This document shows positions 1 to 64,000 of a stretch of DNA of 64,000 nucleotides, one piece after another; position 1 is the stretch's first letter, and each line of letters begins with the position of its first letter. Source of the DNA: Paramacrobiotus metropolitanus (lineage: Eukaryota > Tardigrada > Eutardigrada > Parachela > Macrobiotidae); assembly GCF_019649055.1 (NCBI RefSeq), contig NW_026570351.1:248001-312000 (forward strand), read 5' to 3'. The notes under the pieces are model-generated. The model searched no databases, was not told the origin of the DNA, and saw only the letters and a list, made by a program, of their open reading frames with translations. Both the position numbers and the translations under genes were made by a program.

Positions 1-914
1 AATGTTTTGCTGAGTCGTTTTGGAGGTCATTTGGATTTATTTTAGGACGGGTAAGAAACATCTGATTCTGTGGCTTGCCTGAACTCTAGTTACACTTATG
101 TGCTGTAATTACCGCATGGCATGAGTCCGCATGGCATGGAATATTATCTCTCTTTGAACGTATAGTATATTTGACTTGTAAAATGGGCAGTATGAAAGGA
201 GGTGAACGATAAAGCCACTCGATTCAAGTGCATTCGCAAAGCTCTGCAACTTTACAGTTTAAAAAAATGCTTTTTTAATTTCTGAGATTTTTTAGACCTG
301 GTCTTAAGTTCCAAACGTAATGCCAGAACTTTTATGCCGTGTAAAACACCATATGAGAAGCGTATTCATGTAGGTTCAGAGGATTGATTCATATAAGGTC
401 ACTTTCCGTGTACATGTAATAGTTTGTATCTGAACCTTTTGCCACCTTATTTCACCCTACCGGAAAATTCGTACACAATATGTTAATAATTTTCATTAAT
501 ACGTACGCATCATCTGGCTACGTAAGTTACTTACGATTAGACGGACTTACACCACAGTTTGGTGAACCGAATAGTCGCCTGCCCTATAGGGGGAATGCGA
601 CGGCCAGATCTCAAGTGGTGCAAGTCCGGTTAGCGACTAAAGTAAGGCTGCACACTCTGTACCCGGTCATTTCCTTCCGCCATAGGATAAACCATGAGGT
701 TTTGTTCGTTAGCTATGGGCACCACAAATAAATCTAGTCAAGTGCATGTTTAACGTATGATCATGCAATAAACGACAGACTGCTTACAGGTTTAAACGAC
801 ACTGTAACATGTGCCATCAGTTCCTCCGCCTCCCTCAGGTAACACGCTTCGATCAGGTAAGGCCACCGACCGAATCATCTTCCACGGTTAACTTTAGAGC
901 TGTCTCCTTGTTTT
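1..914. other. no gene recognised
   Basis: I see no convincing gene here. An 83-codon open frame at 480-731 has mixed composition, no splice signals that I trust and no motif I recognise, so I treat it as chance or as a very old repeat remnant. Confidence 0.4.
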
Positions 915-1440
915 ATAGAATTCGGGCATGAGATGCAGTTTCAGGACCACTTAATGACCCGCATCCGCTCTAGCGAAGAAACCATTCAGCATCTCTGTAC
1001 CGTCCACGCGTTCGTCCTGACCGAGGCCCGCCGGGATATTTTCGATTTCAACGACCCATCGACCCGTTGCGGGAGGACGTAGTGACCCCGGATGACCGGG
1101 ACGTGTGTGCCGCGCAGCTGAAGGACATTCTGTCTGCCAAGAAAGAAACCAGGCTGACTAGCTGCGTACGGAACAATCCGGCCATCTTGATGAAGGACAT
1201 CCATGCGCTGCTTCTAGAATTGCGCTCCTTTAGAACATCGTCAAAACCCTGCGCCACGCCGTTAAAAGCGTTGCAGTGTTTGTGGAGGATACCGCACATC
1301 TGTCGGCGCAAAGCCAGTATGTGGCACGGCAGCCGACGTCCATTCCTGAGATAAAGTATACGCTACGGGAAGCATCTGCAACTGGAAATTTAACAACACA
1401 TGCGTATAACTGTATATCAGCCTCGTCCTACGTGCATCTA
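915..1440 (+). pseudogene. decayed coding exon, unrecognised protein
   Basis: Three reading frames take turns in looking like one protein. From about 925 to 1081 the frame gives a polar helical stretch ending in FDFND. From about 1055 to 1215 a second frame continues with a run around TPDDRDVCAAQLKDIL. From about 1233 to 1440 a third frame continues with IVKTLRHAVKSVAVFVEDTA. The joins imply at least two frameshifts. A (T)AG acceptor-like site precedes the first part. I do not recognise the protein. The pattern fits a dead exon of a host gene; no neighbouring exon was found. Confidence 0.45.
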
Positions 1441-1679
1441 TAGTGATGTCCGATATTGCAAAGTGATGAAACATACCGGTAGGCCTTTTGCGCGCTAGCA
1501 AAATTCGCTATTAGTAGGGAAAAAATCGCAATAAAGGCTGTTTTTGCCACCTGTAAGCGGCAGCTGTGTGTGGGCGAAATACCTTCGGGACTTTCTGAAA
1601 TGCAGGCCGTTAACGTAAAAACAAACACCTAACGGGCGGCCACCTCGCGGGAGGCGGCCAACTGGCAGGCGGGATCTCT

Positions 1680-1993
1680 GCAAATATTCAATTCTAAATA
1701 CTACCGCCTACGAGCAAGCTGTAAATGTCGGTTGGGCGCAGTTGGGCGCATATTTATAACATACACCTGACTCTAAATCCCACCTCCTACGAGCTGGCAG
1801 TAAGTGTTAGTTGGGCGCAGTTAGGCGCATATTTATAACACACACCTGACTCTAAATCCCACCTCCTGCGAGCTGGCAGTAAGTGTTAGTTGGGCGCAGT
1901 TGGGCGCATATTTATAACACACACCTGACTCCAAATGCCACCTCCTACGAGCTGGCAGTAACTGTTGGTTGGGCGCAGTTGGGCGCATATTGA
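1680..1993. repeat. 79-bp tandem repeat array, left block
   Basis: Units begin with GCGCATATTTATAA at 1746, 1825, 1904 and 1983, an exact 79-bp period. Each carries CCACCTCCTACGAGCTGGCAG and a doubled TTGGGCGCAG. A degraded unit precedes 1746. The array stops at the retroelement fragment and resumes in the same phase at 3533. Confidence 0.85.
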
Positions 1994-3532
1994 TCGTAAG
2001 AATCTTTAATGGTTACATCGCTTATTACACAGTAACAATAACAAAATTCCACATCATTCACGTTCAGCTAATTTAAATGCAAAATACACGTCTTCTTTTT
2101 CAACCATGTCGCTGAATGTACCGAGAACAGAAACTGCATTTCCTCGTTGAATCTCGATACCAATTTTCTGCCGCAAAAACTCCCCTGACCGAGGGTTGCC
2201 CGTACAGTCGCTGATTTTTCTCGACAGCTCTTTAAAAAATTTCTTCGTCCGTGGTCCGAATGTACCCGTGGTTTCAAACGCCAACGGTTGGACGATGTAA
2301 CGGTCTCCCAACCCGCTATACTTTCCTATTTTCCGGTCTTCGCGAATTTCCGCTGCACTTCCCGGCACTCTAGATGTTTGGGCAATGTACGTTTGGGCGA
2401 ATGTATCTGCCACGGTTACATCCCATACTAGCGGTTTGCCATTTTTCCAAGGAAACGCTGTCACTCCGTCGGGCCTCTTTCCGTCGCCTCTGTCTAAGCC
2501 CGCCGGCTCCAGTGACGATGGCACTTTTGCCGAGCTCAACGCGCGCTTGGTTGCTTCGTTCAAAGCAGCGTGGACACCATGCCTTCCTTTCGCTAGCTTG
2601 CATACCAATCCATGGTGGCCGAGGCTGTCTACATCACTGCCACACCGGCAAACATGTTGCTGGCATACCGGAGCTCCAAGCCGCCGCGCCACGGCAATTC
2701 GTAAATGAGTGTCCTCCAGTAAATTGCCAAATATTGATACAGGCAAAGCAGCCAACCAGGCACGCGACTCCGGTGAGGATGCAGCCAACAAACGAGCTGA
2801 GGTAAATACGTCGGCATTCTCCATCATGCGGGTTGCTGTCTGGGTGTGCTGTAATGCTGTCCATACTGACTGGTAACGGCGTCTTTCCATCTGCGGGGGT
2901 TCCAGAGAATAACGTCCAGTCCACTCTTCGGTTAGCTGATTGGCCTTGTCTCTTACGGTGGCGTTGCCTGTGATGTTGCACACCATGTCGGCCGCTCCGT
3001 AAATTGATGAGGTGTACGCGGCCAACGCTACGCCCGCTGCGCTGATCAGTCCAAGGCCTCCAAATTTTGTGGGTAAAGAGGCTTGCTCCCATACTGGGCT
3101 GGACATAGCTACGTTAGTCAGCTGTTCCGTTTTCACTCGGATGACTTCGTCAAATTTCTTCAGTTCATCTGGGAATTCCCAACACGGTGACGTTCTAAGA
3201 AGATACAACAATTTCGGCAGCGACAAACAGTTCTTTAGCAAAAACAGACCCTGGTGTGAAGGCAATATACCGAGCTGGTCGGCAAGCACTTGTGCTTGAC
3301 CGACCTTTCTCATCAACGCGCCCGATATCGCTTCCTTCAGCAAGGGAGAGCCCAGCAGCTCCAGTTCTTCCGGTTTGGAAATTCGAATGTCCGGTACCGC
3401 GTTCAGAAATAACTGGGTTACTTTTTCCCGCTCTCCATGAGTTCCACCATCAACAAACAATTCGCACTTGGCCGTGTTAAGTCGCAAACCCACTGCGGCG
3501 GCTGCTTCTTGGAGATTGACCATATTGACTTG
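1994..3532 (-). mobile_element. 5'-truncated non-LTR retrotransposon with restriction-like endonuclease
   Basis: The minus-strand frame from the junction at 3532 down to 2054 stays open for almost 500 codons. It starts just after the reverse-transcriptase active site, at motif D (GLRLNTAKCEL), so the palm with the catalytic aspartates is missing. After the thumb region it has a zinc-binding block CRCG..H....C (spacing C-x1-C-x7-8-H-x4-C), then KRPDG followed about 15 residues later by WDVTVADT. That arrangement is seen in the C-terminal restriction-like endonuclease of R2-type non-LTR elements. A conserved tail (IQRGNAVSVLGT) ends the protein. The fragment lies exactly between two blocks of the 79-bp array. 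Being 5'-truncated fits target-primed reverse transcription. The ORF's apparent first residues come from the repeat and are not native. The clade assignment is moderate; the retroelement call is firm. Confidence 0.8.
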
Positions 3533-3778
3533 GCGCATATTTATAACATACACCTGACTCTAAATCCCACCTCCTACGAGCTGGCAGTAAGTGTTAGTTG
3601 GGCGCAGTTGGGCGCATATTTATAACACACACCTGACTCCAAATGCCACCTCCTACGAGCTGGCAGTAACTGTTGGTTGGGCGCAGTTGGGCGCATATTT
3701 ATAACACACACCTGACTCTAAATGCCACCTCCTACGAGCTGGCAGTAACTGTTGGTTGGGCGTAGTTGGGAGCATATT
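3533..3778. repeat. 79-bp tandem repeat array, right block
   Basis: Units start at 3533, 3612, 3691 and 3770 with the same 79-bp period and sequence as the left block. The last unit is truncated and has GAGCAT in place of GCGCAT. Confidence 0.85.
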
Positions 3779-6449
3779 TTAAAATACAACTTTCACTTAC
3801 TGTATTGTTACCACACATCAGCTGACTTTCCGTTTGTGTAATCGGTATAATTCCCGATCAGGATAGCATAAAACAACTGTTTTTTTCGTTAATGCCGTTT
3901 TGTTCTAATGCATATTTTGTACTCGTACCATGATACCTATTAAAGGTTCCCAGCTGCCAGTAATTTGTTACTTGGACTCAGTAGGTCGCATATTTATAAA
4001 ATATTATGATCTTCTCAAACTTGAAAACAAACAAATTGCCTTATTTATTTCGTCCTTTATTTATTGGTATTTTTAAAAGGTTTTTACTACAAAACCAATA
4101 TAAAATAACAAAATAATAGTGTAGTACAATATAAGAAAAATACTAAGATACAAACTTTACAAATATCAAACGAGTAAATTCAATATAATGACATCCCATA
4201 GATAATAATACACAATCTTTTACTCTTTTCTTTCTTTTAATACACAATTGCACACAATTGCACACATTTGTACATTTTTTACTCTTTTCACACTTTCGCT
4301 TAACACCTCTTTTTTCCATCTTTGTATAACTTACCCAAATTTTTGTCCCCCACTTTCCTTTCAATACCTTAAAAAACCAGCAAATAAAAATTTTTGCACA
4401 TTCAAATTAAATTAGAACACTTACCAATAATAACCATACACCTGAAATGGCATGTATACAAAAACAACTCCAACATACAACCAAACAACCGGAACAAAAA
4501 TCGGAATGAAAATCATGTTCTCCAAATTTTTCCAAATTTAATCTACAATAAAAAACATTTGTAAACTTCTAAACGGAACACTGCACCCACCTGTCTCTTA
4601 TAACTCCAACTTCGCTTGCCAATCTCAAAACGAATCAAAATACCCTAAAATACTGAATGATATGGAACGTTACACCCACCTGTTTCTTCAAAATATCTTT
4701 TTCCCACACACATAATCTCAACATATTCATTCATCCATAACCATATTTAGTCCATAATATACCCAGATTCATACCATAAAACCAGTCAACTTTACAGTAC
4801 ATTATACGCACCATATACTATACAATAAACCATACGGAACACTACATCCACCTGTTTCTTTAATTTGATTTTATTAAATACAATATCTACACAACATAAC
4901 TGCATAATGCCAAATAAATTTCCTATAATGTTACTTAATCTTACTATATTTTACCACAATATCCTTTTTCATATTTTCCGTACTATATTTTCTATATTCC
5001 TTCATATATTCCATATTTTCCTTTTCTTACGTAATATCTTTCATCATTTATTAACATAAATATTATTTCTACCACCCTATTAATCAACTCATTATACCTT
5101 GAGATAATTTTCATTTCAACTTCCGCCTATCCAAATCACTCATTTCCAACATCTTTTGACATTCTAAAACTCAATGATGCTATAACAGTTAATGCAAATC
5201 TTTCGGAGAATCAAATCTTTCGTAGAAGCAAATCTTTCGCAATCTTTCCTTTCTTAAATCGTAGCGAAAGTCCTCTAAGTTCAGCGCCAATGCAAAAATG
5301 TATCTCTGTCCGTTACGAAAGATTGTTATCAAAGGTCAATACGAAAATATTCCTGGCTCGTTATATTGTTAGGTTAAATTATTGATAATGTTAAATACTA
5401 AAAGTGCTAATGGTAGCACGTTAAAAATTATTTCTTTCCCACAAGCGAAAAGCTGCTGCACTCCGGTCTGCCAATGCACACCTAATTTTTCCACTTTATA
5501 AACGTACTCCCAACAGCATCTACACACCAAACATCCGAATATACAGATATACTGTATAAAATTACAAAAAAAATTAACTAACCTCCTTAATACTAACTTC
5601 CTTAAAACTCTCTTTTTTAACCACACTGCCGTAAAGTCAAAAGCCAACCAATACTCTATTTATTCCTTAATATCTCTTGATCTATTTAACTTAAGAAACC
5701 AAATACATTAAAAAATTAACAATAATTTAAAAAAATTTCACTATAAACCTTACTTGTCACAAATCTGCCAAAATCCCTTCAAACACCTTTTCCCAGGCAC
5801 TCCAAATCACTCTCCACCTTACTACAACAACCTTTACAATTCTAACTATAAAATAAGATCTTACAACACAATCCACACAACAAACTTCTCACAACTTCCC
5901 TTAACCAACTAAATTTCCACCGCACTCCGATCTCCTTTTATATACCCACAGCACACTATGCTTCACAAAACCACCAATCACCAGGAAATACCAACCTCCC
6001 CCATCCGATAACTTCCAATCCAAAATCACTTCGTCAGAGAACTTCAAAAGCGGCCTCATTTATATCGAAACACCCAACCCGAAAATCGTCCTTGACAGGA
6101 CACATATGGCTAAACTACTGCTTCTACAAAAAAGACTACCCTTACAAATTCTACACAACAGAGCCATATGGTCTCGGGTGCTAAACACCCTCTGTCGCAG
6201 TGGCAACCCCACCGCCTGCCGGAAAATCCAACAAAAACAGTTCTGCCAATATCGCTGTCATACCAAGCGTTCCCGCCGGATCAGGGATCAATCAGTTGTA
6301 AATCCGGTTGTTTTCCACCGACAGTTCGGGCTGCGGCAAACTAAACATAAGGCGACTGGCTGTTGTGTTCGGGCAGGAGATGCCAGGTTTGGTGGTTGGG
6401 TGACTTTGGCGAACATTTCCAATCCCGCACGGTTCTCGTTCTCGTTATA
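3779..6449. other. AT-rich gene-poor stretch
   Basis: Strongly AT-rich, with many short homopolymer-like runs and no ORF that reads like protein. A phrase close to CACCCACCTGTTTCTT recurs near 4587, 4674 and 4848, each after a GGAACAC/GGAACGT motif, which suggests a worn tandem or dispersed repeat. Nothing else is supported. Confidence 0.4.
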
Positions 6450-6727
6450 TACGAGGAGGATTAGTGTTAAGTCGGCAGCGATCTTATCGCCCACAATTAA
6501 GCGGAACACCCAATCCAATAAAGGTTGATTTAACCGTCAACCGTAGATGGTTGCCCTAACCAACAGCTACGTAATCGTCAACCGTTTTATCTGACACTGG
6601 TCGGCGACTACGCATGCTGGTTAAAGCAACCCTCCACGGTTGGCGGCTAAATCTTCCTCCATTGGACTAGGTGTTTAGTTTAACTGTATGCTACAAACTC
6701 GCTGCCGACTCAGCACTAAATTCCTCC
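6450..6727. mobile_element. candidate MITE with about 38-bp inverted ends
   Basis: The left end (ACGAGGAGGATTAGTG..GTCGGCAGCG, 6452-6487) is the reverse complement, with a few changes, of the right end (CGCTGCCGACTCAGCAC..CCTCCTCGT, about 6690-6727). The interior has further short self-complementary runs around GGTTGAC and GTCAACCG. The target duplication is not clear, so the superfamily is open. Confidence 0.5.
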
Positions 6728-8187
6728 TCGTATTAAATAATTAAAGTGCTTAGCAACGTATTTCGCGTTACTTGTTTGTATATTTCGAGATATTTCATTT
6801 TGGAACTAAAATTCCCGCAGTTATAAAATTTTGAAATTTTTTCCGGAGAACGAAACAAACAAAGCAGAAAGCAACCTGCGACATAAAATCCACCGCTTAA
6901 TTTATCCGATTGCGCGACTGAAATATGTCCGATGCCGAAATAAATTTCTAAAATTAAGTTTAAATGCGATTAATGAATCTAAATGAGATTATTAAATGCG
7001 ATGGTCGGTCCGAAAAAAGAGAAATATTAGATAAAGTTCTGGAGAAACGAAAGGAGCTGAACAATGGCCAGGTATGAATTTCCACTGTTCTGATAATTAT
7101 AACTAGCAGACCCCGCACAAACTGCGCGGAATAAATCGGTGATAGATTAAAATGCAGCAGAGAAATATCATCGTTCATGACATCTAAGATACGTACGTTG
7201 TCAAATTCAGATATATTCTACGCTTTCGTTGTATTCATTCATGCTTAGAAATTTAAAAATTTTAAATTTTGCAAATTTTAAAATAAGGTGCTGCTACTGT
7301 ACTCGTAGTCGTAGCTGGGTTCACTGTTTTACCGAAGATTCTATATTGACAGTTCTGTGTTAACATTTTCCCGATCGGCGATCGGTGCACTGCAGAGAAA
7401 ACCGTAATAAACTTCAAAACTTGCCGTTTAAATAGTATATGCTGTTTTATAGAAATTCTTTTGAGTTTTTTTCTTTATCAGTCTGCTATTCGGTATCTTT
7501 GAATTGTAAAATATTGCCCGTTATTAAGTATTAGAATTTTGGCCAGCCAGTGCAGCCACACTTATCAAGTCATTAACATACTTACTTCCAGTCATCGGTT
7601 TTTAAATTTCAGTTTGTCCGGTAACAATGCGCAGACGCAGTCACTCAAGACGCAGTGTCTGATTGTGTCTCGCTTATTATCTTATACTCGCATGAGTCCT
7701 ATCTGTATTGCTGCTCCGCAAGCTCCCTAGCGCCGGCGCTCGGGGTCACCTGCGGCTTCGCCTTCTGTTACAATAGCGTCGTTTCACAGTAGCGTCGTGA
7801 ATAATATTTAAATTAACTAATTAATTAGTTAATAATAATCATTTAATTTCACAGCAGCGTCGTGAATAATTCGCACTTCCGCTACTTGCACCACATTCTA
7901 ATACAACCGCGTAAAATCCATACTACGGTGCCACCGTAGTGTCGTGTATATAAGCGTTCACACCGGTTAAGGTTCCATGAACTATCTTTACTCTTCCACG
8001 CCTGTAATGCTCAATCGGTAGGCAACTCTCATCTCAAACTGTAACAGATAAACTATGGTGGAAATACGAACGATTCAGGAACACAGGAACTCAGGAATCC
8101 CTAAGCAGAAGACTAACCACAATCTCCGGTCGCAGGTTCTGTGAGGATCGGCAAGAGCTAGGTCAATTGTGACGCGAGCAAACCTGT
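6728..8187. other. no gene; short direct repeats
   Basis: No gene recognised. A phrase TTCACAG(T/C)AGCGTCGTGAATAAT occurs at about 7784-7806 and again at about 7849-7871, with an AT-rich palindrome (TTAACTAATTAATTAGTTAA) between. ORFs here look like noise. Confidence 0.35.
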
Positions 8188-9166
8188 ATACTAAGCAATA
8201 ATTTTTCAGCCGGCAGACACCCACGGCACGGCGGGCTCAATAACATTGTATGCCGCGCCCTTGTTTCTGCCGGCTTCCCCGCTAAACTGGAACCACGCGG
8301 CACTTCACATACGAGCGAACGACGCCCAGACGGCTGCACAACGTTTGCATGGCAGAGGGGTATGTGCTTGGCATGGGATGTCACTTGTGTCGATACGGTT
8401 GCTGCTTCCCATATAAGGTCTACATCGTCGACTCCCGGATCGGCGGCGGTACAGGCAGAAGAAAGGAAAGCCAGTTTGTACTCGTACCTGAGTGGGCGCT
8501 ACATTTTCGCAGCCATTGTTTTTGAAACAATGGGCCCATGGGGACCGTCAGCTACTGCTATTATCAAGGAAATCGGGAAGCGTTTACGTAATCAAACTGG
8601 AGAGGCTCGCTCCCATGAATTTCTTCGACAGCGACTGTCCCTGGAGATTCAGCGGGGAAATGCGGCTTCAGTTTTCGGAACAATGGACGGAGTTGAAAAG
8701 TTTACTGAGCTCTTTCTGTTGTGATAATAAATTCTTCTTTCACCGTTTGGTTAACTAATAAATGTTTTTTGATTTGTATGCTGCAGTCGTTTACAAATAA
8801 AGTACATTTTAGCAATAATCCGGGAGCGACTATGTACTTCCGTAGGAACAAGTATTGCTGCCTCTTTAATCCAATTCACAACACAGTACGCAACACAAGG
8901 AAATCGTAATTAGAAAGCAGTCTCAGAAGTGAATCTCAGACTACTGATTAGCGACTGCTACCGATATTAGCGGCAACCAAAACTTATCTAGACTCTGCGT
9001 TATGACATCATATACACCGCTAGTAAAAGAGGACAGCAAATCACAGTAGAGATTGACTAGATTATCTGTTATGTTGCAGGCGGAAGGCGGACAGTCAGCA
9101 TCCGTACGTACATCCCGGCGTGTATCCTACTCCCACACGTCAGTAGTATGGATTTTACGCGGTTGT
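7902..9166. repeat. inverted repeat around a retroelement fragment
   Basis: ACAACCGCGTAAAATCCATA at 7902 reappears as its reverse complement near 9145-9166. The two 23-bp arms lie 1.2 kb apart and bracket the retroelement fragment at 8188-8724. They could be ends of a decayed DNA transposon; outside the arms similarity fades quickly. Confidence 0.35.
8188..8724 (+). pseudogene. fragment of RLE-type non-LTR retrotransposon, C-terminal domain
   Basis: This is the same C-terminal domain as in the 2.0-3.5 kb element, on the other strand. The open frame begins upstream of its first ATG (8362), at or before 8200, and includes LEPRG, then RRPDG and, after the usual gap, LAWDVTCVDT. It ends with EIQRGNAASVFGTM and TGA at 8722-8724. 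The reverse-transcriptase part and the zinc knuckle are gone. Within its length the frame is intact, so it is either young or short enough to have escaped stops. It differs too much from the first copy to be a recent duplicate of it. Confidence 0.75.
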
Positions 9167-9764
9167 ACGGTAGGCAAGTGATAACGGCACGCGCATCCGC
9201 CCTTGGAGGCGCTACAATAAAGAAGCTCGAACAACTGCTTTAAAAACTGAGTTTGCAGCTGTTCCGTACTCGCGGACTGCTTTGACTCATCTTTCTGACT
9301 TCTTCAGCTTTAACTGTCTTGCAAACAAAAATTTCTGGTAAAAATATCTAAACCACGGCTATAAGGTGATACATGTCATTACATAAGCACCCCATTCGAA
9401 GAAGAGCTTGAGGAACGGCGTTTCAGCTGTCGACTCAAGACAGTGGTGGGGTGGTCGATTTAGCAGTGGTGGGTTCCTCACTTTTCCCATAGACTTTGTA
9501 TGTTAGCTTTTCTTAAACTTCTTTTTTAAACTTTACATTTTTTTCAAAAACTGATTCTTGTCGCGCCATCTGCAAACCTGGCGCTATCGAATGATATATA
9601 GACACCCAAGTTTCGTTAAGTGTGTCGCTCAGAAAAGGGAGCTTTGTATGGAATCCGCTAAGGCTTATTTTATTAATATATAGAGATGATTAGTTAAAGT
9701 GGTGAAGTTGTAGTGTTGATGTTGAGTTTTGCTATTCTTGATTTTGTTTGGGCATTCGTTTCAG
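8725..9764. other. no gene recognised
   Basis: I looked here for the missing upstream exons of the helicase fragment (Q motif, Walker A, DEAD, SAT) and did not find them. The open frames are short and unconvincing. Confidence 0.4.
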
Positions 9765-10527
9765 TGTGAGAAAACACTCATTGTTGTTCACGGAAAAGAG
9801 GAATCCGATAAACTAGCTCTGGAGCCTGCGTGCAGCAATATTTCCAGCACCACCTTGAATGAAAACCGTTCTCAGGCACAACTCCAAATAGCTTTGGCTG
9901 ACTTCCTGTCCGGCCGAAAAGCGGTGTTGGTGGCCACTAATGTTGCTGCCCGTGGTAATAAAACTGAATACACTTGCTACTTCCCATTGTAACTGCATTT
10001 TCGATTGACTTCGTACACAATCGCGTGTTGTTTTACTAAATTAATAAAATCCTTGCAGTCTTTTTACATTAATTGTTAACACTGTATACGTTTTACTGTA
10101 TTGCTGAATGCGTGGACTGTTACTGTATCGTCGGATAATGTCGTGAGAAGTAACGGGAAAAATTAGAGCTATTCCGAAACTGTTTTCGTTTGTAAAACAT
10201 AAACCTACAAAATTCGACCTTGGAAGACGCTTTAAGCTCTTCCTTTGTGCAGGTTTAGCTATTCCGGACGTGGAACATGTCATCTACTGGGATTTGCCGC
10301 GCACGGCGGCCGACATGGACGATTACGCTCATCGCATTGGACGAACTAGTGGCGTCGGCAACGAATTCCTCACCACCACGTTTTACACATCCCGAGATGT
10401 TCACATTGCCCCGCGCTTGATCGACATCTTGCACAGCTCAGGAGCACGTGGTCCTGATTGGCTGTACGAAGAAGCGGGAATGACACCCGCGGCCAACGGT
10501 GATAAAAAGTTTTGGCGCCCAGAATAA
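9765..10527 (+). pseudogene. DDX3/vasa-like DEAD-box helicase, C-terminal RecA domain only
   Basis: Two exons can be joined: 9765-9954 (acceptor TTTCAG, donor G/GTAATA) and 10253-10527 (acceptor TGTGCAG), phase 1. Together they give helicase motifs IV to VI of the DDX3/vasa group: RSQ..ALADFLSG, VLVATNVAARG, then VEHVIYWDLP, DDYAHRIGRT and a tail ending before TAA. Key positions are altered. The histidine-glycine before RSQ reads NE, the GLDI of motif Va reads GLAI, and motif VI reads HRIGRTSGVG where HRIGRTGRVG is usual, so one arginine finger is lost. No exon for the N-terminal RecA domain (Walker A, DEAD) lies upstream, and there is no plausible start ATG. I read it as a genomic (not processed) partial duplicate of a helicase gene that cannot hydrolyse ATP. 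Function as a short protein is possible but unsupported. Confidence 0.75.
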
Positions 10528-11414
10528 TCGTCCAAGAAAATAAGTAGAAAAATTTTGTTATAGAAAAATTCGGACAAATAAAGTTATCGGCCGCAGCGAA
10601 GGCCGAACTAACATGCGCTATATTCAGCCGAAATTAAAAAATGTCAATCTGTCCGTCCGTTACGGAAGTAAAAAAATGACGTTATCAAGGAAGTAAAAGC
10701 TATTGTATAAGGAAGTACTTATACAAAAATGAGGAAGTAGATCGTCAAACAAAGTATAAGAAGGCGTTTGCAGCCACTGCACTTGAATTTTGATTCCCAT
10801 GGTGGTTATATATGGGGCAAGCCCTTTATTTAGGTTCTGTGTACAATATTGGTAGCACTAGCGTTCGTTGATGGCGCATTTTTCACGCGTTAAGCTACGT
10901 TCGGTAAACATAGTAATGACGAAAACGCGGTTGGCGTTATTGCATGCGCAGTGCGCACACGGCACAAGTACATGGGTAATTCAAAAAGATTTCCGAAAAA
11001 CTACGTAAATAAGATATAATAAGTTAGCGAAGGTGTACTACCTACGTGGCTATCTGCGCCAGTAATTTCGGAATTACACGGATAAATATGAATTAATTAC
11101 GTATACGCTTACGTTGCAGTGCATGCACATAAAGTAAACGACCGGTAAATAGTGTCGGATGTAATTGCAGTACTTGCATCAAGAAAGGAAGAACCGTCAA
11201 AAGTCCGACAAAAGAACTGAAAATGTCACTCGCAGTATTAAGGTGGTTGATCTCACTAAATATCAAATTTGATAGTTGCAATTTTCGCGGGTACCAAATT
11301 GCACTGTAAAACACTCACGAAATGGTTAGTTAGGCCTGAAACTTCCGGCGGCTGGTGTGGAAAGTGGCGATGTTGGGAAATCGCGGGTGGTATGGTTGTT
11401 TTACAGGAGCGCTA
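10528..11414. other. no gene recognised
   Basis: No coding-like frame. An AATAAA lies shortly downstream of the helicase stop codon (near 10576), so it may be the old poly(A) signal of that gene. Confidence 0.35.
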
Positions 11415-11480
11415 TGTAACGCGGGCGGTTATGCCGGCGTTCTAGTGGGTTGGCGTATTGACCGTACCACGATGTTGTAT
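11415..11480. repeat. LTR fragment shared with 33.2 kb
   Basis: About 66 bases from TGTAACGCGGGCGG onwards match 33182-33247 with two or three changes, then similarity stops. TG is the expected LTR terminus, so this is the edge of an LTR of the same family as the gypsy-like element at 33-38 kb. Confidence 0.6.
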
Positions 11481-11631
11481 GGGCTGATGGGATGAAAGGT
11501 TGGCACGACCGGCAACGGCGCGGTCGTGGACGTTCTTACTGACGTAAAACAATTACTGAACGTAACAACGGAAGTTCACGGCTAAGCATTCTCGGTTTTT
11601 CTTCGGCTGTTCTCGCTTTCCACGGCAAAAG

Positions 11632-12114
11632 ATGGACGGTACTGATGCAAATCCTGACGTTCCGCAAGAACCCCATCAGCGTGAAGATCCTGCTTCTGTT
11701 GTGGAGAACACCGCCAGCCCCTCCAACAACCCGAAATCAGGAGAGGAAAGCAGTGAACCACCTGTGTCGGGTTCCTCAACGCTTGCTGCGACCAGTTTCT
11801 AACGTCCGCATTCCCCGTCCCCCACCCCCTCCTCCAGCCACGAAAACCTCCGTAAAATGCAGAAAACATCGGAATCCGTCGCTGGCCCCTCGACGGTGGA
11901 GGCCGCCCAGCCGGGAACGGCGGGACAGGCCTCGGGATCGCAGGAGGTCCGGGGCGCCGTCAGTCATTACCCCAGAGTCACCCTGGCGCCCAGCGTCAAC
12001 GGGGAGGCCGTGAAGAACGTCATCTCGGCGCTGGACGGGGAGATCATCGGGCAGTATGAACCAAAGATGACCACAGTCCGTCAAAAACGTGTGTCGCCTG
12101 CTAAACGCCGTTGA
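11632..12114 (+). pseudogene. small Ser/Pro/Thr-rich ORF with one in-frame stop
   Basis: An ATG at 11632 opens a 56-codon acidic, Pro/Ser-rich frame that meets TAA at 11800-11802. The same frame then continues without interruption to TGA at 12112-12114, giving a second part with PSPTPSSSHENL, a Gly/Ala/Ser-rich run, and a basic end (RQKRVSPAKRR). Low complexity and lack of a domain prevent naming it. The matching composition on both sides of the TAA suggests one gene broken by a nonsense change, or a two-part ORF started again at the ATG at 11857. The last 58 bases lie inside the 1.04-kb repeat that recurs inverted at 59.4-60.4 kb, so the natural end of the gene may have been replaced. Confidence 0.4.
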
Positions 12115-13095
12115 AGGGTTTTGAATACACGGGCGGGTGCAATCTCGACAGCAGCGCTTTATTACGTAATCGGATCAAGCTCTTGTCGGTTTGTACACAA
12201 ACGTGCGCCACACGGTCACAATTGTCGGAAGCTGGCAAAAAGCCCCTTTTCTGATCAGCCCCCCGGGCGGTCGGCAAAAAAGCAAAATTGTCTCAAACGT
12301 TGTCTGCCTCTGGACAATAAAACGTTCAAGGAAACAGTGTATGTACGGTAACGATATAAAATGGCAGCACAGCACTTTGAGTTCTGCCCGTTTCCTTTTA
12401 CGCTAGCGATGCATCGCTTGAGAGTCTCTCAAAGTGAGGGAGCCCGATAGCTTTAAAAAATATGAGTTTAATTTCGACCAGCCACTGGCATTTGCAAATT
12501 TAAGTGATTGCAACTTGTAATGTGAACATTGTCATGGGTGATGCTGACCTGCGCGGGCAGCCTTACGGGTTACTTGCGGCTACTTGTGCCTTTCAAAAAA
12601 AAGTGCTAGCGCATAGTGACCGCTTATATCTGAATCTATCACCACTGCAGCTGCACCATCCCCAACGTTTTTTGATACTGCCATTGCGCCTGAACCCAGG
12701 AAAAGTGCAACCGCGGACGACACAGCATCATAAACTCGTCGAAATGCAGCAAGTGCAATGACAAACTTCATAGGGAGTACTTTATGCCGTTTCATAATAT
12801 GTAACTGTAATAAGCGTTATGGCAAAGAAGTATCGTCAGCGTAATTTGTTTTATGTATTTTATTGGGTAGTAGTGGTCCAAACACATGGAAACGGGCTTT
12901 GGCAGCTTTTAATTTTATGCTGACCAGTGGTCAATGTGTTGACCACTTCTATATTGCTGTTTTAAAGCACTTTTTTTAGCTATTTAATAAAGTTATTGCT
13001 TTTACGTAATAACTGTTTGCCTAATTATTGCAGAATTAAACGTATTTATGCTGTAGACCGTCCATGGGCATTGGCGTTCTGCAGGCGACAGAGTA
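12057..13095 (+). repeat. 1.04-kb repeat, copy A (inverted copy at 59.4-60.4 kb)
   Basis: From TGAACCAAAG to CGACAGAGTA this block is a near-identical reverse complement of 59391-60431. ORFs in the two copies match residue for residue except for a few changes, which shows high identity, not coding. I found no terminal inverted repeat in the block. It directly abuts the transposon end at 13096. Confidence 0.85.
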
Positions 13096-13743
13096 CAATT
13101 CGCCGACTTACAGTTCGCTGACCGACAATTCGCTTTTCTACGAAAGTGTTCACAACTTCACACACGAAAGTTTGTCGAAACATTTTTGTTGACGGACAAC
13201 TTGCTGCTCGATTTGAAACGTTGATTTTCAAGTTTTCTTCGATTCTTGTTGTTTTCTCTTAGCTTTCATTTGTTTCTAGCGCCTTTATGCAGTTTTCATA
13301 CTTATGGTTAGAAGTTAGAACTTTGCGCCAGCATGCAAGATGTGCTACCGCCATCGGTTGGCTGATGTACTAATACAGAAGCGTCGATCTTCTTACAGGT
13401 GTGCTGCCATCCGCGGTTTGACTGCTAAATTAAGGGCATCAACGATTGGCTTGCCAAGTCAACCGTGAATTAAAGCACGATTTATGAGAACTGCATAAAT
13501 GCGCAAAACCGAAGCTCTTGGTTTACTACTATTATAAAACCTATGACAAGATAACTGCTGATCGACTCAGTTGTCATATGTGACCGGCTGGTCATGGCCC
13601 TAAGAGCCAGGCGATTTAAATGACGAGGGTGTTGTTCTGATCTCCTCACAGCACACCGACAATGCGCTAACCACTATTCTGCTGACCGACAACCTGCAGG
13701 AGTCTTTTTGTTGACATGAAAAACCCAAGACCTATGAAAACTA
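13096..13743 (+). mobile_element. long-TIR transposon, left end plus interior
   Basis: Positions 13096-13276 (181 bp) are the reverse complement of 56156-56336 (also 181 bp). Positions 13277-13743 match 55687-56154 directly. So this copy has one terminal repeat plus interior, and the other has interior plus the opposite terminal repeat. The inferred full element is 181-bp TIR, about 467-bp interior, 181-bp TIR. It has no transposase frame, so it is non-autonomous. The end starts CAATTCGCCGACTTAC. Confidence 0.75.
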
Positions 13744-15058
13744 CGCTATAGTATGTACCGAGAACTGTTGGCATGACAGAGTAATCGTAATACGCGTAAT
13801 CACAATAAGCAGTTTGTTCTTGAATTTCACTGCATACTCCAGTGCACTAACATGCGCTATAATAATTATACATACAACAAACGGTAACTTCATCGCAGGT
13901 TGACTTTAATGCTGTATCTTGCGTTTAATCACAGTGTGTATTACGTTTTGTTGTTGGAGGTCGTACTGTACCCGCATACCTATACACTGTACTTACTCAA
14001 TCCATTTTGCCGAAAGAAGCAACTCTTTTATTAGTCTAAAACGTTTAATGTCTGCTCCGCTCCGCTACACTAGTACTGTTTCTGATTTTCAGATTAGTAG
14101 CCAAATAAACTTGACAATACCTCCGACAAACGATTGACTACAGCATTTATCTGTGCTGTAACGCGAGCGGTGTAAAGTTTTTCGAGATACAGTAACTGCA
14201 ACCACTGCTTGATGATTTTGATAAGCGTTCGGTTTCCAGTGCATACCTTTGCGACCACATCAGTGATCGCACAAAGAGCACTACTAGGAAAGTGCAATCA
14301 CTTTCTGCGGGCACTGCATGACCGAAGCGTAGCAGGACTATGTACAGAGTGATTGGCAGTATTTGGCACCCCTTTTTAATGTAGGCAATCCTCCTCGATT
14401 ATTTAAAGCTCTCATCCCGGTTGGTAGAATTTTAGTACAATGACAAGCGAAATCTCGGCCTCTGGCCCCGGTACGCATTTACGTGAAATTTCGCAAATAA
14501 GTAAATTTTTCGAATATATGTTTCGAAACTGTACAAAACATCATAATTTCTTCAGCTCTTGTGAAATAATGTATGCCGGGTCATGCAGTGCTATGGGAGA
14601 ACACCGCCACAATATACCCATAATATACTCGTACAAAGTAGTCAACGGTGAGTTATCTGCTGAAAACGGTATGAAGTGTTGGATTTGGTAACGCTGGCGG
14701 CGGTTTATAAAAGGTCCAGACTAAAAACCAGCATTCAGGTATAGGCCCATCATGTCAAAAACTGGTGACACCAATCTAGCCGGAGTTTTGCCATTTTCAC
14801 GAAATTGCGCCTACCATTGCTTGCTGCAGTATGCACTTTACTGCCCTTGTTCTTCTTCCTTGTTCCCTTCACCTGAATTGTACTTGCATCGCACGAAAAT
14901 TTGATATTAAACTGTTTTTGCTTCTAGAAGTTTAAGCTGTTTTATATTTTTTGCTGAGTTTATCTCGCATTTTGACCTACTTGTTTTCAGTTTTTTATTA
15001 CTAACCGATAAAGAATCCCCACTTATTCTGTGTTTTGTTGTAGCCACTGGTACCACAC
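13744..15058. other. no gene recognised
   Basis: No frame with protein-like composition or a convincing exon. The 14440-14691 frame is open but has no motif that I know. Confidence 0.35.
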
Positions 15059-17216
15059 ATGGACGACTCTTCTGCCAACATTAACCGTGAGGTCCGTGAC
15101 GCCTCCCTCACGCGGCAGGTAGCCCCGCCCAACTACTGCACCTGCAAAGGTAGCAATCCTGCGCGGCTCCTTTACTAGACATCACTTACTTTTCCTCGAT
15201 CGTAGGTCGTCACCATCACCCCCAAGCGGCCGCCAGCGCCACCACCGCAAGTGACGCCGTGAAGCTGCAGTATAACTACTGCCAGGATCTCTCCGGACGG
15301 TACGCTGTTCATGCAACAAAGACCACGCCAGCGGCTCGTGATCTCCAATGGAATCGCTACGTTCAACCGTCAGCGCATGGACTAAGCGCGCTCGGGCGGA
15401 GGAGGATGCCGAGACGGCGGCGGTGTCGTCGGCGTACTTGGCGCAGCTGAACAAGACGTTTCAGGCGATGGGCTTATCGCCGAACTTGAAAGCAAACCTT
15501 CCCAATAAGCCTGATGTAATTGTCTTCTGCTTGAATCAATCCGCGCGGGTCTATGATGCCCGGAAGGCGCTGTGGACGTTCACCTATCCGCAAAATGCCT
15601 ATAATCGTTGCGGTGTGTGCGGGCAGGTAGGCAGGTGCGTTCCGCGCATAAACAATTGCGAGATAGCGAGATTATCATGGCAAATGCGTACACAGCACTT
15701 AAATACTTGTCTTGTCATTTTTTTATGAGAACTGCACAATACTAAAAATTGTAGACTTCAAAATAATCGTTCCATAATCTAAACATTTCAGTTAACTTCT
15801 GTAGGGACTAATGTACGAGTACTTTTTTGAAGCTGGTACAATATACAGGCTTACATAATTTCAATTACGTTTGCAACATTTTGGGTACACGTACTTATAC
15901 AGCGCTTAAAGCGCTACAAGCGCATACCTTTATATGTGGTATCAATAAAATAACAAGTCTTAGAAAATGTTCCATAACAATTTTGTAATCAATCATTTGC
16001 CCCATCAACTGGAAAATTTCTGATAACAAAATAAACATAAATTCACGCAAACTCTTGTCTAAGCTTGTTGTACGGTGACCTTTAGCATCATTGTTTGTCG
16101 TTGACGTATAGGTGGATGTGTGTTCAGTTCAGAACTGTCTGAAAACTGACATTAGGCGGTCCTTGCGACTATCTCGGCTACGGACCTACGGTGTGGCCGA
16201 AACCTAGTTGACCTTTTCCCTACCGAAATCCAAGTCAACGCCCGACGCCTTCGTCGCAACCATAACGCACCAATTACTTTTGCAGACGCTGTATTTGACC
16301 GCAGTTGGTGTTTCGAAGAACGGCGTCATCCTCAGCTCCGATGATGAATTCACCAAAGCGCCGCGGCAGAATTAGAAGTGCGGACCAACGCCACCGGCAT
16401 CCCAATTACAAAATCCTTCATCTTAATTGCCAGGAATCCACCCTCCTTTTTCCACTGCTTGGCGGGCAGCTGACTGTCGTTATTGCCATCCTTCCGCAGA
16501 CCATCTACCAAGCCGGAAGAGCCCGTTTACCGGCTAACGGTCCAGTTGACGGTGACCGGTGACCTTTACCTGGTGGCCAATCCTAACAAGATCTACTACG
16601 GCACTGCAACCGCGTATGACATCATCCAGTTAAAAAAACCGGTTCTGATCGACAGCATGGGTGGACTGGGTGGACCTGTTCCAACTCCCGGCGCTTGTAA
16701 CATTCAGCAAGCCATGACCAACATGGGCGACAGGAATCTATGTCCGCTTACCATCTTCGCCTCAGCGGACGGAACCATGGTATCCGCAGGACAATTAGGA
16801 CGGGTACCGCACAAACCGCGCAGCAGCTATGGTTCGGCCGGACCGATCCGTACGCCGACATTCAAGTTGTGCACATCGCCGTCTGCAACTGGTGCACCAG
16901 CGGCTACGATTCTACCGTGGCGATCACCGCGAACCGGGATTTCCGGAACGACTTGGTATACATTACGAAAAAGTTCCTCGTGACCAACGTCCTGTTCCTT
17001 TCCACGTGGTTGGAACTTGTAAGCCTCGGTTAACGGGTTCGTGACGAAGAATCCGAGCGCCATCACAATTCCCCGTAGAAGGTCGGTGAGCGAGACGGTC
17101 AGGGATGGGGTGTTCTCGCGGTGCAGCCATGAGGAGATGAGGAACTGCGCGAAGGAACCACTGTCCACTGTCAAGGAGATCCTGGCGCCGGAGGATAAGG
17201 CAAAATTGCTTCCTTA
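15059..17216 (+). pseudogene. decayed member of an unrecognised APPNYCTC family, copy 1
   Basis: A TAG acceptor at about 15042 precedes ATG 15059 and a short exon containing VAPPNYCTCKGSN. A second exon-like block around 15211-15390 contains DAVKLQYNYCQDLSGRYAV and TTPAARD. Further coding-like blocks lie at 16286-16372 (TLYLTAVGVSKNGVILSSDD), 16530-16800 (YRLTVQLTVTGDLYLVANP) and 16910-17030 (STVAITANRDFRNDLVYI). They are in shifting frames and broken by stops. Related blocks occur in the same order in the two arms of the inverted repeat at 20.9-24.6 kb. Beta-rich Val/Thr segments and a Cys pair suggest an extracellular or membrane protein; I cannot name it. All three copies look dead. Confidence 0.5.
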
Positions 17217-18684
17217 AAAAATTTCAGAAATAATAAAATTGCAGAAATAATTTATTTATAGTTATGATTTTGTGATTTGTAACTCAAAGGTAAAACGACA
17301 TTAGTAAATATGATTTTATTTCTGGTGCAGGTTTTATAATAAATGCACATTTTTTGCGGTACTTGAAGTGCTGAAGCAGGGCATTTCTCGTTGTACTGGC
17401 AAACATCTTCGTTTTGTTGTTCATTACACGGTTATTTGTACGTCCACATGGCCATCACTATTTTCTGCTGCACTGTGTTTTCGATCAAGAATACAACAAT
17501 GTACATAAGTACTTGTACCAATATCAGCGTCCGACTGGAACATCTGTACAACGAAAACGTTTTAGAAACTTTTCCACGGGTGGTTCTCTCAGCAGCAGCG
17601 CGAGCGGATGCAAGTCTACGCTAACAGGTTTAAATCTGAAACATTTTACAAAGTTTTGTCAAAGTAGTGCAGAAATTTGTTTGATTTGTTTAAAATATTG
17701 CAAAATTCCTGGAAGTGCTGAGTGACACGTAAACCGAAAGGTCACGAGCTGCCGCCAAGTAATTTAAACACTATTTTAGCGTAACATTTGTCTGTTTATG
17801 ATTCTGGAAAATGGTGTCCATTCCCTCGCACGGCTGCACCATTGATGGCAAAGGTCAAGGTGCCGCAGAGGCAAACTTTAAGCTCCGCCGCAGCTGTGCG
17901 CCGCAGCCGTGCGCGTGTGGCACGGTGGGCCAAATTGGATTTAAAACTGATTTCATGATTATACCGTACTTGTATAAGTGACTAAGTAAGGCTCAACGAT
18001 AAAGACAATATTGTCATGTCGTGACAGTACTTATAATATTGTTATACTGGCATATATTGTTAGCTGCTACAACCACCAAAATCTTTATACAGTACGTTGT
18101 ACACTGTACAAGTGTACGATATGCATCGTCTTCCACTGAACAAGTGAGCGCATAAAAACTATTCGGCCGCAACAATAAAATTAATTACTCTGTTGCCAAG
18201 CAGCGAATAAAGTATGCAGCCAGGCGTAACTAGACCTTTTCCTTGAAATATGTTTACTGTACTAATTTTATTTTTCCAATAATATAGCGCTGCGTGAAAA
18301 GGAATAGCTCCTGAGCCCGCTCACAGATGCCGGTAGAACGATAAATCTTAAGATGACCTTGAAAAAAAAACAAGGTGTAGTTGCATAATTGCATATAGCG
18401 AAAAATCAGTAATTTAATGCTTTAACTGGAAACGATTTACTTGGTTTAACAATTAAAATCCAGTAATCTGTGCAAGTAGCGGTAAAATCTTAAATCACGA
18501 GCAATCACATGAGAAAGTCCGCTATAGCGCTGTAGTCATTTCGGTTTTGTTTTGCCATGTTTGTTAAACATTCCATATTAAAAAAGTTTGAAGAATACTA
18601 CAAGCAACAAAAAAATATATTTTCAAAACAAGTAAGTTTTCGAAACTTCCTAAACTTAGAACATTACGCTGCTAAGTGCTGCGC
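17217..18684. other. no gene recognised
   Basis: AT-rich with scattered short open frames. GGTCACGAGCTGCCGC at about 17741 recurs near 40097, a short shared phrase of unknown meaning. Confidence 0.35.
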
Positions 18685-18860
18685 ACCAAGGCCTCGTCCC
18701 GAATTCGAAGCGAATCTCGTTGCGATACAGCAACTCCACCTCGCGAGGTGGCTTCGCGTACCGTATCTGTGGGCGTGGCCACTGCATATAGCCACCTCGT
18801 GCGGCTGAGCAACCGTACCATAGCGATATTCGCTTCGAAATCGGGACAAGGCCTAAGTGA
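18685..18860. mobile_element. short palindromic MITE
   Basis: CAAGGCCTCGTCCCGAATTC with GAAGCGAAT (left) mirrors ATTCGCTTCGAAATCGGGAC and AAGGCCT (right). The arms, about 60 bp each, also share CCACCTCG and flank a roughly 45-bp loop. A direct repeat CTAAGTGCTGCGC lies on both sides (about 18670 and 18862), longer than a usual target duplication. Confidence 0.6.
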
Positions 18861-18966
18861 ACTAAGTGCTGCGCTCCGGTCTTACAATGAACCCATCGGT
18901 GCATTTTCCTTTGCCCAGCCAGAACTCTTGCAAAATATAAATTATTTGTACAAGGTTGAAACTGCT

Positions 18967-19045
18967 TATTTATCGACTGTGACGCACTGTAATATGTTTT
19001 GCAAAGATCATTTCGGAAATATCTTTAGACAACCAACCACAGCAG
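18967..19045 (+). repeat. dispersed repeat, second copy near 29.84 kb
   Basis: CGACTGTGACGCAC..TAATATGTTT..CAAAGATCATT..CGGAAATATC..CCAACCACA is shared in the same orientation with 29836-29911, with small indels. No coding content is evident. Confidence 0.6.
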
Positions 19046-19319
19046 CAAAGAAACATGTTTCAACACGGAATTATTCCAAAATTTTGACGTTTGCGCACAG
19101 GTTGGAGATAAAGATACAGCGGTCATACGTTTATTCGTCCACGCTTCCAGTAGAATTTTATTGTTCACAGAATATCAACCAGTGATGGTACCGAAGTACT
19201 GAACTTAACTCGATCATAGTGAATTTTTCCTATTGAATACGTAAACTTTTTAATTTTTCTCTTCCAATATAACGTTGATAAAAATATGCATCAGTTTTTT
19301 GTTTAAGTGTATGAACTGC

Positions 19320-19560
19320 TTGAACGCCAAGTGCAGACTATAACGCGGGGCCGTATGGGCGCCACGCGTATCCTCGACAGCGAACAGCGTGAACCCGGAT
19401 GAGGCTTTATTGCCGAATCTAATGCGCACCGTGGCGCAGTAACACCAGACTAACGAGGAAGGATCCTGCAGCCAGTGCAGCTGTGCTGCAGATCCGTCAA
19501 AACAGCGCAGCAATGTGCGGGGTGGAAATCCCCAGAAACAGCGAATAGCTACTCAGGAGG
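19320..19560 (+). repeat. dispersed repeat, inverted relative near 53.9 kb
   Basis: One frame here gives NPDEALLPNLMRTVAQ. The minus strand of 53890-54075 gives NPDEALTPKSNMRNVAQ and the same flanks (GGGGATTTCCATCCC type). The two blocks are diverged members of one dispersed family, perhaps an old transposase or gene fragment; both have stops. Confidence 0.45.
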
Positions 19561-20419
19561 GCGGAGCGTCCCGCCCTTACAAGACTGACATGATGGCCAA
19601 GTTTTCCAAGTATTGGACTGCATCTTTCATAATGAACGACAATTTCTTTCTTTTTTATAAGTTGCTGTTTATATAATTATGTGTTGTTTATTAGAGCGCG
19701 TGCGATGACAATCTGCCGCTCGGGGCAAAATTCAAAATGCGCCATTAATTCGATTTACGCCTATTTTTTTACTGGAATTTTCAATATTTTAAAGTTGGGC
19801 AGTTTCAAACTTAAAGGTGCTGTGCGACTGCAAAAAAGCAGTAGGAAAATGCAATGAGAAACATAAATTCAAAAACTAATATTCGTAACTGCTAGATAAC
19901 AGGAGGACGGCAAGACGACACAATAGAATTGAAATTTCAGACGTGCTCGACATCTCCTGAACCCGGGAAAACGAAAATTCCAAAAAGCCGGAATTTTGGA
20001 ATTTTCAGAAGATGTCGGGATCCCGGTTCGATTTCGTAAAAAGGCGTTCATGGATTAGATGTGCCGAGCACCGTCAAAATACGGAGCCAGGACGGATGCG
20101 TTTTAATTGTAACAATTTCGTTGTAATTTTACGTAGTCTACGTACTCCAGACGTACCAATTAACGTCAAACATTGCGCGATAACTCTACTTAAACATACT
20201 GTCGCCGTCACGTCTCGGGTCTGCCCAACACACGTCAAAAAAGTGCTACCTGGCGAACCGGGGATAAGCCAAAATGCTCAGCCTGGCAAATTTTTGAGCC
20301 GAGCTAAAACTCTGACCACTCATAGCTTTCGTCATGTCATGTCAGTTTTCATTTTCGGTAACACAATCTTTTTCGACTTCCGGTGGCATTTTGCATTGGA
20401 GCAATCGCACTAGGTACAT

Positions 20420-22135
20420 TATGTATCTATATATGTATATATTTATCAACGTATAGTGGACATGCGAACCTGCGCAGTGTATACGAGAGTACATACTTAT
20501 CAATTATCAAGTACATACAACAAATATACTGTAACTTTTTTTAACGCAATGCTCGCAGTGAAGCAGTTCGAAAATCGAATCCAAGAGATCAGTTGTAATA
20601 GCAACATCGTTCAGGCAGCATGATACAACGGAAATTGATAATACTGACGATCTCTGTTCGAACGTAAAGAAAAAAAGGAAATTTTGATTGTACAGTCAGT
20701 GAAACTTCTCTTCTACCTCTGTATTCTAGAGAATATTACAGAATAAATTTTTTGCACCACTGTAGCAATTTATGTTTTATCAGAATTATTCAGAAGATTA
20801 TGGAGTTAAGTAAGGGCTCCAGTTAAGGAATTATCATTCTATCCGTAAGTGATCTGGATTCCATCTGCATTTCATCTGCTATTCCATCTGAGACACCGCA
20901 GATTTTCACCACCATCTTCCAAGCGGCTGCCACCACCGCAACCGACGCCGTGAAGCGCCAGTATAGATACTGCATGCCAGGATATCTACGGATGGTACGC
21001 TGTGCTTGTAACCAACAACACGGGAGCGGCCCGCTACCCCACTGGAATCGTGATGTCATAACCGTCGGTGCGTGTATCACATCGCTGGCGGCGCTCTCGG
21101 CGGCAGCACGACGGTATCCCCGTCGCTGACGGCGCTGTCGGCGTGCTGCCGACGAGCTGCCGGCGCGGCCGACCAGGACGTCTCAGCAGATCGGATTATC
21201 TCCGCGCTTGAAATCAGATCTTTCCGAACAGCGGGGATCAGTCAGCGCGTGTATGTGACGCTGGTATGGCGCTGGGGCCGTCTACTTGTACATGGAATGC
21301 CACTTATCGCTACGGTGTGTTCGGTACAGGTGCATTCGCGGTATTTTAAGCAACTTTAAAATTTGATCTCTTTTTTAATAACAGCAAAATACGGACTTCG
21401 TTTTTAAACGGTGTTGTGCAGATAAATTTTTGTGGGAACAATCACCATTCACAATTTTTAGTTTTCAGTATTCCTTAATTTAAAAAATATAACTAAGATC
21501 GATGTGCGGTAACCTTTTATAGGCTGGCCTAATTTTGAAATACAACATTAAGTGCGGAATGAAAACATTCCTTTTTGTCTACGAAATATACACGCACCCT
21601 AAAATAATCTTTTGTAAAACTTAACAATTTACACCTTAATTCACTATAAACTTTGAATATTATTAAAAACGATTTGCCATGAGTTTTCGTTTACGTTTTT
21701 GTTGATGGCTTTCAGGTGGAAGTCCACCAAATTCCAGGCCAACATGCCAGCTACAAACCGTGACGAAATTAGGAGGTCGCCAGGACTGTCTCGCCTATGG
21801 TGCCTTCGAATGCTTTATGACCTTTTCCCGACCAGAATTCAAGTTATGCGCCTACGCCGTGACCCCAACGCACCTCTTACCTTCACCTTCGCTGCGTTTT
21901 GACTCGCGCCATATTAGCACCGCCGTGGCGTTTCTGGAGAGCAACGTCGTCATCTGTATGTCACGAATCCACCACAGTGCGGCAGTTCACGGTGGAATTA
22001 GACGGGCGGAACAACACCACAGTCACCGACATCACGATCACTACATCCGTCCTTATCGCGAAGGATACCTGGCTTTTCGCGCTGTGCCGCGAGGACGAAG
22101 ATGGACTTGCGAATAGCGACTGTCTTCACTAGATC
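20420..22135 (+). repeat. large inverted duplication, left arm
   Basis: Successive blocks here pair, inverted, with 23190-26420. The 20420-20900 block pairs with 25950-26420 (shared AAAATCGAATCCAAGAGATCA and GATCTCTGTTCGAA). The 20905-22060 block pairs with 23230-24400 (shared CTTCCAAGCGGCTGCCACC and CGACGAGCTGCCGGCGCGGC). Identity by eye is high but not perfect, with indels. Confidence 0.8.
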
Positions 22136-22865
22136 TCTTTACTTCACTAGATCTTACCGTGGCCCTCATCGCGACCCAGGATTTCCAGAACGACCTGGTT
22201 ATCATCAAGAAAAAGATCCGCGACCAACGGCGCGTCCCTGTCCGCCTGGCTGAAAACAACGGTGAAAGGTTTCGTCACGAAGGATCCGCGCAGCCCGTTT
22301 GTCCACGGGTGCCAACCCCGCCGTTCTTACAATAGACGCAGAGACGTCTTACAACGAGACCGCATGACCAACCGGATCATCCGTCCGTCTTATTCCTCAG
22401 TTTCCCTGTTCGGATAACTACATCAAAGATCAAAGTGCTCACCGCGCCAATTGACTGCCCCGTCTGCCCGTATTGCGGGACGTGTACAAACCAAGACTCG
22501 CACTGTTAGTTCGGTACAGTTTGGTATTAGTTCGGTATTAGACATCAGCGATTGTCAGTCATGCAGCCGGAATGGGATGGCCAATGTACCGTGCGCACGG
22601 AGTTCACGCATGCCGTCAGTTAAGTGGACGCGGGATGTTGACGGGCGGCGCAAACGTTCGGCAAATGGAGCCATAGTGTGACGGTGCCAGCTGCATGGGT
22701 TCCGCGGATACAGCCGTGTTATTACGAAGGAGAAAACGATGCGGCGCCTGTGAAGACATGGAGCTACGAGGCTCTGAATGCCAGTGACTAGAATGCACTG
22801 GTTTTCTCGACAAATCAGGGATATGTGTGCCGGTTTATCGCGGAGGTGATGGCTAATAATATGTA
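20905..22865 (+). pseudogene. decayed member of the APPNYCTC family, copy 2
   Basis: Exon-like blocks occur in the family's order. At about 20908-21050 the frame gives FQAAATTATDAVKRQYRYC. After a TTTCAG site at about 21715 a frame around GGRQDCLAYGAFECFMTF appears. At about 21990-22110 it gives FTVELDGRNNTTVTDITI. At 22150-22260 it gives TVALIATQDFQNDLVII, and at 22680-22865 IQPCYYEGENDAAPVKTWSY followed by an in-frame TAG. Frames shift between blocks and stops interrupt them. The last two blocks lie outside the duplicated arm and have no partner in copy 3. The Asn-Xaa-Thr sites and beta-like segments fit a secreted or membrane ectodomain; the protein is not recognised. Confidence 0.5.
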
Positions 22866-23189
22866 TTAGCTTTTATGACTTGCAGGTAAATCTTCAAAAA
22901 CCGTTTATTTTGGAAGAAAAAGCGTTTTTGATTTTCAGTATTTCTGTAATCATATTTTTGGCAGAACTTATTTTTTATTCACGTGATTATATTTTGTTTA
23001 TTTATATAATTTGGCCAATTTACCAGACGAGTTTATTACTTAACCTGTCTTATTTCCTTAACTTCTCGGCTTCTCCTGATTTTGTGTAAAATAAACTTGT
23101 TAATACTTTCAATAAATATAAATGCTATTTACATACATTCATATTTTTTGGTTTGGCTTGGTTACTAACTAACTATTAACTACGAGTAC
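22866..23189. other. loop between the inverted arms, 3' part
   Basis: AT-rich and unique within the window. A frame at 22880-23089 encodes a very hydrophobic stretch, but it has no start context or splice sites that I trust, and AT-rich DNA often gives such runs. Confidence 0.3.
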
Positions 23190-24610
23190 TTTATCGATGC
23201 AATAAATCAAAAACGCGCTTTACGAAAACGAAACGAAAATGTGATGTCGGTGACGGTGGCGTTGTTCCGCCACCGTCACCGACAGCGTGAACTGCGTGAA
23301 CTAATTCCAGCGTGAACTGCCGCACTGTGGTGGATTCGTGACATTCAGATGACGACGTTGCTCTCCAGAAACGCCACGGCGGTGTTAATATGGCACTAGT
23401 CAAAACTCAGCGAAGGTGAAGGTAAGAGGTGCGTTAGGGTTACGGCGGAGGCGTATAACTTAAATTCTGGTGGAAAAGGTCAAGAATTAAGCATTCGGAG
23501 ACGCCATAAGCGAGACAATCGTAGCGACCGCATAATTTCATCACGGTTTTCAGCTGGCATGTTGACTCGGAACTGGGTGAACTCCCATCTGAAAGCCATC
23601 AACAAAAACGTTTACGAAAACTCATGGCAAATCATTTTTGTTAATATTTTCAAAGTGTTAGTTGCCCGTAAGTTTTACAAGTAAGTACATATTTTACGGT
23701 ACGTGCATATTTCGTAGAAAAAACGAATTTTTTCATTCCGTATTTACTGTATTACAAAATCAGGCCAGCATATAAAGGTTGCACATCGATCTTAGTCATA
23801 ATTTTTTATTTAATGAATATAAAAATTCACAATTGTGAATGGTGATTGTTTCCACAAAAATTTATCTTCACAAAACCGTTCAAAAACGAAGTACGTATTT
23901 TGCTGTTATTAAAAAAAAGATCAAATGCCTAGTCATTCAAGTGTGCTTGAAGTATCGCGAATGCGCCTGTACCGAAGACACCGTAGCGACAAGTGGCATT
24001 CCATGTTCAGCTAGACGCCCACACCGCCATACCAGCATTATAAACACGCGCTGACTGATCCCCGCCGTTCGGAAAGATTTGTTTTCAAGCGCGGAGATAA
24101 TCCTATCTGCCGAAACGTTCTGGTCAGCCGCGCCGGCAGCTCGTCGGCAGCACGCTGACCGCGCCGTCAGTGACGGGCTACCGTCGTGCTACCGCCGAGA
24201 GCGGCGCCAGCGATGGGAAACACGCACCGACGGTTATGACATCACGTTCCAATGGGGGTCGCGGGCCGCTCCCGTGGTGCTGGTTACGAACACAGCGTAC
24301 CATCCGTACAGATCCTGGTAGTATCTATACTGGCGCTTCACGGCGTCGATTGCGGTGGTGGCAGCCGCTTGGAAGGTGGTTCTGAAAATCTGCGGTCGTG
24401 GAAGAAGCATGTTATACCGTGGGAAGGAGCCGTGCAGGATTCGCTGCTGCTGCAGGTGCAGTAGTTGGGCGGGGCTAACTGCCCGGTGATGGAAGCGGGT
24501 TCGATGTAATGCTGGCGGTCAAGCCATCTATGTACGATAGTGCCTGAAACGAAGCGCAGGGTGTATCCGTCGCATCGCGCTTTAATAGCGGATACAGTCA
24601 TACAGAGCAC
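23190..24610 (-). pseudogene. decayed member of the APPNYCTC family, copy 3
   Basis: Reading the minus strand from 24610, one frame gives YIEPASITGQLAPPNYCTC followed by SSSESCTAPSHGITC, the best preserved version of the family's Cys block. Then, past 24385, come FQAAATTAIDAVKRQYRYY and DLYGWYAVFVTSTTG. Farther on (about 23590-23480) a frame includes GRYDCLAYGVSECL, and at 23330-23200 the counterpart of the FTVEL block is cut short. Stops and frameshifts occur at different places from copy 2, so the copies decayed partly independently. The C-C-C spacing with APP recalls Cys-rich segments of invertebrate membrane proteins, but I cannot name it. Confidence 0.5.
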
Positions 24611-24896
24611 GTACGTACGTGCACCTCAACTCAACCCGGATATGCAGTGCTTTGCTAAGCGCGCAGGCCTAAATAGGCCTTACGGTGACTTCGCAAGTTA
24701 TAGTCGTGGCTGAAGCGGTCTTGCGCTAAACGTCACGAATTTGGGGAGGAGCCACAAATACAGCAGTAAAACTTTAGAGCTAGTGAAAAATTAACCTCTA
24801 TAGTGGTAACTTATTATTGGTAAAAAATCGATTACAAAACTGCGAGATAAAGCACACAAACAAAAGTACGTATCAAGCATAAAACAGGAAGACATA

Positions 24897-25503
24897 CAGT
24901 GAAACCTCCATGATACGTACACCTCCGTTCAAAAAAAATCGTACGTAACCTGGAGGTGTACGTAACGTAGAGTTGCCACCCCCAGCTCCCCTGGGGGGTG
25001 ACGTATAATTAGGGGGACTGCCCAGTGTCCCGTAAGGAATAATGTGTACATACTACACAGAAATATACGTGCTGCAGTAGTCAGTCTGTAATTTACCTTT
25101 AAAATTGCAGCAATTTCAAATTTGTACGTATGTAAACTAACAGAGAAGTTACTTTCGCGCAAACCAAACAGACAAAAAGCATGCCAATTAAGCCTTTGGC
25201 AAGAGCCATGTACTAATTTAAGCTGGCTCCCTTGATGTTTTCCAGATTTTCACAACTTTTCCACTAGAAGTTAAGAAAAATCAAATTCTTAAGTACAGGT
25301 GTACGCATTCTGGGAGTGATTGCGTACAGTCAAGTGCTTAGGCGGTACAGAGAAAAAGTGTACGTGTACGCATCGCAGAGGTGTACGCCACGTAAAGGGT
25401 CCCCCCTGTACTGTACCTTACGGAGTGCTTCGGTACAAAATTTTTCGTACTTAATTTAGAGGTGTACGTAACGTGGGAGTGTACGTAAGAGGAGGTTTTA
25501 CTG
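24897..25503. mobile_element. pogo/Tigger-like MITE with TA duplication
   Basis: The left end is TA then CAGTGAAACCTCC; the right end is GGAGGTTTTACTG then TA. The 13-bp inverted ends and the TA target duplication are characteristic of Tc1/mariner-pogo elements, and CAGT(G/A)AAACCTC is a typical pogo-group terminus. The interior repeats GGTGTACGTA on both strands. There is no transposase frame. Confidence 0.8.
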
Positions 25504-26601
25504 TAAACATAAACAGCAAAAACAATTAATTATGGTCAAAGTAAGCCCGTTTATTTGTTGTCAGTCGCAAATTATGAAATATTCGTAGGTGCAATGACGA
25601 GCAAGCTTTTTGCGACGTAATTGAAATTCACGAAAATATCAAAAATTCACGGAAATATCAGCTGAATATTGTTAATAAACATAAACGCAGTTAAGTGCTT
25701 CCTGCATGTTTCTCTCTTTACAATAAAAACTGGAAGATCTTGCAACCATACAAGGACATCTCCAGATTCTCCTCGTCAGCGCAAACAGAAAACTGCGTAA
25801 TACTGGCAAGATTACTTAGGGGGAAATTTAAACAGAGTTTTCACTCATCCCCACCCAGACTGCGATACTGGATATAAATCATATAACTGTTGCATTATGG
25901 TAGATATTTCGTCCATAAAATCCGATTTGGAAAAATCCGAAACGATTTGAAGCCACAGATGGAATGGCGGAGGAAATACAGATTGAGATGGAATACAGAT
26001 CACTTAAAGATGGAATGATAATCCCTTAACTGGAGCCTAAACTTAACACTATATTTTTCTCTGAATAATTCTGATAACAAATAAATTTCAACAAAGGCAC
26101 AGAAAATTATTCTATAATATTCTATAGAATACAGAGGTGGAAGAGAATTTTCGCTGACTGCACAATCAAAATTTCTTTTTTCCTTCGCATTCGAACAGAG
26201 ATCGTCAGTATTATCGATGTCCGCTGTATCATTCTGCCTGGACGATGTTGCTATTACAAGTGATCTCTTGGATTCGATTTTCACACCGCTTCACTACGAG
26301 TATCGCGTTAAAAAAGTTACAGTATAATTACCCATTGTATGTGCATGATAAGTACGTATTTACTGTCACATACACGATGGACACTATACATCGATAAATA
26401 TATAAGTACGTACATAGATGCATAATCATTAACACATAATTAGCACGTTGCACAAGACAATAAATTAAATTATGACCAATTTTCCATAAGTAATTTATCC
26501 GAAATTCAAAATTTATATGTCAAATGCATTTAGGTATACCGGTACCTAAATTACTTACTTAGGTGTAGCAAGCCTCATTACAAACCGATCTGCTCAAAAT
26601 T
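25504..26601. other. no gene recognised
   Basis: Contains the distal part of the inverted right arm (25950-26420) and AT-rich unique sequence. No coding-like frame. Confidence 0.4.
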
Positions 26602-29060
26602 TGTTTAGTTTAGTTTAGTTTAGTTTATTCAAGAGCAGACAAACCCTGAGGCACTCACTAGTCTGGTCAGATAATAATAAGAACAACAATAAAAAAAAAA
26701 AAACAACATTCAGTTGGCAGAACAGTCGAGGTAGCATAATATTACAAAAGGTTATTTGAACGTAAAGTAGCCAGGTAAAGTTCAATAGAACCACAACCGA
26801 ACACCTCTTCCCCACGTAGTTTTTTAGTCTTACCATCAACAATTTTAGTAAACATTTTCCCCGTTATTTTATCATACAACTGCTTCAGCCTCATCTTCAG
26901 GGTTGTCTTCCCGATGCACAGCCGTGTGGTGGCATCGATCCGCTCTGTACGGCGAAGCTCGTACCTCGCACTCGTTTCCTTGAATGGCAGCAGGTTGGTC
27001 ATGTAAGACGGCACATTAAAATTGCTCCGGTTACGTATCTTGTACAGCCATACCGCTTCCTTTTGCCGCCATCGGTCGGTCGCTGATGTGATGCCCAGCT
27101 GCTCGTACAGTTGCGGTGTTATCCGACAACTGCCGCCGGTGATGGTCCGCAAGGCCGCGTCTTGCCGTTTCTTCAGCTCCTTCTGCTCTCCCGAAGACGC
27201 CGTTGACCAAGCCAGTGCACAGTAATCTATGTACGGCTCAACGAAGGCGTGGTGAAGGGTGGCTCGCTGAGGGATGCTGAGACCGGTTCTGACTCTCTTG
27301 ATCTTCTGTATGCCGAAATTAATGTTTCGTTTCACTTTTTGATACTGCTTGTCCCATTTCAGGTGCTGGTCCACTTCGACACCAAGATATGTTGCATGTT
27401 GTTTAACTGTCAAGACTTGGCCGTTCAGAATTACTGGCGTATTCGCTTCTGTCTTGTTTTTCCTCTCTGAACAAATAAACATGCCCACACACTTTTTCAC
27501 ATTCAGCACCAGACTGTTGGTTTTAAACCAGGCGGCTGCCTTCTCTAATGCTGTGTTCAGCTTATCCGCGGCTGCTGCTTTCGTCCTACCACGACAGTAC
27601 ATGATAGTGTCATCCGCAAAAGCTTCGATCTCACAGTCGATGATCTGCAACAGGTCATTCAGATATATGATAAACAATATTGGGCCAAGCACAGTGCCCT
27701 GCGGGACACCGGACACGAACGGCAACCAAGTGGAAAATTTCTTGCCGGTCTTCACGCGCTGCTGACGCCCGGTAAGATAGGAATAAAACCATGCAAGAGC
27801 GGTCTCGCCGATACCAATCTGCTTTAATTTTTGCAGTAGCCGCTCGTGATTGACAGAGTCAAACGCCTTCTTCAGATCGAGCATGGCGACTGCTGTAACA
27901 TCACCTTCATCCATTGCGTACTTCCATGCTTCAGTGACTTTAACCAATAGAGTTTCACACGAATGCCCCTTGCGGAAGCCCGACTGTCGCTGCGACAGCA
28001 GGTCGTGCGTTTGCAGGAAGGCGGACAGCTGAATTTGCACACAGCGCTCGAACACTTTTGAAATGTTGCACAGTAACGATATGGGCCGAAAATCGTCGAG
28101 GCTGTGTGTGTTGTGGACTTTTGGTAAGGGACATACTTCGGCCATTTTGAACAACGATGGAAACACGCCACTACGCAGTGAGTTGTTAACCATGCTTGTT
28201 AACGGGGGCACCAAAACTGAAGCAACCGCACCCAGTAGTCTTGATGGTATCCCAAATGGCCCCGGTGCTTTCTTTTTCGCTCTGATGTCCTGCACAATGG
28301 ACATAACAACCGCTTCTGACACGTCGGCAAATCTACAAAACAAACTGTTATCTGAATCACCCCCAGCGGGGGGTGCCGGTGCGACGTGAGAAATCCCATG
28401 CTGGCCCATGGAGACAAAATGTTGGTTTAAAGAATTCAGATCCACTGCGCATTCTGCGTGCGCTTTCGTTTTCCGCAACATTCTTCCCATTTCTTTCCAC
28501 AGCAACGTTGTTTTCTGCCGATTTTCATGGAAGTATCGCTGTTTTGCAGTGCTGATTTGATTACGTACTGTGGCTCGTAAGCTGCAGTATTCCTGATGTA
28601 GAGCGGGATATTCGTTCGTGTCTCTTGCTGCACATTTCTTTTTGTATAATTTATTCTTTTTTCGGATATTTACCCGGATTTCTTCAGCCATCCAGGGGGC
28701 CTCTTTCTGCTTTACACGCTTCGTACGGGTAGGAAAACACTGATCAACTATGTCATAGATGCCCTTCACGAAACTGCTCACCTGGGCGTCAACATCATCC
28801 ACACTGCCCTGGAACTCATCACGCATTGTAAAGCATTTCACTTTCGCTGCAAAATCCGCTTCGGTTGTATAATCCCACAAACGGTAGGAAACGGTACGAT
28901 GACGTGGTACGAGCGCTTTGTACGATGCTGCGGTGCGACACATGCGATGGTCAGAGATTTCCGTATCAACTGCTGAGCTGCTGGTATAGTTCACCGACGG
29001 GTGGCATAACATCACATCAATCTTGGAGCGGAGTATTGTATGAAACGAATACGAGGATCA
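26602..29060 (-). mobile_element. 5'-truncated LINE (CR1/jockey-like)
   Basis: The minus-strand element ends in a (TAAAC)n tail, seen on the plus strand as GTTTAGTTTAGTTTA at about 26605-26630. Such short tandem tails mark the 3' end of CR1-type and related LINEs. The 5' boundary is where the endonuclease frame begins, near 29057, so most of the endonuclease is missing, as expected of incomplete reverse transcription. Confidence 0.8.
26742..29057 (-). CDS. LINE ORF2: endonuclease C-terminus and reverse transcriptase
   Basis: The open frame runs from just after a stop at 29058-29060 to the stop at 26742, about 770 codons. It begins inside the apurinic-type endonuclease (RSKIDVMLCHP, then EISDHRM, the SDH motif). 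The reverse transcriptase follows with FRPISLLCNISKVFE, LDLKKAFDSVNH, SGVPQGTVLGPILF and the catalytic FADD (EAFADDTIMY), then SLVLNVKKC. The C-terminal region ends with GCGSIELYLATL. FADD and the GVPQGTVLGP form are typical of the CR1/jockey side of LINE phylogeny. The frame has no stops, so this copy is young, but without the endonuclease N-terminus and a promoter it should not move by itself. Confidence 0.88.
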   Translation of the reverse strand, partial: SSYSFHTILRSKIDVMLCHPSVNYTSSSAVDTEISDHRMCRTAASYKALVPRHRTVSYRLWDYTTEADFAAKVKCFTMRDEFQGSVDDVDAQVSSFVKGIYDIVDQCFPTRTKRVKQKEAPWMAEEIRVNIRKKNKLYKKKCAARDTNEYPALHQEYCSLRATVRNQISTAKQRYFHENRQKTTLLWKEMGRMLRKTKAHAECAVDLNSLNQHFVSMGQHGISHVAPAPPAGGDSDNSLFCRFADVSEAVVMSIVQDIRAKKKAPGPFGIPSRLLGAVASVLVPPLTSMVNNSLRSGVFPSLFKMAEVCPLPKVHNTHSLDDFRPISLLCNISKVFERCVQIQLSAFLQTHDLLSQRQSGFRKGHSCETLLVKVTEAWKYAMDEGDVTAVAMLDLKKAFDSVNHERLLQKLKQIGIGETALAWFYSYLTGRQQRVKTGKKFSTWLPFVSGVPQGTVLGPILFIIYLNDLLQIIDCEIEAFADDTIMYCRGRTKAAAADKLNTALEKAAAWFKTNSLVLNVKKCVGMFICSERKNKTEANTPVILNGQVLTVKQHATYLGVEVDQHLKWDKQYQKVKRNINFGIQKIKRVRTGLSIPQRATLHHAFVEPYIDYCALAWSTASSGEQKELKKRQDAALRTITGGSCRITPQLYEQLGITSATDRWRQKEAVWLYKIRNRSNFNVPSYMTNLLPFKETSARYELRRTERIDATTRLCIGKTTLKMRLKQLYDKITGKMFTKIVDGKTKKLRGEEVFGCGSIELYLATLRSNNLL

Positions 29061-30876
29061 AGCTCGTTTTTACTGCAAACCAGAGTTGAACAAATTTTTT
29101 GTTCTAAAATGAATTTCAAAATCTATGCTTTTTGTAAATTATGCATTTTAATTTATTGTGTATGAGAGCGCGCGAAAGCGAAGTCTCCCGTGCGTATAAA
29201 TGCATAAATTTGGTATCGTGCACCGGTACACATCACTTTATGAAAGCTTTCTGGTGATAAAATTTTAAGCAATTTGGTTTCTTCCGTGCTACAGATAACA
29301 ACAACTGAGAATCAATGAAATGGACTATACAGATATGTAAATTCAAAATCTGTTGTTGTTCCTTTTCTGCTAAAAAAATTTGGGAGCCAGTCCAATGACT
29401 TGCTTCGCTTCAATTTTACAGAAAGTTTGCTGTACAATACAAAATAATTTCGAAGTCCACCCGAAAACACTCAGCTTTAATACACCATGTGGATATAATA
29501 TAAGTGGAGCAACTGATATATCAGTTGCTCCACGCAACAGTGTTTTAAGGTGTCCTTCAGGGTCACCTTGAACTCGTGTCTGTACCGGCACCGGCATCCG
29601 AGCGATGGACCCAGGCCAGATTTTTTTTAAAACAAAATGCATGTGCAACCCTTTTAGAACATGCTAATCATAAGTTTAATGGTGATGCCGGTTTTTTAAC
29701 AATTTGCTTGGCGGTTTTTCTAGCCATGTTCCACGGGGCTGCAGATCTTATTATACGGAAAATTTATTTCCTTGATGTTTAGTGCATTGTTTGTATCGAT
29801 TATTGTGGTTCTACAAATTATTTATTTCTGCATAGTGTCGACTGTGACGCACAGTAATATGTTTAGCAAAGATCATTGTCGGAAATATCATTAGACCACC
29901 AACCACAAATAATCTTCTGTATAAATAATAAAGACAGTTTATAAAAATTAAATATGTTCGTAAGTTTTATTTGTAGACACTCCCGCGTCGGCTCTGAACC
30001 ACACGCAAATTATTCCGCTCCGATAGACATATATGCAGCATGAATGCAGCGACACACTGCCTTCCCTTGCGAAATCTGCTAGTTCCTGCGGATGCGGATG
30101 ATCCTCCATAAGAACTGAAGTAAGTACTGTACTTAAATATAGTAACTCTATGCGCCTCCCGAATGCGAAACTTCGTCTCCGGATACACTGCATTCCGCCG
30201 GCCTACCTACATGTGGTCTGCGAAGTATCGGCATGTTCATGCTGAGTATTTAGCGCAGTATAACATTTAAGTTGAAGCAGGGAATTTTCATCCTGTTGTC
30301 AAACATCTGTTATAATACAGCAGCTAGTACAAGAGCGCGCGCAGAAGTTCAGGCAAGTTTTTCTTGTACCTACATTGCACTTATTTTTTTCATAGAATCA
30401 TCTGGTGGACAAGAACATCTCATCGGACACAAGAACTTTGTCAAGAACATCTCATCTGCTCGACTTCAGATACTGCTATAATGGACGGCAGAGAATTTGC
30501 GCCAGCAGTTTATCTTTCTGCTGCAATATTTGCTGCTGTATCGTTTTGCTGCTGCTGCTTTTTTTATTTTTTTTACTTATATTTTATCTCTGGAGTTGAA
30601 AGCTAGCGGGATGATACGAATATTTCTTGAATACTTTTGTTTACTTAAAAAAACGAAAATACGTTCTCAAAAACCATGTATTTTACAAAGTTTCGTTCGT
30701 TTAATAAAATACTGTAATTATTACTGTTTGCTGAATGTTATTGTTCACACAAGCTGTACCTGAAATTAAAATCAGCTATATTTTAGAATTGTTTCCTCTT
30801 TTCCAGTAAAAATTATAGAACAGTAATATTCACAGAGCCTGCTAAAAAACTAAAAATAACTGAAAATCACAACTAA
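29061..30876. other. gene-poor stretch with a perfect palindrome and repeats
   Basis: No gene recognised. It contains a perfect 30-bp palindrome at 29504-29533 and the second copy of a dispersed repeat at about 29836-29911. A CTG-rich run lies near 30525-30560. Confidence 0.4.
29504..29533. repeat. perfect 30-bp palindrome
   Basis: GTGGAGCAACTGATA is followed directly by its exact reverse complement, with no loop. It could be the tip of a foldback element or a binding site for a dimeric factor; no other structure around it is certain. Confidence 0.85.
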
Positions 30877-31170
30877 ACAGAGAATTTTTTAAGGAGAAAA
30901 TCTTCCCTTATCCTACGGCTCCATCCTCAGCCTAACGATGACCTCCTTAGCGCAGTTTCTCATTTTTCCTTGGCTGTACTGCAAGAAAATCCGCCCAAAG
31001 TAGCACGTGGCCAAAGTGGAAGTGGCACCCAAAAGGCGTGGGAGGCCTTAACGTATATGCAGCCGACGCTGGATCCAGGTGGGTTACTGGCAGAGTGTGC
31101 AGCCGCAGCGGATGAACTAGGATGCAAAAGGGGAAACGATGTCGAATGGGCCGGGCCGTCCATTTATTAA
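30877..31170 (+). CDS. partial open frame, unrecognised protein end
   Basis: The frame is open from just after TAA (30874) to TAA at 31168-31170. It has protein-like composition: PNDDLLSAVSHFSLAVL, NPPKVARG, then KAWEALTYMQPTLDPGGLL and an acidic-basic end. There is a conserved-looking Trp, Cys residues and few low-complexity runs. I see no start ATG at the head (the first ATG is at 30970), so it may be a terminal exon or a fragment. An hAT-like element lies only 20 bases after the stop. The protein is not recognised. Confidence 0.35.
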   Translation, partial: TENFLRRKSSLILRLHPQPNDDLLSAVSHFSLAVLQENPPKVARGQSGSGTQKAWEALTYMQPTLDPGGLLAECAAAADELGCKRGNDVEWAGPSIY

Positions 31171-31189
31171 ATTTTACCGGTGTGGTTAC

Positions 31190-32262
31190 CAGACTTGGCC
31201 CATTGTGGTTACCAGACTTGGAGCTCGAATGGTGCATTTTTACATGCTCTTAACGTAGAAAACAGATGAAAATGTCAAAGTTTTTTATTTTTATTTGTTT
31301 TCATGGTCCCATCCCATCTTTCAACGATCCTAACCCATCTCACCTCATCTGCGGCGCTTTCCCACCTCATCCTCATTTTCACCTTAAAGGTGAGATGGGC
31401 TGGGAAAAATGGGGAAAATTTTCACCTCACCCAAAAGATGGGCGGGTAGTTCTAATAAGTGGACATGGACGGCCTGGGTGGACGGACGGCAGGACAGGCC
31501 GGACACTGGCTGGACATGAGCGAGGACGTTGGGCGGGACGGACACCGGACGGCCTGGCACCTGGACACTGGACGTGCGTGGACACTTTTGTCTACACAGC
31601 AACATTTGTAAATTTCTGAGCACTTCCGACCCATTTCGGTATTCTGAAGTTCCTATCGCGTTGTATAACTGAGTACTTTATATCAGGGGACTAAAAACGG
31701 TACCATTTTAAAACTAGTGGTACTACTCTATAAATTCATTGATCTTGCGGTTTGTTTAATTTTCCATTGCTAATATTAGCACTAGACGCATCAAGTATTA
31801 AAAAAACTCCAGCATTTAAGATGATGGCATCATGTAATGGGCATTCTGATTTTTCAGGTTGAAGGGGAGGGTAACCTCTTTACCAGGCGGTGTTATTAGA
31901 ACGACACGGTGCCCGATTTTAAAACTGAGACTTTTGGTGCTTTTAATTGATAACCTGCTTCTGTATTGATTAATTTTTCAGTTTTGGGATTCTAAGACAT
32001 GACCTAGTTTCACCCGGCGGCCAATGTAGCTCACGGTTCTAGGATAAAATGTTTTGTTGGTTCAAATAAAAACAGTTTCTTAGAAAAAAATTAAAACGAA
32101 CCAGTGTCCACGCACGTCCAGTGTCCAGGTGCCAGGCCGTCCGGTGTCCGTCCCGCCCAACGTCCTCGTTCATGTCCAGCCAGTGTCCGCCCTGTCCTGC
32201 CGTCCGTCCACCCAGGCCGTCCATGTCCACTTATTAGAACTACCCAAGATGGGCCAAGTCTG
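31190..32262. mobile_element. hAT-like element with 8-bp target duplication
   Basis: GTGGTTAC at 31182-31189 precedes the terminus CAGACTTGGCCCAT. The right terminus ATGGGCCAAGTCTG ends at 32262 and is followed by GTGGTTAC at 32263-32270. An 8-bp duplication and a CAG terminus are hAT hallmarks. At the left the target-plus-terminus unit is doubled (GTGGTTACCAGACTTGG again at 31205). Most of the length is a Mutator-like insertion (31444-32245), so the hAT element itself is only about 270 bp. It shares its terminus with the element at 35302-35825. Confidence 0.82.
31444..32245. mobile_element. Mutator-like non-autonomous element nested in the hAT element
   Basis: Terminal inverted repeats of about 145 bp start GGGTAGTTCTAATAAGTGGA on the left and end with the reverse complement at 32245. 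They are full of GGACA/TGTCC phrases. A 9-bp duplication AAGATGGGC lies at 31435-31443 and 32246-32254. Long TIRs plus a 9-bp duplication point to Mutator. ORFs read through the TIRs are Pro/Arg/Gly artefacts, and there is no transposase. Confidence 0.82.
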
Positions 32263-32270
32263 GTGGTTAC

Positions 32271-33181
32271 TGTGGTGCATGTTGAATCAGGGAGCTGCCT
32301 CCCGAATACACTGTCACAGACTACCTACTCACACTGTCACAGACTACCTACTCGTAGTTGTGAAACATAAGCTCATGTCATACGCCACTGCTACAGAACA
32401 AAATCCATTTTGAAAACGCTGCACAAAAACAGCGGTTGGTGCGTTATAGACATGACAACTATCCAGTAATCGGAAGCGACATGAACTGTCGTTGAACGCC
32501 CACGATGCGTACTTGTCGCTGGCTGTTGCGTTGGCTGCTATACGGATGTAGCGCGGCGCATGCTGCGGCCGCACTTTGCGCTCAAAGTGCGGCTTGCTGC
32601 AGCTGGATGGCCCGCATACCACGCGAAGAGGCGGTTACACAGACCGTCCAGATGCTGACTTACACTGAAGATTTACCGCATTGTAGATCTGTAGAGCTAG
32701 TACAGTTTCAGACTTTCAGTATACGTCTGAAGTGTTGACAGTGAGAAGTACTGAGAAAATGCACCAAACTGGGCATTAGCCGACCGGAGCGCTGCTCTCA
32801 TGGTTAGAGCTGGAGACCTAACAGTGCCTGTTTTAGCGAACGTGGAATTCAGCTCGATTGCAGTGCAGTTGTTACCAAGGCAATAATTTTGTTTGTGATT
32901 ATACAACATCGACGTCGCCTGACAAACAGAATTTTCAGACAGACACTGTCTAGTGTCTACCTCAACAACAACAGCAACAAGACACTGTCTACCTAATGTA
33001 GGTACTTACAATAGACAGTGTCTGGGTGTACAGATGAGCAGATTATAATTACGAGGATGCGCGCAGTCTGACCAACAGTGAATTAATTCAGTGAGACCAA
33101 CCTATCACCACGCACATAAACAGATTGTCTTTTCACATAACAGCCACCCCGTAGAAGAGAGCTATCATCTGCACTGCATAT
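32271..33181. other. no firm gene; small repeats
   Basis: CACTGTCACAGACTACCTACTC is tandemly doubled at about 32309-32352. GACACTGTCTA phrases recur at about 32942-33025 in both orientations. A palindrome around GCACTTTGCGCTCAAAGTGC sits near 32568-32590. A plus-strand frame at 32505-32738 starts with a hydrophobic Cys-rich stretch that could mimic a signal peptide, but it crosses the palindrome, so I do not call it a gene. Confidence 0.35.
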
Positions 33182-33626
33182 TGTAACGCGGGCGGTTATG
33201 CCGGCGTTCTAGTGGGTTGGCGTGTTGACCGTACCACGATGTTGTGTCGGCTGTTTATGGAAATGTCGGCACTGCCGGGCGTGAGCTAAGCAGTGAATCG
33301 GAAGTGGGTTCACCGTGACAATGACGAGCGGGATGATGCGTGCATCATCCCGAGGAGTCAAACAAAACAACGTCGTTTCCAAGCATTTAATCAACAAGTG
33401 TACAAGCAGGGCAAGCGGGGCAACCTAGGCAAGCGTGGCAAGCATCCATTCAGAGGATTCTCTAATGAAAAGTGTGTGTTCCATTCTCTTAGACGTTTAC
33501 CCGGTAAAAATGTAAAGAAAAAGAAGGATGAATCACTCAGTTACACGGTGAGAACAACAACCAATGAACAGTAAAGAAAACCAACAACACTGTAAACAAG
33601 GCGGTCATTCGATTACTCTCGTTACA
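33182..33626 (-). repeat. LTR of the Ty3/gypsy-like element
   Basis: The block starts TGTAACG and ends CGTTACA, so it has TG..CA termini within a 7-bp inverted end. It lies immediately past the 3' side of the minus-strand gag-pol remnant. On the minus strand a purine run (GTGAGGGA) directly precedes it, as a polypurine tract would. The first 66 bases recur at 11415. No second LTR was found beyond gag near 38.5 kb, so the 5' LTR is lost. Confidence 0.65.
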
Positions 33627-33940
33627 TCCCTCACGGTAGCGATGAGATATACCTGTCTCATCAAGACAATATAAAAGAAAGAAAATTTAAGAAGGAAAAT
33701 GAAAATGGTTAAATGCGGTTAAATACTAGTTGTGCTTGCATGGCGTGTCCGGAGGGGAAGGGACTGGTGCGGCGCCACGGTACGGTGTGTACTATTAAAG
33801 GTGATGATGGCAGCGGGAGCAGAAGGTCCGGTTAATGGAGACTTTTGTAGTAGGCCAACTTGTCCTCCAACTCACGGATCCGCTGATTTGGGTCCCTCAC
33901 GGTAGGCTGAGGCATCCGTTAGATGTCCGATTCTCTGTAG

Positions 33941-35293
33941 TTAGGAATTCCTCGCTTGTCCAGGATTGATGCAAGATCTCGGTCCATGTGCTGACCGAGA
34001 GCAATTTCCGGTAGTTCCACAAAATGGCAGTACTTGATTGCAAATGGGTACATTCAGTTTGCGTGCTCTGTTGTCGTCATACGCGTGCCACATATCGAGT
34101 GCATCGTTGCGGCCTTCAGGATAATACGTACCATCCCACATGATTTCACTTGGCCAGAATGGCAGATCGATGGGGAAGTAACGATAAGGGTTAAAGTAAC
34201 GCGGAGACTGTTCGGTTTGTACGAAACGATTGTTGTTACGATCATAGCGAGCATTCGAACAAGAGTGTTGCGCTGCTCGGTACTTAAACGGTTGTCAAAC
34301 TTCATTGCGCGGATGTGATTGTTAAGCTCTGTACGATCGGCATCGGTCATCTGCGCGGTTTCAACATTGTGTACAGATACTTCTATAATGGTATCAACAG
34401 GTTCCATGTATCCGACTATTACACCTTTTTTGAGCCGTACTGGCTTATCAGAAAAGTTTGTGATCATGACTGACAGGCAACCATCGCGAGCGGTTGTCAG
34501 TGAATTAGGGATGGCCACAAGAGAATTCGTCAGCAGCGTTTTGTTACCGGTAATCATTACGTCGCCACTGTACGAGTCGGGCGCGATGACGTTGAGAACG
34601 GTGCCGTGCTTAGAGGGTAAGACAGTTGTAGACTGTAGCCGTATACCAGAACGGGACCATGTCACAGGCGGTACGTCGGATATGGGTGTGCCGGGAGACG
34701 CCGGGGGACTGACCGGGATTGTATCAGACTCGTACTGAGAGGAAAACGGTAGTGGATCAGCAGGCAGCTGCTGGGGCATTGACGGGATGTGTTGATGAGC
34801 CGTCAGGGAGAACGCCGAACTGACGGGCATCGTGCGGTGCTCGCTGGTTGCGGTTGACGATTCTGCCAAACGGAGCGGAGAGGCTGCGTGTGACAGCAGA
34901 GTGGACGGCTGAACATAGAAAGCAGCGTTGACTGGTGTGACAACTGGACATAAGCAGCATAGTGCATGTGCTGCGGGGTCAGCGCACGACGAAAGGGGAG
35001 TTGATGTGGTAATCACGGCGCAATTATACTCGCATTCTGCGTCCGGGGGTGGCGGCTGAACGTTAACCGACGGCATGTCAGTGTCCGGTGCAGCAGGTGC
35101 ACTGGCTGTCGACCTGACATCGGTACTGTAATTATTACCGACCGGGAGCGCATCGGTTGATGATGCGCTACCAAACCTGCAGGGCACAGAATGGAGGGAA
35201 TCTGCACTTAGTGTAAAGGGTGTGCGCGACAGTGTGACCGGTGCTCGTTCACACGGAGTAACGGAGAGTGGGCCTGCGATAAAGTCTGTTTGT
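33941..35293 (-). pseudogene. gypsy-type pol: protease-RT linker and start of RT, broken
   Basis: The minus-strand frame (upper limit set by the MITE at 35302) is Pro/Ser/Thr-rich, then becomes conserved. It holds SRSGIRLQSTTVLPSKHGTV and a segment of the form TNFSDKPVRLKKGVIVGYMEP. The latter is typical of the region between protease and reverse transcriptase in Ty3/gypsy elements. It reaches LSTEQRNTLVRML, the usual lead-in to the reverse transcriptase, after which the frame shifts near 34200-34140 and the element breaks off. The catalytic RT, RNase H and integrase are absent. The copy therefore cannot replicate. Confidence 0.7.
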
Positions 35294-35301
35294 GTGCTGA
35301 C

Positions 35302-35825
35302 CAGACTTGGGCCGCCTTTTTGCGGAGCGGGAAAATTCTCCGCCATTCCCGCCCCTCCCCGCTTTTTTGGAGGGCGGGAGCGGGCGGAAGTTTTGAGTGT
35401 GGTGGGACGGGGCGGGGAGGAAAAAAAGTGTGAGCGGGCGGGAGCGGGATTATTTTAAAGGCGGGCGGAGATCAAGCATAAAATAAAATTTAACATCATT
35501 TACTGAAATATTTTTACTATTTCTTATAGAATTTCTAACGGTTTTTTCGGCGAAATTGGTTGCTGGCTTCGCGCTTCGCGCGAAAATTGGCAACTGGTGT
35601 GGTCTTTGAATAGACATTTCTGAAGAAGAATAAACGGAAAAAAATTAAAAAATGAAAAGCACTGAAAATTTTTTTCACATTTTTGGCGGGAGGGTGGCGG
35701 GAAATTAAGATATGGCGGGCGGAAGTGGGAAATTTTTTTGTTACGGCGGGGCGGAGCGGGGCGGAAAATTTTTAGCAAGAGCGGGCCGGGCGGAAAGCGG
35801 AGATGTCGTTGGCGGCCCAAGTCTG
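35302..35825. mobile_element. hAT-type MITE inserted in gypsy pol
   Basis: The terminal repeats are CAGACTTGGGCCGCC (35302-35316) and GGCGGCCCAAGTCTG (35811-35825). The flanking 8-bp target duplication GTGCTGAC is at 35294-35301 and 35826-35833. The interior is built of GCGGGCGGGAGCGG-like runs and their complements around an AT-rich core and has no transposase. It lies between the protease frame and the linker frame, so it arrived after the retroelement. Confidence 0.9.
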
Positions 35826-35860
35826 GTGCTGACCGATGTGTACTGAACAATATTGCATGT

Positions 35861-36727
35861 TTACGTTGTACTGTGGACGCGTAGAGGGACGGTGACTGAT
35901 GGCGGAAGTGACCCCGTGGCCATGCTGGACAGTACAGTGCCCGGCGCAGTGCTTGGTGCTGTCGACTGCGCGGGACACACAGAAAGGGAGGCCAGTGGCG
36001 TTGGTGGCTCTGAAGGCGGCAGCTCGACAACCGTGGGAAGGGTACGCCTCAGTCGCATGTCCGCAGCATTTACGCCGCAAACGTCGAGACGGTGCTGCTG
36101 CACAAAACGAGTACGCGGAATCAAGGTGTCAGCCACCAGCATATCCTGTACGTCTGATACGATAGGTTCGCGCGACAGTAACTTGTGTACTTTACGAGTT
36201 GGCGGGACATCTTCGAAACACAATACACCGTTTTTACTGCTAATCCATATATCGTGCTCTTTAAGAAAGTCGTTACCCAAAATTATAGTATCGTACGGTA
36301 TATCGCAAACGATAAACATTAAATGTTTGATTATTCTATGGGTCAGGTTAATTGTGATTTCAGCGAAATACGATTCACGTGCTGTAAATCGATCGGAGAT
36401 GGTCGCAAACTGTAATTTGGGTGCACCTTTAACAAATTTGCGAAAAGGGAGCTTGAGATATGCAGCAACGGGTTCTGACATTATGCTCGTGCCGGCACCA
36501 GTATCAGTAAGTACTTCTAATCTGTAACCGTTGATGTTCAGGGGTATGTAGGCTGGACGAACAGTTTGAGGCATTGGAAGGCCGGCGTACGGGCTGGCCG
36601 TGCTTGGCAGCATGGGTATTGTTTCACTTTTCATGTGTACGTCGAATGTATGAACTTCAGCATTTGAATAAAATTTGGGAGGTTGATAACTGCGGCCACA
36701 CGGCCCTCCTTTATCGTAAGGCCTCAT
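35861..36727 (-). CDS. gypsy-type retropepsin (aspartic protease) frame
   Basis: The minus-strand frame of 288 codons contains the retropepsin active site EVLTDTGAGTSIM near residue 80 and, about 70 residues later, the second conserved segment YDTIILGNDFL. It is followed by a Pro/Ser/Thr-rich spacer. In the family this enzyme works as a dimer that cuts the Gag-Pol polyprotein. Both motifs look intact. The frame ends just before the hAT MITE that separates it from the linker, and it overlaps the zinc-knuckle frame by 4 bases at its start (36724-36727). Isolation from RT and integrase makes it a relic. Confidence 0.8.
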   Translation of the reverse strand: MRPYDKGGPCGRSYQPPKFYSNAEVHTFDVHMKSETIPMLPSTASPYAGLPMPQTVRPAYIPLNINGYRLEVLTDTGAGTSIMSEPVAAYLKLPFRKFVKGAPKLQFATISDRFTARESYFAEITINLTHRIIKHLMFIVCDIPYDTIILGNDFLKEHDIWISSKNGVLCFEDVPPTRKVHKLLSREPIVSDVQDMLVADTLIPRTRFVQQHRLDVCGVNAADMRLRRTLPTVVELPPSEPPTPLASLSVCPAQSTAPSTAPGTVLSSMATGSLPPSVTVPLRVHSTT

Positions 36728-37494
36728 TCTTTTCCCTGGGCGGTTGCCCAGAACGCATTGCCCTGTTGTGCAACGCGATATTGTATATAGTCATCGTACT
36801 CGCGCTGCACCTTGCTTTTCACCTCTGGAGGGCAGATTCGGTCAATTCGAAATTTATCGTCAGGAGCAGTTTGTGTGCACTCTGTGTACGAGTGAATGAA
36901 GTCGTGACATTTTGGGCAAAACAGTTTGCCATTGTCCAACCGGTAGCCGTCAAAATCGATAAACTTCGGTGGTATGCGCTTCAGTTCATCACGGGATGAC
37001 CGGCGCTCGCGACCACCAGGACGGTCTGAGCGTTCATTGCGGTGCTCGCGTGGTGAACGATCACTATACTGTTGGCGATTGTCTGAGCTGCGACCACGCT
37101 GACCAAAGCGATCGGCGCTCGGTGAACGATATCCGGTGCGGCCAGGTGCACTGTACCGAGTGTCATCCCGACTGCGGCTTACCGAGCGGTATCGATCTGC
37201 TGTATCGCTTTGTTCGTTGTGCCGTTGACGTGTATCGGCTGGGTCACGGCTGCGAGAGCGGAAGCGGTCACGAGAATCATCACGCCGGCGCCAGTCGCGA
37301 TCAACCGGGCGACCGTTGCTGGGGTGGCGATAGCGGCTGCGGTCACCATACTGGCTACCTTGCTCTGCGCTGCGACGATAAGGGGGCGGTACGGGCCAGG
37401 CGAGCGAGAGATCTGGGTAGTGCTATACCGCTGCGGTGCACCACGTTCACTGTAATGTTTCACTTCTATCGGGTTCGATTCAGATCCGGCAGCG
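36724..37494 (-). pseudogene. gag nucleocapsid region, Arg/Ser-rich with zinc knuckle, frameshifted
   Basis: After the capsid frame ends at 37495 the minus strand continues with a gag-like product in shifted frames. First comes an Arg/Ser/Asp-rich stretch with many RSRSRD/RSPS phrases, then a perfect zinc knuckle CPKCHDFIHSYTEC (C-x2-C-x4-H-x4-C), then PPEVKSKVQREYDDYIQYRV and a stop at 36724. The ATG at 36939 lies just before the knuckle. The frame change with respect to capsid is probably decay, though a programmed shift cannot be excluded. Confidence 0.65.
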
Positions 37495-38436
37495 TCACTC
37501 GCGGTCAACGACAGCGAGTTTAGTAAGAACAGAACGAATATCACTAACCGTGCTGGTCTTTGTGATAGCCAAAAACTTGCGGTACTCAGGAACATCAGAA
37601 AACGCGCGATTTATTTCCGCAATTTTATATTTTTCAGGCATGAGTGCATCAATCTCCTGAAAAAGTACTTGCATTTCGTCCAGAAACTGGTTGACGTCCA
37701 TGCCCTTTTTGAAAACTTTCTTCGACAACTCAAGGCGTTTAATCATTTCGTAATCTTCTGGTAGAAAGCGCTCAACTAAAACTGATTTCCACTGATCATA
37801 CGAGTACAGCTTATTAACTGGCCACAGCCCTTCGAAATAGCGTCGTGGTGCTTCACCGAGATAGTTAGGTAGCATTTTCACTTTGCGTTCGTTGCCCCAA
37901 CCAAGAGTATCAGCTGCGCGATCAAACTGCTGGAAGAAAGCAGTAATAGTGTATTCTGGCTTATTATTAAAAATTTCGATCTTAAAATCTTTTGCGTTCA
38001 GCCGCAAATTATTGTTATTAGAATCTAGCCGTAAACTGCGTAAAAGATCGGCGAGGTTGTTGTGATCTATACGTTCTGCCTGTACAGAGGCGTTGTGCGC
38101 TGCCGGTTCAACAGTGTGAGCGGATGGCTGTGCTGTAAGCCGCTCATGCACTTGGACGTCTGGTGAACGAATGCGTGCATTAGGCCCACCATGTACAATA
38201 GCGGGCGATGCTGCACGGGAAAGTCTGTGTGTACCGGCTTGTGTGCGCCCTGCTTGCTGTCGGAACTGGCTGATCGATTCAGCATGCGAGAGGTTCAACA
38301 GATTGTCGAGATCCTCAAGCATGTGTTCTGGCAGCGAGTCACCTATGCGGCGATATATACCTGTCAGCCACCAAGGGCTGACGGCGTGCCACAAACGCAC
38401 GGTGCTGCTACCTTCAATGTGAAACGAAATCATCAT
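37495..38436 (-). CDS. gypsy-type Gag capsid-like protein
   Basis: A 313-codon minus-strand frame. The N-terminal half is polar with no known motif. The C-terminal half (from about residue 150) fits retrotransposon Gag: KPEYTITAFFQQFDRAADTL, then WGNERKVKMLPNYLGEAPRR, then YDQWKSVLVERFLP and the following FxKGMDVNQFLDEM region. The order gag, zinc knuckle, protease, linker on one strand identifies a Ty3/gypsy-like element running from 38.4 kb down to the LTR at 33.2 kb. The first codons may include non-element sequence, because no 5' LTR or primer-binding site is visible upstream. Confidence 0.75.
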   Translation of the reverse strand: MMISFHIEGSSTVRLWHAVSPWWLTGIYRRIGDSLPEHMLEDLDNLLNLSHAESISQFRQQAGRTQAGTHRLSRAASPAIVHGGPNARIRSPDVQVHERLTAQPSAHTVEPAAHNASVQAERIDHNNLADLLRSLRLDSNNNNLRLNAKDFKIEIFNNKPEYTITAFFQQFDRAADTLGWGNERKVKMLPNYLGEAPRRYFEGLWPVNKLYSYDQWKSVLVERFLPEDYEMIKRLELSKKVFKKGMDVNQFLDEMQVLFQEIDALMPEKYKIAEINRAFSDVPEYRKFLAITKTSTVSDIRSVLTKLAVVDRE

Positions 38437-40235
38437 TTTTCTCGGCTAAGCTTCAACAGAACTTCCATTCCAGCCATTCAAACGATGTAGAAAATCTAGA
38501 AATGTTTTAGATCCTGGCAAGTAAGCATTCATGACGGACAAGAAAGCTTAGTAATGTATAATGTTGAAGTTTTCTCGTCCAAATAGCACTGCGCTCTACA
38601 GAGCCGTCAACAGAGCAGCAGCAGCTAAACTACCCAGTGCACACAAGCTAGGTAAATGTGGGTGTCCGAACTGAGTACCACTGTTAACTGTGCTGTTTGT
38701 TCAGGAAAACGCAAACATAACTGCTACGAGTACTAACAAAAAAAATTCAAATTGTATTGTACTAGTAGGTACTGGCAATAGAGTCTATATTTATTTACAG
38801 TTCTTGTAAATGTTGCTGCGAAAGCAAACAGACAAAACTTAGCCTTTTATGCTGTAAGCCTAAAGCGCAAGAAAATTAGTCGACTCGGCTGCACCAGATT
38901 ACTTTATAGGCCACCTACACTTCCTGCAGCGCCCGCACCATGAACCGAACTCGCTTACCTTGTCGTACACCAATCCCTTGGGATGTGGGATTCTTTCGAA
39001 AACCGACGAAGATAAAATGCGGCCTGGTATTTTACTGAACCGAACGTACCGTACTGTAAGTATCCGCGCTGTTCTAAATCAAGTACTTATATTAATTTCT
39101 GGGCTGACTAAATGATGTACACAAAAATGACAGTTGCTAACATGAGAAACGAGACTCATGACAGAAAATAATAATCCAACATAACATGTCAAAAAACATT
39201 TGAGTTTCCTTAATAGAAAGTGGCTGTTACCGCTGCTTTCTAAAGTTTTGGAGTCTTCGAAAAGATTTCAGTTAATTAAAATATGCGAACAGTAGTCACT
39301 GCTACATGCTTACTTTGTTACCATGACGAGTTTGATACTTTGTATTTGTTGGAGCAATGGTCCTTGTAAGGACTACGCTGCATACTTATGCAACAACAAC
39401 AACAATGACAAAAAAGGGACGCATGTGCTACGAGTCAGGGCGGCTGACTTCGATCCAGGTATGACGTTGCAAATTTTTGCAGTGACTGATAGTAATAATT
39501 TTTATAATTTTATATTCACGCATGATATAACTTGTGCAAGAGCTACATTACACAAACCAATATAAGCATTGACATTGATTTTATTTTTGTCTTCATATGT
39601 TTTATAACTGGCTGGCTAATTGTTCATAATACCCTTCCTTATTACGGTGTTCTTTTGGCAAGGGTTAACTGCACAAATAGAAGGAAGCTCTCCTTGTGTT
39701 TCACACAAACTGCATCAAATGCGGTTTTATATGGTGTCGAAGCATGGGTCCAAAGCATGTCGTTCAAGGCTGGTTCTTGCACCGCCGTGATTTGTGCCAC
39801 CGGGGCGTCACTGTCGGCGATGCCTGTTCTGGGCTCGCTCATCACGGTGGACATGCTCGGGGTGAGGTCTTCCATTTGGTCGTGCCGAGAAGGTCCAAAC
39901 TGTATCGTTATTGCTGGAAACCAAAAAATGGTTAAACCTTCAAACGTTGGCCGTCCAATTTTGTCAAGGAATTGTCATTTTTACCATTACATGTACACGG
40001 GAATACATGTGCAGCTGAAATTACGAACCTGTACTAATGACAGTCCGCGCTGTGAATACGGCAAAAAACTGTCACGAATAATTGGTAAACTGAAGGGTCA
40101 CGAGCTGCCGCTGATTTGCTTCCGGTATAAAAAATATCACGGCATCAGCTACTGCAACCAAATAATGCAGCAACAATTGTATCTAAAGCGGCGCTAACGA
40201 GGTCAAGGAAACCATAGAAGCGTTGGAAAGGTCAT
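38437..40235. other. no firm gene
   Basis: A plus-strand frame at 39532-40197 and a minus-strand frame at 39642-39930 are both open over the same stretch. The minus frame (DLTPSMSTVMSEPRTGIAD) follows a TTTCCAG acceptor and has protein-like composition, so a minus-strand exon is possible. I cannot decide between them. Confidence 0.3.
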
Positions 40236-40625
40236 TTGCTGCGGCAGCTTAGGTTCCCGTACATGCATCAAACATCAAATACCGGAAGCACAATGCGGCA
40301 TTTGTTAACTACTTTAAACCCATCGCATGTCGTCACCGCACCTCACGAAGCGGTGGTGGAAAGCTTGCTATTCGGCTTCCGATTCGAGCGTGCCGTTCTG
40401 ACGAGAAGTGCCACCGGCGATCTGTTCCACGCCTTAAACTTAGCGATGTGACAACAATTCACGCTGCAGTTTTTCCTTTGCCTCCGAATACCGGTTTTGG
40501 ACGACGACTTCGTCTTAGAACCTTATAATAAGTTCTATCGGCTGTACGAAAAAAATGCCGACCGCCTTAGTGAAGGAATGAAAAATTTGGCGGTCGGGAC
40601 GGCAAGGGTGTTAGGTCGAGGGTAA
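40236..40625 (+). pseudogene. decayed exon with in-frame TGA
   Basis: The frame from 40236 gives VVESLLFGFRFERAVLTRS, meets TGA at 40449-40451, and then goes on in the same frame with FLCLRIPVLDDDFVLEPYNK and LYEKNADRLSEGMKNLAVGT before TAA near 40625. Protein-like composition on both sides of the stop suggests a nonsense-broken exon. The protein is not recognised. Confidence 0.4.
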
Positions 40626-42146
40626 GCCGCAGACCGCGGCTGGTGTGGACGGGCAAAAACAGGCCAGTACTATGGCGCTTGTCTTATCAGCGGGTGACTT
40701 TTCTACATCGGCAAATTATGTTCTATGTTTCGTTTCTGCTGTTACCGGCTGCTGCTGGCTTGCTAGTGTCGGCGGTTAACGTTTTCCGAGTCACCAGCTA
40801 GTCGCTGTTTTAGTCTAAATAGAACCTGCGAGCATCGTAATGTGCGGTGCGCAGTATCGGGGATGTAAGTACGTTGTAAATACGATTTGCTTGGTTCTCG
40901 TATGCTTCAAGGTCATGTTAACCAACAGCAGCCGGTTACTGAGAAAAGATATATATGCTCTTTTCTCAGAGCATACTCTAAGAAAAGAGTATATTCTAAG
41001 AATAACGATTATCATTTCTGTTTGTCTAGAACAACGATTAATATGCATGATAATATTTAAATATTTTAATTGATAATGTATAAATAATAACTAATATTGT
41101 TAACTGTTCAAATAACTAATATTGTTAATGGTACTCAGGTCAGCTTTTGCCATTTCAGAAACTTTAGCTGTTAGCCGCATAAAAAACCATCCAGTCAAGC
41201 GAAAGAGAAGAAAATATGGTGCATACATGTAGAGCTAATAAAACTACTTAATCAAACGCCGTCAAAAGTTGTTGGATACACTGTAATACAGTATCAGTGC
41301 TCAAGCACTACAAGAAAAACTAGTATTATTAAATAAGAACTGGGCTGAATATTTACATATGTTCTTTATGCAGCAACAATAACACTGTACGTGTTGGTTC
41401 TCTTTATTTCAACCTTGGTAACATGAAGCATCCAAAAAAGAAAAAAACAATCCGAATTAAATTTATCAAAGAGTGAAGCAATGCCATGTTTTCCCAGCTG
41501 AGTACTGTGCGTAGTACGTACACTATGCGAACATGGCTGCACTTATAATTATGTATAAATATTATCACATCCATATTATCAGATCCGCTTTCTTCTAGCA
41601 AAAAGCAGGCGCAAACAAAGCGTTAATAAGTTCGATCAAAAACAGGCTGTGCGTCAATACGGATCCTTCTAACTACGCCCCATACTGAGACGTGATTAAA
41701 CATCCGGGAGCTAGACGGAGCAACTCATCATATCCGGGTGTTGGAAATATATTTATTCGGTTGACTCGCTGGTTTTCTATCATTTCGTGCTATGACAAAT
41801 CTAGCAGCATCAACATTTACCTCCTCCGAAGTCTTTACAAGATGGCGTTAACGACCTGGTGATAATTTATTAATCTACGTACAGTTCATCCATTTAAACA
41901 TTTAATTTTTTAGTTTGTCAGTTCGATTATAACTTTATACAGGAGCTCATATTTATCCGGTGTTAATTTATTAATATAGTTGCTTATTTGTTTCTAATTC
42001 TGTATCGGCCATCTCCAGTGTCTATTTATCCAGTGTTTGCTTATCGGTGATTTGTTTTTAATTTCTATCGGCATCTCCAGTTTATATTTATCCATTTTTT
42101 ACTAATAATCTACAACTGGATGGTGAGGTAATTCTGTTTTTAATCA
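40626..42146. other. intergenic, upstream of the F-box gene
   Basis: AT-rich. AAAAGAGCATATATATC-like and AGAGCATACTCTAAG phrases near 40955-41000 are mutually complementary and could form a hairpin. Short imperfect repeats of TTATTTATCC(A/G) with TGTTTGCTTA occur at 41950-42110, just before the gene start. No promoter element could be assigned. Confidence 0.3.
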
Positions 42147-45100
42147 ATGGAGAATATGGAGGATTCTGATGATGTTGTTGAATGTCGACAAAATGGAGCT
42201 CGTGATTGTGGCGCAACAGTTGCAGATGCAGAAAACCAAATGGCCTTGGATTTTTCATACATAGGTAGACGGAACGAGGGAGTTCACTTTGGCCAAGTCC
42301 ACCACACCCCAGCTGCAGTCAGTTCCTGTGGTCCCGCAACTTTGCCGAACCCCTGCAGCGTCGCTTCAGGTAATTAATTTTGAAAACAGCTATGATTAAC
42401 GTCTTCGGAAGAGAACACTTCTTTAATTTACGATGCCGAACCATGTAGTATGATGTGTTTTTCCCGATTACTGGTTCTGGTTTTACAATACTCGTGTAAA
42501 CAATAACGTTCAATATTGGGATGCATTATTAATGGATAATGACAATCGTTGCCCGGGAATGCCTTTCATTAAATCGTACAATCACATAGTTATTGTTTAA
42601 AAATTCTCGGTAATGGAAGATTGATGTACATGCAGGTCAACCGGAGTTTCTCCGTTCCCCTTTATCGTCCGTCCACCAGATGACGCCGATGGATGTGCGT
42701 GACTACCGGACGATGGTGGCCGATTTGGAGAAGCGGCTTATGGACCGGGAGCAGTTGCTGCGCGAGGACGAGAAGAACGAGGCGTTGGATGAGGTGACTA
42801 AGGCGCAGAGTGGCTCAGTGAATCAACTGAGACATCTGCTAACACTGTACGAAGGGTACCACGAGTATCCGGAGTCTATGATGGCGTGTGTGCGGACGAA
42901 ATACCGGGAGGTCAGTTCACACGGAAAAAGAGGGAGATGACGATAAGATCTTCGAGAAAAAATATTTCATTTTTCATATTAATTATTCAAATTCAGTTTA
43001 CTGTCAAAATTTTAATTTTTATAATTATCGTTTAACGTCGAAAATTGTTACCAAATGAGATATTATGTTTCTTGTTTGCAGTTGGAACATGAGAAATGCG
43101 CGTTGGAGGCGTCCTTGCAGTCGCGCATCGCCGTTCTCGAAGCGGAGATCTCCTCCTTGCACGCTACTCACAGCGAACTTAGGACCCAAATCGAACAACT
43201 GACCACGAACAGTCAGGATGAGGTCGTTGTTCTGCGGCGGAAACTGGCGGAAACAGAGTCCCTGCTGATGGCAGCGCTAGACTGCGATAGGTCCGACGAT
43301 GAATCGGGTGTCGTTGAAGAATCCGGGGATATTCTGGAAGACGGCATTAATGTGCGGAAAGTCGTCGTGAGGTTGGTGCGCGCACTGAAGGAGATCCAGG
43401 CGATGCGGAAAGAGATTGGTGCGCGGAAGGATCAGGTCAGCGAGATAAATGTGGAGATTGCCGAGTTCCGCGAGAAGCTGGATGCCAGTAGCATCCAACG
43501 CGACAAGTAAGCTGTTTAATCTTTTAAATTTTGGTTAAAAGCCGCCGATTTCCAGCGTGTTGGATTTTGAGTCCTGCTTTTTAAATAGCCTTGCTTCATA
43601 AAGCAGTTTCACAACGTTTCTTTGTTCTTATTAATGGTATAAGTGTACTTTTGTGGCTAGTGGTTAATTTATGTTTGTTATTGCTAAGGCTATTTGCAGC
43701 TGCAGACGAGAAATCAAAGGTGCAACCATGGGAGGCGTTTAATATTAATAAAACAGAAAAGTTGAACATTCACGATAGCATGTACTTACTACTTAGTTGA
43801 CCCGGAAATTGTTCTGATTTATTTTGTAGGTTGTTTTGCACCGATTGTTTGGACGGCTCAGCCCACCGGGAGGATTTTGCCGTTGTGGAAGTTTCTGGGG
43901 GAGACCAGTGTGGCACATCAATCGGCGCCTCTGCCACAAAGGGAGAGAAGCGACGTAACAAAAACACATTCGCAAAGCGCCAGAAAGTGAAGGATGTCGT
44001 GGTTGTGGAAGTCCGTGGAGGAGATGGAGTACTGCAATGTGGCACCGTAGCTGAAGGCGGAGGTACCGAAGGCGGTGTATTCGTGGATTTTCGTTGCACA
44101 GGCAGAAGAAACGAATGGGTTCCTTTGGACGAAGTCTTTTTATCCCGCGACGATCGCGCTGTGCCCAAATTGTGTCCTATTTCTTCCAACAATAACGGTA
44201 AATCTAACAGGAGCGAAACGCATAGCTTCTTCGATATTATATCTTTCCAGGCTTGCATAATAATTATAATAATTAATGTGTATGTGACACTGCATAGCAT
44301 ACAACGAACAAACGGGAAAGCGTTTTCGCAACGGTGTTTTGTAAAAAGTAAACGGAAAATTGTAACAGAGCGTGCTGGTTGCAGGGATTCAGGATTCCGT
44401 GGAGGTGCTGATGCAGCACAATCCTTCGGAGCCGTGGAAATGGCAACCCGCCACCGCTTTGTACGACTGGATCTTTTGGCACTTTGGCATGGTCGTCATT
44501 CCCTTGCCTGGAGGAGAAATTAGAAGCATAATTCCAAAAGACCGGATCAGGAGTCCAAGTGCTGGGAAGCTCCGTGGACTGGAAGAGGAGGTGGAACTTG
44601 ACTTCGTGCGAAGAATGATGCGGTTTTACGTAAGCAGCGGTGTATTACACTGAACCCGGTGTACTACATTGAACCCGGACCGTGAATTATCCTAGACTGT
44701 CCGAACTATCTTTTGACATGCAAAAATTAACTTTCTCTTCTTATTTATAATTCAAAAAATAATATTGCAGAGTAAATCCGTGCTGCGCCCACTGGAAGCC
44801 GAAAACGGAAAGGCAACCACGAAAGGGCAAAAACGTCGACGCTGCAACGAATCCGTGGCCATCGTTAAACGCTTGAGAACGGCCCGGAGCCGCAGTGGCT
44901 CCTTGTCCTCGCTTCACGAACTGGTTGGTCCCGAGGATGACGGACTCCGATTCCTGCCTGTGGAGATCCTTATGGAGACCTTTCAGTTCCTGCACAGCAT
45001 TGATCAAGGTCGGCTGTTGGCGGTGTGCAGCGGGTGGTACGGCATACTCACCTCGGTCCTCGTCAAACGTCTGCTGCAAATCCATTTTCCATCCAAAGTT

Positions 45101-45950
45101 GATTTTAGTCGTGCTCGCTCACATTCCACAGGAAGCGCTTGTGTCGCGGATACAAATGCACAAAGCTGTTGGAGCAATCGCTCTGCGGTTATTGTTGGCG
45201 TTTCAGTAAATGGTGCGCTGGCACTGGAGGATTGGCCCATTTGTGACGGGTTCCTCCTGCGCGAGATCCTGCAGCTAGGAAACAAGGAGGTTTTGGAAAA
45301 TCTTGTCCTGAAGAACATTACTTGCTGGTTTCAGCCGAGCCATACCGAAGATTACATTCCCGCGCTTTTTAATGTATTTAACTCGCTAGCGATGATGTGT
45401 CGTACGTTAAGCGTGATGAACTTCATTTGCGAGATTCGTCGATCATGGATCGATGCGTCTGTGCCGATCACGATCCGCATCCCGTTCGGTCGGATGCGTA
45501 GCGATCGCCGCGTCACTGTTGCCGACTGGTGGGACATGATTGAGCAAAGCTGTCCACTGCTGGATGACCACCAAATGAATCTGCTCTCCACTAGGATGAA
45601 CGAGGTGAAACAAGACTGGAAGCTTGGTGGTCCATGGCTAACGGTAAAAGTATGGTATCATTATCTAAAGAGTCCACTAATACAGTAGCACTAAGCTCAG
45701 CTAGCTGCGCTGCTGCATAGTTGTATCGTCATAAACCTTGAACAGTTCACCTTCTGATTTGCAGATTACCAGAAGTCGACAGGCTGGTGACCCTCGGACG
45801 AGTTCCACCTATTTCAAGCCGTTCCCAGCTACATCCATTTATCCGCTTGAGTTTGTTGACGTACATCGGCTGACACGAATGACACAATACCTCATGTTTT
45901 GTGCAATCACTGACTCTACGATCAATCTCGAGTTGGCTTTGCCAGCTTAA
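42147..45950 (+). CDS. F-box protein with duplicated N-terminal domain and coiled coil
   Basis: Seven exons join with matching phases: 42147-42369, 42636-42910, 43082-43506, 43830-44197, 44385-44629, 44771-45643 and 45765-45950, in total 864 codons plus TAA. The start ATG has an in-frame TAA six bases upstream. Exon 1 carries a short domain with DVVECRQNGARDCGATV and IGRRNEGVHF. Exon 4 carries a longer, better kept copy (VVVVEVRGGDGVLQCGTVA, then FVDFRCTGRRNEWVPLDEVF). Exons 2-3 encode a charged coiled coil (about residues 75-305). Exon 5 has SEPWKWQPATALYDW and EIRSIIPKDRIR. Exon 6 has the F-box, about residues 573-615 (FLPVEILMETFQFL..LLAVCSGWYGIL), followed by a helical C-terminal region. 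F-box proteins bind Skp1 and bring substrates to a cullin ubiquitin ligase; that role is inferred. The architecture matches, from memory, tardigrade multi-copy F-box proteins. Confidence 0.85.
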
Positions 45951-46596
45951 TGGACCAACTTCGTTTGTGAATTTTCCGTGGGAATTCGGTAAAAGGCTTT
46001 TTGTGGACTAAACCATTTTTTTAAAAATATGGACATACGTTTTTCCGGTTTATAAGCTCACCGGTTTTTAAGTGATAAAATTTGACAGGACGCAAGTTTA
46101 ATATGTAGCTACGTTTATTTGTTCCTGACCTGTCTTTCTCTAAAATTGTACAGTACTCTGATGCTGCATAACTCTTGTACCAGTGACCAAGCTAATGAAA
46201 TTGATGATTGTTTACAATTTAAAATTTAATTGAGAAATACGAACAATAAAATGGATTTGTGCTTAGCAAGAGCATACGGTTGCGGGAAATTTAACAGGCT
46301 CTATTAATGTAGATTTATTGCTCTTATCAACCATTACCTGGCGACGAAGCAACTTACACGGTGATCTTTCATATTCTGGCCTAGAGATGTTCTTACGATT
46401 CACGATGTTTATGTTTCTGTAGCATCATTTCATGGTTTTGTTAAGCAGCGTTTCCTGCGAAACCAAGACTTAGTACCTATTTCAGCTTCATTGTCAATTA
46501 CTAAATTATTGCTTATTCAGAACATAAAATAGTTTTTGTAAGGTGAAGGTACTAACTAGATTTGCGTATTCCTCTCGCATTAAGTCTGCCCAGACA
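45951..46596. other. intergenic between the two large plus-strand genes
   Basis: Holds the 3' end of the F-box gene (an AATAAA near 46245) and the presumed 5' region of the next gene. The frame of the next gene is open back to a TAA at 46525-46527, and its first in-frame ATG is at 46597. Confidence 0.4.
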
Positions 46597-47190
46597 ATGC
46601 CACTCACGATCGACAAAGTCAACGACTTCAGCAAACTTCTACGAGATCACAATAAAAAAGTGCAGGGCTTCCTAAAACAGGACGAGATCGCGTACAATGC
46701 AACTGGAAAACTGAAAAAAAAGAATAGGGCGTGCCAGATACATCACGTACAAGGAAGTTTCACCTGCTTGTCCGTGTATGAAAAATCTCATCCGACCAGT
46801 GTTTTACTGTACGCATTTTCCGAAAAAATTCTTGCGATAAAAGATCTAAGAAAACAGATCTGGTGGTGTTATGGATCTGACAAGGATGAGAAACTTGAGG
46901 TTACAACTTATTGGAGGAACGAACAGGTTGGCGAAGAGTTTGGGGTCCTCTCTCTGGTTCTTGCTGCCGAGTTGGTGGTAAACGACAAGTCTTTGGGAAA
47001 AAGCAGTAAAAACATGTACGACGTTAACCATGTGTCAATTTGGATCGACAGCTGCTTATTTGCAAAGAAAATATTGCCGATGAATCCATCAATGTTTACC
47101 GCGGATGATATGGGCTGCAATGTTCTTACAGTCACGTTGCCCCGACAAGACGTTCCGGGATTGCCCCCATTAGCGTCAGCACAACCTAAA
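46597..47190 (+). other. exon 1: degenerate Ulp1-like peptidase domain 1
   Basis: The pattern follows C48-type (Ulp1/SENP) domains of transposon-linked proteins: a CQIHH strand, then VLLYAF where active members have a YDS strand, then KQIWWCYG (the Q..Y helix), then EEFGVLSLVLAAELV where active members have DCG(L/V)FAIAFA. The catalytic Asp is Ala73, the Cys is Phe115, and no catalytic His is apparent. The fold assignment rests on pattern order and needs a profile search. An inactive domain could still bind SUMO or ubiquitin; that is inference. Confidence 0.55.
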
Positions 47191-50100
47191 GTGAGTTTTA
47201 AGATTAAGAATTAATTTTTAAATTTCAACAGACACCAATAGTCACTCACTCTGAGGAGTCAGTCCTTGTCATGATATGCCAACAACTCGTAAGCTATGAG
47301 TGATCAAGGAAACAAAATTCTGATCGCTAATACTGTTTACGCATCTTTCGATCCTCTTAAAAAGGCCAAAGGGTACGAAGATCGGGTAATTTTGCTCGAT
47401 GTGTTCGAGCGAGTGGCACAATAGCTTATTACCCTTGCGGTGGCCACCTGCCCTGCCCTTGCAAATTTGGATAAATTTGCGAGGTGACTTTGAAATCAGC
47501 AGCTCCAACCGCTCCACCGGTACCGGAATGAGCGCGAAGGTCTCAGGAAAGATATTGTCAAGATCAAAATTTTCCTTCCATGTGCGATCCTTTCAGGCTA
47601 TGCTAGTTAAGTGATCATGTCGGTTTTTCAATGAATAATTTTGTGATTCATTTTCTGCCTTTTTTCGAAATCCACGGGGTTTCGATATCTTTTTCATTTT
47701 CTGCTCATCCCGATGAGCGTGCCTCCCACCCGTTGTCACCTTTGCAAACGGTAGTGCGCATCAGATCGGCCTCGCTGCCTACCGTGCCAACCTTTCCCAC
47801 ACCAACAGCCGGCAGATCTGGTTAACCAGCCCATCAGAACTGTAGCCAGACAGGCGGTTGGTAAAGTACACGGCTGGTATATCCTATATATTAATTCTCT
47901 AAGTGGTCAAAAGGGTTACATCGGTGGTTGTACCGTCGTATCACTGGATCGTTATATCGGTCACGACGGTCAGACTAAAATTTAGCAAAGCTTTGAATGT
48001 ATCTGAACCAGTAGAAGTAATACAGGTACGAAAATCCCGGTAATTATAGAGCTGTATCTTATTTGTAGTTCTTGGCAACTGACCGGCAGTTGCTGCTGAA
48101 TGATCTGGGAGAAGCTTAAAAGTTTGTTTTAAAATTGCAAATAAAAGGGCATGTTCCTGGAAAATTTCAAATTTTCGGGTCTAATTTAAGGTTATTACTG
48201 AAGTCAGCGGAACAGGACAATGTTTTTTTTTCAAAACGACCTTAAATATTTAATTGGTAAACTAATACAGGCTAACTGCTACTAATCTATCAGTGAACTA
48301 TGGCCAAAATTAATTAATGGTAATTATGACATCCCCGTGATAAAACTGAGCTTCAGAGAGGTCTTATAATTTCTTATTTCTTGGATTTTCAGAGAACGGA
48401 CAGTTTTTCCAAAATGATCCGTATTGGAGTAACCCGAAGCAACTCCACCCTCAGCAGGGCAAGCAGTGTCAGCGGCAGAACCATGGCACCATCTTCCGCC
48501 CTACCCGCGAAACTATCCCCGGCACTATCCACGGAAGTAGCAGAACAAAAAACACAAACAACAGAACCGAACGCGCCCCACACTGAACACCCAACCGAAC
48601 CGGCATCGTCCCAAATAGGAGAGCAGAACATGTCGCCACACATTATTCCGCACATCGAAGTCTATCCCGACAATTTATCTGACAACATGACTCTTTCTAA
48701 TACCGGAATAAGCCCAGGCCCCAGTCCCAAGGAAGTCCCTACGTTTGAAGAAATAGCACTAAAGGAATGGACTGGGATGATAAGGGAATGGAAAAACGAC
48801 CCCGGATGGCCATCACTCAAGAATTTACGGGAAGCTGTAAATGTCTGGTGCGAGAGAGCAAATCAAAGGGCCAAGGAGCTGGGACCTACAGCTCCAGATA
48901 AGGGTAAGTTACTATAGAAATGCACCGGTGTTGGCCGGCATTATAAGACCAACACGAAGCGGAAAACTGATTTGCGTCGCCAAGCTGAAAACTGAATTTA
49001 TCGAAATTACAAGACATAGATTATTCATTTTTATTTTCTTCGTAGTCACTTCAAGTTAATAGATAATAAATACTTTAAATTAAAAACCCCCATAAATAAT
49101 AACGCCTTATATGTTGATTGGCACGCGTTAACCCAATGGAGCACTGCACAGGCACGATCAGCGAATTTTAGCGATTTTGCGCAGCGATCGCGGCTCGAAG
49201 AAACCACAGAAACAGCGAACGCAAGGGTAACGCTTGTAACCGGCAGCTAGGTGGATTGGTGAATTATGGGAGTTGAAAGAAATCACAACCACCTTCCTGC
49301 CGAAATTTGGCAGATTGGTGGATGAGTCGCCCAGCTTTCTGACGGATAACATCCGCCTTCCAGCTGAAGTCAAGCACAATGGTGAACGACTCATTCACAA
49401 ATCTGCCGGAATTCGGCAGGAAGGTGGATGTGATTTCGTTCAACGTCCATCATACACCCGTCCTTCCTGCCGGTAACAGACGCATCGTTTTCGTGGGCCA
49501 TTTATTTGCCCGTTTGGCTGATGGGTGGCGTAGAGCTGCAGCGTACGGCATCTGCCATTCGGATGTCAATGTCAGCGCGGAAAACAGTTTGTTCATTTTA
49601 GTCCGGAAGTGCAGATCCTCAGCTGCACAGCCTGCACATTATTATTATATGTAGCCGACATTATTAGAGCATTACTACAGCCTACAGGTGATACATTGCT
49701 GCAGAACTTGAACCTTAATTATTATTTTCAATCAACCGCGAAAATATTACTAGTATTTAAAGCCCATGTTGCACAAAAATTCCCAGAAAAGTCAAACGTC
49801 AGAAAATATTTCGGTGTTAAAATTGGAAATAACCGGTTCAGAGCCCAACACTAACCTACTAGTTCAGAGCCCAACTAGTACCGACATTTAATTGTGATAT
49901 TATAAAAAAAAACAACCAGCCATCAGCGCATCTATGCTGCCGATCCGGGAAAACCAAACATACGGAAAACTCCAGAAAATCACACAGCAAAATATGAAGT
50001 CAGTAGAGTACATAGGGCTTTATCAATGATACAACGTAAGCACGTCCGGACAAAATGGCAGTTAGCAATTCTGAGCTCTCGCAAATGGGAAAATTATTTA

Positions 50101-53100
50101 TGTATGCTACTGTACAGTATGTACAAGGTGTGTTGGGTTTCTAAAATTAATAATGAGTTCTAATAGTGCTGGGCTTATACTGTAGTATGGCTGGCTTCGA
50201 AATTAACGTCTTTTTAAACTTTTCTTCCACCAAACCGAAGTAACAATAACGAATACATTGACACGCGAGTTCCTTTACTCTTGCTATTGGTAAGCATTTT
50301 TCCATTTGTTGTAGATCGTCTGGCGGGGTTGAAGTCGCTTGATTCGTCATATATCCCGCTTGATCTTGATCCAACGGCAACTTTCTGTTGTCAGATCCAC
50401 AATATAACCCGAACTGATTTCGTATATTCCCTATGGGATAAGGAGAAGAGCCAAGGAAGTAAACCGGTTATAAAACTGTACGATCCTTGTGCTTCACTGC
50501 GCGATTTCAAGCTGACAGACAGAATAAAGGAGCAGCTGTGGAACTGCTATGGTGGAAATAATGCTGCGATTACCATTATTCGCATGCCTTTGCAAGCCGT
50601 GCCTAGTGATACAACTTCCACCAGCTACTACAGTGCCGTTCTGGCAATGGCCTGCGCTGCAGATACAGTTTTCATAAAACCGAAAGATCCTTGTCTGACC
50701 AATTATAACGCACCGGGACTGCAAGGCTGGGTTGGCACTTGTCTTCGTGATTTGTGTGGACCATCGACATCAGCACTAGCGTCACCCAAGAAATCCAATC
50801 CCAAGAGTGGCCCAACCCCGTATGATATTACTAAAACAGAAGTCACAGAAATTAAAAAAAGGGCAGAAGAACGCTACGATGTAAGTACTATGCTGAAACT
50901 ACTGCCTCATAATACCTGAAAATAACGCGATAACGTGAGACTGTACATCGTCAAGCGCTTTTGAGCAATCTTAGTTTCCTGAACCGCTGTGCGGGCAGAT
51001 AACGTATTTCATGGTACTTATTTACAATCTAAGACTAAATGGTCGCGCACTCTCATACCCACCATTCCGTACTTATTTACAATCTAAGACTAAACGGTCA
51101 CGCACTCTCATATCCATTTGCCGCTTGCGACAAGTGCACTGTGCCAGACTGCCGGTGTGCGCGACTGTTTAGTCTTAGATTGTATAATATCAGTTATACT
51201 TGACCAGCAGCTGAATCAACTGTTACGGTCCAGGTTAACGCGCAGAATCTAAACCGTCCTAAATTTGGTTATACTAGGAAAGAGCAGCGCTTTAATCAGA
51301 ACGAAGCGACTTGCAAAATTTTTCGCAAATATTGCAAAATTTTTCGGTAGCAGAGCAGGTTGCCCAATCTACTAGTACTTTTCGATTCTGAATTTACATC
51401 CCTTACACTTATCGTACCATTGGATGGCGAAACTTTCACTTATAGAATTAGGGAGCCGTAACTTGATCGGTACTAGCAAATCGAATTAACGTACTGTTGC
51501 TCATTAACATGAGAACTGGTAACTAATTTTCAAAAGCCGACAAAATCTGCGCTCCGGTTGACCAAACCAATCGGATTTTCCAATAATTTTCTAATTTGAT
51601 AATATTTACGATGTATCCGCTACTTCCTGTGCAGATGATTTGGTATTCCAGTTTCTCAAAGAATACCACTGTACCATATTAGAGACTATTGGAATCGTTT
51701 ACACAGCTTTAATGTTAAGGTATAAAGGTAGCGGACGCAACCAACGACGGCTGAGCTATAAAACTAATCAACAGTCTTATTACACATGTAAAAAAACAAG
51801 ATTTCTACCAAAACCGAACGTCCTAAGTTTCGAACGAAGTGTGGAACTGGACAATTGGTTATGTATAACTGCAAAATCTCATCAGTTTCGTGAATTTGAC
51901 TGAAGTGAAGTGGTAATTGCTTTAATCGGCATTTAAAGTCATTTAACAAGTGGGCTTAAAATAGTTCAACCTTGTTATGATCAGATTTACATTGGTGTCT
52001 TTCAGCTGTTTGAGTACTTTCAAAATCCACTTCCTCTCTCGGCTTCTGGTACGCCACCTCCACATGACGATGTGATGCAGCATATAAGAACAACTGAGGA
52101 AAGGGGTCCGAAGGTGAAAAGAGGCGACCGCACCTCTCTTGTTTCCTCAGTAGCCGATCAAAATACGTCTAAAGGTCCTAAAAAATCGGTGAAAGGTTCC
52201 AACGAGTCGGCTTCCCGTAAGTTGATACAAAAAAAGTTAGGTACAAAAACATAACTAAAGAATAACACGTTAGCGTGCATTGCAGACCAAAATAAGCGTT
52301 AAAAAATACGTCTTTTTTAAGTTCTACTGATTAAAATTTGACAGTTTATTGCCAGGTTTCATTTTTAGCTGGCATACATGCGTACCGGTAGACTCATACA
52401 AAGAAGGCAGGTTTTATTAAATTCGTGGCAGTTTTCACTGATATGCATTATTGTCGTCTTTTTATATTGAACATTTTCTAGCAAGGAGAAAGGAAACGGT
52501 GGTAAGGTCGATACAGAATACTGTATTTTGTTGTTTTGCAGATTGCTACATGGACGCGGGCAAAGGTAATAATCTGAAATAATGTAATACAGAGCGCTCT
52601 GTTTTGAACCGCACGTCTCCCTGTCAAAGTCGATAACTGACGCGGTCGTATTTGTTGAATTAAAGTATCCGTATGACAAGGTGCAAAAGGTGACAGTGGC
52701 ATCTGTCACCGGCAATGGTCACCGGCACTATCATCTTCCATTACGCTTGTCGTTTTGAAATATATGTTTTCTCCAATGTACTGCAACTTATCGTTGAATG
52801 GCAACATCATTTCTAACTGGTTCTGTATTTCCAAAAATTGCCGTATTTCGCGGCTTGCGAGACGCGTAATGGCAGATGACAATGGTAACTCCCGGTGGCA
52901 GATGCCGCTCCCGCCTCTTACACCCTGTCTGAAAACATACGCTGCGCTCCGATCCCAAAGCTGAAATTTTTAACAGAAGTACTTTATGTAGGCATAATTA
53001 TGTGGGAGAATATGTCAGTCACCACAGGAAATGATGCTCATGTTGACCAAGCATTAGAAGCTGATTACTCGTCACAGCCACCACAAAATCTTGGTTACCC

Positions 53101-56100
53101 CGCGTCTTTCCGGATATGGTTTAGGTTATACGAACGAGCCGGACTCAGCCAAAACAATATGAAGGAAGAAAGAGGGTAAATGTTTGCGCTTACTTACACT
53201 TGCAGCACCCGCTCCAGTGGTATCCGGGTGTTTAATGGGCTGAATATTCAGTTTCATGGTATCATGCTGAATCGAGCTTACTAGCATCTCTCCATCAGTA
53301 TAGTTCGAGCATTTTTTAGTTAAATCAGTTTGTGACATCACGTTGATAGTCTCGACAGTAGCAGCCGGAAGGGGCGTCATATTGTCGAGATCGGAGAGCT
53401 GCGTAGTGTGAGAGCTACGGTTTAAGGAAAATGCCCCGTTAAATTTGGGTACGCGCACGTCAGCTATCGCTTTCGCGCACTTTCCAAAAGGTTTTTGCAC
53501 TTTTATGGCGAATGTTTTATGCACGATGATATAAAAACCGTTTGTGCGGTAGAGGAGTTTTGGCTCAAAAAAAATTTCAATGCATCAGAATGTGCCAGAG
53601 GTTTCATTACGCACGGAATTTGACACCTGCGCAAAGGTATGGTCGTACTTGCACCAAACCACGGCTCGAGCAATCTTTTCAAATTTAAAAAAAAATTGAA
53701 TATTTTGAAACTGGTTTACAATTTGAACAAAATGGTGCAACTCTGCTTTAATGCACGAACAATCTTCGAACTGATATGGGATTCAGTGTGAATATTGTTT
53801 ATGTGCAAAATTTCGGGAAGATTGGTCCGTAACGAATATTTGGTGCAGCTTGTGAAGGCCGATAGCTCCACCTTCACGATTGGCTATTCGCCATTGTGTT
53901 TTGCTGTTCTGGGGATTTCCATCCCTGCATTTTTCATGGTCTGCAGCACACCTGTGCTCTCTGCAATCCAGTCTGGTGTTTGCTGCGCCACATTGCGCAT
54001 GTTTGATTTCGGCGTTAAAGCCTCATCCGGGTTCGCCGCTATTTCGCCGTCGAACGTACGTGGGCGCCCATAAGGCTCCATGTTACAAGCTGAACGCACT
54101 TAGACGTTTTTCAGGACAATCATGTATAAAGTTCAATCGGCCACATTGTTTGTGTTTTGTAATGCGCGAAAGTGAACGCCTTGACGCATGTACACGAATT
54201 TGTTACAATCTGGTACCATCTTAAAAAAATTAAAACATGTAAAGCGTTAGTGGGGGTGGGGGCGGCAGTTGTCAAAGCCGTCAGTTTTAGAATAGCCATA
54301 CCAACAAGGGTCAGAACACTATTCGTAGGTTGGAATGCGATTTAGTTGCCACTGCCTACAAAAACTTTTGATCCATTGCAGGCGACCCTGGGTGTATGTT
54401 TGCGTGACTGAGAAGATGGCTAAAATAATGGCGGAGATATCCGGACACAAGAAGGTTCTACTTTCCAGTTCACCGGGATTTGGTAAATCCACCACGGCAC
54501 TGATCGAAGCGCTCATTCGCGTAACTGAAGGACATAGCTTGCTTTGGATTCATCTGAACCGCGCGCGTGACGATCACCGTTCAATGCTTGTCAAATTTAA
54601 AGCAAACGACTTGACAGCGTTCTCTCACGCAGAAGTTTCGATCAAGGACATAGAAACTGTCTTGGTAAACGAACTTCGGGATAGTAAACCGGACATTGTT
54701 GTACTCGACGGCATTACGCAGGAAGGTCACGCCGACGGTCCTTACTCACAATTCATGGGATCCATAAGTCAATATTGCCGGCAATCTCACGAAAGCGGAA
54801 ATTCCAAAGTTCGCTATAGGTTTGTAACATCTTCTCCGGGATATCTATCGTACAATTCCAGCGGGATCCATCGTATTGAAATGTGGGCACCGCATTTAAA
54901 AGAATACTACACAGCAGTGGAAAACCCGCATTTCTTGGCATTTGTCTGGGACGACCTGGTAAAAGATTTTGCATACAGTGAACCAAACGATTTACAGGCT
55001 GCCTACTACACTTCTTTGTTCGACCAATATGAAGATCAAGATTTTGATCAGACAGCGGATCTTGATGGCATCAATCTGCTGCCTACTTCAAAGAATGCTA
55101 AGAAATTAATTTTCTGCAAGTTTGAATACGCTGGCATGTCCTGGCGCTATATGTTCTTTACAACACTGGAAAAAATCAAAACGGATATCAGAGCGGCCGT
55201 GGAAAATATAAGCACAAAGCAATGCGAAGAATACCTCCTCAATCCGCCCGGGCATTACAACACAGCAACAAAGCATTCGCTGTTCTGCCGCACTGACGAA
55301 ACAGACTCTGGAACTCTTGTCAGTTCCTACGCTAAGCAACTGATGAGTTACAAAGCCGGACCAGCCGCTCTGAAAAATATTAAGAAACTCCTGGGCCGAG
55401 ACATGAAACCTAGTACAGTGAACTTTGTTTGTATAATTGCAATACATTTTGGAGGTGTAAACTATAAGCGCAGTTTGAATGGGGGAAATTATTTAGGAAT
55501 TTGAGACCCCCTAGCAGATGAGGATTTCTCTTTAGCCACGCTTATGATCTATAATTTACAGATATTTCGTTATAGGAAGTTATCTTTTTTGGTTACGTTT
55601 TGCCCGAAACCAACGAAGTATAACTGAAAGTTTGAAACGATTTTAAAGTTATTCAAAAGCTTAGTTCAGTTATTTTTGGTACGTCGTAGCGCCTTTATGC
55701 AGTTTTCATACTTATGGTTAGAAGTTAGAACTTTGCGCCAGCATGCAAGATGTGCTACCGCCATCGGTTGGCTGATGTACTAATACAGAAGCGTCGATCT
55801 TCTTACAGGTGTGCTGCCATCCGCGGTTTGACTGCTAAATTAAGGGCATTAACGATTGGCTTGCCAAGTCAACCGTGAATTAAAGCACGATTTATGAGAA
55901 CTGCATAAATGCGCAAAACCGAAGCTCTTGGTTTACTACTATTATAAAACCTATGACAAGATAACTGCTGATCGACTCAGTTGTCATATGTGACCGGCTG
56001 GTCATGGCCCTAAGAGCCAGGCGATTTAAATGACGAGGGTGTTGTTCTGATCTCCCTCACAGCACACCGACAATGCGCTAACCACTATTCTGCTGACCGA

Positions 56101-57790
56101 CAACCTGCAGGAGTCTTTTTGTTGACATGAGAAACCCAAGACCTATGAAAACTAAGAAACAAATGAAAGCTAAGAGCAAACAACAAGAATCGAAGAAAAC
56201 TTGAAAATCAACGTTTCAAATCGAGCAGCAAGTTGTCCGTCAACAAAAATGTTTCGACAAACTTTCGTGTGTGAAGTTGTGAACACTTTCGTAGAAAAGC
56301 GAATTGTCGGTCAGCGAACTGTAAGTCGGCGAATTGGCGTACTACCCAGTCTCACAGTGCGGTATTCAGGTCTGCCGTTAAATTTTAAGCGTGCCCAGTC
56401 ATGTCCAGCCGGATTTATCACAACAAACAGCCGGTCAAACAGTTCAGTCTTCTGTTTCCGCCTTTAAAAAAATAACTGAAACCTTTTTATTGGTTTCAGC
56501 TATGAAAGGTGATTTCTTCGAACTGATGTTTTTTGCCACAATCAAGAGCTACTCCATTGCCGTCCGGCTAAGAGGGGCCGATGAAAAAGTCAAAGAGAAT
56601 TGGGACAGAACTTGGAGGGGACCGATCTATGAAGCACAATGTCATTCAGGGATGTTCGATGGCATTTTTGTGCCGGGTGGCCACGAAGACCAGTGGGACG
56701 CTGCGACAAAGTCCAGCCCGTTCTGGATTAGGCCAACAATGCCGAACAATCCAGGGTTTGATGCTGTTTTCATCAATTACCCGGAAGGATTGGTTCGGTT
56801 CGTCCAGGTGACGCGAGCAAAAAAACACTCGTTTGAAGGAGGTCACTACCTGTCCTTCGGCCGGAAACTTGCGGAGAGGTTCAAGAAGGCTGACAGATAC
56901 ATAAAGAAAGCTGAAATTTGCTATTTACTGAACAATGACGCTGCAATCAAAAATATGCCAACCAACACCGATTTAAGAGATACCCGGAGTGGGCAAATAG
57001 CACAGAATTATCCATTCCCATTGAATAAGAATACGAACGAGCCAATTGTGGAAATAGCACCATACGTGCTGCGCCTTGACCCGGAGCCACTGGATAGAAA
57101 CGAGCAAATTCGACAAAGCTTCCACAGGAAAACATGTACGCATAAGCACGATACGCTACATTTTAAAAACATGATTAAGTCGTATTTCATAATACTGGCC
57201 ATTTTATAATTAGTGTCTTTCCACACTGATGCATTGTTATTTCGTTCGCAGCAAGCACGGTGATTTCGGATGTAAGCGAACAAGCAGTCAAAAGACTGGC
57301 TGTGGACAAAATTAAAGTACATTTCGTTCAGAATGGCTTCCTCGACGCTCTGATGAGATGTAGCCGACTAAAAGGATACGACACCAAAGGCGACCGATGG
57401 TCCAATTTTTCTTCCCACGTCTACCGCCTTTTGCATAATCCAGAGGTTGTCGGATTACTTGAACAAAAGGGAATCGGAAACTCTGAAAGGACGCCACATG
57501 AAATATGCACCTGGTGGCTAACGAAAGAACGGATCATGGAAGATTATGAGACCATGGCAGTTGTTGCTAGTCACGTGTTGGCCCTTGACATAACTATTCA
57601 TGTTCCACAAAAAGACCAACTCCTTTACAAAAAAACATTTTATTACGATAGTGAAACTAATCCATCAGAAGAGAGCCTGCATATTTTTTGCGACGAAAAG
57701 ACAGACAGCTATGGAGCCGTGATACACCCCGAAGACGTCCCCATGGAGCCTCCCGCCGTGGAGCCTATGGAGGACGAAGAAGAAACGTGA
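46597..57790 (+). CDS. multidomain Crinkler/RHS-type NTPase-nuclease with pseudopeptidase domains
   Basis: Eight exons join with consistent phases: 46597-47190, 48393-48903, 50315-50880, 52006-52216, 52977-53175, 54382-55454, 56500-57135 and 57252-57790; 4,329 bases, 1,442 codons plus TGA. Domains in order: degenerate Ulp1-like domain 1 (residues about 45-165), Ser/Thr/Pro-rich linker, degenerate Ulp1-like domain 2 (about 393-530), second linker, P-loop NTPase (about 705-1050), restriction-endonuclease-like domain (about 1053-1260), OTU-like domain (about 1284-1425) and an acidic tail. NTPase plus nuclease is the core of Crinkler-RHS effectors, known from oomycetes, chytrids, kinetoplastids and scattered other eukaryotes. 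Every donor is GT and every acceptor AG; the weakest is the exon 7 donor (ACAT/GTACGC). Frames are intact, so the gene is probably active. Two adjacent genes instead of one cannot be excluded, though the phases favour one. The cellular role is unknown. Confidence 0.75.
47191..48392 (+). other. intron 1 of the multidomain gene
   Basis: Two short coding-like frames lie here: from an ATG near 47296, a 42-codon frame with NKILIANTVYASFDPLKK, and a frame ending at 47825 with PTVPTFPTPTAGRSG. Neither has splice sites that keep the gene in frame, so I leave them as intron, possibly relics of lost exons. Confidence 0.4.
48393..48903 (+). other. exon 2: disordered linker with a short helical end
   Basis: A stretch rich in Ser, Thr, Pro and Glu (SNSTLSRASSVSGRT; TTEPNAPHTEHPTEPASS), which looks disordered and likely to be modified. 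It is followed by a compact charged segment with Trp (EWTGMIREWKNDPGWP..NVWCERANQRAKEL) that looks helical and might be a short interaction module. Confidence 0.6.
49272..49443. mobile_element. palindromic MITE in intron 2
   Basis: The left arm (AAATCACAACCACCTTCCTG..GGCAGATT, 49272-49328) is the reverse complement of the right arm (AATCTGCC..CAGGAAGGTGGATGTGATTT, 49387-49443), about 57 bp each, with a loop of about 58 bp. The target duplication is unclear. Confidence 0.65.
50315..50880 (+). other. exon 3: degenerate Ulp1-like peptidase domain 2
   Basis: This aligns by eye with exon 1: CQIHN for CQIHH, KEQLWNCYGG for KQIWWCYGS, and AVLAMACAAD for GVLSLVLAAE. Here VIKLYDP keeps the YD strand (Asp425), while the Cys position lies in TSYYSAV (471-477) with no Cys, and the expected His is not found. 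The tail GWVGTCLRDLC fits the closing R-x-HL..C helix of the family. The two domains are an ancient internal duplication, both inactive by sequence. Confidence 0.6.
51025..51182. mobile_element. Tc1/mariner-type mini-element in intron 3
   Basis: CAATCTAAGACTAAA occurs at 51025 and 51080, each preceded by TA, and TTTAGTCTTAGATTG ends at 51182 followed by TA. The minimal element is 51080-51182 (103 bp). The doubled left end, about 55 bp apart, looks like a local duplication of the terminus. Confidence 0.7.
52006..53175 (+). other. exons 4-5: low-complexity linker to the NTPase
   Basis: Exon 4 (52006-52216) is polar and basic (RTTEERGPKVKRGDRTS; KGPKKSVKGSNESASR) with possible nuclear-localisation clusters. 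Exon 5 (52977-53175) begins VLYVGIIMWENM and ends NNMKEERG. An alternative donor for exon 5 at 53093/53094 would break the frame with exon 6, whereas the donor at 53175/53176 keeps it. Confidence 0.55.
53126..53588 (-). CDS. possible antisense exon inside intron 5
   Basis: On the minus strand the frame is open from about 53588 down to at least 53190. It reads like protein: FFEPKLLYRTNGFYIIVHK, then GKCAKAIADVRVPKFNGAF and SNYTDGEMLVSSIQHDTM. A good donor (AGT/GTAAGTAAG on the minus strand, at about 53191) could end it. Cys residues and an Asn-Tyr-Thr glycosylation site suggest an ectodomain. No partner exon was found on the minus strand nearby. It overlaps exon 5 of the sense gene only if read past the donor. 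It may be a fragment carried in by a transposon. Confidence 0.35.
53885..54075 (-). repeat. dispersed repeat in intron 5 (relative at 19.3-19.6 kb)
   Basis: The minus strand gives NPDEALTPKSNMRNVAQ, matching the 19.3-kb block in inverted orientation, including the GGGGATTTCCA flank. The members are diverged. Confidence 0.45.
54382..55454 (+). other. exon 6: Crinkler/RHS-type P-loop NTPase
   Basis: Walker A is SSPGFGKST (723-731), with Ser where the first Gly of GxxxxGK[ST] is usual; Lys729 and Ser730 are kept. LLWIHLN follows at the expected strand, and Walker B is DIVVLDGIT with Asp803. A basic/aromatic sensor-like region (RYRFVTSSPGYLSY) and a long helical C-terminal half lead straight into the nuclease exon. 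SPG.GKS with a downstream VLDG strand is the typical look of Crinkler-RHS NTPases. Confidence 0.7.
55687..56336. mobile_element. long-TIR transposon, interior plus right end, in intron 6
   Basis: Positions 55687-56154 match 13277-13743 in direct orientation at near identity. Positions 56156-56336 are the reverse complement of 13096-13276. It lies wholly in the intron between the NTPase and nuclease exons and does not touch the splice sites. Confidence 0.75.
56500..57135 (+). other. exon 7: restriction-endonuclease-like domain
   Basis: Near the start it has GDFFE (Glu1059), the conserved Glu that opens this nuclease group. The core is GFDAVFIN (Asp1139) followed by RFVQVTRAKKH (1151-1161), the D..(Q/E)-V-T..K/H strand seen in Crinkler-RHS nuclease domains. 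The usual acidic residue of ExK is Gln, as in many family members. Lys1159, Lys1160 and His1161 are present. DNA or RNA cleavage is the family prediction, not shown. Confidence 0.68.
57252..57790 (+). other. exon 8: OTU-like domain, catalytically dead, with acidic tail
   Basis: The pattern resembles OTU deubiquitinases: an N-terminal strand-turn FVQNGFLDAL where active members have DGNCLFRAL, a helical middle, TWWLTKERIMEDYETMAVVA (the W..x..E(L/I)..A helix), LALDITIHV (the I.V strand) and a last strand SYGAVI where active members have H(Y/W)..V. Asp-Cys-His read Val1289, Gly1292 and Ser1416. The end is acidic (EPMEDEEET). An OTU-like fold is a moderate call. Confidence 0.48.
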
Positions 57791-57828
57791 TTAACCGGAG
57801 AAGGCGTTCTGCGTACACCAAGGGTAAT

Positions 57829-57834
57829 AATAAA
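57829..57834 (+). terminator. poly(A) signal of the multidomain gene
   Basis: AATAAA lies 39 bases after the TGA, and a second AATAAA is at 57838-57843. Position and sequence fit the 3' end of this transcript. Confidence 0.6.
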
Positions 57835-57843
57835 ATTAATAAA

Positions 57844-59390
57844 CAGAATCTATGAAATTTTATCAGTTTTAGTGCGGCCCTGCAATTGTCCAAGTTCTGC
57901 AATATTTAATCAAACCAGACAAACTACTGTCCTTCTTGAAGAGTTTTAGAGAATGCTTAATAAAGAATGTGTACACTCGCATTTCCGCTAGCACTGCTGC
58001 GGAGAAAACAATCCGGATAGCGTATTTTTCCAAGGAATTGCTAAAGCAGCTTAGTTGTACTGATGAACTCGTAACTTCCTAAAACAATAACTAGAGGTTT
58101 TTAACCAAATCATTGGAAACCGACCGTGCGTTTGATATCACTGAAAATGGTACTGGATCTGTGAAATTCGAAAAGTACTGCACTGCCCTCTTCGAGAGTC
58201 CTGAGAGATTTATGCTTTTGACGAAGGCTTAATAGAAGAGTCGACCTTGTGTCAAAGATTTATGGTCTGCAGACCTTGGCCGCACTGGAGCCACAGCAGT
58301 TTTCAGCAAGTGCACTGAAATAAACACTAACCAAAACGATATTAATTTACATACGAGCATACTTCGAAGTATACGGATTCAGTTAAAGCAATAAATAAAA
58401 TGCCAGTGTACTAAAATTAAGGAAGCTGTTACTACGATGTAGAACCCCGGTAATCTGGCGGTAAACAATGTATAGTGCAAAGGTACAGGTAGCGCAATTG
58501 CCGCTTAAAGCGCCAAGCGGTATACCGGTAGTCAGAAATGTGCGATTACGAATATTAAAACGACAACTATAAAAGTATCAATTTTCCATATTTCTGCATA
58601 TGTATTTTTTTGACTGGCTTCGTTATCGTTTGAATAATTATATGAAAAGCAAAGAAAACATACAGTCCATGGTTTTAATGGATTATTAGGTTATTTTAAT
58701 TTTTCACTAAGTTCGGTATCTGCAATTTAATCTAAACCACCGTCACGTTTGTGAAAATTTTTATTGAGAACCATGAAGGTCACAACCTACGCTGTGGCAT
58801 GTGGCAAGCAGCTGCTGAGGGTAGATAAAAACACCCTCACTGAAGGTTTTTAGTCCGTACGGTACGCTGTTCGTCTGCGACTCGTATGGCGACGCAATAT
58901 AGCACTGGTGACCGGGAACTGTCGACTGCAAAGTCTGTGGGCGATTGGAGTGTTCGCGATGCCGTATCGCCGTTTTCCAACGGCGGCTTCTGGGAACTGT
59001 CGCCCTCCTTGTAAAACACGTACAAAGTAAGACCAAAGATGTTCCCGACAGTAAGTCCACTGTGTGACGTGGGGGACTGGGCCGTCTGTGCGTCCAGCAC
59101 AGTATGGTTGGTCTGGTTATTGGTTGTAGATTACTTCAAGACGATGCTGCGAAACCTAAAAAAACGGCGCTGGCACCCTCGGCAGAAATCTGGCCTAAAG
59201 CGTAAATATAATGCGACATCATTGGAGCGGGTGTTCCCCACGTGGCGGTAGCGGCGCTGGTTAACCCTCCAGCGGGCGGTACCCGAAGGAGTGCGAGTTT
59301 CCTTATGAAAATCAGCATTTCCCGATGGAAAAATTCAATTAAGAAAGGGAATTTTTTGTGAGCCTCTGTTGACCATAGGTCAGCGGTGGT
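57844..59390. other. gene-poor stretch with a possible minus-strand remnant
   Basis: 57.85-58.75 kb shows nothing. On the minus strand, 59318-58761 has long open frames. One reads MMSHYIYALGQISAEGASAV and then TAG; another reads LTVGNIFGLTLYVFYKEGD and continues to 58837 with two Asn-glycosylation sites. They could be relics of a membrane protein exon, but frames compete and no splice sites settle it. Confidence 0.3.
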
Positions 59391-60431
59391 TACTCTGTCG
59401 CCTGCAGAACGCCAATGCCCATGGACGGTCTACAGCATAAAAACGTTTAATTCTGCAATAATTAGGCAAACAGTTATTACGTAAAAGCAATAACTTTATT
59501 AAATAGCTAAAAAAAGTGCTTTAAAACAGCAATATAGAAGTGGTCAACACATTGACCACTGGTCAGCATAAAATTAAAAGCTGCCAAAGCCCGTTTCCAT
59601 GTGTTTGGACCACTACTACCCAATAAAATACATAAAACAAATTACGCTGACGATACTTCTTTGCCATAACGCTTATTACAGTTACATATTATGAAACGGC
59701 ATAAAGTACTCCCTATGAAGTTTGTCATTGCACTTGCTGCATTTCGACGAGTTTATGATGCTGTGTCGTCCGCGGTTGCACTTTTCCTGGGATTAGGCGC
59801 AATGGCAGTATCAAAAAGCGTTGGGGATGGTGCAGCTGCAGTGGTGATAGATTCAGATATAAGCGGTCACTATGCGCTAGCACTGTTTTTTGAAAGGCAC
59901 AAGTAGCCGCAAGTAACCCGTAAGGCTGCCCGCGCAAAGGTCAGCATCACCCATGACAATGTTCACATTACAAGTTGCAATCACTTAAATTTGCAAATGC
60001 CAGTGGCTGGTCGAAATTAAACTCATATTTTTTAAAGCTATCGGGCTCCCTCACTTTGAGAGACTCTCAAGCGATGCATCGCTAGCGTAAAAGGAAACGG
60101 GCAGAGCTCAAAGTGCTGTGCTGCCATTTTATATCGTTACCGTACATACACTGTTTCCTTGAACGTTTTATTGTCCAGAGGCAGACAACGTTTGAGACAA
60201 TTTTGCTTTTTTGCCGACCGCCCGGGGGGCTGATCAGAAAAGGGGCTTTTTGCCAGCTTACGACAATTGTGACCGTGTGGCGCACGTTTGTGTACAAACC
60301 GACAAGAGCTTGATCCGATTACGTAATAAAGCGCTACTGTCGAAATTGCACCCGCCCGTGTATTCAAAACCCTTCAACGGCGTTTAGCAGGCGACACACG
60401 TTTTTGACGGACTGTGGTCATCTTTGGTTCA
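59391..60431 (-). repeat. 1.04-kb repeat, copy B (inverted copy at 12.1-13.1 kb)
   Basis: Reverse complement of 12057-13095 at near identity, with single-base differences and a 2-bp length difference. Similarity stops at TACTCTGTCG on the left and CTTTGGTTCA on the right. Unlike copy A, this copy is not joined to the long-TIR transposon. Confidence 0.85.
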
Positions 60432-60632
60432 ACCTACAGAAACCGTGTTAACCGTTTTTAGATTCAGCTCTCTCAAATGTACCTTGTTGATTTATCTCCG
60501 GTTTAATTAATCATTCACTAATTAGTTAATTAGCAAGACCTACGGCAGCTAGGAAAGTCCAAAATTTACGATTTTCGCGGACCTGTCGTTCGTAATTAAC
60601 TTTAGACAAAAGTTTCAATTATTTTTTTACTG

Positions 60633-60931
60633 TTGCTTACTACACTAAAGGATAACGATTAACTTTTGCCGATCGCAGGAGAAAAAATCCCAAACACCTT
60701 GTCGCCTCCTGGACGCCAATGCCCGTCAACGGGTTAAGGGAAGGAAGGTTTCCGGAAAGGAGCAGCAGAATTCACGATCCGTCTCGAAGACATGGCGCCA
60801 TCCTCAGACGAGTAGAACCAGATAGCGCCTCGGTTAAAGCACGCTCACGGGATTTCCATCATGAACCTCACCCTGTCGTACACAGACTTGCCCAGCATGC
60901 GGGATTCGTTCGATACAGAAGAAGATAAATT
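60633..60931 (+). repeat. tandem duplication, unit 1 (lacks 273-bp segment)
   Basis: TTGCTTACTACACTAAAGGA to GAAGATAAATTT. The first part, 60633-60819, and the second, 60820-60931, are contiguous here. In unit 2 they are separated by 273 bases. One frame after a GATCGCAG acceptor-like site reads KKSQTPCRLLDANARQRVKG, suggesting it derives from an exon. Confidence 0.8.
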
Positions 60932-61502
60932 TTGCTTACTACACTAAAGGATAACGATTAACTTTTGCCGATCGCAGGAGAAAAAATCCCAAACACCTTG
61001 TCGCCTCCTGGACGCCAATGCCCGTCAACGGGTTAAGGGAAGGAAGGTTTCCGGAAAGGAGCAGCAGAATTCACGATCCGTCTCGAAGACATGGCGCCAT
61101 CCTCAGACGAGTAGAACCCGTGGTGCGCTATAATTGCATGGATCGGAAGCCTCACCCCTGGTTTAGTTGTGTCCGCTGCCTAAACTGAAGTTCACGCATT
61201 TCGTTTGGTATTTCGTTCATGCACTTTTTGCTCAAAATCCATAAAGTTTTTAATGCGGTCCAAATTTATGTGCTGCTTAGTTTTTTCTTCATTTACTCAG
61301 TGTTACACAAGTGGTCGAATTCTAATCTGAAATTAAAAACACGGTAAAATTTGTGTGTGTTCTTACGTAATGAAACCGTAGATCGCACACCAGATAGCGC
61401 CTCGGTTAAAGCACGCTCACGGGATTTCCATCATGAACCTCACCCTGTCGTACACAGACTTGCCCAGCATGCGGGATTCGTTCGATACAGAAGAAGATAA
61501 AT
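60932..61502 (+). repeat. tandem duplication, unit 2 (with 273-bp segment)
   Basis: Repeats unit 1 head-to-tail; the first part is 60932-61118 and the second 61392-61502. The extra 61119-61391 starts CGTGGTGCG and ends CGCACACC, a weak inverted end. The two units are near identical elsewhere, so the duplication is recent. Confidence 0.8.
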
Positions 61503-61851
61503 TTCGGACGGCTTTCGATGTGGGCGGGATTCAGAACGCCAACCCCGGAAATGAGCAGCTGCGCGCTTTAAAACGAAACTGTATGCCGCACCACCAAGCG
61601 AGCGACCGCGAAACTCCGTAATGAAACCAAATAGTAATAAGGTCAGCGGTATAAAAGACGTGATTTTGGCCGAAAACGGGGACGCTGATCTCGCTGCCCC
61701 GAAAGATTTCGGTGACGGACGTAATGGGTATGGCGAAAAACCAAGGTCGAAGGAAACCAATATCAAGTACGCGCATCTACGAGGTCAAAGTATTCCGTAT
61801 TTTCCTTCAGCCAGGTACTTAACTAATATTATTGTTGGTAACGTCATGTGA
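61433..61851 (+). CDS. two overlapping small ORFs, unrecognised
   Basis: ORF a (61433-61621) begins NLTLSYTDLPSMRDSFDTEE and goes on with GIQNANPGNEQLRALKRN. It ends in TAATG, so ORF b (61621-61851) starts one base before ORF a ends. ORF b holds IKDVILAENGDADLAAPKD and is polar. The same start of ORF a is present, truncated, in the duplicated unit at 60872. Both have protein-like composition but no domain I recognise. In an animal genome the overlap more likely reflects a frameshifted exon than a two-gene message. Confidence 0.3.
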
Positions 61852-62481
61852 AGGCACTGTACCTTATAATTATAGTTATGCGCGCTGTTCGAAAATATGT
61901 AAGTCCTTTGTAATGTAATATTTTTCGGTAGACTAAATAAGTTATGTATAAGATAGCGCCAGTTGCTAAGGTCTTGTACATACTGATACGCACCAAGCAC
62001 TTTGTCAATGGACGAAGCCAACAAGTACAGTACTACGAGCAATACATGCGTTATCTGCTGACAGATTTGTCAAATCCCGGTTCGCAACTTCGCAGTGATA
62101 ACTTATGACAACTTTTGACTGTCGGTGTTAACTACTGATTCTGATCTTTTGGGGTCCTTGACGTTAAGGTGTAAAGCAGTGTGGATTATCGCCAAATTAT
62201 GCAAGCGGAATGGCGGGCCATGTAGGTACTGAGTATTAATATGAAATTACTGTAATTACCTAATTATTGTGTGCAGATTTTTCAGCTGATTACTGCGAAA
62301 TTATTTAACCGTAATTGTGCGGATAACTGTGAAGTCACTTCCAATATTTATGCGGATTATTCCAGTTTTTAAAGTTGAAACCAGCAATCCGATTACGCGA
62401 ATAATTTTTAAATTTGCAGATTAGACCCGCATTATTCCAGAGTCGTAACCAAACCGGCTATCAGTACCCTGAAGAGTTCTA
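61852..62481. other. no gene recognised
   Basis: AT-rich intergenic DNA with short phrases of the type GCGGAT(T/A)A recurring at about 62270-62400. No coding-like frame. Confidence 0.35.
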
Positions 62482-63072
62482 ATGGCCTCACCCGCACCAA
62501 GCGCTCCGTCACCTGTCGAACCTCCAAGTGCAGACCTTTCCGGACAAATCCACAACTGCGAAAACCGCCCGATCAGCTCATGTTGTGGCTGTCCGCAGTG
62601 TGTCCAGTTTTCCGATAACTCACGACCGGTGACGCCGATCAGCGACGAACTCGAAAGAGAACAACGCTCTCCTGGCTGCGAAGCAATTTAACCACATAAG
62701 CCCGCTTGTGTCGATGAACCTGTTCAAATGTCGTGTTATAGAGATCAAGTGGACGTGTGCAACAAAAAAGTGCAAACGGGGTGCGCTTATCCGTTGAGGA
62801 GAAGTGATGGCTGCCTAAACGTTGGGACAGAACGCGGTTGTCCAATGCAGCCCACTCAGAGATGTGAAACGGTTCCGACGAAACGCAGTTGGGCTGTAAA
62901 AGAGATCGATCGGTGCCAGAACGTTCAGATGGAAATTAACTGTCCATCAAAACTGACCGATACCTGTCAGATCGAACCGCGCTGTCCAGGACTCGATTTT
63001 CGTGAGAGGATCGTCATCACGACGAAAGAGCACGAGCAAATCGACGAATGGATAAGACTGAAAGACCTGTAG
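62482..63072 (+). pseudogene. Cys-rich repeat protein with one in-frame stop
   Basis: From ATG 62482 the frame gives a Pro/Ser-rich start (PSAPSPVEPPSADLS) and NRPISSCCGCPQCVQF, then TAA at 62689-62691. The same frame continues from the next codon with ACVDEPVQMSCYRD and a regular Cys pattern (a Cys about every seven residues, for example DVCNKKVQTGCAYP, DRCQNVQMEINCPSK and TDTCQIEPRC), then REIVITTKEHEQIDEWIR-like polar sequence to TAG. The continuity suggests a single protein of about 195 residues with a nonsense change, or two exons whose intron I misjudge. The repeat suggests a secreted or structural Cys-rich protein. No signal peptide is seen at the first ATG. Confidence 0.45.
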
Positions 63073-63500
63073 AGACCGAAGAATATGTTCAAGTTAATCT
63101 GGGAAAACTGACGATGAAAAAGTCATATTTCCGTCTAGCCAAGAACCAGCGAAACCGAACGAGGTGAACGGACCAGCGGACAAAGATTAAACAAAGTCAA
63201 AAAAGAACTCGAAATAGAAGAGCAAAAAGAAATCTGTGTCGTAAAGTCAAAAGAAAAAGAAGAGCAAAGAAAAAGGCAACGATCGGATGTCCGGAACCGG
63301 TGTAGAAACTTCTCCGTATGTTGCAAAGGCAAATCCGAAAAGCCGAGATCTAAGAAAAACAAGAAGAATATCACGTTACGAACGCCGAGAAGGATGAAGA
63401 GGAATTCCCGGCGCGATTCTGCTATGGGATGCCGTTCGGAAATTCCAGAAAGAAACGACATTAATCGATTTCGACAGCAGATCCAACGGATGTAAGCGAG
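63063..63500 (+). pseudogene. Lys/Glu-rich frames continuing the Cys-rich gene
   Basis: Past the stop, a +1 frame reads PVETEEYVQVNLGKLTMKKS up to TGA at about 63164. Another frame from about 63138 to 63495 is very Lys/Arg/Glu-rich (NKVKKELEIEEQKEI; KSKEKEEQRKRQRSD). They look like the tail of a polar protein broken by frameshifts. The long minus-strand ORF across the same region is best explained as the mirror of this composition. Confidence 0.3.
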
Positions 63501-64000
63501 GGAGTTGATGCGAGCGACGTGGAAGGCTTGAAGACCAAAAATTCTAGTGAAGGTACGGCTGTGCTGCTGTGCATTGACCGTTCCGAAATGTACTGCAGTA
63601 GACGATGCGGAGCAGCGCGCCCCAAATATCATCGCTGATGACCTGTAATGCGCCCGTGAAGCGAGAAATGTGAACTGAATGAGGCGATGCCAATATTTCC
63701 TAACCGCTTTCCGTCGAACGCGGCGGAGTGGATGTCTGATGAGAAATGTGCGTCCGAACCCCGAAGAATAAGCTGTGGGAACGGACACATGCGAGACACC
63801 CAAAGTTACCGATGCATTGTTGTTGTTGACGGATGGATTTACCAATGATTAACTATGCCATTGCGAAGCCAAAACGGACAAACGAAAGAGGCGATGTTCC
63901 CAGGCCAATAAGTAGATCAACGATCGCAGTTATTCATCTTTGGGTTTCGCCGCGGAATACCAACGCGTTTAGAACCATCGTTCAAATCCGTCGCCTTTGG
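63501..64000. other. no gene recognised
   Basis: The window ends in sequence without a frame I can support on either strand. Confidence 0.35.

Follow-up and report, generated by a model that had tools for sequence, protein, structure and literature searches.

Two apparently inactive Ulp1-like domains joined to a P-loop NTPase and a REase-like domain in a tardigrade gene

Introduction

How does an NTPase-nuclease module come to stand in an animal gene behind peptidase-like domains that seem to have lost their catalytic residues, and what might such a protein do? CR-type NTPase-nucleases are thought to move among transposons, toxins and host genes. Were such a module joined, in a tardigrade, to peptidase folds from a transposon-like family that the genome still contains, the assembly would have been caught in an animal, and relatives whose catalytic residues are intact would make it possible to test directly whether SUMO peptidases, once dead, turn into readers. 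It would also be an added animal case, one that may lie near the Medea1/CifB class of embryo-killing factors. The locus analyzed here lies in a window (the whole stretch of DNA under study) of 64,000 nucleotides from Paramacrobiotus metropolitanus, contig NW_026570351.1.

Results

The initial annotation had proposed eight exons, all on the plus strand. They do splice together at GT/AG sites without a break in phase, giving 1,442 codons and a stop. RefSeq likewise predicts one protein spanning these exons, LOC129598861 isoform X2 (P0002), but it has 1,412 residues and a changed set of exons. The joins 47190/48393, 53175/54382 and 57135/57252 are exact in the RefSeq model, whereas the fourth that had been listed, 55454/56500, is not: the RefSeq NTPase exon ends at 55412, and 14 residues of the earlier model are therefore intronic. 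RefSeq also adds a 24-nt coding exon at 52542-52565, which encodes HCYMDAGKG including split codons (from the mapping of P0002 and its boundary codons), and places the start of the following exon at 52992. Isoform X2 lacks a 57-nt in-frame GT/AG segment (54665-54721) in which the predicted Walker B strand is encoded, and its ten coding blocks are open across all 1,412 codons. Two of the exons that P0002 shares with the first model are linkers: exon 2 (48393-48903), which has no recognised domain and for which Pfam returned nothing at E up to 1, and exon 4 (52006-52216). A search of 44500-62000 for an inverted repeat of at least 24 nt bracketing the whole gene found none.

Exon 1 (46597-47190, residues 1-198 of P0002) and exon 3 (50315-50880) are kin to Ulp1-like copies elsewhere in the same genome, and the matches are found in both search directions. 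Exon 1 matches the copies on C43, C19 and C78 with E-values of 4.1e-6 to 4.1e-4 and is found in turn by the C78 copy at 1.6e-4; exon 3 is 43% identical to the C19 copy (E=2.1e-16). In an alignment, the four first-domain relatives all have H, D, Q and C at the catalytic positions. At the same positions exon 1 has F, A, R and F, so that none of the four residues is kept, while exon 3 has D, D, Q and T, retaining the Asp and the Gln but replacing His with Asp and Cys with Thr. Both exons are thus members of a Ulp1-like family that have lost the catalytic His and Cys, and the original proposal of two Ulp1-like domains gains support from this relationship to copies that carry H-D-Q-C. The two exons also match each other (24% over 58 residues, E=8.9e-4) and may have arisen either through a duplication within the gene or through separate captures. 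Standard profiles scarcely register this family. The Pfam C48 profile scores the C11 copy below its cut-off (E=0.022), gives no match to the C43 copy at E up to 1 and none to the C78 and C19 copies at 0.01; the nine matches of a PF02902 genome search do not include these loci, and the C11 copy matched nothing among PDB sequences at E up to 10.

The H-D-Q-C relatives are dispersed through the genome. In both of the two flanks fetched, an rve integrase domain lies upstream of the Ulp1-like copy (C78, E=1.4e-11; C11, 7.1e-12); we also read one stretch as GPY/F-like. The kinship of the Ulp1-like domains to a dispersed, integrase-linked family of the same genome had escaped the initial annotation.

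The middle part of the gene carries a P-loop NTPase followed by a REase-like domain. The NTPase exon (54382-55412) contains a Walker A motif (SPGFGKS), a Walker B motif (VVLDG) and AGMSWRYMF, which we read as a putative CR-like AGxSWRYMF motif. Paralogs of this exon are present on C15 (E=6.0e-33) and C4 (E=5.8e-29), and in an alignment with them the preceding exon (52992-53175) supplies at its end the matching pre-Walker A region. Motifs and paralogs together bear out the P-loop NTPase that had been proposed. On C15 the NTPase and the REase lie within one RefSeq protein, with an intron separating the two domains as in the window; the same order recurs in a distant homolog, P0004, and on C4 the two domains lie side by side. 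P0004 gave a reverse match to the REase part of C15 (E=4.4e-4). In the alignment of the window with C15, C4 and P0004, the REase-like exon (56500-57135) keeps an E..FD..QxT..H pattern, with QxT and without the classic ExK lysine, and the Walker A and B residues and the D, Q, T and H are conserved out to P0004. These conserved residues, which form the predicted active site, support the REase label and hence that part of the first description, but no Pfam REase profile matched and no usable structure model was obtained (a single-sequence AF2 run on the C15 paralog gave a pLDDT of 30). On C96 an exon-3-like fragment is followed, on that strand, by a REase fragment, a hint that a further copy once had both parts together. 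With the RefSeq model and these kinships, the view of the locus as a single animal gene, with two Ulp1-like domains that appear dead ahead of an NTPase-nuclease module, is upheld.

For the NTPase exon, Pfam returned weak matches below cut-off, with KdpD (E=0.0017) at the top and nSTAND3 (E=0.0025) next; matches in PADLOC were weak as well, none better than E=0.0029. Against PDB sequences, the C15 paralog matched nothing at E up to 10, and an NTPase-REase profile found only weak P-loop matches, the best of them RadA (E=0.23). Pattern scans with the NTPase-REase profile yielded 165 matches in the prokaryote collection and 32 in the viral one, none of which was confirmed, and no relatives of P0004 were found in plasmids. 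Three protein searches, two of which scored the best 7,999 or 8,000 candidates, were run with a word prefilter that misses distant relatives; they yielded P. metropolitanus proteins and P0004, and no named ortholog.

The gene had been labeled a Crinkler/RHS-type element. CR (Crinkler-RHS-type) proteins have NTPase and REase C-termini, with Ulp1-like peptidase domains also listed among the C-termini, and header types other than Crinkler/Ubl exist (PMC5289972). The order of NTPase and REase fits the label, but two profiles tied to it gave no match. PF20147, the Crinkler/Ubl header, has no match in this genome, as it has none in 14 control genomes. RHSP, which we take to be the Pfam name of the RHS protein family profile, was not among the eight families listed, with an E limit of 10, for the four members of A3; a fast-evolving RHSP relative could be missed because HMMER filters drop weak matches. 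Membership in the Crinkler/RHS class is thus unproven.

The last exon (exon 8, 57252-57790) encodes a domain of unknown type. It had been read as OTU-like, and this reading could not be established. At E up to 1 Pfam gave no OTU match, NCBIfam gave no support, no paralog was found in the genome, PDB sequences gave no match, and the AF2 model has a pLDDT of 43.5; in that model we would call the order of helices and strands OTU-like, with low confidence. Compared by blastp with the 15 OTU loci of the genome, exon 8 reached a best E of 0.72. An HMM built from nine of these loci, leaving out three near-duplicates and three without the motif used for trimming, scored exon 8 no better than shuffles: of 1,000 shuffles made, 882 were reported, and 725 of these scored at least as high, as did 21 of 41 real segments. 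The one hint came from hhalign with 10 of the 15 loci, where exon 8 scored 21.2, above all 60 shuffles (highest 19.6), at a probability of 2.2% and with the catalytic motif out of register. Since the two Ulp1-like domains are supported and the OTU domain is conjectural, the "three pseudopeptidase domains" of the initial annotation become two supported domains and one conjecture.

Discussion

We think there is an even chance that the locus encodes a host CR-like P-loop NTPase with a REase-type nuclease. Two domains related to the Ulp1 peptidase of a transposon would have been brought together as its N-terminus and would since have lost catalysis. If dead Ulp1 folds can bind a ligand, as we assume, those here would most likely act by binding SUMO, ubiquitin or another protein partner and so bring the enzyme to marked chromatin or to invaders; the nuclease would be licensed by ATP binding or hydrolysis in the NTPase. 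Skipping of the Walker B segment, as in X2, may yield a form unable to hydrolyse ATP, and the gene may have a role in intragenomic conflict. It seems to us rather unlikely that all of the following hold together: that dead transposon-derived SUMO/ubiquitin peptidases serve as readers that direct an ATP-gated nuclease to modified chromatin or to the DNA of invaders, that Walker B splicing is the off switch, and that the whole is a SUMO-guided genome-defence or selfish-drive nuclease.

Alternatively, the locus could be a selfish, Medea-like toxin-type gene: the NTPase-nuclease would harm cells or embryos that lack an antidote, and the dead peptidase folds would aim it. CR-NTPase8 and CR-REase7 have been linked to Tribolium Medea1, and the REases of CifB have been traced to CR-like elements, CifB also having Ulp1 or OTU domains (PMC11342252); moreover, relatives of the gene in this genome are few, and several are seemingly broken or fragmentary. 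However, the hallmark of CR-REase7 is a His three residues after the active-site Glu (PMC11342252), and in the alignment of the window with C15, C4 and P0004 this His is absent at either position at which the Glu might be placed, the placement being our own tentative reading. Counting three residues on from the Q of QxT, the alignment has R in the window and P0004 and V in C15 and C4; counting likewise from the E of FE, it has F in the window and C15. On balance this explanation is unlikely.

Less likely still, gene prediction may have wrongly merged two adjoining genes, one with the dead Ulp1 domains (exons 1-4) and one with the NTPase-nuclease. In its favor, no Ulp1 domain was detected in the sequence fetched around the NTPase-REase copies, 9.5 kb for C15 and 7 and 6 kb for the two on C4. 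Against a merger, RefSeq joins both parts and names the X2 isoform, phase is kept across the joins, and the exon ahead of 54382 supplies the rest of the pre-Walker A region known from the paralogs, a tie that holds for this exon only and not for exons 1-4. It is improbable that the locus is a composite of transposon origin, little constrained or not at all and on its way to becoming a pseudogene: the C4 copies probably have a broken frame, C202, C79, C192 and C96 hold fragments and the peptidase sites have been lost, but the frame of the window gene is open throughout and its NTPase and REase residues were retained while those sites were lost.

The preferred reading, a host-encoded enzyme with a transposon-derived N-terminus, can be set beside known systems. 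Ginger1 DNA transposons have a Gypsy-type integrase and a C-terminal Ulp1 domain (PMC2836005), an arrangement that recurs at C78 and C11, both relatives of exon 3; the window gene differs in that its own exons have no integrase and its Ulp1-like domains are all inactive, as predicted from their residues. With CR proteins it shares a P-loop NTPase followed by a REase-like domain and links to transposons (PMC5289972), and it departs from them in its two N-terminal Ulp1-like domains, predicted to be dead, with no Crinkler header found and no RHSP match. Wolbachia CifB resembles it in combining REase with Ulp1 or OTU domains, but has four REase domains, and an NTPase is not described for it in the sections of PMC11342252 on which we draw. 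Tribolium Medea1 (CR-NTPase8 and CR-REase7) is, like the window gene, an NTPase-REase element borne by an animal (PMC11342252). The combination had been presented as unfamiliar in animals; given Medea1, a CR-type NTPase-REase in an animal is already in print, and what looks new is the fusion of such a module with dead, transposon-type Ulp1 domains.

Results

A protein search with the window gene (46597..57790, + strand) returned isoform X2 of LOC129598861, a RefSeq prediction of 1,412 aa; the assembly comprises 169.8 Mb in 533 contigs, and the window spans 248001-312000 of contig C131. Spliced at GT/AG sites, the eight exons of the initial annotation do keep phase and give 1,442 residues. The annotation's claim of a single gene stands, because X2 is a second, independent prediction that agrees, but three boundaries required correction. 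Mapped to the + strand, X2 has ten coding blocks (46597-47190, 48393-48903, 50315-50880, 52006-52216, 52542-52565, 52992-53175, 54382-54664, 54722-55412, 56500-57135 and 57252-57790), with split codons at block boundaries taken from the window sequence itself. X2 leaves out 54665-54721, which encodes DIVVLDG, aligned with the invariant D-G at the Walker B position. A second isoform is suggested by the label X2 and by the protein cluster, which has two member sequences.

An F-box-like open frame (E=2.5e-5) lies upstream on the same strand at 44717-45688. An 89-nt inverted repeat (49253-49463; 80% complementary, 33-nt spacer), possibly a small transposon, sits in the intron that separates exons 2 and 3. 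At 4001-6000 the window shows strong strand asymmetry (GC 0.31, GC skew -0.54), adjoined by two 79-bp tandem arrays (1693-1991 and 3532-3779).

Within its own genome, the P-loop NTPase exon (exon 6) matches contig C15 (33%, E=6.0e-33) and two copies on C4; the REase-like exon (exon 7) matches the same three copies plus pieces on C202, C79 and C192. RefSeq has both domains in a single 677-aa protein on C15, where, as in the window, an intron separates them. A frame break in the C4 copies is probable, since the 316-aa RefSeq model there reads the start of the REase exon in a frame other than that of the open frame joined here. A profile search of proteins added one relative, P0004 (534 aa, 24% identity, E=2.6e-7), whose reverse search matched solely the REase part of C15 (E=4.4e-4). 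Walker A P-G-x-G-K, Walker B D-G, AGxxxRxxF, GFD, QxT and a His after it do not vary among the window, C15, C4 and P0004; the Glu of an FE pair is kept in the window, C15 and P0004 and is Arg in the joined C4 frame. We infer active-site roles for these residues. Pfam gave weak nSTAND3 similarity only, in three of four family members (best E=0.0021).

The C4 copies are near-identical neighbors (C4:3170500-3177500, L039, and C4:3180500-3186500, L040), one being disrupted ahead of Walker A. A REase piece around an FDAVF motif occurs four times in 0.7 kb on C192 (fetched stretch L023:966-1608) and singly at other sites on C192 and C79 (L019-L022), as though it belonged to a local repeat. Near-identical ankyrin-repeat open frames flank the C15 gene on both sides (L038:493-1248 and 7760-8200); the downstream frame matches Ank at E=1.4e-15, and the upstream one was judged by its sequence letters.

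Exon 3 matches loci on C19, C11, C78 and C43 (best E=2.1e-16) and four shorter loci in its own genome, three of which loci in all are also matched by exon 1 (best E=4.1e-6). Queried genome-wide, the C78 copy gave 47 matches, itself included, and recovered exon 3 at E=6.0e-15 and exon 1 at E=1.6e-4. At the positions of the Ulp1 catalytic residues, all four aligned first-domain copies carry His, Asp, Gln and Cys, against D, D, Q and T in exon 3 and, with a less certain alignment, F, A, R and F in exon 1. Counting against the Ulp1 label, none of the nine genome matches of the Pfam C48 profile is one of these loci; the C11 copy scored below cut-off (E=0.022), and those on C19, C78 and C43 gave no C48 match at the limits used.

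A second Ulp1-like domain follows the first in the C43 (L029:2478-3338) and C11 (L027:2986-3411) elements. Its His is lost in both and its Cys in C43, the C11 stretch stopping short of the Cys position; thus the element itself pairs an intact-looking with a dead peptidase. Furthermore, integrase core domains (PF00665) lie upstream of the C78 (E=1.4e-11) and C11 (E=7.1e-12) copies, in both flanks fetched. A GDxVxFYD...LKGPA stretch precedes the Ulp1-like domain in five of six loci examined; we read it as GPY/F-like, a name Pfam did not give it in the two loci tested. Ginger1 transposases have a Ulp1 end (PMC2836005), and their integrase plus Ulp1-end layout is that found around the C78 and C11 relatives.

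Contig C96 carries a fragment resembling exon 3 (65% across 40 residues by one search, 50% by tblastn; the match does not cover the Cys region) with a REase fragment downstream on the same strand (HMM E=5.2e-6, 19 bits, ~10 kb searched); no NTPase was detected between them. These fragments hint that the Ulp1-like/REase pairing once existed in another, now decayed copy. Counting against such pairing, no Ulp1 domain was detected in the flanks fetched around the C15 and C4 NTPase-REase copies.

The last exon (57252-57790) has no paralog in its own genome and no family or PDB match. The initial annotation had called it OTU-like; here it is left unassigned. Against an HMM of nine OTU loci it scored like shuffles, and hhalign against ten OTU loci placed it above 60 of 60 shuffles but with 2.2% probability and in the wrong register.

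Discussion

Judged by its sequence, the window protein is a Crinkler-RHS-like NTPase-nuclease with predicted dead Ulp1-like domains of transposon type. We found no publication on this fusion in a search of one open-access library. We favor a putative role in intragenomic conflict for a nuclease that would be gated by ATP and would use the dead Ulp1 folds as binding modules. The main rival is a putative Medea-like toxin. The Tribolium element Medea1 contains an NTPase+REase pair, and Wolbachia CifB has a Ulp1 or OTU domain fused to REases (PMC11342252). Because of these two precedents, a Crinkler-RHS-type protein in an animal is not in itself new, and neither is a REase joined to a SUMO peptidase.
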